Assembly: GCA_037833965.1 (NCBI GenBank)
Contig: AP031357.1
Location: 1,694,001-1,758,000 of the forward strand
Reading direction: 5' to 3'
DNA length: 64,000 nucleotides
Origin: Marchantia polymorpha subsp. ruderalis
Lineage: Eukaryota; Streptophyta; Marchantiopsida; Marchantiales; Marchantiaceae
Under the pieces are notes generated by a model, which had not been told where the DNA came from, searched no databases, and was given only the letters and a program-made list of their open reading frames with translations. Below, piece after piece: positions 1-64,000 of this stretch; position 1 is the stretch's first letter; each line of letters begins with the position of its first letter. The translations under genes were made by a program, and so were the position numbers.

Positions 1-2743
1 GCTCGAATGCGCAGTCCCAACCGCTGCAACGCCGCGGACACCTCCACCTCGAGGGTGGACATGGTATCCCGCGCCTTCGACAGAAAAGCGTCGAGCTTCT
101 TCGCTATCTTCCGCCGACTCCTGTTGTCGCCTGCCACCAACCCCGCTGCGCGAAGTTCAAACTCACGCAGTGTGAGTTTCTCCTGCGCTGCCACTTCCCA
201 GTGGGCGTAGCCCTTGAGACAGTGGGCGACACGCCTCGCCGTCTCCTCCTTCGTGCGATCTGCCTCTCGCCTGCGATCCTCTTCAATTACCACTAACTGC
301 GATTCGGCCTCCGCATGCTGCGCTCTCAATTCGCCACACTCTGACTGTAGCCTGCGGATTAAATCCTCATCCGCCTGCCGTGCGAGCTGACACTCCGCCA
401 ACAATTGCGTTTGTCGCATGAGCTCTTCTGACAGAATCTGATTCTGAGTTTTCTCAGACATCAAATCCTGCGTGGTCTGCACCACATCCCTGGTGAGCTC
501 TTCCACTCTATACTTCCGCATCCTGTCGAGGGCGTGCAATTTCCTCTCAAGGTTGTACTGTCCCCATAAACAGGCATGCCTCTCCTTCAATTCCTTCAAC
601 TCTTGGTCCACCCTAGCTAGTAGCTTGCTAGTGTGGACTTTAGTGCGAGTCCGCCTGCGCACTAATTCGATGTAAGATCCCGGCTGAAGTGGATCGGCGT
701 ATTTATCGAATTTGCGATCCAAGTACTTCAGTAACGGAATCACCTGCTCAGAGAGCGCCGCCGCCGGCACTCCAACAATTTCCTCCTCCTCCTCCTCGGT
801 ATCCCCCGCTCCCGACATTGCTTCGGTGGAGCCTCCGTCGTCATCTTCCGAATTGAGGATTTCAGTCGCCATTGATTGCGTTGGCGACTGTCCAGAGTGG
901 GGCTGCACGTCGTCGACGTGTGCTCCCTGCGAAGGCACCGCTGCAGCCTCGCTGCTCTTCGCCAAAATGTCTAAGGCGGTGGGCGAATGTGGCCGTGCTA
1001 CACCCCCGTCGCCCGCTTGTTGGTCTTCAATCGTATCCTCTCTGCCGCCGACGTCCGCCGCCAAGGCGATAGAGCGGAGGGTGTCTGCGCAGGGTCTGAT
1101 CGCGCATCGCGCACCTAAATTTCGTCCCGCGGACAGTCAATCCGCTCCTCTGTCAGGTGCTGCTCCCTCGATCGGTCTTGCGCGAGGGCTGTATCCGGCT
1201 TGTGCACCGGCGCAAATGCCGGCGCCTTGTCCGCCGCAGGCGCAGCGCCGCGGACGTCTATCGCCAAAGGCGACATAGCCGGGGGCCGCTCGCCCGATGT
1301 CCCTTGGCCTTGAGGGCCTACCGCCGAAGGCGCTTCTACCGGCGGATTATCTGCCGATGGTGCTGCCTCCGCACGCTCCCTGCTCGCATCTCCTCGGCCC
1401 GAAGGCCCTGGCGCTGAAGGTGCAAATCGCGGCGCGTTGTGCGCCGGAGGGTCTGGCCCCGAAGGCCTGTGTCCCGTAGGCGGATCTTCCGCCGGCTCCT
1501 TCCTCTTCCTACGTTGGAACGGGGGTGATTCCTGCCTTTGCACAGGCGGCACGTGTGGAGGTGACCTGTGCACAGGCGGACTGCTTCTTCCCACGCGCAG
1601 GCGTAGGTCCACGTCCGCTTGTGGTCGTCTGTCCGTCGAGGCTCGCCCGTCCGTCGAGGCTCGCCTGTGCGCAGGCGGAACACCTGTCCGCAACGCACGT
1701 GGTAACTCCGGAGGCCCTTGGCCCGTAGGCGGCCTCTCGTCCGTCGAGGGTGCAGCGTGGTCCGTTGCTCCTGCGGACGTCCGCGCTCCCTCGTTCTTCT
1801 CTGGCGACGCACTTCCTTTCTCCGTCGCAATCGTCGCCGTGTCCGCGCTGCTGGCTGGTAACACAAGCCTGCGCGCCTTCTGCTTCGGCCGGCTGTACGA
1901 TTCGTACAACGGTCGAATGGGAGCCGTGGGTTCTTGATGCTGCTCCTCTTCGTACTCTTCTCTCCATCGCCTCTTCCGCGGCACTCTTGCTGTAGGAGTA
2001 TGTCTCCCTTCGTCCCTCCTCCTTGACGGAGTAGAAGTCGGTGACTCCTCTGCATCAGTGTCGACCTCATTCTCCCGCACATACCTCCCGGGATGGTCGA
2101 CGAACAACGGCGGAAAACGAGCAAGCTCCGCCGCGGTCAAACAATTTCGCTGTCGATAGAAATTGATGAGAAAAGGAGAGAGATGATTTAGAGTTCCCCC
2201 CTCCTCCTCAAAAGCGTGCTGTCGCATCACCCTGTGCAGGATGCTCGCCCAGTGAATTGGAGTTCCCTCGATGATGCACTCCACAAAAGAGACCTGCCAC
2301 AATGTGATGTAGCAGGCGCGGTGTGGCTGCAGTAATTGCAGCAGCGCCGTAGCCAAAGTTCGGCGGAATCGATCCTTGTAATCGCGGGTCTTGTACCCAT
2401 TCTTGGTAGACTTCCCCTTCTTGAACAGCTCCACAAATTGCGCCTCTTCCTGCTTGGACAACTTGACGCTCTCACTATCGAAGAGGAGGTGCCCTGGCAT
2501 GCCGGCACATCTCCCCAATGCCTGCGCCCAATCTTGGACCATCCACCGATCAACATGCGGCCGCAATCCGCGCGAAGGTGGACCCTGTGGCTCTAGCCAT
2601 TCGCGCACCATATCCACACAGATGTAGTTCCATCCCCATAGCAAGAAATCGAGCTTTCTTGCTACCAGGCGCTCCTAGAAAGCGCGTAGCCCGTTCTGTG
2701 GTAGTCGGAGCGGCAGCATCCGCAATCGGCCCAGTCTCGTCAT
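1..2743 (-). pseudogene. Decayed U3 ORF of family I LTR
   Basis: This is the homologue of the intact 961-codon ORF at 31236-34121, read leftward from the conserved ATG at 2743. The N-terminal domain is recognisable (FLLWGWNYIC, LGRCAG, KNGYKTRDYKDRFRRT, HWASILHRVMRQHA), as are the Pro/Ser/Ala-rich middle and the C-terminal coiled coil near the window start. In-frame stops break it, one just before the LLWGWNYIC segment (GAG to TAG near 2675) and one at 1115-1117 in the middle region. The upstream extension starting MTFDR is also stopped. It cannot make the full protein. The extreme C-terminus lies left of the window. Confidence 0.8.
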
Positions 2744-3337
2744 TGCGTTCTTGGAGTTCGCCTGCTTGCTAATTCTCCTTCCGCTCTGCTCGAACTCCTT
2801 TCTTCCTCAGCAAACTCTAATCTCCCTCAATTCCAAATCACGCGCACTCACTTCTCCCTCAATTACCAAGAAATCCTCTACGCGGCGATGTCGAGAATGC
2901 TTAGCAGCCAGCAGGTGGACGCGCGCAGCTCGCACTAGAGAATGGAATCGCGAATTCAAGAATGGGGCGCTCTCCGTCTTCCGGTCGAAGGTCATGGTCG
3001 GCTCTTGCTCGTGAAGGACGACTCAATTGATGGCCGCGCCGGCTCTACGCCAAAACGATCTCCGCTTTCACGCGCGGCTTCACGCTCCGCCGTTGCCGAT
3101 TTAACTCTCACGGTCGAATTGACGAATTTGAACTCCGCGAGCGTACTACGCCGCGGACACGGGTGCGCAGCGCCGAAGGTGGATTTTCCGCCTTGCGCGG
3201 TACACTCGTTCGTACCGCTCCTCAGTCAATCCTCCTCTGCCTCGGCGCGTGTGTCCGCATGTCGGACAAAAGTTCAACTCCCGCCTGCGCGCAAGCGGAC
3301 TCCTCGGCGGATTCTCCGCCGGCGCGGAACTTCACCC

Positions 3338-3369
3338 GCCTGTGCACAGGCGCTCGCCTGTGCGCAGGC
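3338..3369. repeat. Pair of GCCT-N6-AGGC palindromes
   Basis: GCCTGTGCACAGGC (3338-3351, perfect palindrome) is followed after 4 bases by GCCTGTGCGCAGGC (3356-3369). The unit recurs throughout the LTRs of this window with a constant GCCT...AGGC frame and variable centre. A similar pair lies near 3660-3690. Confidence 0.85.
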
Positions 3370-4200
3370 GAAGTCCATCCGCGTTGATGCGCTGGCGCGG
3401 AAGACGTTGACCGCGGTCAACCGACTCCGTCCAGACTATCCGTTCTGTGTCTCTCCGTCGGCGCTCTCGCCGCCGCAACTCCGTCCGTCCAAGGGCGCAT
3501 CCATCCGTCCCGTCCGTACAGTCCGTACGGATTTTACTATTCTGGCGGCTCCTTGCTCGTCCGCGGCGTTGCGCTGGCGCAGAAGGCGCCGTACAATTTC
3601 TACCTCCCAAGGCGCATTTCTAGAGCCCAAGGCGGATTTCCCGCCGACGCCGAAGCGCCTGTGCACAGGCGCTCGCCTGTGCGTAGGCAAACTTCGCGCC
3701 TACATCAAAACCCCATTTTGCCTGTGCGCAGGCGAACTTCCTTCGTCCGCGCATAGGACAAAACTTCTCCGCCTGTGCATAGGCGAAGAGCTGAGTATCT
3801 TACAACCTTCATAACTCCCGGAGTCCTCATCCGTTGTTGGCGTTCTTGGGCTCGTTGGAATTAGCGCGTCGAGCTATTTCCAACGAGACCCTAACTAAGT
3901 CAAGGCGTTTGGGGGTTGACCTAAATATGAAGGATTTCCCTACCGCCGCGGACGCAGCGCCGAAGGCGTATTTTGCGCCTTGCGCCGTAGGGATCCTAAC
4001 TGCAGAGCTCGCAAGGAGGGTGGTGCTCTTCCTTACCGCTGCACCCAACTCCTAGATTCTACGAGGTCCCTCGAGAATCTTTGCGATATTCCGAATTCAC
4101 TTTGTTTTGATGCACCGAAGGCTATTTACATTGCTGCCTTGGTACAGTTTTCAAAAAAATGTTTTAATTTCCTCAAAATTACCAAAAGTGGGGAACCACA

Positions 4201-4785
4201 AATGTCGAGCTAATGCAGGCAAAGATTGAGTTGGAATTGTAGGAAGAGCGGAGACAAGACCGCATTCTAACAGAGGAGCTTGCGCGCCAGACGCGCGCAT
4301 TAGAGCAAGGTCAAAGCACGCGCAAGGCGGATGAGGAGTTGTTGCGCAACTTGCAATCCGAGTGCGCGGAATTGAGGGCGCAGCGCGCGGAGGCAGAGAT
4401 GCAACTTGCAGAGGTGGAAGGTAGCAGCCAACGCGATGCGGATAGGACGCGAGAAGAGTTGGTGGCGCGGGTGACCCACTGTCTTAGAGGATACACCCAC
4501 TGGGAAGTGGCGGCGCAAGAGAAGATCACGCTCAGGGAGTTTGAGCTTCGGGCGGCGGCGTTGACGGAGGGTGACAGTCGGAGTCGGCGGCAAGTGGCGA
4601 AGAAATTAGAGGCCTTCTTGTCGGGTGCGCGCGATACTATGGCGCACTTGGAGTCGGAAGTGATCGGGGTCCTTCGGCGGCTGGGGTTGCGCAGCAGAGC
4701 CGAAGACTGGCAGGGTAGGGAGATAGTGCGCGGCAGGTTTCGCGCCGAAGGCGCAGTACCGGATCTGCAGAGTGCAGTAGTGTAG
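4201..4785 (+). pseudogene. C-terminal part of family II U3 ORF
   Basis: The frame matches the C-terminal coiled coil of the 851-codon family II ORF (18332-20887), including the blocks CNLQSEC/RNLQSEC, GYTHWEVAAQE and LREFELRAAALTEGDSRSRR. A TAG at 4240-4242 interrupts it and the extreme C-terminus differs from the intact copy. The N-terminal three quarters lie left of the window beyond the inserted LTR. It is a remnant, not a gene. Confidence 0.75.
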
Positions 4786-4852
4786 CTTGGTTCCATGCAG
4801 GCGTTTAGAGTAGCAGGTAGTGCAGCGTAGTGTTAGTTAGGACCTTAGAGGG

Positions 4853-4881
4853 TATAAAGTAGTTCATGGCGTTTTGCCTTG
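4853..4881 (+). promoter_or_regulatory. LTR TATA box and promoter-proximal hairpin
   Basis: TATAAAG at 4853-4859 is followed 5 bases later by CATGGC-GTTTT-GCCTTG (4865-4881), an imperfect version, with one mismatch, of the hairpin found at this position in every LTR copy here. The transcription start is expected just downstream (inference). Confidence 0.7.
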
Positions 4882-5888
4882 GGATTCTTCCAGTTTCGGA
4901 AGTGCAGATCAGGAACTCACTTTCTCGGCGTGTTTGTGTGTTTGGTTTTGGCACCACGCAGAGGAGCTACAGCTTGACGAAGGTACCGCATTTTGTAGCT
5001 GAAGGCCTTCGGCTAAATGTTTAGAGCTTGTATACCGGTTAGAGACTTGAGTAGTGCGGATCTACACCTGCCGGTGATTGCCGATGCTAAGAGCCGGTTG
5101 CGAGTTAGATACTTGAGCAGTTCTTCCTTACACCTTCGAGTGATTTATCCTGATTGTACTCCTACGGGACGTTTCCCCTGAATGCCAAAGTGAAGTTTTG
5201 TTACTTCGTGTAAACCTTGGTTATCAATTCAGGTCACGTTGCAGAAGGCACCCTCAGGGCACACCTCTGTAGTAATTCTGGGAATGACAAGAGCCTAAGA
5301 ATTCAAACTCTTCAATAGACTGTTGTGGTGTGTGTGTGTTACTGGATTGTGTCTCAGTTGAGTTCTCAGTCGGGCCTGTATTCTCTGCGCTTGGTGTGAG
5401 TTGAGAGTGACGTCCACCGCGTATGAGTGACTTCGTTCTGAAGTGGGAAGTCCAATCCGGGTTCCCTGCGCTAGCAGAAACTAGCGGAAGGGTTGTAAAA
5501 GCCGGAGTGGGAGTCACTATCTGCAGAGCCTCTGAATGTACTCTTGAGAGACTTTCCCCCTGAAATCCTAAGCGGAGGTCCTGATCGACCTCCGAGTTGT
5601 GCTCTTCTAGTTTCAGGTGTGTGTGTTGAGTGACTTACGCTGCACTGTGCATCCTCCGAGTGACCTCCGAGTCGAGCATCCTCCGAGTGACCTCCGAGTT
5701 GAGCATCCTCCGAGCGGCCTCCGAGTTGAGCACTTGCAGTATTTCTGGGAGTGACAGTCGCCTGAGAATTCAAACTCTCCAAAAGTCTGTTAAACATGAC
5801 ACTTTGTACTCTGTGTGTTGCCTCTGTCCCTGCGGATTCGACCTTTTTACCACCATACTGCAGTTTTAGCCTTTGGTGGGTTATTACA

Positions 5889-8005
5889 GTTCCCGGTCCA
5901 CCCGAGCTAGCAGCTTGCTGGTGTGGACTTTAGTGCGAGTCCGCCTGCGCACTAACTCGACGTAGGACCCAGGCTGGCGAGGATCCGCGTATTTATCAAA
6001 CTTGCAATCCAAGTACCTCAGCAAAGGTACTACCTGCTCACAGAGCGCCGCCGCCGGCGCACCAACGATTTCCTCCTCCTCCTCGGTGTCTCCCGATCCC
6101 GACATTGCTTCCGTGGATCCTCCTTCGTCATCATCCGAGGGAAGGATTTCGGTCGCCATTGATTGCGTTGGCGACTGGCCCGAGTGGGGCTGCGAGTGGT
6201 CTGCGGGTGCTGCCGCCGATGGCACTCCTGCAGCTTCGCTGCTCCCCGCTAAAATGTCCAAGGCGGTGGGTGAATGTGGCCGTGCTACATCCCCATCATC
6301 CGCCTGTCGAGCGTCGATCGTCGCTCCTTCGCCACCGACGTCCGCCGCCGAAGGCGATTGAGCGGGATGTGTCTGCGCGGGGTGAAATTGCGCATCGCGC
6401 ACTCGAATTTCGTCCCACTGACGTACAACCTGCTCCTCCGTTAGGTCCTGCGCGAGGGCTGCGCCTGGACTGCGCGTAGGCGCAATTTGCGGCGCCTGGT
6501 CCGCCGCATGCGCAACGCCGAAGGCGTCTAACGCTGAAGGCGACAGAGCCGAAGGCCGCTCGCCCGATGTACCTGGGCCCGAAGGCCCTACCGCCGAAGG
6601 CGCATCTGCCGGCGGATTACCCGCCGAAGGTGCGGTCCCCGCACGCTCCCTGCTAAAGACTCGATGGCCCGAAGGCCCTGGCGACGAAGGCGCAAATCGC
6701 GGTGCGTTATACGCCGGAGGGTCTGGCCCCGAAGGCCCTTGACCCGAAGGCGGATCTTCCGCCGGCTCCTTCCCCTTCCTACGTTGTACCGGGGGTGAAT
6801 CCTGCCTACTCGTAAGCGGCTGCCTGTGCGTAGGCGAACTTTCTTTGCCTACGCGGAGGCAGAGGTCCACGTCTGCAAGAGGTCGCCTATCCGCTGGAAA
6901 TCGCCTGTGCGTAGGCGGAACACTCGTCCGCATCGCACGTGGTAACTCCAGAGGACCTTGTCCCGCAGATCCCTGGCCCGAAGGCCGCCTCTCGTCCGCC
7001 AGAGGTGTAGCGTGGTCCGCCGCTCCTGTAGACGTCCGCGCTCTCCCGATCATCTCCGGTGACGCACTTCCCTTCTCCGTGGCGATCGTCGCCGTGTTCG
7101 CGCTGCTGGCTGGTAACACAAGCCTGCGCGCCTTCTACTTCGGCCGGCTGCACACTTCGTGCAGTGGCCGCTGTCGTATGGGAACAGTGGGTTCTCGATG
7201 CTGCTCATCCTCTGGTTCCTCTCTCCATCTCCGCTTCCGCGGCACTCTTGCTGCGGGTGTGCTTCTTCCCTCGTCCCGCCGGGTTGGCGGAGTAGAAGCT
7301 GGTGAATCCTCTGCATCGGTGTCGACCTCGTTATCCCGCACATACTTTCCGGGATGGTCGACGGACAATGGCGGAAAGCGAGCAAGCTCCGCCGCGGTCA
7401 AATAGTTCCTCTGCCGATAGAAGTTTATCAAGAAAGGGGAGAGGTGATTTAGAGTTCCCCCCTTCTCCTCGTAGGCGTGCTGTCGCATCACTCTATGCAG
7501 GATGCTCGCCTAGTGAACTGGAGCTCCGGCCAAGATGAGCTCCACAAAAGAAAACTTGCCACAAGGTGATGTACGAGATGCGATGTGGCTGCAGCAATTG
7601 CAGCAGCGCCGCCGCTACAGTTTGGCGGAAGCGATCTTTGTAGTCGCGGGTCTTGTACCCATTCTTGGTAGACCTCTCCCGCTTGAACAATTCCACAAAT
7701 TGCGCCTCGTCTTGCTTCGTCACCTTGACGCTCTCACTATCAAAGAGGAGGTACCCGTCGGTGCCGGCACACCTCCCCAATGCCTGCGCCCAATCGTGGA
7801 CGGTCCACCGATCTACGTGCGGACGCAATCCTCGCGTAGGTTGTCGCTTCGCGTACAGCCATTCGCGCACCATGTCTACACATATGTAATTCCACCCCCA
7901 CAGCAAGAAATCAAGCTTTCTTGCAATCAGCCGCTCCTCGAAAGCACACAACCCGTTCTGTGGAAGACTGAGCGGCAGCATCCGCAACATGTTCACTCTT
8001 GACAT
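5889..8005 (-). pseudogene. Decayed U3 ORF of family I LTR
   Basis: Read leftward from the conserved ATG at 8005 (MSRVNMLRMLPLSLPQNG). The N-terminal domain is clear to about 7555, where a frameshift follows the WQV block; the frame resumes as MRQHAYEEKGG with further breaks near 7120-7135. The Pro/Ser/Ala-rich middle and acidic stretch continue to 5889, where the family II LTR cuts the coiled coil. Frame breaks and truncation make it nonfunctional. The protein sequence that can still be read is clearly diverged from the youngest copies, which indicates an older insertion. Confidence 0.75.
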
Positions 8006-8993
8006 TGTGTTCTTGAACTTTGCTTGCGCAACAACTCTCTCTCTGATCTGCTCGAGTTTCTTGCTCCCTTTGCAAATTCTAATCTCCCTCAATTCCAAAT
8101 CGCGCGCACTCAATTCTCTCTCAGTCACCAAGTAATCCTCCGCGCGGCGATGTCTATAATGTTTAACAGCTAGCAGGTGGACGCGCGCAGCTCACACTAG
8201 AAAGTGAAATCGCGAATTCAAGAATGGGGCGTCCTCCGTTTCCTGGTCGAAGGTCATGGTCGGTCGTGAAGGTCGAATCACTTGAGGGCCGCGCCGGCTC
8301 CGCGCTGTAACGGCCTCCTCTCTCACGCGCTGCTTCACGCTCCGCCGACGCCGACTTAACTCACACGCTCAAATTGGCAATTTGAACTCCGCTAGCGTAC
8401 TACGCCGCGGACATGGGTGCGCAGCGCCAAAGGCGGATTTCTCGCCTTGCGCGCTACACTCGGTCGTACTTATCTTTGGCCAATCCAGCTCCGCCGAAGG
8501 CGATCGTCCGCGCATCGGACAAAAGTCGAAATGCCTTCTGCGTAGGCGGAATCCCCGGCGGAATCTATGCCGGCGCGGAACTTCATCTGCCTGTGCGTAG
8601 GCGCTCGCCCACGCGTAGGCGAATTCCGTCCGCATATCAAATGTTCGTCCGCGCTGCTGCGCTGGCGCCGAAGGCGTTGACCGCGGTCAACAGACTCCGT
8701 CCAGTCTGTCCATTTCTCTCACCTCTCCGTCAGCGCTCTTGTCGCCGTAACCCCGACCGGCCGAAGGCGCACTCATCCGTTCCGCCCGTACAGTCCGTAC
8801 GGTCTGTACGGATTTTACTACTCCGTACGGTCCTCGCCCGTCCGCGCTGCTGCGCTGGCGCCGAAGGCGCCGTACAATTTCCAACTCCGAAGGCGCATTT
8901 CTAGGGCCGAAGGCGGACTTCCCGCCGACGCTGAAGCGCCTGTGTGTAGGCGGACTTCGCTCGTCCGCCTTCGCAGAGGTGTTAATCCTCCCC

Positions 8994-9114
8994 GCCTACG
9001 AGTAGGCGACATTCGCGGCGGACATCCCGTCAACGTCAAACCCTATTTCGCCTACGCGTAGGCGGACTTCTCTCGTATGCGCATAGGACAAACTTTCCTC
9101 GCCTACTCGTAGGC
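8994..9114. repeat. Cluster of three 14-bp palindromes
   Basis: GCCTACGAGTAGGC (8994-9007), GCCTACGCGTAGGC (9050-9063) and GCCTACTCGTAGGC (9101-9114) lie in the non-coding 5' part of U3. Outer arms are constant and centres vary. The change of stem from GT/AC to AC/GT relative to other copies keeps base pairing. Confidence 0.85.
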
Positions 9115-9515
9115 GAGAAGCTGAGTGTCTTGCGACCTTCATAACTCCCAGAATCCTCCTTCGTTCGTGGCGTTCTTGGGCTCGTTAGAATCAGCGCGTT
9201 GAGCTCTTTCCAACGAGACCCTAATCAAGTCGAGGCGTTTGGGAATTGACCAGGTTGTGAAGGATTCCTCTGGCGCCGAAGGCGGATTTCGCGCCTTGCG
9301 CCGAAGGGGTTATTCCTTCAGAGCCTGCATGTAGGGTGGTGGCTGTCCCCGACGTTGCACCCAACTCCTGGATTCTACAAGTTCTCTCGAGATTCTCTGC
9401 GATCTTCCAGTTTCACTCTATTTTGATGCACCGAGTGCTATTTACACTGCTACCACGGTACAGTTTTCCAAAAATGTTTTAATTTCCTCAAAAATACCAA
9501 AAGTGGGGTACCACA

Positions 9516-9798
9516 GCGACCGTGGCTATATGGCGCACAAGTACGATGTGACTGGCGTAGGCATCGCCTTAAGTTCCCCCATCCCAAGGAGCCGACCAGG
9601 ACTATCACTGTTCCCTGGACCAAGATCCGCCATGAAGGGGAGACACCGTCGACTAGTGCGGGTTACACCTTGGGGGTGGACAGTGAATCGTCCGTCCGAT
9701 CAGACTCCTGTGCCATTGAATCCGATTATTTTGTGGGATTTGTTGCCTGCTATTTTGTAAACGAGGAACCAGACGCTATTCAGCCGGAGGACAAATAG
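9516..9798 (+). pseudogene. 3' end of Gag-protease ORF, family I element
   Basis: In frame from 9517 it encodes the end of the protease region (RPWLYGAQVR, cf. 37766 onward) and the acidic linker before the gag stop. It ends with TAG at 9796-9798, followed by CAATTA. The 5' portion of gag lies left of the nested LTR stack, outside the window. The frame is open, but the gene was cut by the LTR ending at 9515. Confidence 0.8.
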
Positions 9799-9804
9799 CA
9801 ATTA
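9796..9804 (+). other. Gag-Pol stop with readthrough context
   Basis: TAG-CAA-TTA lies in frame with both gag and pol. The same nine bases are present in the two intact elements (38048-38056 and 49521-49529), although flanking codons differ. Confidence 0.75.
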
Positions 9805-11992
9805 ACGGTGGGACTGGGAAGGAGTGAGACGAGTCACATAGAGGGCATTGTCGATCCTAGTGACTGTCACGAAGTACAACTCAGTCCTGACAAGTGCTTG
9901 AAGGTATCAAGCACGGTGGAAGGAGAAGAGCTAAGGGAGGTACAGGCCTTCCTTCGCCACTACGTTGATGTCTTTGCCTGGAAGATAGAAGACATGAAGA
10001 CGATACCTGCACGGTATGGATAACACCGCATTGATTTACTGGATGAGGCAGTACCCATACGTCAACGCCAGTATCGCCTCAACCCAAAATACTCCTTGCT
10101 AGTTAAGGAGGAGATAGATAAGTATCTCAGCGCCGGTATTATTTACCCAGTGCTCAGCAGTGAATGGGTATCACCGATTGTTATCGTACCCAAGAAGTTC
10201 ACGGGTAAGATACGGGTGTGTCAGGATTTCAGAAAGTTTAATGCAGCAACACGTAAGGATCATCACCCTATGCCGTTCACGGATGACATTTTAGACCATG
10301 TCGCGGGACATGAGTGCTATAGCTTCCTAGACGGGTTCTCAGGCTACAATCATGTGTCTATCCGGGAACTGGACAAGGATAAGACGACATTCACAACCGA
10401 TTGGGGAACTTATGCGTATCACAAGATGCCCTTCGGTCTGTGCAATGCACCTGCCACCTTTCAGCGGATGATGACCAATATTTTTCAGGAGCAGCTAAGG
10501 AAGTTCCTAGAAATATTCATAGACGAATTCTGTGTCTTTGGAAAACGGTCAGAACACCTGAGTCACCTGAAGCAGACCTTTGATAAATGCAGGGAGAGCA
10601 GTTTATCGCTGCACCCCGAGAAGTGTTTTTTCTTTATGACTAGTGGAATCTTGTTGGGCCATCGTGTTTCGTCGGACGGCATTGCAGTGGACATCGAGAA
10701 GGTCAAGGTCATCCTCGAGCTAGAGCCACCAACGAATCTGAGGGAACTGCGAGCATTTCTGGGTCATGTGGGCTACTACCGAAGATTCAGACACATGTAT
10801 GCGATCTTGGCGGCCGACCTGACCAAGTTGTTAAAGAAGGACGAGCCTTATGACTGGGGTGAGAAGCAGCAGTCAGCATTTGAGGCTCTTAAAGCGAAAC
10901 TCACGACCGCTCTAGTACTAAGGAACCCAGACTGGGATCGACCCTTCCATGTCTACGTCGACACATCGGCATTCGCCATCGGCGTCGTCTTGAGCCAGAA
11001 GGATGACAACAAAAAGGACTACCCGATTTATTTTGCGAGCCGTCAGCTATCTCTAGCAGAAAGGAAGTACACCACGACGAAGAGAGAGGCGTTGGGGATG
11101 GTGTACTCCTGCAAAAAGTTTCGCCACTACTTAATCTGCTACGAGTTTGTGTTCCATGTGGATCACTATGCCTTGCAGCACCTAGTCAAGAAAGCAGATC
11201 TGTCTGGTCGGATAGCCAGATGGGTGCTGTTGCTGCAGGAGTTCACCTACACGGTCCAGACCAGGAAGGGGGTGCATCACGAAAATGCAGATTACTTATC
11301 CAGATTATGGACCCAGCCTACCGAGGAGGAACTGGTGGACGACTTTCCGGACGAACAGCTGTTTCAGTTGTCCGCGGGGCAGGAGTACCGCTATGCAGAG
11401 TTGTACCGATACCTGCTCACGCTTCAGTGTCCCGAAGGCATGAACTTGGAACAAAGGACTGTCTTTATACATAAGGCGGGCCCGTACCAACTCCAACAAG
11501 GAGTTTTGTTCAAGAAGATGGCAGACGAACGTTTGTGCAGATGCTTGGAGGAATCAGAGGTCCCAAGGGTAGTAAGCGCGATGCACACCGAAGATGCGGG
11601 TGGTCACTATGCCACCCGGAATACAGTCACAAAGATTGTAAATGCAGGGTATTGGTGGCCGACCATGTTTAAGGATGTTCTCGATTACATTCAAAAATGC
11701 GATAGCTGTCAGAGGACAGGGAGACCAACGCCTACAACACGGTGGCCCCTAACTCCCATCATGCCTCTAGCACCTTTCGAGAAGTGGGGCATCGACTTCG
11801 TAGGGCCAATACAACCAGTGACTAGGAACACACGAAGGCAGTACAACCTGGTAGCTACGGACTACGCCACCAAGATGGTGGAGGCCAAGGCCACGCGAAG
11901 AGATGATGCAGCCACAGTAGCAGCCTTCTTGTTCGAATCGATCATCACGCGCTACGGATGTCCTTTAGAGCTAGTCAGCGACCGAGGCACAC
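9799..11992 (+). pseudogene. Broken pol (RT-RNase H-integrase), family I
   Basis: Same frame and domain order as the intact pol at 38051-40891: RT, RNase H (YVDTSAFAIG), integrase zinc finger (CDSC) and the start of the integrase core. Three lesions are visible. A TAA at 10021-10023 replaces GAA. The RT catalytic pair reads FIDEF instead of FIDDF near 10527, losing one catalytic Asp. The frame stops matching pol at about 11992, immediately after the second integrase Asp (SDRGTH), where it joins inverted LTR sequence. The element is inactive. Confidence 0.9.
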
Positions 11993-12214
11993 ACCTTGCG
12001 CCGAAGGGGTACTCCTTCAGAGCCCGTGTTTAGGGCGGCGCCTGTCCCAGACGTTGCACCCAACTCCTGGATTCTACGAGATCTTTTCAGATTTTCCGAG
12101 ATCCTCCAGTTTCACTCTCTTTTGGTGCACCGATGGCTATTTACACTGCTGCCGCGGTACAGTTTTCCAAAAATGTTTTAAATTCCTCAAAAATACCAAA
12201 AGTGGGGTACCACA
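11993..12214 (-). mobile_element. Family I LTR start fragment, inverted
   Basis: About 220 bp equals the first part of a family I LTR in reverse complement, ending GGGGTACCACA at 12214. It is joined on the left directly to a plus-strand integrase and on the right to the inverted PPT and pol end of its own element. It is therefore the first part of a 3' LTR of a minus-strand element whose remaining parts are lost. Confidence 0.75.
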
Positions 12215-12713
12215 TGCTTCCCTCCTCAATTGTGAGCGCTCACGCGAACACTCATACTTGGTATTTCTTCAAACGCCACCCGTTCACTCGGGTGCCTAGT
12301 AATTCTCCTGTCAAGTCCGCAAGTTGGATGGATCCATTCGGAAACACTTCGACGACCTTGTATGGTCCCATCCATCTTAGGTGCAGTTTGCCTGGGAATC
12401 TGGCATGCCTACTGTCGTAGAGCAGCGCCAAATCGCCTTTCTGAAGGAGCACGGGTTTGATCCTCTGATCGTATCTCTCCTTTTTGCGGAGCTGAATTCG
12501 CCTGGTGCGTTCCTCGGCTTCGCTTCTCCTTTCCTCCAGTACCATGACTTCCTGCAACCTGTAGAGTTGACTCTCCTCCGCACTCACCCTTCTTAGGTCC
12601 AACGTTCGTTGGGTGGGTACTTTGAATTCGATTGGCAGGATCAGATGTTGACCATACACCCAAAAAGTATGGTGTCTGTTTTGTCGTAATCTTCTCGGCT
12701 GTCCGGTACGCCC
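12215..12713 (-). pseudogene. Pol C-terminus (integrase end), inverted fragment
   Basis: The reverse strand gives the inverted PPT region (near 12217-12230) and then the integrase C-terminus with the GPY/F-type segment MGPYKVVEVFPNG and end NGWRLKKYQV. The open part is 12252-12659 (135 codons). An extra base near 12660 shifts the frame relative to the intact TPYFLVYGQ segment. The fragment breaks off at about 12713, where a different integrase family begins on the plus strand. Confidence 0.8.
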
Positions 12714-13610
12714 ATAATGCCTCTACATGTTTCATTGCCACTTGTATCTTTTGAAAAATGGGGAATTGATTATATCGGTGAGATTCATCCTCATTCGTCA
12801 AGAGGCATGGGTTACATCATAGTTGCGACAGAATACTTGACAAAGTGGGCGGAAGCAAAAGCGGTGAAGACGAATACGGCTGCTCATGCTGCCACATTCA
12901 TGTACGAAAACATCATTTCAAGGTTTGGATGTCCCAAGATTCTGGTTATTGATAGCGGCAGGCACTTCTTGAATGAGATGTTTCAAGAATTAACAGATAG
13001 GTTTGAGATAGATCACAGAAAAACGACTCCTTATCATCCGCAGACAAATGGTCAGACAGAGCGAGTCAATGGGACTCTGGTGAGCATTCTTCGCAAAACG
13101 GTGGTTGACTCAAAAAGGGATTGGGACACCAAGCTGACAGCAGCATTGTGGGCTTATCGGACAACTTTCAAGGTGACGACCCAGGCAACGCCGTTTTTGT
13201 TAGTGTATGGATTGGAGGCCACTCTTCCCATCGAATTCGAGGTGAAATCACTCCGAGTTGCAGTGCAGTCACGGCTTACAAACAGTCAGTCATTAAGGAA
13301 TAGGCTAACGACATTAGAAGAGCTTGATGAGAGGAGAAGAATGAGTGCTCAACATATTGAGGCCATTCAACGGAGGAGAAAAATTACCTTTGACAAGAAG
13401 CATAAGAAAAGAACGCTGAGCCCGGGTATGATGGTGATGCTCCAGGATGGTAGGAAGCTTGAGTTCCCAGGAAAGTTTGATGCAGTATGGTTAGGGCCTT
13501 ATCTGATTCGTGAGGTATTTCCAAACAACTCAGTGCAGTTGGAAACGTTGAATGGAGAAGTTTTCCCGACACGCACTGCAGGAAGTAGATGCAAGCAGTA
13601 CCGGATTTGA
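12714..13610 (+). CDS. Integrase C-terminal two thirds, family III Ty3/gypsy (5'-truncated)
   Basis: About 297 codons are open, starting inside the integrase core. Visible are the first catalytic Asp (WGIDYIG), the second (VIDSGRHF), the Glu (NGQTERVNG) and a GPY/F-like end (WLGPYLIREVFPNNSVQL). The usual SDRGTHF reads IDSGRHF. No RT, RNase H or zinc finger precedes it; the left neighbour is an inverted fragment of family I. The ATG at 12717 is internal to the original protein and not a true start. It is a 5'-truncated pol remnant with an intact frame to TGA at 13608-13610. It differs clearly from the family I integrase, hence a separate family. Confidence 0.8.
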   Translation: MMPLHVSLPLVSFEKWGIDYIGEIHPHSSRGMGYIIVATEYLTKWAEAKAVKTNTAAHAATFMYENIISRFGCPKILVIDSGRHFLNEMFQELTDRFEIDHRKTTPYHPQTNGQTERVNGTLVSILRKTVVDSKRDWDTKLTAALWAYRTTFKVTTQATPFLLVYGLEATLPIEFEVKSLRVAVQSRLTNSQSLRNRLTTLEELDERRRMSAQHIEAIQRRRKITFDKKHKKRTLSPGMMVMLQDGRKLEFPGKFDAVWLGPYLIREVFPNNSVQLETLNGEVFPTRTAGSRCKQYRI

Positions 13611-13794
13611 AGCTGTCTAGCCTGCAGAGCTAGGATTCTGGGATCTTTCCCTGATGGTCGCCAATGATGTGAGCACAAAACTCTGCTTACATGTCTTTTT
13701 ACCCTTATGAGAGTTAAAAGTTTGGATTTAAGCTCTTGCAAAATTATGCTTGGGGTTTTCTGAAAGTTTTTGCAAGATTAAGAGTTGGTGTGAT
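13611..13794. other. 3' flank of family III integrase, unassigned
   Basis: AT-richer sequence than the surroundings follows the integrase stop. It may hold the 3' untranslated region and start of an LTR, but no convincing PPT/TG boundary is seen. No ORF is supported. Confidence 0.4.
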
Positions 13795-14885
13795 GGTTAG
13801 GGGGCAAGAGGTGCGGAAGGAGGCCTTCGGGGCAAGGTCTTCTGCGAAGTGCCTTCGGTGAAGTCCCTTTGGGAAAAGGCCTTCGGCAAAGGAGTGAAAC
13901 TCTCATAACGTTTTCAATGTGTGACGCCTTGACTCAGTTAGGTTTTTCTTGGAAAAAGCTCGCGACGCTCGTTCCAACAAGACCAAGAACTCTTGAAACG
14001 GGTGAGGCATCACCGAGTTAGGAGCGGCGGAAGTTTCTGATATGGAGGCCTCCGGCAGGTTGCGCGTATGCGGCCTACGCGTAGGTGGCTTGCGTGTAGG
14101 ACGCGGACGCCTGCGCGTAGGCGGCCTGCGCATAGGCAAACGCCTTCAGCGGAACGGTAAAAACGTGATAACGTTTTCAATTCTTAACGGTTTGCGTTGG
14201 TTAGGGTCTCGTTGGAAAGGGCTCGACACGTTCGTTCTAACGAGCTCAAGAACGCCTGGAACGGATGAGAACTTAGGGAGTTATCACTATCGGAAGATAC
14301 GTAGACGTTTGCCTTCGGCGTAAGGAGTTCGCCTCCGCCGGGAATTCCGCCTACGCGGAAGAGAGTTCAACTTTTGTCCTATGCGCGGACGAACGCCTCC
14401 GGCGGTTGCAGGCCTTCGGCGAAGCAGTAAAACCGGCATATCTTTTTCAATTCTAAGCGGTTTGACTTGATTCGGGTCTCGTTGGAAAGAACTCGACGCG
14501 CTGGTTCCAACGAGACCAAAATCTCTTGAAACGGATCAGTCATCACTGAGTTATGAGCGTCGAAAGCGGCTGTCATGGTTAGGCGAGGGGCCTTTGGCGT
14601 TAACATATAGAGGGGCCTTCGGTGTTAACAGTTAGAGGGGCCTTCGGCCCAAGGCGGCCTGCGTGTAGGACGCCTGCGGATAGGCGCGCTGCGTGTAGGA
14701 CGCGGACGCCTGCAGATAGGCAAACTCCTTCGGCGGAAAAGTAAAACCGTCATAACTTTCTCAATTCTTAACAATTTGACTTGGTTAGAGGCTCGTTGGA
14801 AAGAACTCAACGCAGCCGTTCTAACAAGCCCAAGAACGTTTCAAACAAAGCAGGGATCTATGAGTTATGGGCGTCGGGGTGACTA
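13795..14885 (+). repeat. Four degenerate copies of a ~150-bp LTR module
   Basis: Four related blocks are centred near 13900-14030, 14150-14300, 14428-14575 and 14738-14885. Each has a CATAAC-like start, a TCGTTGGAAAG block, a TTCTAACGAG or TTCCAACGAG block with CCAAGAAC, and usually an end like GAGTTATGAGCGTCGG. The arms CTCGTTGGAA and TTCCAACGAG are inverted complements. The same module occurs once per LTR in family I (about 30120-30220; inverted 3820-3900) and family II (about 17330-17470). Between blocks lie GCCT-N6-AGGC palindromes (14073-14086, 14109-14122, 14124-14137). Confidence 0.7.
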
Positions 14886-15344
14886 TTATAGATAGGCAAG
14901 AGGTGCGGAAGAGTGTCTTTGGCAGGAGGATGCCTTCGGCGGTGCGCGGAAGAAGATTTCAGACGGCGGATGTTGACGTGGTCATAAATAAAGACTGTAC
15001 AGGTGTGGCAGTGGCGGCGGCGAGAAGTTAGATGTGGAAATAGGACGACGGGGCATGAAGTCGCACATGGGAATCAGGCCGTTGCCCATCATCGCGGGAA
15101 CGGCATTCACGCGGGCTGTGGGTGACTTGGCCCTTGAACGTCGGAGAGGATTATTCGGCCTGCGAGATGGGATGGTGTGGTGTGCCATTGTGTGGAGACG
15201 CTGGTGGGATCGGTAGGGGTAATAGAGTGTGGACGTGAGCGATTTTTGCAAGGAAGTGGTGAGGATTAGGAGGGGAGTGTGGAGAGTTCGAAGTAGAGGA
15301 AGCAACCTCTCGTGGGTGGAGAGTTGTATCGTAGAGTTTAATTA
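14886..15344. other. Unassigned sequence before minisatellite
   Basis: A G-rich stretch with no supported ORF. ATAAATAAAG near 14983 could be a TATA-like element of a family III LTR, but this is speculative. Confidence 0.3.
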
Positions 15345-16240
15345 GATTGGGATCTGAGATTGAGGTGCCACATCTGTGAGTGGGATCTGAGATTGAAGTG
15401 GAATCTGTGAGTGGGATCCGAGATTGAAGTGTAATCTGTGAGTGGAAGACCTGAGAGTGGGATCTGAGATTGAAGTGTAATCTGTGAGTGGAAGACCTAA
15501 GAGTGGGATCGGAGATTGAAGTGTAATCTGTGGGTGGAAGACCTAAGAGTGGGATCTGAGATTGAAGTGTAATCTGTGAGTGGAAGACCTGAGAGTGGGA
15601 TCTGAGATTGAAGTGTAATCTGTGAGTGGGATCTGAGATTGAAGTGAAATCTGTGAGTGGGATCCGAGATTGAAGTGTAATCTCTGAGTGGAAGACCTGA
15701 GAGTGGGATCTAAGATTGAAGTGTAATCTGTGAGTGGGATCTGAGATTGAAGTGAAATCTGTGAGTGGGATCCGAGATTGAAGTGTAATCTCTGAGTGGA
15801 AGACCTGAGAGTGGGATCTGAGATTGAAGTGTAATCTGTGAGTGGAAGACCTAAGAGTGGGATCTGAGATTGAAGTGTAATCTGTGGGTGGAAGACCTGA
15901 GAGTGGGATCTGAGATTGAAGTGTAATCTGTGAGTGGAAGACCTAAGAGTGGAATTTGAGATTGAAGTGTAATCTGTGAGTGGAAGACCTGAGAGTGGGA
16001 TCTGAGATTGAAGTGTAATCTGTGAGTGGAAGACTTGAGAGTGGGATCGGAGATTGAAGTGTAATCTGTGAGTGGAAGACTTGAGAGTGGGATCTGAGAT
16101 TGAAGTGTAATCTGTGAGTGGAAGACTTGAGAGTGGGATCGGAGATTGAAGTGTAATCTGTGAGTGGAAGACCTGAGAGTGGGATCTGAGATTGAAGTGT
16201 AATCTGTGAGTGGGAGCTTAGATCAGAGTGGAAGACCTGA
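15345..16240 (+). repeat. Minisatellite with alternating ~46-bp and ~26-bp units
   Basis: About twenty tandem units are built from the phrases GTGGGATCTGAGATTGAAG, TGTAATCTGTGAGTG and GAAGACCTGAGA. Long units contain the GAAGACC(T) segment and short units lack it. Single-base variants (CTAAGA, CTTGAGA, GGAGATT) are shared between neighbouring units, as expected from unequal exchange. Degenerate derivatives continue to about 16400. No coding frame is maintained. Confidence 0.9.
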
Positions 16241-16694
16241 GAATGGGAGCTAAGAGTGAAGCGAAATCTGAGACTGAAATCTGACAGTCGGGATCTGAAA
16301 TTGAAACTGAAAAGAGAGAGTTGAATCTGACAAAGGAATCTAGTGGAGTTTGAAGGTGGAAGCTAAGAAATCGACACTGAAATCTAAGTAGGAATTGGAA
16401 GTGGAACTCGGAGCTAGGATAGACCACAGCGGCTGTGGTATTGAGAAAGTCACCCAGAGTTGGGTTAGATCTTTATGTAACAAAGAGCTTGTCTGCTGCT
16501 CTTGTGGAGATAGCAGACAGCAAGTTATTATTTTCAGTTCTAGATAATTTGTCTGTGAAAGAGCAAATGTTTATGATCTCATTGTCTTGAATGCACTTTG
16601 ACCACATGGTCAAGATCAGAGAAGATAGATTATGGGAGCTCGAACCCCCACCTGGACTACAAACGCTGAAGGGTGGGGAGTTTAGGCTCACAAT
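16241..16694. other. Unassigned sequence with degenerate minisatellite end
   Basis: Holds diverged minisatellite units to about 16400, then about 290 bp of different composition. A purine-rich GAAGGGTGGGGAG lies at about 16667-16679, shortly before family I LTR sequence resumes at 16695. No TSD links this boundary to the left edge of the family III segment. No gene is supported. Confidence 0.4.
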
Positions 16695-16973
16695 GGGTAC
16701 CTCCTATTTGATAGTGAGAGCGTCAAGGTGTCGAAGCAGGACGAAGCGCAATTCGTGGAATTGTTCAAGCGGGGGAGGTCTTCCAAGAACAGGTACAAGA
16801 CCCGCGACTACAAAGATTGTTTCCGCCGGACTGTAGCGGCGGCGCTGCTGCAATTGTTGCAGCCGCACCGCACCTCGTACATCACGTTGTGGCAGGTGTC
16901 TTTTGTGGAGCTCACATTAGCCGGAGCTCGAGTTCACTGGGCGCGCATCCTACATAGGGTGATGCGACAGCAC
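16695..16973 (+). pseudogene. U3 ORF fragment of old family I LTR, part 1
   Basis: Encodes the N-terminal domain from the LLFDSESVK block to RVMRQH, including KTRDYKD and HWARILHRVMRQ. The beginning is missing and the frame is cut by the family II LTR at 16974. It continues at 21850 after removal of the TSD copy. Confidence 0.8.
16969..16973 (+). repeat. TSD AGCAC, left copy
   Basis: AGCAC here and at 21845-21849 exactly flank the family II solo LTR, fixing its ends at TG (16974) and CA (21844). Confidence 0.9.
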
Positions 16974-18331
16974 TGTGGTAACACACTTTTTGTTTTTTTT
17001 GCAGAATTTAAACAATTTTAGAAAACTAGTACCAAAGCAGTGTTTGTAGCTAGAGAAGGGTACGCTAAATAGAGTGGATTGATGAGATCGTCACGAGGGC
17101 ACAAAGAATCACGTAGTCGGATGTACCAACGCCAACGTCTTCGGCGCCTTCGGCAAAAGCTCCTTTTTGAGGTGTCTCTACTCACGCGCCTCTAGTGTAT
17201 AAGGAAGCTACGCTTCCGGCGCAGACACCTCAGGAGGAGGTTTTGCTAAAGACGTCAGGAGAAGGGCCCGGACCTCTAAAGGCATCCGACCATGAGTGCA
17301 CCTTCGGCGAAGCGCCGCTAGCGCGGAAAGGGAAAACCTTCATAACAATCGGGATACACGGTAGATCCAGTTGGTTGAAGTTGCCTTAGAAAGAGCACGG
17401 GACGCTCGTTCTAACGAGTCCAAGAGCGTCGGAGATGGATCAGGAATGGAGAAGTTATGAGCGTCGGAAAACTCGTAGCCGGACATGCGCCGTTCGCGCT
17501 AGGGTTCACAGCCGGAAAGGATTCCCGTACGCCCTCGGCGATGCGCCTTCGGTGGAATCACGCGCTCATAGGAGGAAACCCACTCAGAGTTGGAAGCGCC
17601 TTTGGCGGCGGTCCATGGAAGGAAAGCGCCGGTCGGATGTACGTCTCCGACGTGGCGCTGACAGTCGGATGCGCTGGCATGAGTTGCGCTGGCGGATATG
17701 CGCCGGCAGCAACGGACGAGGCATAAAGGACAAAATAGGCGGTACGACTGCGCGCCGGCGTAATTCGATCCGACTGGATGTGCGCCTCCAGCAAGGCGCC
17801 GACGGATAATGAACGCACCAGCGGCGACACGCCTCCGGAGAAGGGCGGGTTAGGAAAAGACAACAGTGTCGACGTATACCCTGCAGCGGACTCGAGTCCG
17901 GAAGGTGGCGGCGGCGGGAGAATTCAACGTTTAAGCATGCGAATGCGCGCAATGCGGAGACGTGAATTCGCGCATGCAAAGGGCGAACCGTTAAGCCGTA
18001 TAGCCGGCTGCGTACGTTGCAACCTGTAAGAACGTTGGACGTTCTTGAAATCGAAGAAGAAAAGACTGCGCTCCAGTCTCATTCTCTCATTCTTGACTTT
18101 GCGATTTCCAGTTCCAAGATTACGCGCAAGGGCGGAGCGACCTGCAGTGAGAGTAGAGAGTGCGGAGAACGAGTTGCGCAAGGATCTTGGCGGACCTTGA
18201 AAGAATTGTGAGTAGCGATCTTGAACGAGCGCAGAGAGAGTGAGCAGTCAGTGCTTGAGTGGCCGACGCGCAGTGGCGATTGTGAGAGAGCGAGCGAAAG
18301 GGAGAACGTTTGTGTGTGTGCAGGCAACGCA

Positions 18332-20887
18332 ATGTCGAAGGTTCCCCAGCTGCGAGTGTCTCCACTCAGGGTGCCGCAGATCGGTCTACGCGCATTTCAA
18401 GATGTGCTGTTGAGGTTGAAGCTCGATTTTCTCCTATGGGGGTGGAATTGGACATGTCCGGAGATGGTGCGCGAGTATCTGCAGGAGAGACACAAGCCTT
18501 CTCGCGGATTTCGCCCGCACCCAGAGAGATGGGACATTTGCAATTGGGCGCAGGTGTTGGGCAGGTGTGCCGGCGAGGAAGGGGATCTCCTCTTCGAGGC
18601 CGATAGCGTGAAGGTGTCCCAGGAGGAAGAAGTCTCTTACAATGAGCTCTTCAAAGTGGCCAGACATCCCAAGAACGGTTTCCGGACACGGGATTACAAG
18701 GATCGATTGCGGAGAAATGTCGCGACGGCATTGCTGCAGATATTGCAGCCGACCAAGACCGCTTACATGCATGGTTGGCAGGTAGAGTTCGTGGAGCTAG
18801 TGCTGTCAGGAGCTCCGGTGCATTGGGCACGGCTCCTGTGGAAGGTGACGCGCCAACATGCGCAAGAAGAGAGGGGAGGAACCCTCAATCATCTATCGCC
18901 TTACTTAATCGTGTTTTACCGGGCGATGGGATGTTTGACGAATGCTGAGAAAACTCGATTTCCGCAGCTGACCCGAACTTATCCAGGAAGATATTCGAGG
19001 GAGGCCGAAGTAGACACGGATCCGGACGAGGAACCTGCCAGTACGCCTCCGGCTCCGGCTCCAGCAAAAGCAGCAGAAGAACGTCGAAGTGAGCGCATTC
19101 CGCGAAAGCGGAAGTGGGATGAGAGACCTGAGGACAGGCAGCCGGAAGTGCCAGCTGCGCCGACTCGTGGTCGGCCCACCCCCGAGCCTCACAGTCGACC
19201 AAAACAGAGGGCACGCAAAATGCCAACTGTTACTGAGGAGACCAGGCGAACTCCGACCCGGCGGAATCTCACACAGGAAGAGATAATCGCTCAGATTCTA
19301 GGGAAGACGGCAGAAACCTCTGCACAGAAGGCACCACGGCCTTCGGGAGGAGATGGACGGACTGACAGCCGGCCGGCTGCGAGTCGGATGACTGAAGGTC
19401 GACAAGCGGAAGGAAGGCCAACTGAACGGCGCGTTGAACCGGACAGCAGGCCGGAAGCAGAAGAGAGTTTGGCTGACGAGCCAACAATCCTCAGAGGGTC
19501 GTCTTCGGCGGAAGGCACTTCTGGAAGAACGCCACCAACAAGCAGGCCAAGTGGAGTCAAGACGCGCAGGGTGTATCCGACTCCCAGTCGGACAACTGCT
19601 GGTCGGCCGACTGCGAGTCGGACAACAGAGAGTCAGTCGGATTCGCCGACTGCGAGACGGATGGGGCCAACGACGAGTGTGCGGACGCCTTCGGCGGACG
19701 CACCTTCAGCAAGGACACCTTCCGCGCAGATTGCGCCGGAAGGACAGGCAGCAGAAGCGGGCGGATCAAGAGTGACAAAAGTCACTGCGGCGTCGACCCC
19801 TTCACAAACCGAAGATCAAGCCGGAACAGGGGCTCAAGCAGTGGGATCTCCCACTGCCCTGGATATTTTAGCAGGCAGTGGAGCAGCAGTCGCAGCGGAA
19901 GCTGCTGCGCGCCACAGTTCCAGGGAGTCTCCAAGGGATTCGGTGGCGATTGAAATCCTCGAGACTGAGGATGAGACGAGCTCGGAAGAGCAAGAAGAGG
20001 ATTCGGTGCAAAAAACGCCAACAGGGGTGCTGTGCGAACAGATAGTTCCACTCCTGCGATATCTGGATCGCAAGACATCCAAATACGCAAGTGCCTTAAA
20101 ACCGCAGTCTTATGTGGAGACAATCAAGCGAAGGACAAGGAGCAAGGTGGCAAGGTGGGCCTCTAGGTGCCAAGTATATGTGGATAGGAACACCGCCCTC
20201 CGACAACACCTGGCGGTCATCCAGAAGCTATACCAAGCCTTGCAGCAGCAGAAGGAGGATGCGGCGACGAAGAGTCAGGCGGATGCCGAACTAATACGAG
20301 CAAAGATCGAGTCGGAATTGCAGGAGGAGCGGAGACAGAACAAAGTCCTAGCAGCCGAGCTTGCGCGCCAGACGCGCGCCTTAGAAGAAAGTCAAAGAGC
20401 CCGCAAGGAGGACGAGAAGTTGTTGTGCAACTTGCAATCTGAGTGCTCGGAATTGAGGGCACAACGTGCGGGATTAGAAATGCAGCTGGCCGAGGTGGAG
20501 AGCAGCTGCAGGGCGCGAGGAGAGTTGGCGGCACGGGTGACTCGTTGTCTAAAAGGATACACCCATTGGGAGGTGGCAGCTCAAGAGAGGATCACACTCA
20601 GGGAGTTCGAGCTTCGGGCGGCGGCATTGACGGAAGGTGACAGTCGGAGTCGGCGGCGAGTGGCGAGAAAATTAGAAACCTTCTTGTCGGGTGCGCGCGA
20701 CACTATGGCGCACTTGCAGTCGGAAGTCACCACAGCGCTCCGACGCCTGGGGTCACGCAGCCGGTCGGAAGACTGGCAAGGTAGAGATAGTAAGCGGAGC
20801 AGTCCGGCGCGCAGGAGGCGCAGCATCGGATCTGTTGAGTGCAGTAGAGTAGTTTGGTTTCGCGCAGATGCTGCGAATGGTAGATAG
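18332..20887 (+). CDS. U3-encoded protein of family II LTR (851 codons, intact)
   Basis: An uninterrupted frame lies within U3. I chose ATG 18332 because the preceding AACGCA and the following MSKVPQLRVSPLRVPQIG align with the family I start; an in-frame ATG at 18221 lies upstream, but that segment is in another frame in the copy at 61538, so it is not conserved protein. Residues ~1-230 form a conserved domain (FLLWGWNWTC, LGRCAGEEG, KNGFRTRDYKDRLRR, GGTLNHLSPYLIVFYR). Residues ~235-560 are low complexity (P/S/T/R/E) and built partly from palindromic DNA units. An acidic stretch (ETEDETSSEEQEED) and a long coiled coil with GYTHWEVAAQE and LREFELRAAALTEGDSRSRR follow. I see no signal peptide, membrane segment or enzyme motif. 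Function is unknown. It ends 33 bases before the TATA box. Confidence 0.75.
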   Translation: MSKVPQLRVSPLRVPQIGLRAFQDVLLRLKLDFLLWGWNWTCPEMVREYLQERHKPSRGFRPHPERWDICNWAQVLGRCAGEEGDLLFEADSVKVSQEEEVSYNELFKVARHPKNGFRTRDYKDRLRRNVATALLQILQPTKTAYMHGWQVEFVELVLSGAPVHWARLLWKVTRQHAQEERGGTLNHLSPYLIVFYRAMGCLTNAEKTRFPQLTRTYPGRYSREAEVDTDPDEEPASTPPAPAPAKAAEERRSERIPRKRKWDERPEDRQPEVPAAPTRGRPTPEPHSRPKQRARKMPTVTEETRRTPTRRNLTQEEIIAQILGKTAETSAQKAPRPSGGDGRTDSRPAASRMTEGRQAEGRPTERRVEPDSRPEAEESLADEPTILRGSSSAEGTSGRTPPTSRPSGVKTRRVYPTPSRTTAGRPTASRTTESQSDSPTARRMGPTTSVRTPSADAPSARTPSAQIAPEGQAAEAGGSRVTKVTAASTPSQTEDQAGTGAQAVGSPTALDILAGSGAAVAAEAAARHSSRESPRDSVAIEILETEDETSSEEQEEDSVQKTPTGVLCEQIVPLLRYLDRKTSKYASALKPQSYVETIKRRTRSKVARWASRCQVYVDRNTALRQHLAVIQKLYQALQQQKEDAATKSQADAELIRAKIESELQEERRQNKVLAAELARQTRALEESQRARKEDEKLLCNLQSECSELRAQRAGLEMQLAEVESSCRARGELAARVTRCLKGYTHWEVAAQERITLREFELRAAALTEGDSRSRRRVARKLETFLSGARDTMAHLQSEVTTALRRLGSRSRSEDWQGRDSKRSSPARRRRSIGSVECSRVVWFRADAANGR
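19577..19621. repeat. Palindromic units CCGACT-N3-AGTCGG in family II ORF
   Basis: CCGACTCCCAGTCGG (19577-19591) and CCGACTGCGAGTCGG (19607-19621) are short hairpin units inside the low-complexity coding region, with near copies around 19380 and 19640. They differ in sequence from the GCCT-N6-AGGC units of family I but occupy the same protein region. Confidence 0.75.
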
Positions 20888-20920
20888 GATAGTGTAGTGC
20901 TAGTTAGGATCTTTTGAGAG

Positions 20921-20949
20921 TATAAAGTAGATCAAGGCGTTTTGCCTTG
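20921..20949 (+). promoter_or_regulatory. LTR TATA box and promoter-proximal hairpin
   Basis: TATAAAG begins at 20921. CAAGGC-GTTTT-GCCTTG (20933-20949) is a perfect 6-bp stem with a 5-nt loop. It corresponds to CCAGGC-GTTTT-GCCTGG in the youngest family I LTR. Confidence 0.75.
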
Positions 20950-21844
20950 GGACTCTTCCAGTTTCGGAAGTGCAGATCAGGAACTCACTTTCTTGGCGTG
21001 TTTGTGCATTTTGGTCCTGGCACCACGTAGAGAAGCTGCAGCATAGCGAAGTTACCGTATGTTGTAGTTGAAGGCCTTCGGCTGAATGTTCAGAGCTAGC
21101 ACCCGGTTAGAGACTTGAGTAGTGCGGATCTGCACCTGCGGGTGATTTCTGATGCTCAGAGCCGGCTGCGAGTTAGATACTTGAACAGTTCCCCCTTACT
21201 CCTTCGAGTGACATATCCTGATTGTACTCCTACGGGAAGTTTCCCCTGAATGCCAATGTGAAGTTTCATTACTTCGTGTAAACCTTGGTTTGTAATTCAG
21301 GTTGTGTGTGTGTTACTGGATCGTGTTTTCAGTAAGTTCTCAGTCGGGTCTGCACTCCCTGCGTTTTGTGTGATAGTCGAGGGTGACGTCCACGGCGTAC
21401 GTAGAGGCTTCGTTCCGAAGTGAGAAGTCCAGTCCGGGTACCCCCGCTAGTTCCTGGCGGAAGGGCAGTAAAAGCCGGAGTGGGAGGCACTTCCTGCAGA
21501 ACCTCTGAGTGAACTTACGAGACACTTTCCTCCTGAAATCCGAAGCGGAGGTCCTGACCGACCTCCGAGTTGTGCTTTTTGCCAGTTTCAGGTGTGTGTG
21601 TGTGTGTGTTGAGTGACCAAGCTGTACCGTGCATCCTCCGAGCATCCTCCGAGTTGAGATCCTCCTCCGAGTCGAGCCTCCGAGTCGAGCACTGCAGTAT
21701 TTCAGGGAGTGACAGTCGCCTAGAATTCAAACTCTACAAAAGTCTGTTAAACGTGACACTTTTACTCTGTGTGTTGCCTCTGTCCCTGTGGGTTTGATCT
21801 TTTTACCACCATACTGCAGTTTTAGCCTTTGGTGGGTTATTACA

Positions 21845-21849
21845 AGCAC
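21845..21849 (+). repeat. TSD AGCAC, right copy
   Basis: Matches 16969-16973. Host LTR sequence resumes immediately with the frame of the interrupted U3 ORF. Confidence 0.9.
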
Positions 21850-23976
21850 GCATATGAGGAGAAGGGGGGAACTCTCAATCACCTCTCCCCTTTCTTGATA
21901 AACTTTTATCGACAGAGGAACTGTTTGACCACGGCGGAGCTTGCTCATTTTCCGCCATTGTCCGTCGACCATCTCGGGAAGTATGTGCGGGATAACGAAG
22001 TCGACACCGACGTAGAGGATTCACCAACTTCTACTCCACCGACTCAGCAGGACGAGGGAAGAAGCACACCCGCAGCAAGAGTGCCGCGGAAACGAAAATG
22101 GAGAGAGGAACCAGAGGAGGAGCAACATCGAGAACCCACTGCTCCCATACGGCAGCGACCATTGCACGAAGTGTGCAGCCAGCCAAAGCAGAAGGCGCGC
22201 AGGCTTGTGTTACTAGCCAGCAGCGCGGACACGGCGACGATCGCCACGGAGAAGGGAAGTGCGTCCCCGGAGAAGGACGGGAGTGCGCGGACGTCCGCAG
22301 GAGCGGTGGACCACGCAACGCCTCCGGCGGACGAGAGACGGCCTTCGGGTCGGGAGTTACTACGTGCGGTGCAAACGAGTGTGCCGCCTACGCACAGGCA
22401 ACTCCCAGCGGATAGGCGACCTCTTGCAGGCGTGGACCTCTGCCTACTCGTAGGCAGAGAAAGTTCGCCTACGCACAGGCGGCCGCCTACGAGTAGGCAG
22501 GATTCACCCCCAGTACAACGTAGGAAGGGGAAGGAGCCGGCGGAAGATCCGCCTTCGGGCCAAGGTACATCGGGCGGGCGGCCTTCGGCTCTATCGCCCT
22601 CGTCGATAGACGCCTTCGGCACTACGCCTGAGGCGGATAAGGCGCCGGGAATTGCGCCTACGCGTAGGCCAGACGCATCCCTCGCGCAGGACCGATCAAG
22701 GAAGCAGGACCTAACGGAGGAGCGGATTGTCTGTCCGCGGGACGAAATTCGAGTGCGCGATGCACAATCGCACCCCGCGCAGACACATTTTGCGCGATCA
22801 CCTTCGGCGGCGGACGTCGGCGGCGAAGGGGGGACGATCGACGCACGACAGTCGGATGATGGGGATGTGGCACGGCCGCATTCATCCACCGCCTTGGACA
22901 TTTTAGCGGGGAGCAGCGAAGCTGCAGAAGTGCCATCGGCGGCAGAACCCGCAGACCACTCGCAGCCCCACTTAGGCCAGTCGCCAACGCAATCAATGGC
23001 GACCGAAATCCTTCCTTCGGATGATGACAAAGGAGGATCTACGGAAGCAGTGTCGGGATCGGGAGACAACGAGGAGGAGGAGGAAGAAATCGTTGGTGCG
23101 CCGGCGGCGGCGCTCTGTGAGCAGGTGGTCCCTCTTCTAAGGTACTTAGATCGCAAAATTGATAAATACGCGGATCCTCGCCAGCCTAGATCCTACGTCG
23201 AGTTTGTGCGCATGCAAACTCGCACTGAAGTCCACACCCGCAAGCTATTAGCTTAGGTGGACCGGGAAATTAAGGAGTTGCGGGAGCAGTATGACTGCTT
23301 GTGGGGACAGTACAATCTCGTGCGGAAGTCGCACACCCACTGCGACAAGTTGAAGAAGGAGAGACTGGAAGAGCTCACCAAGGATCTGGTGCAGACCACA
23401 GAAGCATTGATTTCTGAGAAGACTTAGAATCAGGTTCTGTCAGAGGACCTCGTGCGACGGACGCGGTTGTTGGAAGAGTGTCAGCTCGCACGACATGCGG
23501 ATGAGGATTTAATCCGCAGGCTGCAGTCGGAGTGCGGAGAATTGAGAGCTCAGCGTGCGGAGGCCGAATCGCAGTTGGTGGTAATTGAAGACGATCGCAG
23601 GCGAGAGGCAGATCGCACGAGAGAAGAGATGGCGAGGCGAGTCGCCCAATGTCTCAAGGGCTACGCCCACTGGGAAGTGGCGGCGCAGGAGAAACTCACA
23701 CTGCGTGAGTTAGAGCTTCGTGCTGCTGGGTTGTTGGCGGGTGACAGTCGGAGTCGGCGGCGGGTAGCGAAGAGGTTGGATTCTTTTCTATCAAAGGCGC
23801 GGGATACCATGTCCACCTTTGAGACGGAGGTGTCCGCGGCGTTGCAGCGATTGGGACTGCGCAGTCGAGTGGAAGACTGGCAGGGTAGGGAGTTAGTGTG
23901 CGGCAGTCCGTCGCGCAGGAGGCGAAGCACATGTTCCGCGGAGTGTTGTGTAGCGTGGTTCCGTGCAGGCGTGTAG
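21850..23976 (+). pseudogene. U3 ORF fragment of old family I LTR, part 2
   Basis: Continues part 1 (16695-16973) from the HAYEEKGGTLNHLSPFLINFY block through the low-complexity region, acidic stretch and coiled coil, ending FRAGV. In-frame TAG codons near 23254 (in LLA-VDRE) and 23428 interrupt the coiled coil. No frameshift is evident. The middle contains palindromes at 22442-22455, 22467-22480 and 22485-22498, here coding for short P/T/R-rich peptides. Confidence 0.8.
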
Positions 23977-24012
23977 CGTAGTGCAGTGTAGTGCTAGTTA
24001 GGACTCAGAAGG

Positions 24013-24041
24013 TATAAAGTAGTTCAAGGCGTCTTGCCTTG
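24013..24041 (+). promoter_or_regulatory. LTR TATA box and promoter-proximal hairpin
   Basis: TATAAAG at 24013-24019, then CAAGGC-GTCTT-GCCTTG (24025-24041) with perfect stem and one loop substitution relative to other copies. Confidence 0.75.
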
Positions 24042-25008
24042 GGATCTTTCCCAACATCAGAAGTGCAGATCAGGAACTCATTTTCTCTGCGTGTTTGTGT
24101 CCTTAGTTCTGTCACCACGCACGAGGAGCTACACCTTAGCGGTCCCCATTGTGTAGCTGAAGGCCTTCGGCCGAATGTTCAGAGCTGGTACATTGGTTAG
24201 AGACTTGAGTAGTTAGAATCTACGCCCGCGGGCGATGTCCGATGCTTAGAGCCAATGACGAGTTAGCTACTTGAATAGTTTCGCCCCTACACCTTCGAGT
24301 GATTGTTCCTGATTGTACTCCTTCGGGATTTTTCCCCTTAATGCCAAAGTGCAGTTTTGCTACTTCGTGTAAGCCTTGGTTGTAAATTCAGGTTACGCTG
24401 CACCAGGTGCCTTCAGGGTAACTCTTGTAGTATTTCTGGGAATGACAAGTGCCTAAGAATTCAAACTCTTCAATAGACTGTTATGGTGTGTTACTGCAAC
24501 GTTTCTCAGTGAGTCCTTCCGTGTGGACCTGTGTTCTCTACGCGTTTTGTGAGTTGAGAGTGTTGTTCACCGCGTATGAGTGGCTTCGATCCGAAGTAGG
24601 AAGCCAAAACCGGGTTCCCTACACTAGTAGACAACTAGTGGAAAGGTTGTAAAAGCCGGAGTTGGGAGTCACTACCCGCAGCTTCGCTGAGTGTGCTCGC
24701 AAGAGGCTTCCCCCCTGAAATCTTGAGTAGAGGTCCTAACGGATCTCTGGGTTGTGTTTCTGTAGTTTCAGGTGTGTGTGTGTGTGTGTTACGCTGCACT
24801 GTGCGACCTTCGAGTGCGCTCCGAGTGGACACTTGCAGTATTTCTGGGAGTGACAGTCGCCTGAGAATTCAAACTCCTCAATAGTCTGTTAAACGTGACA
24901 CTTTGTACCCTGTGTGTTCCTCTGTCCCTGTGGGTTCGACCTTTCTACCACTATATTGCAGTTTTAGCCTTTAGTGGGTTATTACATAAGAAGCCGACAA
25001 CTTCTTTT

Positions 25009-25026
25009 TGGCGCCGCTGCCGGGGA
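25009..25026 (+). promoter_or_regulatory. Primer-binding site (tRNA-Asp type)
   Basis: TGGCGCCGCTGCCGGGGA is complementary, with one mismatch, to the 3' end of plant tRNA-Asp as I recall it. It begins 22 bases after the LTR end at 24986. The gap contains AAGAAG-CCGACAA-CTTCTT, a potential hairpin. Confidence 0.75.
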
Positions 25027-25069
25027 CAGTGCGTCAACACCGGGGTATACGAGCAGCAATGCTCGGTGA

Positions 25070-25204
25070 ATGTCGACGGGAGCAAGTGGGAGCAACCTAA
25101 GTGCGAGAGCTGCAACCCGCAAGTTCCGTCGAGATTTAGAGAAAGCCGTGGAAGAGACACGGCGTCAAAATAAGAAAACACCAAAAAGAGTACCTAAGCC
25201 TAGT
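25070..25204 (+). pseudogene. Start of gag, old family I element (part 1)
   Basis: ATG 25070 aligns with the gag start of the intact element (35219). The frame encodes STGASGSNLSARA-like and basic KKTPKRVPKPS sequence, and is cut at 25204 by the family I solo LTR. Removing the solo LTR and one CTAGT copy restores the frame into 60123 (PSPADILGE against PSSADILGE in the intact gag), confirming that it was one gene. A 42-nt upstream ORF at 25059-25100 overlaps the start. Confidence 0.85.
25200..25204 (+). repeat. TSD CTAGT, left copy
   Basis: CTAGT here and at 60118-60122 flank the family I solo LTR. Confidence 0.9.
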
Positions 25205-26157
25205 TGTAATAACCCACTTAAGGCTAAAACTGCAATATAGTGGTAGAAAGGTCAAACCCACAGGGAAAGAGGAACACACAGGGTACAAAGTGTCACGTTT
25301 AACAGACTATTGAGGAGTTTGAATTCTCAGGCGACTGTCACTCCCAGAAATACTGCAAGTGTCCACTCGGAGCGCACTCGAAGGTCGCACAGTGCAGCGT
25401 AAAACACACACACACACACACACACACACATGAAACTACAAAAACACAACCCAGAGATCCGTTAGGACCTCTACTCAAGATTTCAGGGGGGAAGTCTCGC
25501 AAGGGTACACTCAGCAAAGCTGCGGGCAGTGACTCCCAACTCCGGCTTTTACAACACTTCCACTAGCTTGCTGCTAGTGTAGGAAACCCGGTTTGGACTG
25601 CCTACTTCGGATCGAAGTCACTCCTACGCGGTGAACAACACTCTCAACTCACAAAACGCGCAGAGAACACAGGTCCGCACTGAAGGACTCACTGTGAAAC
25701 ATTCCAGTAACACAACAACAGTCTATTGAAGAGTTTGAATTCTCAGGCACTTGTCATTCCCAGAAATACTACAAGGGTTACCCTGAAGGCACCTGCTGCA
25801 GCGTAACCTGAATTTACAACCAAGGCTTACACGAAGTGACAAAACTTCACTTTGGCATTTAGGGGAAAAATCCCGGAGGAGTACAATCAGAAACAAACAC
25901 TCGAAGGTACAGGGGCGAAACTATTCAAGTATCTAACTAGTCACTGGCTCTTAGCATCGGCAGTCACCCCCAGGTGCAGATCCGAACTACTCAAGTCTCT
26001 AACCAATGTACTAGCTTTGAACATTCGGCAGAAGGCCTTCAGCTACAAAATGCGGAACGCTAAGTTGTAACTCCTCTTGCGTGGTGACAGAACTTAAGGA
26101 CACAAACACGCAGAGGAAATGGGTCCTGATCTGCACTTCTGAGTTTGGGAAAGAACC

Positions 26158-26186
26158 CAAGGCGAAACGCCTTGAACTATTTTATA
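26158..26186 (-). promoter_or_regulatory. LTR hairpin and TATA box (minus strand)
   Basis: CAAGGC-GAAAC-GCCTTG (26158-26174, top-strand reading) lies beside TATTTTATA (26178-26186), the inverted TATA box. The stem is perfect. Confidence 0.7.
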
Positions 26187-26222
26187 CCTTCTAAATCCTA
26201 ACTAGCACTACACTGCACTACG

Positions 26223-28321
26223 CTACACGCCTGCACGGAACCACGCTACACTACACTCCGCGCAACCAGTGCTACGTCTCCTGCGCGACGGATTGCCGCG
26301 CACTAACTCCCTACCCTGCCAGTCTTCCGCTCGACTGCGCAGTCCCAACCGCTGCAACGCCGCGGACACCTCCACCTCGAGGGTGGACATGGTATCCCGC
26401 GCCTTCGACAGAAAAGCGTCGAGCTTCTTCGCTACCTTCCGCCGACTGCTGCTGTCGCCTGCCACCAACCCTGCTACGCGAAGTTCAAACTCACGTAGTG
26501 TGAGTCTCTCCTGCGCCGCCACTTCCCAGTGGGCGTAGCCCTTGAGACAGTGGGCGACACGCCTCGCCTTCTCCACCTTCGTGCGATCTGCCTCTCGCCT
26601 GCGATCCTCTTCAATTGCCACTAACTGCGATTCTGCCTCCGCACGCTGCGCTCTCAATTCGCCACACTCTGACTGTAGCCTGCGGATTAAATCCTCATCC
26701 GCCTGCCGTGCGAGCTGACACTCCGCCAACAACCGCGTCTGTCGCACGAGCTCCTCTGACAGAATCTGATTCTGAGTTTTCTCAGACATCAAATCCTGCG
26801 TGGTCTGCAACACATCCCTGGTGAGCTCTTCCACTCTATTCTTCCGCATCCTGTCGAGGGCGTGCGATTTCCTCTCAAGGTTGTACTGCCCCCATAAACA
26901 GACATGCCTCTCCTTCAATTCCCTCAACTCCTGGTCCACCCTAGCTAGTAGCTTGCTGGTGTGGACTTTAGTGCGAGTCCGCCTGCGCACTAATTCGATG
27001 TAAGATCCCGGCTCAAGTGGATCGGCGTATTTATCAATTTTGCGATCCAAGTACTTCAGCAACGGAATCCCCTGCTCAGAGAGTTTGCCGCCGCCGGCGC
27101 TCCAACAATTTCCTCCTCCTCCTCCTCGGTATCCCCCGCTCCCGACATTTCTTCGGCGAAGCCTCCGTCGTCATCATCCGAGCTGAGGATTTCAGTCGCC
27201 ATTTATTGCGTCGGCGACTGACCCGAGTGGGGCTGCACGTCGTTGACGTGTGCTGCCTGCGAAGGCACCGCTGCAGCCTCGCTGCTCTTCGTCAAAATGT
27301 CTAAGGCGGTAGGCGAATGCGGCCGGGCTACAACCCCGTCGCCCGCTTCTCGGTCTTCTACCGTATCCTCTCTGCCGCCGACGTCCGCCGCCGAAGGCAA
27401 TCGAGCAGAGGGTAGCTGCGCGGGGTTTGATTGCGCATCGCGCACCGAAATTTCATCCCGCGGACAGTCACTCCGCTCCTCCTTCCGTTGCTGCTCCCTT
27501 GATCGGTCCGCGGGGGCTGTGCCTGGCCTGTGCGCAGGCGCAAATGCCGGCGCCTTGTCCGCCGCAGGCGCAGCGCCGCGGACGTCCATCGCCAAAGGCG
27601 ACATGGCCGGGGGCCGCTCGCCCGATGTCTCTTGGCCCTTAGGCCCTACCGCCGAAGGCGCATCTACCGGCGGATTACCCGCCGATGGTGCGGCCTCCGC
27701 ACGCTCCCTGCTCGCATCTCCTCGGCCCGAAGGCCCTGGCGCCGAAGGCGCAAATCGCGGCGCGTTGTGTGCCGGAGGGTCTAACCCCGAAGGCCGGTGT
27801 CTCGTAGGCGGATCTTCCGCCGGCTCCTTCCCCTTCCTACGTTGGAACGGGAGTGATTCCTGCCTGTGCACAGGCGGCACGTGTGGAGGCGACCTGTGCA
27901 CAGGCGAGCGCCTGTGCACAGGCGGACTGCTTCTTCCCACGCGTAGGCGTAGGTCCACGTCCGCTTGTGGTCGTCTGTCCGGCATAGTCGAGGCTCGCCC
28001 GTCCGTTGAGGCTCGATTGTCCGTCGAGGCTCGCCCGTCCGTCGAGGCTCGCCTGTGCGCAGGCGGAACACCTGTCCGCAACGCACGTGGTAACTCCGGA
28101 GGCCCTTGGCCCGTAGGCGGCCTCTCGTCCGTCGAGGGTGCAGCGCGGTCCGTTGCTCATGCGGACGTCCGCGCTCCCTCGTTCTTCTCCGGCGACGCAC
28201 TTCCTTTTTCTGTGGCAATCGTCGCCGTGTCTGCGCTGTTGGCTGGTAACACAAGCCTGCGCGCCTTCTGCTTCGGCCGGCTGTATGATTAGTACAACGG
28301 CCGCGGTCGAATGGGAGCAGA
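26223..28321 (-). pseudogene. U3 ORF of solo LTR, C-terminal part
   Basis: Continues leftward from the N-terminal part at 57854-58664. The coiled-coil end (26223-27062, 279 codons, ending FRAGV) is open. The low-complexity middle is broken by stops, for example TGA for GGA in the region near 28160 and TAA near 28290, and by a frame change near 27080 around the acidic/alanine stretch. The palindrome-rich PVHRR-type section (about 27870-27925) has fewer units than the intact copies. Confidence 0.8.
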
Positions 28322-28326
28322 GGGTT
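28322..28326 (-). repeat. TSD GGGTT, left copy
   Basis: GGGTT at 28322-28326 and 57849-57853 flank the complete minus-strand family I element. The duplicated bases fall in the LTR sequence GCAGAGGGTTCTTGATG, which is intact at 55536-55552. Confidence 0.9.
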
Positions 28327-28346
28327 TGTAATAACCCACTAAAGGC
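28327..28346 (-). other. Outer end of minus-strand element's 3' LTR
   Basis: TGTAATAACCCACT marks the inverted LTR terminus. The same terminus occurs at 25205 and 52445, and in plus orientation at 5888, 21844, 24986 and 35132. Confidence 0.88.
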
Positions 28347-29334
28347 TAAAACTGCAATATAGTGGTAGAAAGGTCGAACCCACAGGGACAGAGGAACACA
28401 CAGGGTACAAAGTGTCACGTTTTAACAGACTATTGAGGAGTTTGAATTCTCAGGCGACTGTCACTCCCAGAAATACTGCAAGTGTCCACTCGGAGCGCAC
28501 TCGGAGGTCGCACAGTGCAGCGTAACACACACACACACACACACCTGAAACTACAGAAACACAACCCAGAGATCCATTAGGACCTCTACTCAAGATTTCA
28601 GGGGGGGAGTCTCTCGAGAGTACACTCGGCAAAGCTGCGGGCAGTGACTTCCAACTCCGGCTTTTACAACACTTCCACTAGCTTGCTGCTAGTGTAGGAA
28701 ACCCGGTTTGGACTGCCTACTTCGGATCGAAGTCACTCCTACGCGGTGAACAACACTCTCAACTCACAAAACGCGCAGAGAACACAGGTCCGCACTGAAG
28801 GGCTCACTGAGAAACATTCCAGTAACACAACAACAGTCTATTGAAGAGTTTGAATTCTCAGGCACTTGTCATTCCCAGAAATACTACAGGGGTTACCCTC
28901 AAGGCACCTGCTGCAGCGTAACCTGAATTTACAACCAAGGCTTACACGAAGTAGCAAGACTTCACTTTGGCATTCAGGGGAAAAATCCCAAGGAGTACAA
29001 TCAGAAAGAAACACTCGAAGGTGTAGGGGCGAAACTGTTCAAGTATCTAACTAGTCACTGGCTCTGAGCATCGGCAGTCACCCGCAGGTGCAGTTCCGAA
29101 CTACTCAAGTCTCTAACCAATGTACTAGCTCTGAACATTCGGCCGCAGGCCTTCAGCTACAAAATGCGGAACGCTAAGTTGTAACTCCTCGTGCGTGGTG
29201 ACAGAACTCAAGGACACAAACACGCAAAGGAAATGGGTTCCTGATCTGCACTTCTGATGGGAAAGAACCCCAGGCAAAACGCGTGGAACTATTTTATACC
29301 TTCTAAGTCCTACCTAGCACTACACTGCACTACG

Positions 29335-29814
29335 CTACACGCCTGCACGGAACCACGCTACACTACACTCCGCGGAACCTGTACTACGTCTCCTGCGCGG
29401 CCGACTGCCGCGCACTAACTCCCTACCCTGCCACTCTTCCGCTCGACTGCGCAGTCCCAACCGCTGCAACGCCGCGGACACCTCCCCCTCGAGGGCGGAC
29501 ATGGTATCCTGTGCCTTCGACAGAAAGGCTTCGAGCTTCTTTGCTACCTTCCGCCGACTCCTACTGTCGCCTCACAACAACCCGGCTGCGCGCAATTCAA
29601 ACTCACGCAGTGTGAGTTTCTCCTGCGCCTTCACTTCCCAGTGGGCGTAGCCCTTGAGACAGTGGGCGACTCGCCTCGCCGTCTCCACCTTCGTGCGATC
29701 CGCCTCCTTCCTGCAATCCTCTTCAATCATCACTAATTGCGATTCGGCTTCAGCACGTTGCGCCCTCAATTCGCCACACTCTGACTGAAACCTGCGGATT
29801 AATTCTTCATCCGC
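29335..29814 (-). pseudogene. C-terminal U3 ORF fragment in split 3' LTR
   Basis: Corresponds to the coiled-coil end of the U3 ORF in the 3' LTR of the minus-strand element. A stop replaces the codon before GDSRSRR (near 29570). The frame is cut at 29814 by the plus-strand element. Only about 23 N-terminal codons remain on the other side (45081-45149). Confidence 0.75.
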
Positions 29815-30318
29815 TGTGATACCCCACTTTTGGCAATTTTGAGGAAATTAAAACATTTTTGAAAAACTGTACCCTGGCAGCATTGTAAATAGCCTTCGGT
29901 ACATCAAAACAGAGTGAATCCGGAAGATCGCGGGGATTCTCGAGGGATCTTGTAGAATCTGGGATTTGGGGTGCCGCAGTAAGGACAGGCACGACCCTCC
30001 CTGCGAGCTCCGCAGTTAGGATCTCTACGGCGCAAGGCGCAAAACCCGCCTTCGGAGGTTGCGTCCGCGGCTGTAGGGAAACCCCCGTAATTAGGTAAAC
30101 CCTCGGGCGCCTTGACCAAGTTGGATCCCGTTGGAAAGAGCTCGACGCGCTGATTCCAACGAGCCCAAGAACGCTTGGAACGGACGAGGACTTAGGGAGT
30201 TATCGCTACGGGAAGAAACGGAGGCGGTCGCCTACGGCGGAAGGAGTTCGCCACCGGCGCGAATTCCGCCTACGCGGAAGGGGGATTCAAGTTTTGTCCT
30301 ATGCACGGACGAAGGCGT

Positions 30319-30395
30319 TCGCCTGTGCACAGGCGAAGTAGGGTTAGGGAAGGCGCAAAGTCCGCCTACGCACAGGCGTATGCCTGTGCACAGGC
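30319..30395. repeat. Cluster of GCCT-N6-AGGC palindromes in non-coding U3
   Basis: TTCGCCTGTGCACAGGCGAA (30319-30338) is a perfect 20-bp palindrome. GCCTACGCACAGGC (30364-30377) and GCCTGTGCACAGGC (30382-30395) follow. Identical copies occur in the 3' LTR at +11,114. Confidence 0.88.
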
Positions 30396-31235
30396 ACTTC
30401 GGCGTCGGCGAGAAATCCGCCTTGGGCCCTAGAAATGCGCCTTGTGAGGTAGAAAGTGTACGGCGCCTTCCGCGCCAGCGCAGCGCCGCGTACGTCGGAA
30501 GAGCCGCCAGAGTAATCCAACAGGTACGGACCGTGCGGACGGCACGGGTGGATGCGCTCTTGGACGGACGGAGTTGCGGCGGCGGAAGCGCCAACGGAGA
30601 GACAAGGAACGGACAGACTGGACGGAGACGGCTGACCACGGTCAACGCCTCCCGCGCCAGCGCAGCGCCGCGGACGAAATTTGCCTGCGCACAGGCAGGA
30701 GTTGAATTTTTGTCCGACATGCGGACACACGCGTCAAGGCAGAAGGAGATTGGCCGAGGGGCGGTACGAACAAGTGTACCGCGCAAGGCGGAAAACTCGC
30801 CTTCGGCGCTACGCCCCCATGTCCACAGGGTGACACGCTCGCGGAGTTCAAATCCGCCAATTCGAGCGTGAGAGTTTAATCGACGACGGCGGAGCGTGAA
30901 GCCGCGCGTGAGAGCGAAGACCGTTCCAGCGTACAGCCGGCGCGGCCATCAAGTGAGACGTTCTTCACGACCAAGAGCCGACCATGACCTTCGACCGGGC
31001 GGCGGAGAGCGTCCCATTCTTGAATTCGCGATTCCAATCTCTTGTGCGCGCTGCGCGCATCCATCTGCTGGCTGCGGACCATTCTCGTCGTCGTCGCACA
31101 GGAGATTTCTTGTTGATTGAGGGAGAAGTGAGTGCGCGTGATTTGGAATTGAGAGCGATTAGAGTTTGCCGAGAGAGAAAGAAACGCGGACAGTGCGGAA
31201 GTAGAATGAGCGGGCGAGCGAACCCCAGGAACGCA

Positions 31236-34121
31236 ATGACGAGACCGAGCAGATTGCGGATGGTGCCACTTCGCCTGCCGCAGAACGGGCTGCGCGCTTT
31301 CGAGGAGCGCTTAATAGCAAGAAAGCTCGATTTCTTGCTATGGGGATGGAATTACATCTGCGCGAATATGGTGCGCGAGTGGCTAGAGCCACAGGGACCA
31401 CCCTCGCGCGGATTGCGTCCGCATGTTGACCGGTGGACAGTCCAAGATTGGGCGCAGGCGTTGGGAAGATGTGCTGGCATGCCAGGGCATCTCCTTTTCG
31501 ACAGTGAGAGCATCAAGGTGACCAAGCAAGAAGAGGCGCAATTTGTGGAGCTGTTCAAGACCGGGAGGTCTACCAAGAATGGGTACAGGACCCGTGATTA
31601 CAAGGATCGATTTCGCCGGACTTTGTCCGCGGCGCTGATGCAATTACTGCAGCCGCACCGCGCCTGCTACATCACATTGTGGCAGGTCTCTTTTGTGGAG
31701 TGCGTCATCGAGGGAACTCCCATTCACTGGGCGAGCATCCTGCACAGGGTGATGCGACAGCACGCGTTTGAGGAGAAGGGGGGAACTCTAAACCATCTTT
31801 CTCCTTTCCTCATCAATTTTTATCGACAGCGGAATTGTTTGACAGTGGCGGAGCTTGAACATTTTCCGCCATTGTCCATCGACCATCCCGGGAAGTATGT
31901 GCGGGAGAACGAGGTCGATACTGACGCAGAGGAGTCCCCGACTTCTACCCCATCAAGACGGAGAGACGAAGGGAGACACACCTCTGCAGCGCGAGTGCCG
32001 CGGAAGCGGCGATGGAGGGAAGAGTCCGAAGAGGAGCAGCATCAAGAACCCTCTGCTCCCATTCGACCGCGGCCGCTGTGCAAGCCATACAGCCGGCCGA
32101 AGCAGAAGGCACGCAGACTGGTGTTGCCAGCTGACAGTGCAGACACGGCGACGATTGCGACGGAGATAGGAAGTGCTTCGCCAGAGAGGCGAGAGGAAGC
32201 GCGGACGACCGCAGGAGCGACGGGCCACGCTGCAACCTCGTCGGGAGAGAGGCCGCCTACGGGCCAAGGGCCTCCGGAGTTACCACGTGCGATGCGGACA
32301 GAGGTTCCGTTTGCGCACAGGCGAACCTCCGCGGACGGACGAGCCTCCGCGGACCGGCGAACACAAGTGGACGTGGATCTACGCTTACGCGTGGGAAGGA
32401 GCAGTCCGCCTGTGCACAGGCGCTCGCCTGTGCACAGGTCGCCTGTGCACAAGACACCTCCGCACGTGCCGCCTGTGCACAGGCAAGAATCACCCCCGTT
32501 CCAACGTAGGAAGGGGAAGGAGCCGGCGGAAGAACCGCCTACGAGACACCGGCCCTCGGGGCCAGACCCTCCGGCGCACCACGCGCCGCAATTCGCGCCT
32601 TCGGCGCCAGGGCCTTCGAGCCGAGGGGACACGAGCAGAGAGCGTGCGGAGGCCGCACCATCGGCGGGAAGTCCGCCGATAGATGCGCCTTCGGCAGTAG
32701 GGCCTATAGGCCAAGGAACATCGGGCGTGCGGCCCCCGGCCATGTCGCCTTCGGCGATAGATGTCCGCGGCGCTACGCCTGCGACGGACAAGGCGCCGGC
32801 AAATGCGCCTGCGCACGGGCCGGGCACAGCCCCCACGGACCGATCAAGGGAGCAGCAGACGGAGGAGCGGAGTGACTGTCCGCGGGACGACATCTCGATG
32901 CGCGATGCGCAATCCAATCCCGCGCAGCCACCCTCCGCTCGATCGCCTTCGGCGACGGACGACGGCGACAGAGAGAATGCGGTGGGCAATCAACCAGCGA
33001 GCGACGGGGATGCCGCTCGGATACATTCGCCTTCCGCCTTAGACATTTTGGCGACGAGCAGCGAGGCCGCAGCCGTGCCTTCGCAGGCAGCACACGTCGA
33101 GGACGTGCAGCCCCACTCGGGGCAGTCGCCGACGCATTCAATGGCGACTGAAATTCTCCACTCGGATGATGACGACGGGGGCTCCACGGAAGAAATGTCA
33201 GGAGCAGAAGACACCGAGGAGGAGGAGGAGGAAATTGTTGGAGCGCCGGCGGCGGCGCTCTCTGAGCAGGTGATTCCGTTGCTGCGGTACTTGGATCGCA
33301 AGGTCGATAAATACGCCGACCCACTCCAGCCGGGATCTTACATCGAGTTAGTGCGCAGGCGGACTCGCACTAAAGTCCACACCAGCAAGCTATTAGCTAG
33401 AGTGGACCAGGAGTTGAGAGACTTGAGGGAGAAGCATGAGTGCTTGTGGGGACAGTACAAGCTTAATCAGAAGTTCTACAAGCACTCCGAGAAGATGAAG
33501 GATGAGAAACTGGGCGAGCTCACCAAGGAGCAGGTGAAGGTCAAGGAAGCACTCAATTCTGAGCAGGCCCAGAATCGGATTTTGTCAGAGGAGCTCGTGC
33601 GACAGACGCGGTTGTTGGAACAATGTCAGCTCGCACGGCAGGCGGATGAAGAATTAATCCGCAGTTTGCAGTCAGAGTGTGACGAATTGAGAGCGCAACG
33701 TGCTGAAGCCGAATCGCAATTAGTGACGATTGAAGAGGATCGCAGGAAGGAGGCGGATCGCACGAAGGTGGAGACGGCGAGGCGAGTCGCCCACTGTCTC
33801 AAGGGCTACGCCCACTGGGAAGTGAAGGCGCAGGAGAAACTCACACTGCGTGAGTTTGAATTGCGCGCAGCCGGGTTGTTGTCAGGCGACAGTAGGAGTC
33901 GGCGGAAGGTAGCGAAGAAACTCGAGGCCTTTCTGTCGAAGGCACAGGATACCATGTCCGCCCTCGAGGGGGAGGTATCCGCGGCGTTGCAGCGGTTGGG
34001 ACTGCGTAGTCGAGCGGAAGAGTGGCAGGGTAGGGAGTTAGTGCGCGGCAGTCGGCCGCGCAGGAGACGTAGTACAGGTTCCGCGGAGTGTAGTGTAGCG
34101 TGGTTCCGTGCAGGCGTGTAG
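31236..34121 (+). CDS. U3-encoded protein of family I LTR (961 codons, intact)
   Basis: A single open frame in U3 ends 36 bases before the TATA box. ATG 31236 is chosen because AACGCAATG is also the start context of the family II homologue; the frame stays open upstream to ATG 30984 (84 more codons, conserved among family I copies only). Residues ~20-230: conserved domain (FLLWGWNYIC, LGRCAG, KNGYRTRDYKDRFRR, HWASILHRVMRQHA, NHLSPFLINFYR). Residues ~235-635: P/S/A/R-rich, encoded partly by CCTTCGGC and palindromic units. Residues ~643-670: acidic (SDDDDGG, TEEEEEE). Residues ~680-925: coiled coil with GYAHWEVKAQEKLTLREFELRAAG, then a basic RPRRRR tail. No membrane segment, zinc knuckle or catalytic motif was seen. 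Function is unknown; a nucleic-acid- or Gag-binding accessory protein is only a guess. Confidence 0.8.
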   Translation: MTRPSRLRMVPLRLPQNGLRAFEERLIARKLDFLLWGWNYICANMVREWLEPQGPPSRGLRPHVDRWTVQDWAQALGRCAGMPGHLLFDSESIKVTKQEEAQFVELFKTGRSTKNGYRTRDYKDRFRRTLSAALMQLLQPHRACYITLWQVSFVECVIEGTPIHWASILHRVMRQHAFEEKGGTLNHLSPFLINFYRQRNCLTVAELEHFPPLSIDHPGKYVRENEVDTDAEESPTSTPSRRRDEGRHTSAARVPRKRRWREESEEEQHQEPSAPIRPRPLCKPYSRPKQKARRLVLPADSADTATIATEIGSASPERREEARTTAGATGHAATSSGERPPTGQGPPELPRAMRTEVPFAHRRTSADGRASADRRTQVDVDLRLRVGRSSPPVHRRSPVHRSPVHKTPPHVPPVHRQESPPFQRRKGKEPAEEPPTRHRPSGPDPPAHHAPQFAPSAPGPSSRGDTSRERAEAAPSAGSPPIDAPSAVGPIGQGTSGVRPPAMSPSAIDVRGATPATDKAPANAPAHGPGTAPTDRSREQQTEERSDCPRDDISMRDAQSNPAQPPSARSPSATDDGDRENAVGNQPASDGDAARIHSPSALDILATSSEAAAVPSQAAHVEDVQPHSGQSPTHSMATEILHSDDDDGGSTEEMSGAEDTEEEEEEIVGAPAAALSEQVIPLLRYLDRKVDKYADPLQPGSYIELVRRRTRTKVHTSKLLARVDQELRDLREKHECLWGQYKLNQKFYKHSEKMKDEKLGELTKEQVKVKEALNSEQAQNRILSEELVRQTRLLEQCQLARQADEELIRSLQSECDELRAQRAEAESQLVTIEEDRRKEADRTKVETARRVAHCLKGYAHWEVKAQEKLTLREFELRAAGLLSGDSRSRRKVAKKLEAFLSKAQDTMSALEGEVSAALQRLGLRSRAEEWQGRELVRGSRPRRRRSTGSAECSVAWFRAGV
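32408..32484. repeat. Coding palindrome array (PVHR units)
   Basis: GCCTGTGCACAGGC at 32408-32421, 32426-32438 (last base changed), 32441 onward (partial) and 32471-32484. In frame they encode PVHRR/SPVHR-type repeats of the U3 protein. The minus-strand sister element has at least one more unit and the solo LTR fewer, so the array length is unstable. Confidence 0.85.
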
Positions 34122-34157
34122 CGTAGTGCAGTGTAGTGCTAGGTAGGATTTAGAAGG

Positions 34158-34186
34158 TATAAAATAGTTCCAGGCGTTTTGCCTGG
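34158..34186 (+). promoter_or_regulatory. LTR TATA box and promoter-proximal hairpin
   Basis: TATAAAATA at 34158-34166, then CCAGGC-GTTTT-GCCTGG (34170-34186), a perfect 6-bp stem. Other copies have CAAGGC/GCCTTG, a compensatory change at the second stem pair. The position suggests it forms at or just before the RNA 5' end. Confidence 0.78.
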
Positions 34187-34571
34187 GGTTCTTTCCCATC
34201 AGAAGTGCAGATCAGGAACCCATTTCCTTTGCGTGTTTGTGTCCTTGAGTTCTGTCACCACGCACGAGGAGTTACAACTTAGCGTTCCGCATTTTGTAGC
34301 TGAAGGCCTTCGGCCGAATGTTCAGAGCTAGTACATTGGTTAGAGACTTGAGTAGTTCGGAACTGCACCTGCGGGTGACTGCCGATGCTCAGAGCCAGTG
34401 ACTAGTTAGATACTTGAACAGTTTCGCCCCCTACACCTTCGAGTGTTTCTTTCTGATTGTACTCCTTTGGGATTTTTCCCCTGAATGCCAAAGTGAAGTT
34501 TTGCTACTTCGTGTAAGCCTTGGTTGTAAATTCAGGTTACGCTGCAGCAGGTGCCTTGAGGGTAACCCCTG

Positions 34572-34626
34572 TAGTATTTCTGGGAATGACAAGTGCCTGA
34601 GAATTCAAACTCTTCAATAGACTGTT
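34572..34626 (+). repeat. U5 direct repeat, copy 1
   Basis: The block starting AGTATTTCTGGGAATGACA and ending AATAGACTGTT is repeated with few changes at 34981-35035. The pair is present in nearly all LTR copies of both families. Confidence 0.8.
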
Positions 34627-34980
34627 GTTGTGTTACTGGAATGTTTCTCAGTGAGTCCTTCAGTGCAGACCTGTGTTCTCTGCGCGTTTTGTGAGTTGAG
34701 AGTGTTGTTCACCGCGTCTGAGTGACTTCGATCCGAAGTAGGCAGTCCAAACCGGGTTTCCTACACTAGCAGCAAGCTAGTGGAAGTGTTGTAAAAGCCG
34801 GAGTTGGAAGTCACTGCCCGCAGCTTTGCCGAGTGTGCTCGTGAGAGACTTTCCCCCCTGAAATCTTGAGTAGAGGTCCTAACGGATCTCTGAGTTGTGT
34901 GTCTGTAGTTTCAGGTGTGTGTGTGTGTGTGTGTTACGCTGCACTGTGCGACCTCCGAGTGCGCTCCGAGTGGACACTTG

Positions 34981-35035
34981 CAGTATTTCTGGGAGTGACA
35001 GTTGCCTGAGAATTCAAACTCCTCAATAGTCTGTC
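34981..35035 (+). repeat. U5 direct repeat, copy 2
   Basis: Second copy of the 34572-34626 block, about 410 bp downstream and after the TG microsatellite. Confidence 0.8.
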
Positions 35036-35154
35036 AAAACGTGACACTTTATACCCTGTGTGTTCCTCTGTCCCTGTGGGTTCGACCTTTCTACCACTAT
35101 ATTGCAGTTTTAGCCTTTAGTGGGTTATTACATAAGAAGCCGACAACTTCTTTT

Positions 35155-35172
35155 TGGCGCCGGTGCCGGGGA
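35155..35172 (+). promoter_or_regulatory. Primer-binding site (tRNA-Asp type)
   Basis: TGGCGCCGGTGCCGGGGA differs by one base from the perfect complement of plant tRNA-Asp as I recall it. It starts 22 bases after the LTR end (35132). The spacer 35133-35154 can pair AAGAAG with CTTCTT. Confidence 0.78.
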
Positions 35173-35207
35173 CAGTTGCGTCAACACCGGGGTTTTTACG
35201 AGCAGCC

Positions 35208-35249
35208 ATGCTCGGTGAATGTCGACTGGGGCTGGCGGGAGCAACCTAA
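35208..35249 (+). other. Short upstream ORF overlapping gag start
   Basis: ATG 35208 opens a 13-codon frame ending TAA at 35247-35249, overlapping the gag ATG at 35219 in another frame. The old element has the same 42-nt uORF (25059-25100). It may reduce gag initiation; this is inferred from layout only. Confidence 0.5.
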
Positions 35250-38050
35250 GTGCTAGAGCTGTCCGCAAGTTCCGACGAGATTCCGAGAAGGCCGTGGAAG
35301 AGACACGGCGTCAAAACAAGAAAACACCAAAAAGAGTACCTAAGCCTAGTTCGGCCGACATCCTTGGGGAACCTACCCCCGACGACTCGGAACCAAACTT
35401 GGTGCTTACAGTTCTACTAGATATTCCTTGCACGGACCCGCCTAGTGAAGTAGAACCGACCGCCCGAGAACCGTCGACAGACACACCGATGGCGGACGGG
35501 CAAGCCAATGTGCGGCTACCTCAGCCGATTACTAAACATTCCTACCCGAAGTACAAAGGGAGTGGGGATGACAACAATGCAGATTCATACATCAAGTTGT
35601 TCGAGTCGGTGTCTATTGCCAATCGCGAGATCGCAGACGACGACCGACTAAGGATCTTTCCAAGCCTTCTGCGGAAGAAAGCGAGGAGTTGGTATAATCA
35701 CGAGAGCATCGATCCGACTGGGTTGACAACATGGGCCCAGCTGAAGGAGAAGTTCCTTCGCCGCTTTCGCGAGCTCGGCTACGACAGCCGGGTTTTGACA
35801 AAGTTACGTAATTTGCAGCGAGAGAAGAAGGAGAGTCTGCGTGACTACACTGAGAGATTTCTAGACCTCCTTGACAGAATACCGAAAACAGGACCAGGGT
35901 CCCCTTTCTCGGTACAACAAGCTGTGGATTGGTACGTGACGGGTTTAACTCGGGAGATGGAGACTTTTTGCCGACGCAGCAAGTGCGACACTATTGAGGA
36001 TGTGATTGCGTCGGCAGAAGCCTTCGAAACTTCCACTCTCAACCGAAGAGGGAGAGAGAGACGGGAGTCGAAGGAGCGAAAACCGAAGGGAGGGCGGAGA
36101 CGACGTAGAGGTACAACTCCGTCATCGGAGGAATCGTCTTCGGACGAGAACCGTTCTTCATCCGAAGAAGAGGAAACCTCATCGTCGGAGGAGGAGAAGA
36201 AGAGGAAGAAGCATGGGTCAGCGAAGAAAAAGGGCATCCGACGAGTGACTACGGACAGAGCGTCGGGGGATATAGCTTCGAAGATGGAGACCCTTGTGAA
36301 GGACTTCGCCGATCTCAAGGTTCAAGTGGTAGGCGGGCATGATCGCAAAAAATCACCCGGGAGAGTGCGAGCGAACTTATGGTGTACTACGTGCGGGGCG
36401 GTGGGGCATGCAAACACCGAGTGCCTTACCACCCGTCCGTCATATCCAGTCAACGCAGTAGAGTGGGCGCAACCGTACTATGGAGAGCACCCTCAGTACT
36501 ACGGAGAGGCGAGCGAAGAGACAGCCTACGCCGTCCAGTCGGTTCCTACCCCTCCTGCAGTTTCAGCAATGCAAGTCCCACGATATATTCCGGTGGATCG
36601 GGCCACTACGGTACCTGTGAGGCGGAGAGCACCTCCAGGGACGTTTGACCCACCGCCACCGCGAGCTTGTTATAATTGCGGGGAAGTTGGGCACTTCTCA
36701 CCGCAGTGTCCCCATCCAAAAAGGCGAAACGATTATGCTCCGACATGTAGTAATTGCAAGAAGGTCGGGCACACTGCGCCAGAGTGTGATCAGCCACCAG
36801 TCCCTCGGCCAGTGGTACGATTTGTGAACACTCCTGCCAAGGAGGACGTGCAAGTTAACCAGGTCGAAGTAGGTTCAGACGGGGATGGCGAAGACGAAGA
36901 ATGGCCGGCTGAAGAGGTTATGTGCGCACGGGTCGAAACTCGTAGCTCCAAGAAATCCAAGGAGCAAGAGCGTGACACTCGCAAGCACGAACGGAGAACC
37001 GCCGACCGGACGGGGAAAGGAAAGGAGAAGACATCCAGCAAGTCCGACTCGCGACCTGCTCGGAAGTCTTCGGCTACGCGGGAGGCACCAGCAGTGCGCC
37101 CCCAGACAGCAGTCGAGGACGAGCCAGTGCGCATACTGAAACGGGACTATGCTCCGGATATCCGCAACGAGGTAGCCAACCTGTTGAAGGAAGCGATCCG
37201 CACGCAAAAGGACCCACCGCGGCCAGACTTGACATCCTCCCTTGGGGCGAAGTTGGCAGCCACCGTGGAACCTCGCAGGGCGTCGCCGACCCCGGCGACC
37301 CAACGCGCCCACTATGACTTGGTTGAAGATCTCGGGAGTCGAAAAGTGAACATCACGTTCAAGCAGCTCTTGGAGGACAATAAGACGTACCGGAGAATGT
37401 TGATGCTTTCGCTACGGCATCCGCGGAAGCCGCGCGCATCCGCATCCTCTCAAGTATATCAAGTGGAGAGCGAAGACCAAGGGCCACCCGAGATCGATGT
37501 GGAAATAGCAGGATGTTGTGTACGCAGAGTGCCAATCGACTCTGGATCAGGAGTCAACATAATGACGGAGGATACAGCGAGAGCCTTGGGGTTCAGTCAA
37601 TACGAACCCTCGAAGCGTGTGTTGAGATTAGCGGATCAGACGCGGAGAATGCCTGCAGGTATGCTGCGCAATGTCAAGACAACCATCGGGGGTGCAGACT
37701 TTCGGTTGACGTATATCATCCTTCAACCGATGATGAAGCAGGGCTATGACGTTCTGCTCGGGCGACCATGGCTATATGGTGCACAAGTCAGATGTGATTG
37801 GCGAAGACATCGCCTTAAGTTTCCTCATCCTTCGGAACCGACCAAAACCATTACGGTGCCCTGGAATAGGGTCAGGCACGAAGGAGAGACCCCATCGACA
37901 AGTGCAGGTTACACATCGGGAGAGGACAGTGAGTCGACCGCGCGATCGGATTCCAGTGGTACCGAATCCGATTACTTCGTGGGATTCGTTGCCTGCTGTT
38001 CGGTGGAAGAAGAAGAAGAGACGGAAGCTATTCAGCCGGGAGACGAATAG
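35219..38050 (+). CDS. gag: Gag-protease polyprotein, intact (943 codons)
   Basis: Residues ~120-270 match the retrotransposon Gag capsid-type domain (ADSYIKLFESV, RKKARSWYNHES, LREKFLRRF-like, AEAFETS). Residues ~300-340 are a Ser/Glu-rich acidic block followed by lysines. Three CCHC zinc knuckles of form CX2CX4HX4C start at residues ~389 (CTTCGAVGH), ~484 (CYNCGEVGH) and ~510 (CSNCKKVGH), the first well separated from the other two. An aspartic protease active site PIDSGSGVNIM is at ~774, followed by LLGRPWLYG. ATG 35219 is the start shared by all three copies. The frame ends with TAG in readthrough context and pol follows in the same frame. It would form the particle core, bind RNA and process the polyprotein. 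Confidence 0.93.
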   Translation: MSTGAGGSNLSARAVRKFRRDSEKAVEETRRQNKKTPKRVPKPSSADILGEPTPDDSEPNLVLTVLLDIPCTDPPSEVEPTAREPSTDTPMADGQANVRLPQPITKHSYPKYKGSGDDNNADSYIKLFESVSIANREIADDDRLRIFPSLLRKKARSWYNHESIDPTGLTTWAQLKEKFLRRFRELGYDSRVLTKLRNLQREKKESLRDYTERFLDLLDRIPKTGPGSPFSVQQAVDWYVTGLTREMETFCRRSKCDTIEDVIASAEAFETSTLNRRGRERRESKERKPKGGRRRRRGTTPSSEESSSDENRSSSEEEETSSSEEEKKRKKHGSAKKKGIRRVTTDRASGDIASKMETLVKDFADLKVQVVGGHDRKKSPGRVRANLWCTTCGAVGHANTECLTTRPSYPVNAVEWAQPYYGEHPQYYGEASEETAYAVQSVPTPPAVSAMQVPRYIPVDRATTVPVRRRAPPGTFDPPPPRACYNCGEVGHFSPQCPHPKRRNDYAPTCSNCKKVGHTAPECDQPPVPRPVVRFVNTPAKEDVQVNQVEVGSDGDGEDEEWPAEEVMCARVETRSSKKSKEQERDTRKHERRTADRTGKGKEKTSSKSDSRPARKSSATREAPAVRPQTAVEDEPVRILKRDYAPDIRNEVANLLKEAIRTQKDPPRPDLTSSLGAKLAATVEPRRASPTPATQRAHYDLVEDLGSRKVNITFKQLLEDNKTYRRMLMLSLRHPRKPRASASSQVYQVESEDQGPPEIDVEIAGCCVRRVPIDSGSGVNIMTEDTARALGFSQYEPSKRVLRLADQTRRMPAGMLRNVKTTIGGADFRLTYIILQPMMKQGYDVLLGRPWLYGAQVRCDWRRHRLKFPHPSEPTKTITVPWNRVRHEGETPSTSAGYTSGEDSESTARSDSSGTESDYFVGFVACCSVEEEEETEAIQPGDE

Positions 38051-38056
38051 CAATTA
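38048..38056 (+). promoter_or_regulatory. Leaky Gag-Pol stop, UAG-CAA-UUA
   Basis: The gag stop TAG is followed by CAATTA, matching the CAR-YYA readthrough context known from tobacco mosaic virus. Pol continues in the same frame with no ATG until 38246, inside its conserved sequence, so readthrough is the simplest route to Pol. The same nine bases occur at 9796 and, inverted, at 49521. Confidence 0.8.
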
Positions 38057-40891
38057 ACTGTGGGACTGGGAAGGAGTGAGACGAGTCACACTGAGGGCAT
38101 TGTCGACCCTAGTGACTGTCACGAAGTACAACTCAGTCCCGGCAAGTGCTTGAAGGTATCAAGCGCAGTGAGAGGAGACGAGCTAAGGAAAGTACAGGCC
38201 TTCCTTAGCCATTATGTCGACGTCTTCGCCTGGAAGATCGAAGACATGAAGGGGATACCTGCACGGTATGGGGAACACCGTATCGATTTACTGGACGACT
38301 CAGTACCCATACGACAGCGCCAATATCGCCTCAACCCAAAGTACTCCTTGCTAGTGAAAGAGGAGATAGATAAGTACTTGAGCGCTGGTATTATTTACCC
38401 TGTGCTCAGCAGCGAGTGGATGTCGCCGATTGTTATCGTACCCAAGAAGTTGACGGGTAAGATACGAGTGTGTCAGGATTTCCGGAAGTTGAATGCAGCA
38501 ACACGCAAGGATCATCACCCGTTACCATTCACGGATGCCATTCTAGACCATGTCGCAGGACATGAATGTTATAGCTTCCTGGATGGGTTCTCAGGTTACA
38601 ATCAGGTGTCTATCCGTGAACAGGACAAGGATAAAACTACGTTCACAACCGACTGGGGAACTTACGCATACCACAAGATGCCCTTCGGTCTGTGCAACGC
38701 GCCTGCCACCTTTCAACGGATGATGACCAATATCTTTCAGGAGCAACTGAGGAAATTCCTGGAAATATTCATAGATGACTTCTGTGTCTTTGGGAAGCGG
38801 TCTGAACACCTAAGTCACTTGAAGCAGACCTTTGATAAATGTAGAGAGAGCAGTTTATCACTGCATCCCGAGAAGTGCTTTTTCTTTATGACTAGTGGGA
38901 TCTTGTTGGGTCATCGGGTCTCGGCAGACGGCATTGCGGTGGACATCGAGAAGGTCAAGGTTATACTCGAGCTTGAGCCACCCACGAATCTAAGGGAGCT
39001 GCGAGCATTCCTGGGTCATGTGGGCTACTACCGAAGATTCATACATATGTATGCAATACTGGCGGCGGACCTGACCAAGTTGTTAAAGAAGGACGAGCCT
39101 TATGCTTGGGGTGCGAACCAGCAGTCAGCATTTGAGGCTCTAAAAGCAAAACTCACGACTGCTCCCGTACTAAGGAGTCCAGACTGGAATCGACCATTCC
39201 ATGTTTATGTTGACACCTCGGCATTCGCCATCGGTGTAGTACTGAGTCAAAAGGATGACAACAAAAAGGACTACCCGATCTACTTCGCGAGCCGACAGCT
39301 GTCTCTAGCAGAGCGGAAGTACACCACGACGGAGAGAGAAGCGTTGGGGATGGTGTACTCCTGTAAAAAGTTCCGTCACTACCTAATCTGCTACGAGTTT
39401 GTGTTCCATGTGGACCACTACGCATTGCAACACCTAGTCAAGAAAGCCGACCTATCCGGTCGGATCGCCAGGTGGGTGTTATTACTACAAGAGTTCACCT
39501 ACACTGTCCAGACCAGGAAAGGGGTGCACCACGAAAATGCGGATTACTTGTCCCGATTATGGACACAGCCGACAGAGGAGGAATTGGTGGACGATTTTCC
39601 AGATGAAGAGTTATTTCAGTTGTCTGCAGGACATGAGTCCCGCTATGCCGACCTGTATCGATATCTGCTAACCCTCCAGTGTCCCGAAGGCATGGATTTG
39701 GAACAGCGAACTGTCTTCATTCATAAGGCAGGCCCGTATCAACTCCAGCAGGGGGTTTTGTTCAAGAAGATGGCGGATGAGCGCTTATGCAGATGCCTGG
39801 AGGAATCAGAAGTACCAAGAATAGTGAGTGCGATGCATACAGAGGAGGCGGGTGGACACTATGCCACCAGGAACACGGTCACAAAGATCCTAAACGCGGG
39901 ATATTGGTGGCCGACCATGTTTAAGGATGTTCTGGATTACATCCGCAAGTGCGACAGTTGCCAGAGGACGGGGAGACCGACGCCTACAACACGCTGGCCC
40001 CTGACTCCCATCATGCCTCTAGCACCTTTCGAAAAGTGGGGTATTGACTTTGTAGGGCCGATACAACCAGTGACTAGAAGTACACGAAGGCGCTACATTC
40101 TGGTAGCAACGGACTATGCCACCAAAATGGTAGAGGCCAAAGCCACCAGAAGGGATGATGCTGCCACAGTCGCCGCATTCTTGTTTGAGTCGATCATCAC
40201 ACGCTACGGATGTCCCTTAGAGCTAGTCAGCGACCGGGGCACGCATTTTCTGAATCAGATCATCGAAGATCTGACACGGTATTTCCATATCAAGCACCGG
40301 AAGACTACTCCCTACAATCCCAAGGCAAATGGACTAACGGAGAAGTCCAATGGTCTGCTGTGTAAAATACTACTCAAGGTCACGGTGAATCACGCTCACG
40401 ACTGGGATACGAAGCTAGCAGCCGCTCTATGGGCGTACCGCACAGCTGAGAAGATCACGACCAAACAGACACCATACTTTCTGGTGTATGGGCAACACCC
40501 GATCCTCCCGATCGAATTTGAAGTACCCACCCATCGAACGATGGATTTGCAGAGGATGGGCTCAGAGGAGAGTCAGCTCTACAGGTTACAGGAAGTCACG
40601 CTGCTGGATGAGAGGAGAAGAGACGCCGAAGATCGCACCAGGAAAATCCAGCTCCGCCGAAAGGAGAGATACGATAAAAAGATCAAACCGGTACTCCTGC
40701 AGGCGGGTGATTTGGCATTGCTCTACGACAGCAGGCATGCCAGATTCCCAGGCAAACTGCACCTAAGGTGGATGGGACCTTACAGGGTTGTCGAAGTCTT
40801 CCCGAATGGATCCATCCAACTTGCGGACCTGGCCGGCGATTTGTTAGGCACCCGAGTGAACGGGTGGCGGTTGAAGAAATACCACATGTGA
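38051..40891 (+). CDS. pol: Pol: RT, RNase H, integrase, intact
   Basis: Read in the gag frame after the UAG. Counting from 38060, RT runs from about residue 95 (SLLVKEEIDKYLSAGIIYPV) with the catalytic FIDDF at ~239. RNase H starts with VDTSAFAIG (Asp ~385). The integrase zinc finger ends in CDSC (~630), and the core has Asp ~663 (WGIDFVG), Asp ~725 (SDRGTHF) and Glu ~761 (LTEKSNG), giving the D-35-E spacing. The C-terminus has a GPY/F segment (MGPYRVVEVFPNG) and ends NGWRLKKYHM without a chromodomain, as in Ogre/Tat/Athila-type elements. All catalytic residues are present. It copies the RNA to DNA and inserts it. Confidence 0.95.
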   Translation, partial: QLTVGLGRSETSHTEGIVDPSDCHEVQLSPGKCLKVSSAVRGDELRKVQAFLSHYVDVFAWKIEDMKGIPARYGEHRIDLLDDSVPIRQRQYRLNPKYSLLVKEEIDKYLSAGIIYPVLSSEWMSPIVIVPKKLTGKIRVCQDFRKLNAATRKDHHPLPFTDAILDHVAGHECYSFLDGFSGYNQVSIREQDKDKTTFTTDWGTYAYHKMPFGLCNAPATFQRMMTNIFQEQLRKFLEIFIDDFCVFGKRSEHLSHLKQTFDKCRESSLSLHPEKCFFFMTSGILLGHRVSADGIAVDIEKVKVILELEPPTNLRELRAFLGHVGYYRRFIHMYAILAADLTKLLKKDEPYAWGANQQSAFEALKAKLTTAPVLRSPDWNRPFHVYVDTSAFAIGVVLSQKDDNKKDYPIYFASRQLSLAERKYTTTEREALGMVYSCKKFRHYLICYEFVFHVDHYALQHLVKKADLSGRIARWVLLLQEFTYTVQTRKGVHHENADYLSRLWTQPTEEELVDDFPDEELFQLSAGHESRYADLYRYLLTLQCPEGMDLEQRTVFIHKAGPYQLQQGVLFKKMADERLCRCLEESEVPRIVSAMHTEEAGGHYATRNTVTKILNAGYWWPTMFKDVLDYIRKCDSCQRTGRPTPTTRWPLTPIMPLAPFEKWGIDFVGPIQPVTRSTRRRYILVATDYATKMVEAKATRRDDAATVAAFLFESIITRYGCPLELVSDRGTHFLNQIIEDLTRYFHIKHRKTTPYNPKANGLTEKSNGLLCKILLKVTVNHAHDWDTKLAAALWAYRTAEKITTKQTPYFLVYGQHPILPIEFEVPTHRTMDLQRMGSEESQLYRLQEVTLLDERRRDAEDRTRKIQLRRKERYDKKIKPVLLQAGDLALLYDSRHARFPGKLHLRWMGPYRVVEVFPNGSIQLADLAGDLLGTRVNGWRLKKYHM

Positions 40892-40915
40892 GTGTTCGCG
40901 TGGGCGCTCACAATT

Positions 40916-40926
40916 GAGGAGGGGGG
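40916..40926 (+). promoter_or_regulatory. Polypurine tract
   Basis: GAGGAGGGGGG, followed by CA, directly precedes the 3' LTR start TGTGATACC at 40929. It is the plus-strand primer site. Confidence 0.88.
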
Positions 40927-40928
40927 CA

Positions 40929-43900
40929 TGTGATACCCCACTTTTGGCAATTTTGAGGAAATTAAAACATTTTTGAAAAACTGTACCCTGGCAGCATTGT
41001 AAATAGCCTTCGGTACATCAAAACAGAGTGAATCCGGAAGATCGCGGGGATTCTCGAGGGATCTTGTAGAATCTGGGATTTGGGGTGCCGCAGTAAGGAC
41101 AGGCACGACCCTCCCTGCGAGCTCCGCAGTTAGGATCTCTACGGCGCAAGGCGCAAAACCCGCCTTCGGAGGTTGCGTCCGCGGCTGTAGGGAAACCCCC
41201 GTAATTAGGTAAACCCTCGGGCGCCTTGACCAAGTTGGATCCCGTTGGAAAGAGCTCGACGCGCTGATTCCAACGAGCCCAAGAACGCTTGGAACGGACG
41301 AGGACTTAGGGAGTTATCGCTACGGGAAGAAACGGAGGCGGTCGCCTACGGCGGAAGGAGTTCGCCACCGGCGCGAATTCCGCCTACGCGGAAGGGGGAT
41401 TCAAGTTTTGTCCTATGCACGGACGAAGGCGTTCGCCTGTGCACAGGCGAAGTAGGGTTAGGGAAGGCGCAAAGTCCGCCTACGCACAGGCGTATGCCTG
41501 TGCACAGGCACTTCGGCGTCGGCGAGAAATCCGCCTTGGGCCCTAGAAATGCGCCTTGTGAGGTAGAAAGTGTACGGCGCCTTCCGCGCCAGCGCAGCGC
41601 CGCGTACGTCGGAAGAGCCGCCAGAGTAATCCAACAGGTACGGACCGTGCGGACGGCACGGGTGGATGCGCTCTTGGACGGACGGAGTTGCGGCGGCGGA
41701 AGCGCCAACGGAGAGACAAGGAACGGACAGACTGGACGGAGACGGCTGACCACGGTCAACGCCTCCCGCGCCAGCGCAGCGCCGCGGACGAAATTTGCCT
41801 GCGCACAGGCAGGAGTTGAATTTTTGTCCGACATGCGGACACACGCGTCAAGGCAGAAGGAGATTGGCCGAGGGGCGGTACGAACAAGTGTACCGCGCAA
41901 GGCGGAAAACTCGCCTTCGGCGCTACGCCCCCATGTCCACAGGGTGACACGCTCGCGGAGTTCAAATCCGCCAATTCGAGCGTGAGAGTTTAATCGACGA
42001 CGGCGGAGCGTGAAGCCGCGCGTGAGAGCGAAGACCGTTCCAGCGTACAGCCGGCGCGGCCATCAAGTGAGACGTTCTTCACGACCAAGAGCCGACCATG
42101 ACCTTCGACCGGGCGGCGGAGAGCGTCCCATTCTTGAATTCGCGATTCCAATCTCTTGTGCGCGCTGCGCGCATCCATCTGCTGGCTGCGGACCATTCTC
42201 GTCGTCGTCGCACAGGAGATTTCTTGTTGATTGAGGGAGAAGTGAGTGCGCGTGATTTGGAATTGAGAGCGATTAGAGTTTGCCGAGAGAGAAAGAAACG
42301 CGGACAGTGCGGAAGTAGAATGAGCGGGCGAGCGAACCCCAGGAACGCAATGACGAGACCGAGCAGATTGCGGATGGTGCCACTTCGCCTGCCGCAGAAC
42401 GGGCTGCGCGCTTTCGAGGAGCGCTTAATAGCAAGAAAGCTCGATTTCTTGCTATGGGGATGGAATTACATCTGCGCGAATATGGTGCGCAAGTGGCTAG
42501 AGCCACAGGGACCACCCTCGCGCGGATTGCGTCCGCATGTTGACCGGTGGACAGTCCAAGATTGGGCGCAGGCGTTGGGAAGATGTGCTGGCATGCCAGG
42601 GCATCTCCTTTTCGACAGTGAGAGCATCAAGGTGACCAAGCAAGAAGAGGCGCAATTTGTGGAGCTGTTCAAGACCGGGAGGTCTACCAAGAATGGGTAC
42701 AGGACCCGTGATTACAAGGATCGATTTCGCCGGACTTTGTCCGCGGCGCTGATGCAATTACTGCAGCCGCACCGCGCCTGCTACATCACATTGTGGCAGG
42801 TCTCTTTTGTGGAGTGCGTCATCGAGGGAACTCCCATTCACTGGGCGAGCATCCTGCACAGGGTGATGCGACAGCACGCGTTTGAGGAGAAGGGGGGAAC
42901 TCTAAACCATCTTTCTCCTTTCCTCATCAATTTTTATCGACAGCGGAATTGTTTGACAGTGGCGGAGCTTGAACATTTTCCGCCATTGTCCATCGACCAT
43001 CCCGGGAAGTATGTGCGGGAGAACGAGGTCGATACTGACGCAGAGGAGTCCCCGACTTCTACCCCATCAAGACGGAGAGACGAAGGGAGACACACCTCTG
43101 CAGCGCGAGTGCCGCGGAAGCGGCGATGGAGGGAAGAGTCCGAAGAGGAGCAGCATCAAGAACCCTCTGCTCCCATTCGACCGCGGCCGCTGTGCGAGCC
43201 ATACAGCCGGCCGAAGCAGAAGGCACGCAGACTGGTGTTGCCAGCTGACAGTGCAGACACGGCGACGATTGCGACGGAGATAGGAAGTGCGTCGCCAGAG
43301 AGGCGAGAGGAAGCGCGGACGACCGCAGGAGCGACGGGCCACGCTGCAACCTCGTCGGGAGAGAGGCCGCCTACGGGCCAAGGGCCTCCGGAGTTACCAC
43401 GTGCGATGCGGACAGAGGTTCCGTTTGCGCACAGGCGAACCTCCGCGGACGGACGAGCCTCCGCGGACCGGCGAACACAAGTGGACGTGGATCTACGCTT
43501 ACGCGTGGGAAGGAGCAGTCCGCCTGTGCACAGGCGCTCGCCTGTGCACAGGTCGCCTGTGCACAAGACACCTCCGCACGTGCCGCCTGTGCACAGGCAA
43601 GAATCACCCCCGTTCCAACGCAGGAAGGGGAAGGAGCCGGCGGAAGAACCGCCTACGAGACACCGGCCCTCGGGGCCAGACCCTCCGGCGCACCACGCGC
43701 CGCAATTCGCGCCTTCGGCGCCAGGGCCTTCGAGCCGAGGGGACACGAGCAGAGAGCGTGCGGAGGCCGCACCATCGGCGGGAAGTCCGCCGATAGATGC
43801 GCCTTCGGCAGTAGGGCCTATAGGCCAAGGAACATCGGGCGTGCGGCCCCCGGCCATGTCGCCTTCGGCGATAGATGTCCGCGGCGCTACGCCTGCGACG

Positions 43901-45080
43901 GACAAGGCGCCGGCAAATGCGCCTGCGCACGGGCCGGGCACAGCCCCCACGGACCGATCAAGGGAGCAGCAGACGGAGGAGCGGAGTGACTGTCCGCGGG
44001 ACGACATCTCGATGCGCGATGCGCAATCCAATCCCGCGCAGCCACCCTCCGCTCGATCGCCTTCGGCGACGGACGACGGCGACAGAGAGAATGCGGTGGG
44101 CAATCAACCAGCGAGCGACGGGGATGCCGCTCGGATACATTCGCCTTCCGCCTTAGACATTTTGGCGACGAGCAGCGAGGCCGCAGCCGTGCCTTCGCAG
44201 GCAGCACACGTCGAGGACGTGCAGCCCCACTCGGGGCAGTCGCCGACGCATTCAATGGCGACTGAAATTCTCCACTCGGATGATGACGACGGGGGCTCCA
44301 CGGAAGAAATGTCAGGAGCAGAAGACACCGAGGAGGAGGAGGAGGAAATTGTTGGAGCGCCGGCGGCGGCGCTCTCTGAGCAGGTGATTCCGTTGCTGCG
44401 GTACTTGGATCGCAAGGTCGATAAATACGCCGACCCACTCCAGCCGGGATCTTACATCGAGTTAGTGCGCAGGCGGACTCGCACTAAAGTCCACACCAGC
44501 AAGCTATTAGCTAGAGTGGACCAGGAGTTGAGAGACTTGAGGGAGAAGCATGAGTGCTTGTGGGGACAGTACAAGCTTAATCAGAAGTTCTACAAGCACT
44601 CCGAGAAGATGAAGGATGAGAAACTGGGCGAGCTCACCAAGGAGCAGGTGAAGGTCAAGGAAGCACTCAATTCTGAGCAGGCCCAGAATCGGATTTTGTC
44701 AGAGGAGCTCGTGCGACAGACGCGGTTGTTGGAACAATGTCAGCTCGCACGGCAGGCGGATGAAGAATTAATCCGCAGTTTGCAGTCAGAGTGTGACGAA
44801 TTGAGAGCGCAACGTGCTGAAGCCGAATCGCAATTAGTGACGATTGAAGAGGATCGCAGGAAGGAGGCGGATCGCACGAAGGTGGAGACGGCGAGGCGAG
44901 TCGCCCACTGTCTCAAGGGCTACGCCCACTGGGAAGTGAAGGCGCAGGAGAAACTCACACTGCGTGAGTTTGAATTGCGCGCAGCCGGGTTGTTGTCAGG
45001 CGACAGTAGGAGTCGGCGGAAGGTAGCGAAGAAACTCGAGGCCTTTCTGTCGAAGGCACAGGATACCTCTGTCCGCCCTC
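40929..45080 (+). repeat. 3' LTR of plus-strand element, truncated
   Basis: Matches 29815-33965 at an offset of 11,114 with about four substitutions, plus a small change ATG to TCTG at 45068-45071. It stops at CTC 45078-45080 where inverted LTR sequence of the host element begins. R-U5 (about 1.17 kb including TATA and polyadenylation region) is missing, so the element lacks its normal 3' end. Confidence 0.93.
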
Positions 45081-45226
45081 TTCGAAAGCGCGCAGCCCGT
45101 TCTGCGGCAGGCGAAGTGGCACCATCCGCAATCTGCTCGGTCTCGTCATTGCGTTCCTGGGGTTCGCTCGCCCGCTCATTCTACTTGCGCACTGCCCGCG
45201 TTTCTTTCTCTCTCGGCAAACTCTAA
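42350..45226 (+). pseudogene. U3 ORF of 3' LTR, truncated and fused at inversion junction
   Basis: Identical in layout to the intact ORF at 31236 (Glu to Lys in MVRKW and a few other changes). It is correct until the SKAQDT block at about 45067. The frame then enters reverse-oriented LTR DNA and ends at 45226 after about 50 unrelated codons. The last ~60 codons, including the basic tail, are lost. Confidence 0.85.
45066..45081. other. Inversion junction between two 3' LTRs
   Basis: Plus-strand LTR sequence can be followed to 45080 and minus-strand LTR sequence from 45078, sharing CTC (3-bp microhomology). Just before it, GATACCATGTCC of the intact LTR reads GATACCTCTGTCC. This is the scar of a deletion that removed the end of one LTR and part of the other, or possibly an assembly join. 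Confidence 0.8.
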
Positions 45227-46648
45227 TCGCTCTCAATTCCAAATCACGCGCACTCACTTCTCCCTCAATCAACAAGAAATCTCCTGTGCGACGACGTCGA
45301 GAATGTTCCGCAGCCAGCAGATGGATGCGCGCAGCGCGCACAAGAGATTGGAATCGCGAATTCAAGAATGGGACGTTCTCCGCCGCCCGGTCGAAGGTCA
45401 TGGTCGGCTCTTGGTCGTGAAGAACGTCTCACTTGATGGCCGCGCCGGCTGTACGCTGGAACGGTCTTCGCTCTCACGCGCGGCTTCACGCTCCGCCGTC
45501 GTCGATTAAACTCTCACGCTCGAATTGGCGGATTTGAACTCCGCGAGCGTGTCACCCTGCGGACATTGGGGCGTAGCGCCGAAGGCGAGTTTTCCGCCTT
45601 GCGCGGTACACTTGTTCGTACCGTCCCTCGGCCAATCTCCTTCTGCCTTGACGCGTGTGTCCGCATGTCGGACAAAAATTCAACTCCTGCCTGTGCGCAG
45701 GCAGGAGCCTCGGCGGATTCTCCGCCGGTGCGGAACTTGAACATCCTCCTGTGCACAGGCGTTCGCCTGTGCACAGGCGAATTCCGTCCGCGGCGCTGCG
45801 CTGGCGCGGAAGGCGTTGACCGTGGTCAGCCGTCTCCGTCCAGTCTGTCCGTTCCTGGTCTCTCCGTCGGCGCTTCCGCCGCCGCAACTCCGTCCGTCCA
45901 AGAGCGCATCCACCCGTGCCGTCCGCACGGTCCGTACCGATTGGATTACTCTGGCGGCTCTTCCGACGTACGCGGCGCTGCGCTGGCGCGGAAGGCGTCG
46001 TACACTTTCTACCTCACAAGGCGCATTTCTAGGGCCCAAGGCGGATTTTCCGCCGACGCCGAAGTGCCTGTGCACAGGCGAACGCCTGTGCGTAGGCGGA
46101 CTTCGCGCCTTCCCTAACCCTACTTTGCCTGTGCACAGGCGAACGCCTTCGTCCGCGCATAGGACAAAACTTGATTCCCCCTTCCGCGTAGGCGGAATTC
46201 GCGCCGGTGGCGAACTCCTTCCGCCGTAGGCGACCGCCTCCGTTTCTTCCAGTAGCGATAACTCCCTAAGTCCTCGTCCGTTTCAAACGTTCTTGGGCTC
46301 GTTGGAATCAGTGCGTCGAGCTCTTTCCAACGGGATCCTAACTTGGTCAAGGCGCCCGAGGGTTGACCTAATTAGGGAGGGTTTCCCTACAGCCGCGGAC
46401 GCAACCTCCGAAGGCGGGTTTTGCGCCTTGCGCCGTAGAGATCCTAACTGCGGAGCTCGCAGGGAGGGTCGTGCCTGTCCTTACTGCGGCACCCCAAATC
46501 CCAGATTCTACAAGATCCCTCGAGAATCCCCGCGATCTTCCGGATTCACTCTGTTTTGATGTACCGAAGGCTATTTACAATGCTGCCAGGGTACAGTTTT
46601 CCAAAAATGTTTTAATTTCCTCAAAATTGCCAAAAGTGGGGTACCACA
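45081..46648 (-). repeat. 3' LTR fragment (first 1.57 kb) of minus-strand element
   Basis: Reverse complement of the LTR start, equivalent to 56283-57848. It ends with GTACCACA at 46648 next to the inverted PPT and includes palindrome clusters (about 45755-45780, 46068-46100, 46128-46145). Confidence 0.9.
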
Positions 46649-46650
46649 TG

Positions 46651-46661
46651 CCCCCCTCCTC
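46651..46661 (-). promoter_or_regulatory. Polypurine tract (minus strand)
   Basis: CCCCCCTCCTC on the top strand is GAGGAGGGGGG on the coding strand, next to the LTR start. Confidence 0.88.
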
Positions 46662-46685
46662 AATTGTGAGCGCCCACGCGAACAC

Positions 46686-49526
46686 TCACATGTGGTATTT
46701 CTTCAACCGCCACCCGTTCACTCGGGTGCCTAACAAATCGCCGGCCAGGTCCGCAAGTTGGATGGATCCATTCGGGAAGACTTCGACAACCCTGTAAGGT
46801 CCCATCCACCTTAGGTGCAGTTTGCCTGGGAATCTGGCATGCCTGCTGTCGTAGAGTAATGCCAAATCACCCGCCTGCAGGAGTACCAGTTTGATCTTTT
46901 TATCGTATCTCTCCTTTCGACGGAGCTGGATTTTCCTGGTGCGATCTTCGGCGTCTCGTCTCCTCTCATCCAGCAGCGTGACCTCCTGTAACCTGTAGAG
47001 CTGACTCTCCTCTGCGCCCATCCTCTGCAAATCCAACGTTCGTTGGGTGGGTACTTCAAATTCGATCGGGAGGATCGGGTGTTGCCCATACACCAGAAAG
47101 TATGGTGTCTGTTTGGTCGTGATCTTCTCAGCTGTGCGGTACGCCCATAGAGCGGCTGCTAGCTTCGTATCCCAGTCGTGAGCGTGATTCACCGTGACCT
47201 TGAGTAGTATTTTACACAGCAGGCCATTGGACTTCTCCGTCAGTCCATTTGCCTTGGGATTGTATGGAGTAGTCTTCCGGTGCTTGATGTGGAAGTACCG
47301 TGTCAGATCTTCGATGATCTGATTCAGAAAATGCGTGCCCCGGTCGCTGACTAGCTCTAAGGGACATCCGTAGCGTGTGATGATCGACTCAAACAAGAAT
47401 GCTGCCACTGTGGCAGCATCATCCCTTCTGGTGGCCCTGGCTTCTACCATTTTGGTGGCGTAGTCCGTTGCTACCAGAATGTAGCGCCTTCGTGTACTTC
47501 TAGTCACGGGTTGTATTGGCCCTACAAAGTCAATACCCCACTTTTCGAAAGGTGCTAGAGGCATGATGGGAGTCAGGGGCCAGCGTGTTGTAGGCGTCGG
47601 TCTCCCCGTCCTCTGGCAACTGTCGCACTTGCGGATGTAATCTAGAACATCCTTAAACATGGTCGGCCACCAATACCCCGCATTTAGGATCTTTGTGACC
47701 GTGTTCCTGGTGGCATAGTGTCCACCCGCCTCCTCTGTATGCATCGCACTCACTATTCTTGGTACCTCTGATTCCTCCAGGCATCTGCATAAGCGCTCAT
47801 CTGCCATCTTCTTGAACAAAACCCCCTGCTGGAGTTGGTACGGGCCTGCCTTATGAATAAAGACAGTTCGCTGTTCCAAATCCATGCCTTCGGGACACTG
47901 GAGGGTTAGCAGATATCGATACAGGTCGGCATAGCGGGACTCATGTCCTGCAGACAACTGAAATAACTCTTCATCTGGAAAATCGTCCACCAATTCCTCC
48001 TCTGTCGGCTGTGTCCATAATCGGGACAAGTAATCCGCATTTTCGTGGTGCACCCCTTTCCTGGTCTGGACTGTGTAGGTGAACTCTTGTAGTAACAACA
48101 CCCACCTGGCGATTCGACCGGATAGGTCGGCTTTCTTGACTAGGTGTTGCAATGCGTAGTGGTCCACATGGAACACAAACTCGTAGCAGATTAGGTAGTG
48201 ACGGAACTTTTTACAGGAGTACACCATCCCCAACGCTTCTCTCTCCGTCGTGGTGTACTTCCGCTCTGCTAGAGACAGCTGTCGGCTCGCGAAGTAGATC
48301 GGGTAGTCCTTTTTGTTGTCATCCTTTTGACTCAGTACTACACCGATGGCGAATGCCGAGGTGTCAACGTAAACATGGAATGGTCGATTCCAGTCTGGAC
48401 TCCTTAGTACGGGAGCAGTCGTGAGTTTCGCTTTCAGAGCTTCAAATGCTGTCTGCTGGTTCGCACCCCAAGCATAGGGCTCGTCCTTCTTCAACAACTT
48501 GGTCAGGTCCGCCGCCAGTATTGCATACAGGTGTATGAATCTTCGGTAGTAGCCCACATGACCCAGGAATGCTCGCAGCTCTCTTAGATTCGTGGGTGGC
48601 TCAAGCTCGAGTATAACCTTGACCTTCTCGACGTCCACCGCAATGCCTTCTGCCGAGACCCGATGACCCAACAAGATCCCACTAGTCATGAAGAAAAAGC
48701 ACTTCTCGGGATGCAGTGATAAACTGCTCTCTCTACATTTATCGAAGGTCTGTTTCAAGTGACTTAGGTGTTCAGACCGCTTCCCAAAGACACAGAAGTC
48801 ATCGATGAATATTTCCAGGAACTTCCTCAGTTGTTCCTGAAAGATATTGGTCATCATCCGTTGAAAGGTGGCAGGCGCGTTGCACAGACCGAAGGGCATC
48901 TTGTGGTATGCGTAAGTTCCACAGTCGGTTGTGAACGTAGTTTTATCCTTGTCCTGTTCACGGATAGACACCTGATTGTAACCTGAGAACCCATCCAGGA
49001 AGCTATAACATTCATGTCCGGCAACATGGTCTAGAATGGCATCCGTGAATGGTAACGGGTGATGATCCTTGCGTGTTGCTGCATTCAACTTCCGGAAATC
49101 CTGACACACTCGTATCTTACCCGTCAACTTCTTGGGTACGATAACAATCGGCGACACCCACTCGCTGCTGAGCACAGGGTAAATAATACCAGCGCTCAAG
49201 TACTTATCTATCTCCTCTTTCACTAGCAAGGAGTACTTTGGGTTGAGGCGATACTGGCGCTGTCGTATGGGTACTGAGTTGTCCAGTAAATCGATACGGT
49301 GTTCCCCATACCGTGCAGGTATCCCCTTCATGTCTTCGATCTTCCAGGCGAAGACGTCGACATAATGGCTAAGGAATGCCTGTACTTTCCTTAGCTCGTT
49401 TCCTCTCACTGCGCTTGATACCTTCAAGCACTTGCCGGGATTGAGTTGTACTTCGTGACAGTCACTGGGGTCGACAATGCCCTCGGTGTGACTCGTCTCA
49501 CTCCTTCCCAGTCCCACAGTTAATTG
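46686..49526 (-). CDS. pol: Pol: RT, RNase H, integrase, intact (minus strand)
   Basis: Nearly identical to pol at 38051-40891, with the same domains and catalytic residues (FIDDF in RT, WGIDFVG, SDRGTHF and LTEKSNG in integrase). Differences are scattered substitutions such as TTDCGTYA for TTDWGTYA in RT; replacing this Trp may matter, though the position is not catalytic. The frame is open from the readthrough stop at 49527-49529 to TGA at 46686-46688. It lies tail-to-tail with the plus-strand pol. Confidence 0.93.
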   Translation of the reverse strand, partial: QLTVGLGRSETSHTEGIVDPSDCHEVQLNPGKCLKVSSAVRGNELRKVQAFLSHYVDVFAWKIEDMKGIPARYGEHRIDLLDNSVPIRQRQYRLNPKYSLLVKEEIDKYLSAGIIYPVLSSEWVSPIVIVPKKLTGKIRVCQDFRKLNAATRKDHHPLPFTDAILDHVAGHECYSFLDGFSGYNQVSIREQDKDKTTFTTDCGTYAYHKMPFGLCNAPATFQRMMTNIFQEQLRKFLEIFIDDFCVFGKRSEHLSHLKQTFDKCRESSLSLHPEKCFFFMTSGILLGHRVSAEGIAVDVEKVKVILELEPPTNLRELRAFLGHVGYYRRFIHLYAILAADLTKLLKKDEPYAWGANQQTAFEALKAKLTTAPVLRSPDWNRPFHVYVDTSAFAIGVVLSQKDDNKKDYPIYFASRQLSLAERKYTTTEREALGMVYSCKKFRHYLICYEFVFHVDHYALQHLVKKADLSGRIARWVLLLQEFTYTVQTRKGVHHENADYLSRLWTQPTEEELVDDFPDEELFQLSAGHESRYADLYRYLLTLQCPEGMDLEQRTVFIHKAGPYQLQQGVLFKKMADERLCRCLEESEVPRIVSAMHTEEAGGHYATRNTVTKILNAGYWWPTMFKDVLDYIRKCDSCQRTGRPTPTTRWPLTPIMPLAPFEKWGIDFVGPIQPVTRSTRRRYILVATDYATKMVEARATRRDDAATVAAFLFESIITRYGCPLELVSDRGTHFLNQIIEDLTRYFHIKHRKTTPYNPKANGLTEKSNGLLCKILLKVTVNHAHDWDTKLAAALWAYRTAEKITTKQTPYFLVYGQHPILPIEFEVPTQRTLDLQRMGAEESQLYRLQEVTLLDERRRDAEDRTRKIQLRRKERYDKKIKLVLLQAGDLALLYDSRHARFPGKLHLRWMGPYRVVEVFPNGSIQLADLAGDLLGTRVNGWRLKKYHM

Positions 49527-49529
49527 CTA
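49521..49529 (-). promoter_or_regulatory. Leaky Gag-Pol stop, UAG-CAA-UUA (minus strand)
   Basis: TAATTGCTA on the top strand reads TAG-CAA-TTA on the coding strand, identical to the other two copies. Confidence 0.8.
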
Positions 49530-52358
49530 TTCGTCTTCCGGCTGAATAGCTTCCGGCTCTTCTTCTTCTCCCACCGAACAGCAGGCAACGAATCCCACGA
49601 AGTAATCGGATTCGGTACCACTGGAATCCGATCGCGCGGTCGACTCACTGTCCTCGCCCGATGTGTAACCTGCACTTGTTGATGGGGTCTCTCCTTCGTG
49701 CCTGACCCTATTCCAGGGCACCGTAATGGTTTTGGTCGGTTCCGAAGGATGAGGAAACTTAAGGCGATGCCTTCGCCAATCACATCTGACTTGCGCGCCA
49801 TATAGCCATGGTCGCCCGAGCAGAACGTCATAGCCCTGCTTCATCATCGGTTGAAGGATGATATACGTCAACCGAAAGTCCGCACCCCCGATGGTTGTCT
49901 TGACATTGCGCAGCATACCTGCAGGCATTCTCCGCGTCTGATCCGCTAATCTCAACACACGCTTCGAGGGTTCGTATTGACTGAACCCCAAGGCTCTCGC
50001 TGTATCCTCCGTCATTATGTTGACTCCTGATCCAGAGTCGATTGGCACTCTGCGTACACAACACCCTGCTATTTCCACATCGATCTCGGGTGGCCCTTGG
50101 TCTTCGCTCTCCACTTGATATACTTGAGAGGATGTGGATGCGCGCGGCTTCCGCAGATGCCGTAGCGAAAGCATCAACATTCTCCGATACGTCTTATTGT
50201 CCTCCAAGAGCTGCTTGAACGTGATGTTCACTTTTCGACTCCCGAGATCTTCGACCAAGTCATAGTGGGCGCGTTGGGTCGCCGGGGTCGGCGACGCTCT
50301 GCGAGGTTCCACGGTGGCTGCCAACTTCGCCCCAAGGGAGGATGTCAAGTCTGGCCGCGGTGGGTCCTTGTGAGTGCGGATCGCTTCCTTCAACAGGTTG
50401 GCTACCTCGTTGCGGATATCCGGAGCATAGTCCCGTTTCAGTAGGCGCACTGGCTCGTCCTCGACTGCTGTCTGGGGCCGCACTGCTGGTGCCTCTCTCG
50501 TAGCCGAAGACTTCCGAGCAGGTTGCAAGTCGGACTTGCTGGATGTCTTCTCCTTTCCTTTTCCCGTCCGGTCGTCGGTTCTCCGTTCGTGCTTGCGAGT
50601 GTCACGCTCTTGCTCCTTCGATTTCTTGGAACTACGAGTTTCGACCCGTGCGCACATAACCTCTTCAGCCGGCCATTCTTCGTCTTCGCCATCCCCGTCT
50701 GAACCTACTACGACCTGGTTAACTTGCACGTCCTCCTTGGCAGGAGTGTTCACAAATCGTACCGCTGGCCGAGGGACTGGTGGCTGATCACACTCTGGCG
50801 CGGTATGCCCGATCTTTTTGCAATTACTACATGTCGGAGCATAATCGTTTCGCCTTTTTGGATGGGGACACTGCGGTGAGAAGTGCCCAACTTCCCCGCA
50901 ATTATAACAAGCTCGCGGTGGCGGTGGGTCAAACGTCCCTGGAGGTGCTCTCCGCCTCACGGGTACTGTAGTGGCCCGATCCACCGGAATATATCGTGGG
51001 ACTTGCATTGCTGAAACTGCAGGAGGGGTAGGAACCGACTGGACGGCGTAGGCTGTCTCTTCGCTAGCCTCTCCATAGTACTGAGGGTGTTCTCCATAGT
51101 ACGGTTGCGCCCACTCTACTGCGTTGACTGGATATGACGGACGGGTGGTAAGGCACTCGGTGTTTGCATGTCCCACCGCCCCGCACGTAGTACACCATAA
51201 GTTCGCTCGCACTCTCCCGGGTGATTTTCGGCGATCATGCCCGCCTACCACTTGAACCTTGAGATCGGCGAAGTCCTTCACAAGGGTCTCCATCTTGGAA
51301 GCTATATCTCTCGGCGCTCTGTCCGCAGTCACTCGTCGGGTGCCCTTTTTCTTCGCTGACCCATGCTTCTTCCTCTTCTTCTCCTCCTCCGACAATGAGG
51401 TTTCCTCTTCTTCGGATGAGGAACGGTTCTCGTCCGAAGACAATTCCTCCGATGACGGAGTTGTACCTCTACGTCGTCTTCGCCCTCCCTTTGGTTTTCG
51501 CTCCTTCGACTCCCGTCTCTCTCTCCCTCTTCGGTTGAGAGTGGAAGTTTCGAAGGCTTCTGCCGATGCAATCACATCCTCAATAGTGTCGCACTTGCTG
51601 CGTCGGCAAAAAGTCTCCATCTCCCGAGTTAAACCGGTCACGTACCAATCCACAGCTTGTTGTACCGAGAAAGGGGACCCTGGTCCTGTTTTCGGTATTC
51701 TGTCAAGGAGGTCCAGAAATCTCTCAGTGTAGTCACGCAGACTCTCCTTCTTCTCTCGCTGCAAATTACGTAACTTTGTCAAAACCCGGCTGTCGTAGCC
51801 GAGCTCGCGGAAGCGGCGAAGGAACTTCTCCTTCAGCTGGGCCCATGTTGTCAACCCAGTCGGATCGATACTCTCGTGATTGTACCAACTCCTCGCTTTC
51901 TTCCGCAGAAGGCTTGGAAAGATCCTTAGTCGGTCGTCGTCTGCGATCTCGCGATTGGCAATAGACACCGACTCGAACAACTTGATGTATGAATCTGCAT
52001 CGTCGTCATCCCCACTCCCTTTGTACTTCGGGTAGGAATGTTTAGTAATCGGCTGAGGTAGCCGCACATTGGCTTGTCCGTCCGCCATCGGTGTGTCTGT
52101 CGACGGTTCTCGGGCGGTCGGTTCTACTTCACTAGGCGGGTCCGTGCAAGGAATATCTAGTAGAACTGTAAGCACCAAGTTTGGTTCCGAGTCGCCGGGG
52201 GCAGGTTCCCCAAGGATGTCGGCCGAACTAGGCTTAGGTACTCTTTTTGGTGTTTTCTTGTTTTGACGCCGTGTCTCTTCCACGGCCTTCTCTGAATCTC
52301 GTCGGAACTTGCGGACAGCTCTAGCACTTAGGTTGCTCCCGCTAGCCCCAGTCGACAT
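49527..52358 (-). CDS. gag: Gag-protease polyprotein, intact (minus strand, 943 codons)
   Basis: Same length and architecture as the gag at 35219: Gag domain, acidic Ser-rich block, three CCHC knuckles and a DSGSG protease site. It differs by scattered substitutions (SSEELSSDE for SSEESSSDE, VVVGSDGDG for VEVGSDGDG). ATG 52358 is the shared start. Because frame and length are preserved, it could supply Gag in trans or act with its own pol. Confidence 0.92.
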   Translation of the reverse strand: MSTGASGSNLSARAVRKFRRDSEKAVEETRRQNKKTPKRVPKPSSADILGEPAPGDSEPNLVLTVLLDIPCTDPPSEVEPTAREPSTDTPMADGQANVRLPQPITKHSYPKYKGSGDDDDADSYIKLFESVSIANREIADDDRLRIFPSLLRKKARSWYNHESIDPTGLTTWAQLKEKFLRRFRELGYDSRVLTKLRNLQREKKESLRDYTERFLDLLDRIPKTGPGSPFSVQQAVDWYVTGLTREMETFCRRSKCDTIEDVIASAEAFETSTLNRRGRERRESKERKPKGGRRRRRGTTPSSEELSSDENRSSSEEEETSLSEEEKKRKKHGSAKKKGTRRVTADRAPRDIASKMETLVKDFADLKVQVVGGHDRRKSPGRVRANLWCTTCGAVGHANTECLTTRPSYPVNAVEWAQPYYGEHPQYYGEASEETAYAVQSVPTPPAVSAMQVPRYIPVDRATTVPVRRRAPPGTFDPPPPRACYNCGEVGHFSPQCPHPKRRNDYAPTCSNCKKIGHTAPECDQPPVPRPAVRFVNTPAKEDVQVNQVVVGSDGDGEDEEWPAEEVMCARVETRSSKKSKEQERDTRKHERRTDDRTGKGKEKTSSKSDLQPARKSSATREAPAVRPQTAVEDEPVRLLKRDYAPDIRNEVANLLKEAIRTHKDPPRPDLTSSLGAKLAATVEPRRASPTPATQRAHYDLVEDLGSRKVNITFKQLLEDNKTYRRMLMLSLRHLRKPRASTSSQVYQVESEDQGPPEIDVEIAGCCVRRVPIDSGSGVNIMTEDTARALGFSQYEPSKRVLRLADQTRRMPAGMLRNVKTTIGGADFRLTYIILQPMMKQGYDVLLGRPWLYGAQVRCDWRRHRLKFPHPSEPTKTITVPWNRVRHEGETPSTSAGYTSGEDSESTARSDSSGTESDYFVGFVACCSVGEEEEPEAIQPEDE

Positions 52359-52404
52359 TCACCGAGCATGGCTGCTCGTAAAAACCTCGGTGTTGACGCA
52401 ACTG

Positions 52405-52422
52405 TCCCCGGCAGCGGCGCCA
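52405..52422 (-). promoter_or_regulatory. Primer-binding site (minus strand)
   Basis: The coding strand reads TGGCGCCGCTGCCGGGGA, the same as in the old element (25009). It is 22 bases from the LTR end at 52445, again with the AAGAAG/CTTCTT hairpin spacer. Confidence 0.78.
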
Positions 52423-53385
52423 AAAAGAAGTTGTCGGCTTCTTATGTAATAACCCACTAAAGGCTAAAACTGCAATATAGTGGTAGAAAGGTCGAACCCA
52501 CAGGGACAGAGGAACACACAGGGTACAAAGTGTCACGTTTTAACAGACTATTGAGGAGTTTGAATTCTCAGGCGACTGTCACTCCCAGAAATACTGCAAG
52601 TGTCCACTCGGAGCGCACTCGGAGGTCGCACAGTGCAGCGTAACACACACACACACACACCTGAAACTACAGAAACACAACCCAGAGATCCGTTAGGACC
52701 TCTACTCAAGATTTCAGGGGGGGAGTCTCTCGAGAGTACACTCGGCAAAGCTGCGGGCAGTGACTTCCAACTCCGGCTTTTACAACACTTCCACTAGCTT
52801 GCTGCTAGTGTAGGAAACCCGGTTTGGACTGCCTACTTCGGATCGAAGTCACTCCTACGCGGTGAACAACACTCTCAACTCACAAAACGCGCAGAGAACA
52901 CAGGTCCGCACTGAAGGGCTCACTGAGAAACATTCCAGTAACACAACAACAGTCTATTGAAGAGTTTGAATTCTCAGGCACTTGTCATTCCCAGAAATAC
53001 TACAGGGGTTACCCTCAAGGCACCTGCTGCAGCGTAACCTGAATTTACAACCAAGGCTTACACGAAGTAGCAAGACTTCACTTTGGCATTCAGGGGAAAA
53101 ATCCCAAGGAGTACAATCAGAAAGAAACACTCGAAGGTGTAGGGGCGAAACTGTTCAAGTATCTAACTAGTCACTGGCTCTGAGCATCGGCAGTCACCCG
53201 CAGGTGCAGTTCCGAACTACTCAAGTCTCTAACCAATGTACTAGCTCTGAACATTCGGCCGCAGGCCTTCAGCTACAAAATGCGGAACGCTAAGTTGTAA
53301 CTCCTCGTGCGTGGTGACAGAACTCAAGGACACAAACACGCAAAGGAAATGGGTTCCTGATCTGCACTTCTGATGGGAAAGAACC

Positions 53386-53414
53386 CCAGGCAAAACGCCT
53401 GGAACTATTTTATA
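53386..53414 (-). promoter_or_regulatory. LTR hairpin and TATA box (minus strand)
   Basis: CCAGGC-AAAAC-GCCTGG (53386-53402, top-strand reading) is a perfect stem, next to the inverted TATAAAATA (53406-53414). The sister 3' LTR has a mismatch in this stem (GCGTGG at 29281-29286). Confidence 0.75.
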
Positions 53415-53450
53415 CCTTCTAAGTCCTACCTAGCACTACACTGCACTACG

Positions 53451-56351
53451 CTACACGCCTGCACGGAACCACGCTACACTACACTCCGCGGAACCTGTAC
53501 TACGTCTCCTGCGCGGCCGACTGCCGCGCACTAACTCCCTACCCTGCCACTCTTCCGCTCGACTACGCAGTCCCAACCGCTGCAACGCCGCGGACACCTC
53601 CCCCTCGAGGGCGGACATGGTATCCTGTGCCTTCGACAGAAAGGCTTCGAGCTTCTTTGCTACCTTCCGCCGACTCCTACTGTCGCCTGACAACAACCCG
53701 GCTGCGCGCAATTCAAACTCACGCAGTGTGAGTTTCTCCTGCGCCTTCACTTCCCAGTGGGCGTAGCCCTTGAGACAGTGGGCGACTCGCCTCGCCGTCT
53801 CCACCTTCGTGCGATCCGCCTCCTTCCTGCGATCCTCTTCAATCATCACTAATTGCGATTCGGCTTAAGCACGTTGCGCCCTCAATTCGCCACACTCTGA
53901 CTGTAACCTGCGGATTAATTCTTCATCCGCCTGCCGTGCAAGCTGACATTGTTCCAACAACCGCGTCTGTCGCACGAGCTCCTCTGACAAAATCCGATTC
54001 TGGGCCTGCTCAGAATCGAGTGCTTCCTTGACCTTCACCTGCTCCTTGGTGAGCTCGCCCAGTTTTTCATCCTTCATCTTCTCGGTGTGCTTGTAGAACT
54101 TCTGATTAAGCTTGTACTGACCCCACAAGCACTCATGCTTCTCCTTCAAGTCCCTCAACTCCTGGTCCACTCTAGCTAATAGCTTGCTGGTGTGGACTTT
54201 AGTGCGAGTCCGCCTGCGCACTAACTCGATGTAAGATCCCGGCTGGAGTGGGTCGGCGTATTTATCGACCTTGCGATCCAAGTACCGCAGCAACGGAATC
54301 ACCTGCTCAGAGAGCGCCGCCGCCGGCGCTCCAACAATTTCCTCCTCCTCCTCCTCGGTGTCTTCTGCTCCTGACATTTCTTCCGTGGAGCCTCCGTCGT
54401 CATCATCCGAGTGGAGAATTTCAGTCGCCATTGATTGCGTCGGCGACTGCCCCGAGTGGGGCTGCACGTCCTCGACGTGTGCTGCCTGCGAAGGCACGGC
54501 TGCAGCCTCGCTGCTCGTCGCCAAAATGTCTAAGGCGGAAGGCGAATGTACCCGTGCGGCATCCCCGTCTCTCGCTTGTTGATGGTCTACCGCATCCTCT
54601 CTGCCTCCGTCGTCCGCCGCCGAAGGCGATCGAGCGGAGGGTGGCTGCGCGGGGTTGGATTGCGCATCGCGCATCGAGATTTCATCCCGCGGACAGTCAC
54701 TCCGCTCCTCCGTCGGCTGCTCCCTTGATCGGTCCGTGGGGGCTGTGCCCGGCCCGTGCGTAGGCGCATTTGCCGGCGCCTTGTCCGCCGCAGGCGTAGC
54801 GCCGCGGACATCTATCGCCGAAGGCGACATGGCCGGGGGCCGCACGCCCGATGTTCCTTGGCCTATAGGCCCTACCGCCGAAGGCGCATCTATCGGCGGA
54901 TTTCCCGCCGATGGTGCGGCCTCCGCACGCTCTCTGCTCGTATCTCCTCGGCTCGAAGGCCCTGGCGCCGAAGGCGCAAATTGCGGCGCGTGGTGCGCCG
55001 GAGGGTCTGGCCCCGAGGGCCGGTGTCTCGTAGGCGGTTCTTCCGCCGGCTCCTTCCCCTTCCTACGTTGGAACGGGGGTGATTCTTGCCTGTGCACAGG
55101 CGGCACGTGTGGAGGTGTCCGGTGCACAGGCGACCTGTGCACAGGCGACCTGTGCATAGGTGAGCGCCTGTGCACAGGCGGACTGCTCCTTCCCACGCGT
55201 AAGCGTAGATCCACGTCCACTTGTGTTCGCCGGTCCGCGGAGGCTCGTCCATCCGCGGAGGTTCGCCTGTGCGCAAACGGAACATCTGTCTGCATCGCAC
55301 GTGGTAACTCCGGAGGCCCTTGGCCCGTAGGCGGCCTCTCTCCCGACGAGGTTGCAGCGCGGCCCGTTGCTCCTGCCGTCGTCCGCGCTTCCTCTCGCCT
55401 CTCTGGCGACGCACTTCCTATCTCCGTCGCAATCGTCGCCGTGTCCGCACTGTCAGCTGGTAACACCAGTCTGCGTGCCTTCTGCTTCGGCCGGCTGTAT
55501 GGCTCGCACAGCGGCCGCGGTCGAATGGGAGCAGAGGGTTCTTGATGCTGCTCCTCTTCAGACTCTTCCCTCCATCGCCGCTTCCGCGGCACTCGCGCTG
55601 CAGGGGTGTGTCTCCCTTCGTCCCTCCGTCTTGATGGGGTAGAAGTCGGTGACTCCTCTGCATCAGTATCGACCTCGTTCTCCCGCACATACTTCCCGGG
55701 ATGGTCGATGGACAATGGCGGAAAATGTTCAAGCTCCGCCGCTGTCAAACAATTCCGCTGTCGATAAAAATTGATGAGGAAAGGAGAAAGATGGTTTAGA
55801 GTTCCCCCCTTCTCCTCAAACGCGTGCTGTCGCATCACCCTGTGCAGGATGCTCGCCCAGTGAATTGGAGTTCCCTCGATGACGCACTCCACAAAAGAGA
55901 CCTGCCACAATGTGATGTAGCAGGCGCGGTGCGGCTGCAGTAATTGCATCAGCGCCGCGGACAAAGTCCGGCGAAATCGATCCTTGTAATCACGGGTCCT
56001 GTACCCATTCTTGGTAGACCTCCCGGTCTTGAACAGCTCCACAAATTGCGCCTCTTCTTGCTTGGTCACCTTGATGCTCTCACTGTCGAAAAGGAGATGC
56101 CCTGGCATGCCAGCACATCTTCCCAACGCCTGCGCCCAATCTTGGACTGTCCACCGATCAACATGCGGACGCAATCCGCGCGAGGGTGGTCCCTGTGGCT
56201 CTAGCCACTCGCGCACCATATTCGCACAGATGTAATTCCATCCCCATAGCAAGAAATCGAGCTTTCTTGCTATTAGGCGCTCTTCGAAAGCGCGCAGCCC
56301 GTTCTGCGGCAGGCGAAGTGGCACCATCCGCAATCTGCTCGGTCTCGTCAT
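53451..56351 (-). pseudogene. U3 ORF of minus-strand 5' LTR, one nonsense codon
   Basis: Same start (ATG 56351), conserved domain, low-complexity middle, acidic block and coiled coil as the intact copy. A single TAA (53865-53867, for GAA) lies inside the coiled coil, after which the frame continues open to FRAGV at 53451. The truncated protein would keep the N-terminal domain, the middle and much of the coil. It has one or more extra PVHR palindrome units relative to 31236-34121. It may be a very recent loss. Confidence 0.82.
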
Positions 56352-57848
56352 TGCGTTCCTGGGGTTCGCTCGCCCGCTCATTCTACTTGCGCACTGCCCG
56401 CGTTTCTTTCTCTCTCGGCAAACTCTAATCGCTCTCAATTCCAAATCACGCGCACTCACTTCTCCCTCAATCAACAAGAAATCTCCTGTGCGACGACGTC
56501 GAGAATGTTCCGCAGCCAGCAGATGGATGCGCGCAGCGCGCACAAGAGATTGGAATCGCGAATTCAAGAATGGGACGTTCTCCGCCTCCCGGTCGAAGGT
56601 CATGGTCGGCTCGGTCGTGAAGAACGTCTCACTTGATGGCCGCGCCGGCTGTACGCTGGAACGGTCTTCGCTCTCACGCGCGGCTTCACGCTCCGCCGTC
56701 GTCGATTAAACTCTCACGCTCGAATTGGCGGATTTGAACTCCGCGAGCGTGTCACCCTGCGGACATTGGGGCGTAGCGCCGAAGGCGAGTTTTCCGCCTT
56801 GCGCGGTACACTTGTTCGTACCGTCCCTCGGCCAATCTCCTTCTGCCTTGACGCGTGTGTCCGCATGTCGGACAAAAATTCAACTCCTGCCTGTGCGCAG
56901 GCAGGAGCCTCGGCGGATACTCCGCCGGTGCGGAACTTGAACATCCTCCTGTGCACAGGCGTTCGCCTGTGCGCAGGCGAATTCCGTCCGCGGCGCTGCG
57001 CTGGCGCGGAAGGCGTTGACCGTGGTCAGCCGTCTCCGTCCAGTCTGTCCGTTCCTGGTCTCTCCGTCGGCGCTTCCGCCGCCGCAACTCCGTCCGTCCA
57101 AGAGCGCATCCACCCGTGCCGTCCGCACGGTCCGTACCGATTGGATTACTCTGGCGGCTCTTCCGACGTACGCGGCGCTGCGCTGGCGCGGAAGGCGTCG
57201 TACACTTTCTACCTCACAAGGCGCATTTCTAGGGCCCAAGGCGGATTTTCCGCCGACGCCGAAGTGCCTGTGCACAGGCGAACGCCTGTGCGTAGGCGGA
57301 CTTCGCGCCTTCCCTAACCCTACTTCGCCTGTGCACAGGCGAACGCCTTCGTCCGCGCATAGGACAAAACTTGATTCCCCCTTCCGCGTAGGCGGAATTC
57401 GCGCCGGTGGCGAACTCCTTCCGCCGTAGGCGACCGCCTCCGTTTCTTCCAGTAGCGATAACTCCCTAAGTCCTCGTCCGTTCCAAACGTTCTTGGGCTC
57501 GTTGGAATCAGTGCGTCGAGCTCTTTCCAACGGGATCCTAACTTGGTCAAGGCGCCCGAGGGTTGACCTAATTAGGGAGGGTTTCCCTACAGCCGCGGAC
57601 GCAACCTCCGAAGGCGGGTTTTGCGCCTTGCGCCGTAGAGATCCTAACTGCGGAGCTCGCAGGGAGGGTGGTGCCTGTCCTTACTGCGGCACCCCAAATC
57701 CCAGATTCTACAAGATTCCTCGAGAATCCCCGCGATCTTCCGGATTCACTCTGTTTTGATGTACCGAAGGCTATTTACAATGCTGCCAGGGTACAGTTTT
57801 CCAAAAATGTTTTAATTTCCTCAAAATTGCCAAAAGTGGGGTACCACA

Positions 57849-57853
57849 GGGTT
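57849..57853 (-). repeat. TSD GGGTT, right copy
   Basis: Pairs with 28322-28326. The solo LTR resumes here. Confidence 0.9.
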
Positions 57854-58664
57854 CTTGATGCTGCTCTTCTTCGGACTCCTCTCTCCATCGCCGCTTCCGC
57901 GGCGCTCGTGCTGCAGGAGTATTCCTCCCCTCGTCCCTCCGCCTTGACGGAGTAGAAGTCGGTGACTCCTCTGCATCCGTGTCGACCTCATTCTCCCGCA
58001 CATACCTCCCGGGGTGGTCGACAGACAACGGCGGAAAACGCGCAAGCTCCGCCGCTGTCAAACAATTCCGCTGTCGATATAAATTGATGAGGAAAGGAGA
58101 GAGATGGTTTAGAGTTCCCCCCTTCTCCTCAAAAGCGTGCTGTCGCATCACCCTGTGCAGGATGCTCGCCCAGTGAATTGGAGTTCCCTCGATGATGCAC
58201 TCCACAAAAGAGACCTGCCACAATGTGATGTAGCAGGCGCGGTGTGGCTGCAGTAATTGCAGCTGCGCCGTGGACAAAGTCCGGCGGAATCGATCCTTGT
58301 AATCGCGGGTCTTGTATCCATTCTTGGTTGACTTCCCCTTCTTGATCAGCTCCACAAATTGCGCCTCTTCCTGCTTGGTCACCTTGACGCTCTCACTATC
58401 GAAGAGGAGGTGCCCTTGCATGCCGGCACATCTCCCCAATGCCTGCGCCCAATCTTGGACCGTCCACCGATCAACATGCGGACGCAATCCGCGCGAAGGT
58501 GGTCCCTGTGGCTCTAGCCACTCGCGCACCATATCCCCACAGATGTAGTTCCATCTCCATAGCAAGAAATCGAGCTTTCTTGCTATCAGGCGCTCCTCGA
58601 AAGCGCGCAGCCCGTTCTGTGGTAGTCGGAGCGGCAGCATCCGCAATCGGCCCAGCCTCGTCAT
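57854..58664 (-). pseudogene. U3 ORF of solo LTR, N-terminal part
   Basis: From the conserved ATG at 58664 (MTRLGRLRMLPLRLPQNG); the frame is also open upstream to 58916. Encodes the whole N-terminal domain to the SEEEQHQEP block, where the minus-strand element interrupts it. The continuation at 26223-28321 has stops, so the gene was dead or has since decayed. Confidence 0.82.
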
Positions 58665-60117
58665 TGCGTTCTTGGAGTTCGCCCGCTCGCTCATTCTACT
58701 TCCGCTCCGCTCGAGCTCCTTTCTTCCTCGGCAAACTCTAATCGCCCTCAATTCCAAATCACGCGCACTCACTTCTCCCTCAATCACCAAGAAATCCTCT
58801 GCGCGGCGATGTCGAGAATGCTTAGCAGCCAGCAGATGGACGTGCGCAGCTCGCACTAGAGAATGGAATCGCGAATTCAAGAATGGGACGCTCTCCGCCT
58901 CCCGGTCGAAGGTCATGGTCGGCTCTTGCTCGTGAAGGACGACTCAATTGATGGCCGCGCCGGCTCTACGCTGAAACGGTCTCCGCTCTCACGCGCGGCT
59001 TCACGCTCCGCCGTCGCCGATTTAACTCTCACGCTCGAATTGGCGGATTTGAACTCCGCAATCGTACTACGCCGCGGACATGGGTGCGCAGCGCCGAAGG
59101 CGGATTTTCCGCCTTGCGCGGTACACTCGTTCGTACCGCTGCTCAGCCAATCCTCCTCTGCCTCGGCGCGTGTGTCCGCATGTCGGACAAAAGTTCATAT
59201 CCCGCCTGCGCGCAGGCGGACTCCTCAGCGGATTCTCCGCCGGCGCGGAACTTCACCCGCCTGTGCGCAGGCGAAGTCCGTCCGCGTCGATGCGCTGGCG
59301 CGGAAGGCGTTGACCGCGGTCAACCGACTCTGTCCAGACTGTCCGTTCCTTGCCTCTCCGTCGGCGCTCTCGCCGCCGCAACTCCGTCCGTCCAAGAGCG
59401 CATCCATCCGTCCCGTCCGTATAGTCCGTACGGTCCGTACGGATTTTACTATTTTGGCGGCTCCTTGCTCGTCCGCGGAGTTGCGCTGGCGCAGAAGGCG
59501 CCGTACAGTTTCTACCTCACAAGGCGCATTTCTAGGGCCCAAGGCGGATTTTCCGCCGACGCCGAAGCGCCTGTGCATAGGCGCACGCCTGTGCGTAGGC
59601 GAACTTCGCGCCTACCTCAAAACCCTATTTCGCCTGTGCGCAGGCGAACTTCCTTCGTCCGCGCATACAAAACTTCTCAAAACTTCTCCGCCTGTGCGTA
59701 GGCGAAGAGCTGAGTAACTTACAATCTTCATAACTCCCGGAGTCCTTATCTGTTGTGAGCGTTCTTGGGCTCGTTGGAATCAGCGCGTCGAGCTCTTTCC
59801 AACGAAACCCTAACTAAGTCAAGGCGTTTGGGGGTTGATCTAAAATGAAGGGTTTCCCTATCGCCGCGGACGTAGCGCCGAAGGCGGATTTTGCGCCTTG
59901 CGCCGTAGGGATCCTAACTGCAGAGCTCGCAGGGAGGGTGGTGCCCTTCCTTACTGCTGCACCCAACTCCTAGATTCTACGAGGTTCCTCAAGAATCTAT
60001 GCGATCTTCCGAATTCACTCTGTTTTGATGCACCGAAGGCTATTTACATTGCTGCCGGGGTACAGTTTTCCAAAAATGTTTTAATTTCCTTAAAATTACC
60101 AAAAGTGGGGTACCACA

Positions 60118-60122
60118 CTAGT
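60118..60122 (+). repeat. TSD CTAGT, right copy
   Basis: Pairs with 25200-25204. Confidence 0.9.
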
Positions 60123-60465
60123 CCGGCAGACATCCTTGGGGAAACTACCTCCAGTGACTCGGAACCGAACTTTGTGCTTACAATTCTACAAGATATCCCT
60201 TGCGCGGATCCCCCTCGTGATTTAGAACAAACCGCTCGACAATCGTCGGCAGACACACCGATGGCGGACGGACAAGCCAATGTGCGGTTACCTCAGCCGA
60301 TTACCAAGCATTCCTATCCAAAGTATAAAGGGAGTGGGGATGACGACGATGCAGATTCCTACATCAAGCTGTTCGAGTCAGTGCCTATCGCTAACCGCGA
60401 GATCGCCGATGAGGACCGACTACGGATTTTTCCTAGCCTTCTGCGGAAGAAGGCACGAAGTTGGT
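60123..60465 (+). pseudogene. gag: gag of old family I element, part 2
   Basis: Continues the frame of 25070-25204: SADILGE-like linker, then the start of the Gag domain (KYKGSGDDDDADSYIKLFESV, RKKARSW). It is cut at 60465 by a family II LTR. The rest of gag and pol would lie right of the window. Confidence 0.85.
60461..60465 (+). repeat. Predicted TSD TTGGT, left copy
   Basis: The five bases before the family II LTR start; the intact gag reads AGTTGGTATAATC here. The right copy lies beyond the window. Confidence 0.6.
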
Positions 60466-63400
60466 TGTGGTAACACACTTTTTGTTTTTTTTGCAGAATT
60501 TAAAAAATTTTAGAAAACTAGTACCGAAGCAGTGTTTGTAGTTAGAAAAGGGTACGTTAAATAGAGTGGATTGATAAGATCGTCACGAGGACACAAAGAA
60601 TCACGTAGTCGGATGTACCAACGCCAATGTCTTCGGCGCCTTCGGCAAAAGCTCCTTTTCTGAGGTGTCTCTACTCACGCGCCTCCAGCGTATAAGGAAG
60701 CTACGCTTCCGGCGCAGACACCTCAGGAGGAGGTTTTGCTAAAGACGTCAGGAGAAGGGCCCGGACCTCTAAAGGCGTCCGACCATGAGTGCGCCTTCGG
60801 CGAAGCGCCGCTAGCGCGAAAAGGGAAAACCTTCATAACGATCGAGATACACTGTAGATCCAGTTGGTTGAAGTTGCATTAGAAAGAGCTCGAGACGCTT
60901 GTTCTAACGAGCCCAAGAGCGTCGGAGATGGATCAGGGACGAAGAAGTTATGAGCGTCGGAAAACTCGTAGCCGGACATGCGCCGTTCGCGCTAGGGTTC
61001 ACAGCCGGAAAGGATTCCCGTACGCCCTCGGCGATGCGCCTTCGGCGGAATCACGCGCTCATAGGAGGAAACCAACTCAGAGTCGGAAGCGCCTTTGGCG
61101 GCTGTTCATGGAAGGAAAGCGCCGGTCGGATGTACGCCTCCGACGTGGCGCTGACGGCCGGATGCGCTGGCATGAGTTGCGCTGGCGGATATGCGCCGGC
61201 AGCAACGGACGAGGCATAAAGGACAAAATAAGCGGTACGACTGCGCGCCGGCGTAATTCGCTCCGACTAGATGTGCGCCTCCAGCAAGGCGCCGACGGAT
61301 AATGAACGCACCAGCGGCGACACGCCTCCGGTGAGGGACGGATTAGGAAAAGACAACAGGGCCGACGTATACCCTGCAGCGGACTCGAGTCCGGAAGGTG
61401 GCGGCGGCGGGAGAATTCAACATTTACGCATGCGAATGCGCGCAGTGCGGAGACGTGAATTCGCGCATGCAAAGGGCGAACCGTTAAGCCGTATAGCCGG
61501 CTGCGTACGTTGTAACCAGTAAGAACGTTGGACGTTCTTGAAATCGGAGAAGAAAAGACTGCGCTCCAGTCTCATTCTCTCATTCTTGACTTTGCGATTT
61601 CCAGTTTCCAAGATTACGCGCAAGGGCGGAGCGACCTGCAGTGAGAGTAGAGAGTGCGGAGACGAGTTGCGCAAGGATCTTGGCAAACCTTGGAGAGAAT
61701 TGCGAGTAGCGATCTTGAGCTTGAGCGCAGAGAGAGTGAGCAGTCAGTGCTTGAGCGGCCGACGCGCAGTGGCGATTGTGAGAGAGCGAGCGAAAGGGAG
61801 AACGTTTGTGTGTGCAGGCAACGCAATGTCGAAGGTTCCCCAGCTGCGAGTGTCTCCACTCAGGGTGCCGCAGATCGGTCTACGCGCATTTCAAGATGTG
61901 CTGCTGAGGCTGAAGCTCGATTTTCTCCTGTGGGGGTGGAATTGGACATGTCCGGAGATGGTGCGCGAGTATCTGCAGAAGAGACACAAGCCCTCTCGCG
62001 GATTCCGTCCACATCCCGAAAGGTGGGACATTTGCAACTGGGCGCAGGTGTTGGGCAGGTGTGCCGGCGAGGAAGGGGATCTCCTCTTCGAGGCCGATAG
62101 CGTGAAGGTGTCCCAGGAGGAAGAAGTCTCCTACAATGAGCTCTTCAAAGTTGCCAGGCATCACAAGAACGGTTTCCGGACACCGGATTACAAAGATCGA
62201 TTGCGGAGAAATGTCGCGACTGCATTGCTGCAGATATTGCAGCCGACCAAGACCGCTTACATGCATGGTTGGTAAGTAGAATTTGTGGAGCTAGTGTTGT
62301 CAGGAGCTCCAGTGCATTGGGCACGGCTCCTGTGGAAGGTGACGCGCCAACATGCGCAAGAAGAGAAAGGAGGAACCCTCAATCATCTCTCGCCTTACTT
62401 GATCGTGTTTTATCGGGCGATGGGATGTTTGACAAATGCTGAGAAAACACGGTTTCCGCAGCTGACCCGGAACTATCCAGGTAGATATTCGAGGGAGGCC
62501 GAAGTAGACACGGATCCGGACGAGGAACCTGCCAGTATGCCTCCGGCTCCGGCTCCAGCAAGAGCAGCAGAAGAACGTCGAAGTGAGCGCATTCCGCGAA
62601 AGCGGAAGTGGGATGAGAGACCTGAGGACAGGCAGCCGGAAGTGCCAGCTGCGCCGACTCGTGGTCGGCCCACCCCTGAGCCTCACAGTCGACCAAAACA
62701 GAGGGCACGCAAAATGCCAACTGGTACTGAGGAGACCGGGCGAACTCCGACCCGGCGGAATCTCACACAGGAGTAGATAATCGCTCAGATTCTAGGGAAG
62801 ACGGCAGATACCTCTGCACAGAAGGCACCACGGCCTTCGGGAGGAGATGGACGGACTGACAGTCGGCCGACTGCGAGTCGGATGACTGAAGGCCGACAAG
62901 CGGAAGGAAGGCCAACTGAATGGCGCGTTGAACCGGACAGCAGGCCGGAAGCAGAAGAGAGTTTGGCTGACAAGCCAACAATCCTCAGAGGGTCGTCTTC
63001 GTCGGAAGGCACTTCTGGGAAAACGCCACCAGCAAGCAGGCCAAGTGGAGTCAAGACGCGCAGGGTGTATCCGACTCCCAGTCGGACAACTGCTGGTCGG
63101 CCGACTGCGAGTCGGACAACAGAGAGTCGGCCGGATTCGCCGACTGCGAGACGGATGGGGCCAACGACCAGTGTGCGGACGCCTTCGGCGGACGCACCTT
63201 CAGCGAGGACACCTTTCGCGCAGATTGCGCCGGAAGGACAGGCAGCAGAAGCGGGCGGTGCAAGAGTGACAAAAGTCACTGCGGCGTCGACCCCTTCACA
63301 AACCGAAGATCGAGCCGGAACAGGGGCTCAAGCAGTGGGATCTCCCACTGCCCTGGATATTTTAGCAGGCAGTGGAGCAGCAGTCGCAGCGGAAGCTGCT

Positions 63401-64000
63401 GCGCGCCACAGTTCCAGGGAGTCGCCAAGGGATTCGGTGGCGACTGAAATCCTCGAGACTGAGGATGAGACGAGCTCGGAAGAACAGGAAGCGGATTCGG
63501 TACAGAAAACACCAACAGGGGTGCTGTGCGAACAGATAGTTCCACTCCTGCGATATCTGGATCGCAAGACATCCTAATACGCAAGTGCTTTAAAACCGCA
63601 GTCTTATGTGGAGACTATCAGGCGAAGGACGAGGAGCAAGGTGGCAAAGTGGGCCTCTAGGTGCGGAGTATATGTGGATAGGAACATCGCCCTCCGACAA
63701 CACCTGGCGGTCACACAGAAGCTATACCAAGCCTTGCAGCAGCAGAGGGAGGATGCGGCGACGAAACGTCAGGCGGATGCCGAGCTGATACGGGCAAAGA
63801 TCGAGTCGGAATTGCAGGAGGAGCGGAGACAGAACCAAGTCCTAGCAGCCGAGCTTACGCGCCAGACGCGCGCCTTAGGAGAAAGTCAAAGAGCCCGCAA
63901 GGAGGATGAGGAGTTGTTGCGCAACTTGCAATCCGAGTGCTCGGATTTGAGGGCACAACGTGCGGAAGCAGAAATGCAGCTGGCAGAGGTGGAGAGCAGC
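60466..64000 (+). mobile_element. Family II LTR, cut by window end
   Basis: Starts TGTGGTAACACACTTTTTG at 60466, as at 16974, and stays closely similar to that copy throughout. It contains the CGTTGGAA-type module (about 60830-60960) and a U3 ORF with nonsense codons. It ends outside the window, so solo or full-length status is unknown. Confidence 0.9.
61826..64000 (+). pseudogene. U3 ORF of family II LTR, three nonsense codons
   Basis: ATG 61826 has the same AACGCAATG context as the intact copy. Stops are TAA 62273-62275 (after HGW), TAG 62774-62776 (after TQE) and TAA 63575-63577 (after RKTS). No frameshift is evident between them, and the segments align colinearly with 18332-20887. The coiled coil runs past the window end. 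Confidence 0.82.

What the first reader, a model, noticed from the sequence alone, without database searches (positions are those of the whole stretch)
31236..34121. A 961-codon protein gene inside U3 of a plant Ty3/gypsy LTR
LTR limits are fixed by TSDs (CTAGT, GGGTT) and by PBS/PPT, so the ORF lies wholly in U3, ending 36 bases before the LTR TATA box. Because U3 is copied into both LTRs, the full-length RNA carries the ORF at its 3' end and each solo LTR keeps a copy. The layout recalls MMTV sag, but the protein is unrelated in what I can see (no signal peptide or membrane segment). A conserved N-terminal domain, acidic block and long coiled coil suggest a structural or regulatory factor. 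I know of no described plant element with this arrangement.
Basis: partly seen in the sequence, partly recalled or inferred. Interest (0 to 1): 0.92.

Follow-up and report, generated by a model that had tools for sequence, protein, structure and literature searches.

The report
Conserved gene inside a retrotransposon LTR
A liverwort jumping gene carries a third, selectively maintained protein gene inside its long terminal repeat, upstream of its own promoter, so that even leftover repeats of old copies can carry the gene; the protein may help the element control its own silencing.

The parts
29815..35132 (+). 5' LTR of element E1 (TG...CA, 5.3 kb)
29815..31235 (+). non-coding 5' part of U3 (1.42 kb) with perfect palindromes at 30318-30337 (20 bp) and 30381-30396 (16 bp)
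31128..31228 (+). candidate 5'-UTR intron GTGAGT...CAG before the ORF (speculative; donor not kept in all copies)
31236..34121 (+). LTR gene, 961 codons: N-terminal domain (about 1-220), Pro/Ser-rich variable region with SPVHR repeats, acidic block (about 638-677), C-terminal Pro/Gly-poor part
34158..34163 (+). TATA box of the LTR promoter (TATAAA), 36 bases after the ORF; the only one in the LTR
35155..35172 (+). PBS-like TGGCGCCGGTGCCGGGGA, 22 bases after the LTR end
   Evidence: resemblance to a tRNA-Asp-type PBS is recalled
35219..38050 (+). gag-protease ORF, 943 aa, ending in an in-frame TAG
38060..40891 (+). pol ORF (RT, RNase H, integrase) as listed from its first GTG; same frame as gag
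40916..40928 (+). polypurine tract GAGGAGGGGGGCA next to the 3' LTR
40929..45080 (+). 3' LTR of E1, truncated; ORF copy from 42350 runs about 906 codons
53454..56351 (-). ORF copy in the 5' LTR (52445-57848) of element E2, 97% identical protein, stop at codon 824
16974..21844 (+). solo LTR of a second family, TSD AGCAC, TATA at 20921
18332..20887 (+). intact homologous LTR gene, 851 codons, about 40% identical to the E1 protein
25205..28326 (-). older solo LTR, 3' part (with 57849-60117; TSD CTAGT), degenerate ORF copy

Best explanation
The ORF is a third, selectively maintained gene of a liverwort Ty3/gypsy retrotransposon. It lies inside U3 between the polypurine tract and the LTR promoter (shown here; about 0.93 by itself). 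Because U3 is copied to both LTRs, the full-length RNA should carry the ORF at its 3' end, and each LTR, solo LTRs included, carries a copy until it decays (follows from retroelement biology). The protein is most likely nuclear (basic clusters, no strongly hydrophobic stretch) and acts on the element's own DNA or chromatin: the N-terminal domain, possibly of a VANC/DUF1985-like fold, binds the LTR and opposes silencing or activates transcription, perhaps as a dimer on the palindromes in the non-coding U3 (inferred). It could be expressed from a promoter in the 5' part of U3, or by splicing of the full-length RNA to the AG just before the ATG (inferred).
Confidence: 0.4

Rival explanations
1. 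Accessory protein for particle assembly, RNA export or cell-to-cell movement, made from a spliced 3' RNA in the env/sag/nef position of the element.
For: The gene lies downstream of pol in the sense direction and in the full-length RNA; an AG lies within 10 bases before the ATG in all seven U3 copies aligned. Sense aORFs between pol and the 3' LTR are known in plants and Bagy2 is spliced (PMC7264820, part 1 of 3 read).
Against: No strongly hydrophobic stretch (highest 19-residue hydropathy 1.14; no signal-peptide predictor was run); basic clusters suggest the nucleus; no Pfam family at its cut-off for the ORF proteins and no viral fold match.
Confidence: 0.2
2. Self-limiting repressor: the protein binds its own LTR and restrains transcription or new copies, with solo LTRs as extra sources.
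For: Same evidence as for a DNA-binding LTR factor; supply from solo LTRs fits dose control (inference).
Against: The VANCs, plant TE factors with a known effect on silencing, activate (passages of PMC5735166 and PMC10398659). No direct evidence either way.
Confidence: 0.15
3. Integration or chromatin tether: the protein guides the pre-integration complex, for example to other LTRs; in this window elements sit inside LTRs of related elements.
For: E2 in its solo-LTR host, E1 in E2, and the G solo LTR between LTR fragments are nested in related LTRs.
Against: Nesting is common in TE-rich regions; not tested against a genome-wide background; Pfam shows no added targeting domain in pol.
Confidence: 0.1
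4. Captured host gene or a passenger ORF without function for the element.
For: No homologue with known function.
Against: dN/dS 0.23 and gag-like codon-position pattern; present in at least two LTR families and in Marchantia and Riccia proteins; 83 hits, nearly all in one species or unnamed, rather than a single host gene.
Confidence: 0.05

Closest known systems
Additional/extra ORFs of plant Ty3/gypsy elements: Retand/Grande/RIRE2 (Transposase_28, antisense), Ogre (plant mobile domain), Athila ORF-1
   Same: A conserved non-gag-pol gene of a plant Ty3/gypsy element, most often between pol and the 3' LTR; proposed regulatory role for Retand; nuclear protein in Grande (PMC11963269 abstract, background and discussion; PMC6317226 passages; PMC7264820 part 1 of 3)
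   Different: These are described in the internal region; here the gene is sense and wholly inside U3, so it is duplicated in both LTRs and kept in solo LTRs. No Pfam match to their domains
MMTV sag (and, in part, nef of lentiviruses) (recalled)
   Same: Coding sequence in U3 of the LTR, downstream of the main genes, present in both LTRs
   Different: sag is a membrane protein in a retrovirus (recalled); this protein has no strongly hydrophobic stretch and no detected relation
VANC21/VANC6 of Arabidopsis VANDAL DNA transposons (DUF1985; PDB 9lnj, 9lnk)
   Same: Element-encoded; best structural match of the N-terminal domain; conserved domain plus repeat-rich variable region; short repeated motifs in non-coding parts of the element (VANC side: passages)
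   Different: VANDALs are DNA transposons (recalled); no significant sequence similarity; anti-silencing not shown here

Membership tests
Ty3/gypsy LTR retrotransposon | gag, protease, RT-RNase H before integrase | tested here: met
   Pfam Retrotrans_gag, Ty3_capsid, zf-CCHC (Asp_protease_2 just under its cut-off), RVT_1, RT_RNaseH, Integrase_H2C2, rve in that order
Ty3/gypsy LTR retrotransposon | LTRs TG...CA with 5-bp TSD, PPT and tRNA PBS | tested here: met
   LTR ends and three TSD pairs; PPT and a TGGCGCC PBS-like stretch present, the latter 22 bases off the LTR end
Internal aORF of plant Ty3/gypsy elements (Transposase_28, PMD, Athila ORF-1) | match to the Pfam domain | tested here: not met
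   no such family among Pfam matches of the N-terminal domain, of 8 homologues or of 39 alignment members
Internal aORF of plant Ty3/gypsy elements (Transposase_28, PMD, Athila ORF-1) | located between pol and the LTR, outside the LTR | tested here: not met
   ORF lies wholly inside the LTR
VANC anti-silencing proteins | DUF1985 sequence domain | tested here: not met
   no DUF1985 hit; shuffle tests weak or negative
VANC anti-silencing proteins | VANC21-like fold | tested here: inconclusive
VANC anti-silencing proteins | binds repeated motifs in its own element and removes DNA methylation | not testable with these tools
   palindromic repeats exist in U3; binding and methylation need experiments
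MMTV sag-like LTR gene | ORF in U3 duplicated in both LTRs | tested here: met
   ORF copies in both E1 LTRs, 99.8% identical over 906 codons
MMTV sag-like LTR gene | membrane protein | tested here: not met
   highest 19-residue hydropathy 1.14; superantigen sequence similarity was not compared directly

The most novel reading that the evidence does not exclude
A retrotransposon has moved a VANC-like sequence-specific anti-silencing gene, together with candidate palindromic target sites that diverge between families, into the U3 of its LTR. Every LTR, even a solo LTR, would then be a self-contained unit of anti-silencing protein plus target, able to keep its relatives active in trans. As far as the papers seen here go, it would be the first such system in an LTR retrotransposon and outside VANDAL DNA transposons.
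Probability: 0.25. Interest if true: 0.92.

Novelty: new variant of a known kind. Interest (0 to 1): 0.72.

Why it matters
LTRs are usually treated as regulatory DNA without genes. A conserved protein gene inside U3, kept in families about 40% identical in protein sequence, means that solo LTRs, common remains of plant retrotransposons, can be gene-bearing. LTR age estimates and repeat masking would have to allow for coding constraint in these LTRs. If the protein is a VANC-like anti-silencing factor, retrotransposons too would encode targeted anti-silencing, and a liverwort (Marchantia polymorpha is a model plant) would be a place to test it.

Tried and rejected
Chance ORF: rejected (about 4e-15; gag-like codon-position pattern). 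CpG decay as the cause of the third-position excess: the excess remains without CpG sites (11/6/24). Host-gene capture in one lineage: not supported.

The upstream ATG at 30984 as the true start: E1 and E2 differ there at 0/3/3 codon positions, too few to decide; several homologues begin at the Met of 31236. The upstream parts of Marchantia models P0005, P0006 and P0008 look like other-frame translations of the same region, not real exons (my reading).

Foldseek against PDB and BFVD: nothing significant. PDB sequence searches with profiles A4, A2 and A5: 0 hits; with the single N-terminal sequence: one chance-level hit to a parvalbumin, E 1.8. Viral and prokaryote contig scans: 32 and 71 pattern matches, 0 relatives. 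Heptad periodicity of the C-terminal part: mixed in E1, mostly absent in G. Tandem repeats in 29000-46000: only short arrays.

dN/dS: 51 pairs with a computed ratio range from 0.11 to 0.62 (range recounted), one more pair was saturated. E1 against the damaged copies solo, C1, C2 and E gives 0.30-0.41; solo-C1 and G-H give 0.58. Pairs with few changes (E1 5'-3' LTR, E1-E2R, E1R-E2R, E2L-E2R) have bootstrap limits above 1. Pairs of E1 with G have saturated dS (3.1), so their 0.18 is only indicative. Codons with stops or gaps were dropped from each pair.

Literature: only asked for coding sequence inside LTRs (15 of 63, 4 of 4 and 5 of 6 papers listed); I saw titles and abstract starts, none of a plant element with a gene inside the LTR. 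Searches asked related questions. Passages only were seen of PMC6317226, PMC12885004, PMC12786077, PMC10398659, PMC8756742 and PMC5735166; abstract, background and discussion of PMC11963269; part 1 of 3 of PMC7264820. The library is open-access only.

Full report
What is there. The window is a nest of related Ty3/gypsy elements and solo LTRs. Element E1 is LTR 29815-35132, gag-protease 35219-38050, pol 38060-40891 and 3' LTR 40929-45080, truncated. E1 lies inside the 3' LTR of an inverted relative, E2 (28327-57848, TSD GGGTT). E2 lies inside an older solo LTR (25205-28326 + 57849-60117, TSD CTAGT). A deletion of about 3.5 kb with a 6-base overlap at 45075-45080 explains the missing parts of both 3' LTRs (inference). 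A solo LTR of a second family lies at 16974-21844 with TSD AGCAC.

Position of the ORF. The 961-codon ORF at 31236-34121 lies wholly in the LTR. Its stop is 36 bases before the only TATA box of the LTR (34158). E2 has the TATA at 53414 and the second family at 20921, again just after its ORF. Upstream of the ORF are 1.42 kb of U3 and then the polypurine tract next to the LTR start. By retroelement biology the full-length RNA should therefore carry the ORF at its 3' end.

It is a real gene under constraint. Between E1 and E2 the ORF differs at 13, 12 and 42 first, second and third codon positions; gag at 13/13/39; pol at 9/3/48. The U3 upstream of the ORF shows no such phase (11/8/13). dN/dS for the ORF is 0.23 (bootstrap 0.13-0.38, 960 codons). 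Without CpG-affected sites the counts are 11/6/24. The one indel in the ORF is 15 bases, in frame; the eight outside are 1, 1, 76, 2, 1, 1, 1 and 2 bases. Of the 11 copies or fragments examined, 4 have no stop within the aligned codons (E1 5', E1 3' up to codon 906, second-family G, and a 93-codon fragment) and 7 have one to six; frameshifts were not counted. Over 51 pairs the ratio ranges from 0.11 to 0.62. E1 against the damaged copies solo, C1, C2 and E gives 0.30-0.41. Pairs with very few changes are uninformative.

It is old and belongs to liverworts. The second-family protein (851 aa) is about 40% identical to the E1 protein. A protein search found 8 relatives, 7 from Marchantia polymorpha (best local identities 44-55%) and one from Riccia sorocarpa (34%). 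A profile search of the N-terminal part found 83 hits at E up to 1, all Marchantia polymorpha or unnamed lgn contigs; one unnamed protein is 98% identical. Both searches scored only the 8000 or so candidates sharing most words. For pol, the 120 best of 4549 hits were listed. The best-scoring named ones are from Riccia (42-77% identity). Calypogeia (59%, partial) and Marchantia (45-48%) also appear, and so do seed plants (37-49%), two of which score above Marchantia. Most unnamed proteins lie at 41-62%, one at 99%. The host is therefore most likely a liverwort (inference), species not determined. Marchantia model P0062 joins the end of integrase straight to this protein, which fits a gene just downstream of pol.

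Candidate cis sites. The pattern CGCCT-N6-AGGCG has 60 matches (at most one mismatch) in the window against a mean of 3.5 and a maximum of 13 for permuted arms. The 60 include duplicated LTR copies, so they are not independent. Perfect palindromes of 16-20 bp stand in the non-coding U3 of E1, E2, C1, the solo LTR and C2, but their number per region is not far above shuffles (for example 2 against a mean of 0.45 and a maximum of 3 in E1). One of them reads CGCCTGTGCACAGGCG in E1 and E2 and CGCCTACGCGTAGGCG in C2 at the aligned place, two symmetric changes; in the solo LTR and C1 it is imperfect there. The motif also recurs in the coding SPVHR repeats. The second family lacks its core TGTGCACA and has other repeats. 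These motifs were chosen after looking. They could be dimer binding sites, RNA hairpins or merely spreading short repeats.

How it probably works. Shown: a constrained gene in U3, in two families. Inferred from retroelement biology: copies in both LTRs and in solo LTRs, and presence at the 3' end of the full-length RNA. Inferred with less certainty: a nuclear protein that acts on its own LTR, most likely to counter silencing or to activate transcription, as VANC proteins do in Arabidopsis (passages of PMC5735166 and PMC10398659). Expression could start in the 5' part of U3, or use the AG before the ATG as a splice acceptor. A GTGAGT lies 108 bases upstream of the ATG in E1 and 124 in G, but it is not kept in C2 and H.

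Compared with what is known. Additional ORFs of plant Ty3/gypsy elements are described in the internal region, most often between pol and the 3' LTR (PMC7264820, part 1 of 3 read; PMC11963269, abstract, background and discussion; PMC6317226, passages). None of the passages read places such a gene inside the LTR, nor do the titles and abstract starts listed, which asked for it. MMTV sag has this layout (recalled) but is a membrane protein. I therefore call it a new variant of a known kind.

Noticed in passing
38048-38056 (E2: same on the minus strand near 49529): gag-protease and pol are one continuous frame (1891 codons) broken only by a TAG at codon 944, followed by CAATTA in both E1 and E2. 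TAG-CAA-TTA matches the tobacco-mosaic-virus type of stop-codon read-through signal (recalled), so pol is probably made by read-through.
   Followed up: partly
35133-35172: The tRNA PBS-like stretch (TGGCGCCGGTGCCGGGGA) starts 22 bases after the LTR end instead of next to it, and the gap can form a hairpin (AAGAAG...CTTCTT); the same spacing is seen in E2. How the LTR end is then made is unexplained.
   Followed up: no
45075-45080: Two oppositely oriented truncated 3' LTRs (of E1 and E2) meet with a 6-base overlap, best explained by one deletion after nesting.
   Followed up: partly
30318-30396, 32407-32483 and other U3 copies: A family of 16-20-bp palindromes (CGCCT-N6-AGGCG) recurs in non-coding U3 and, in frame, in the coding SPVHR repeats; one copy shows two symmetric changes between families.
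   Followed up: partly
15344-16305: A dense array of self-similar repeats (about 77-95% identical pieces) lies between the LTR fragments.
   Followed up: no
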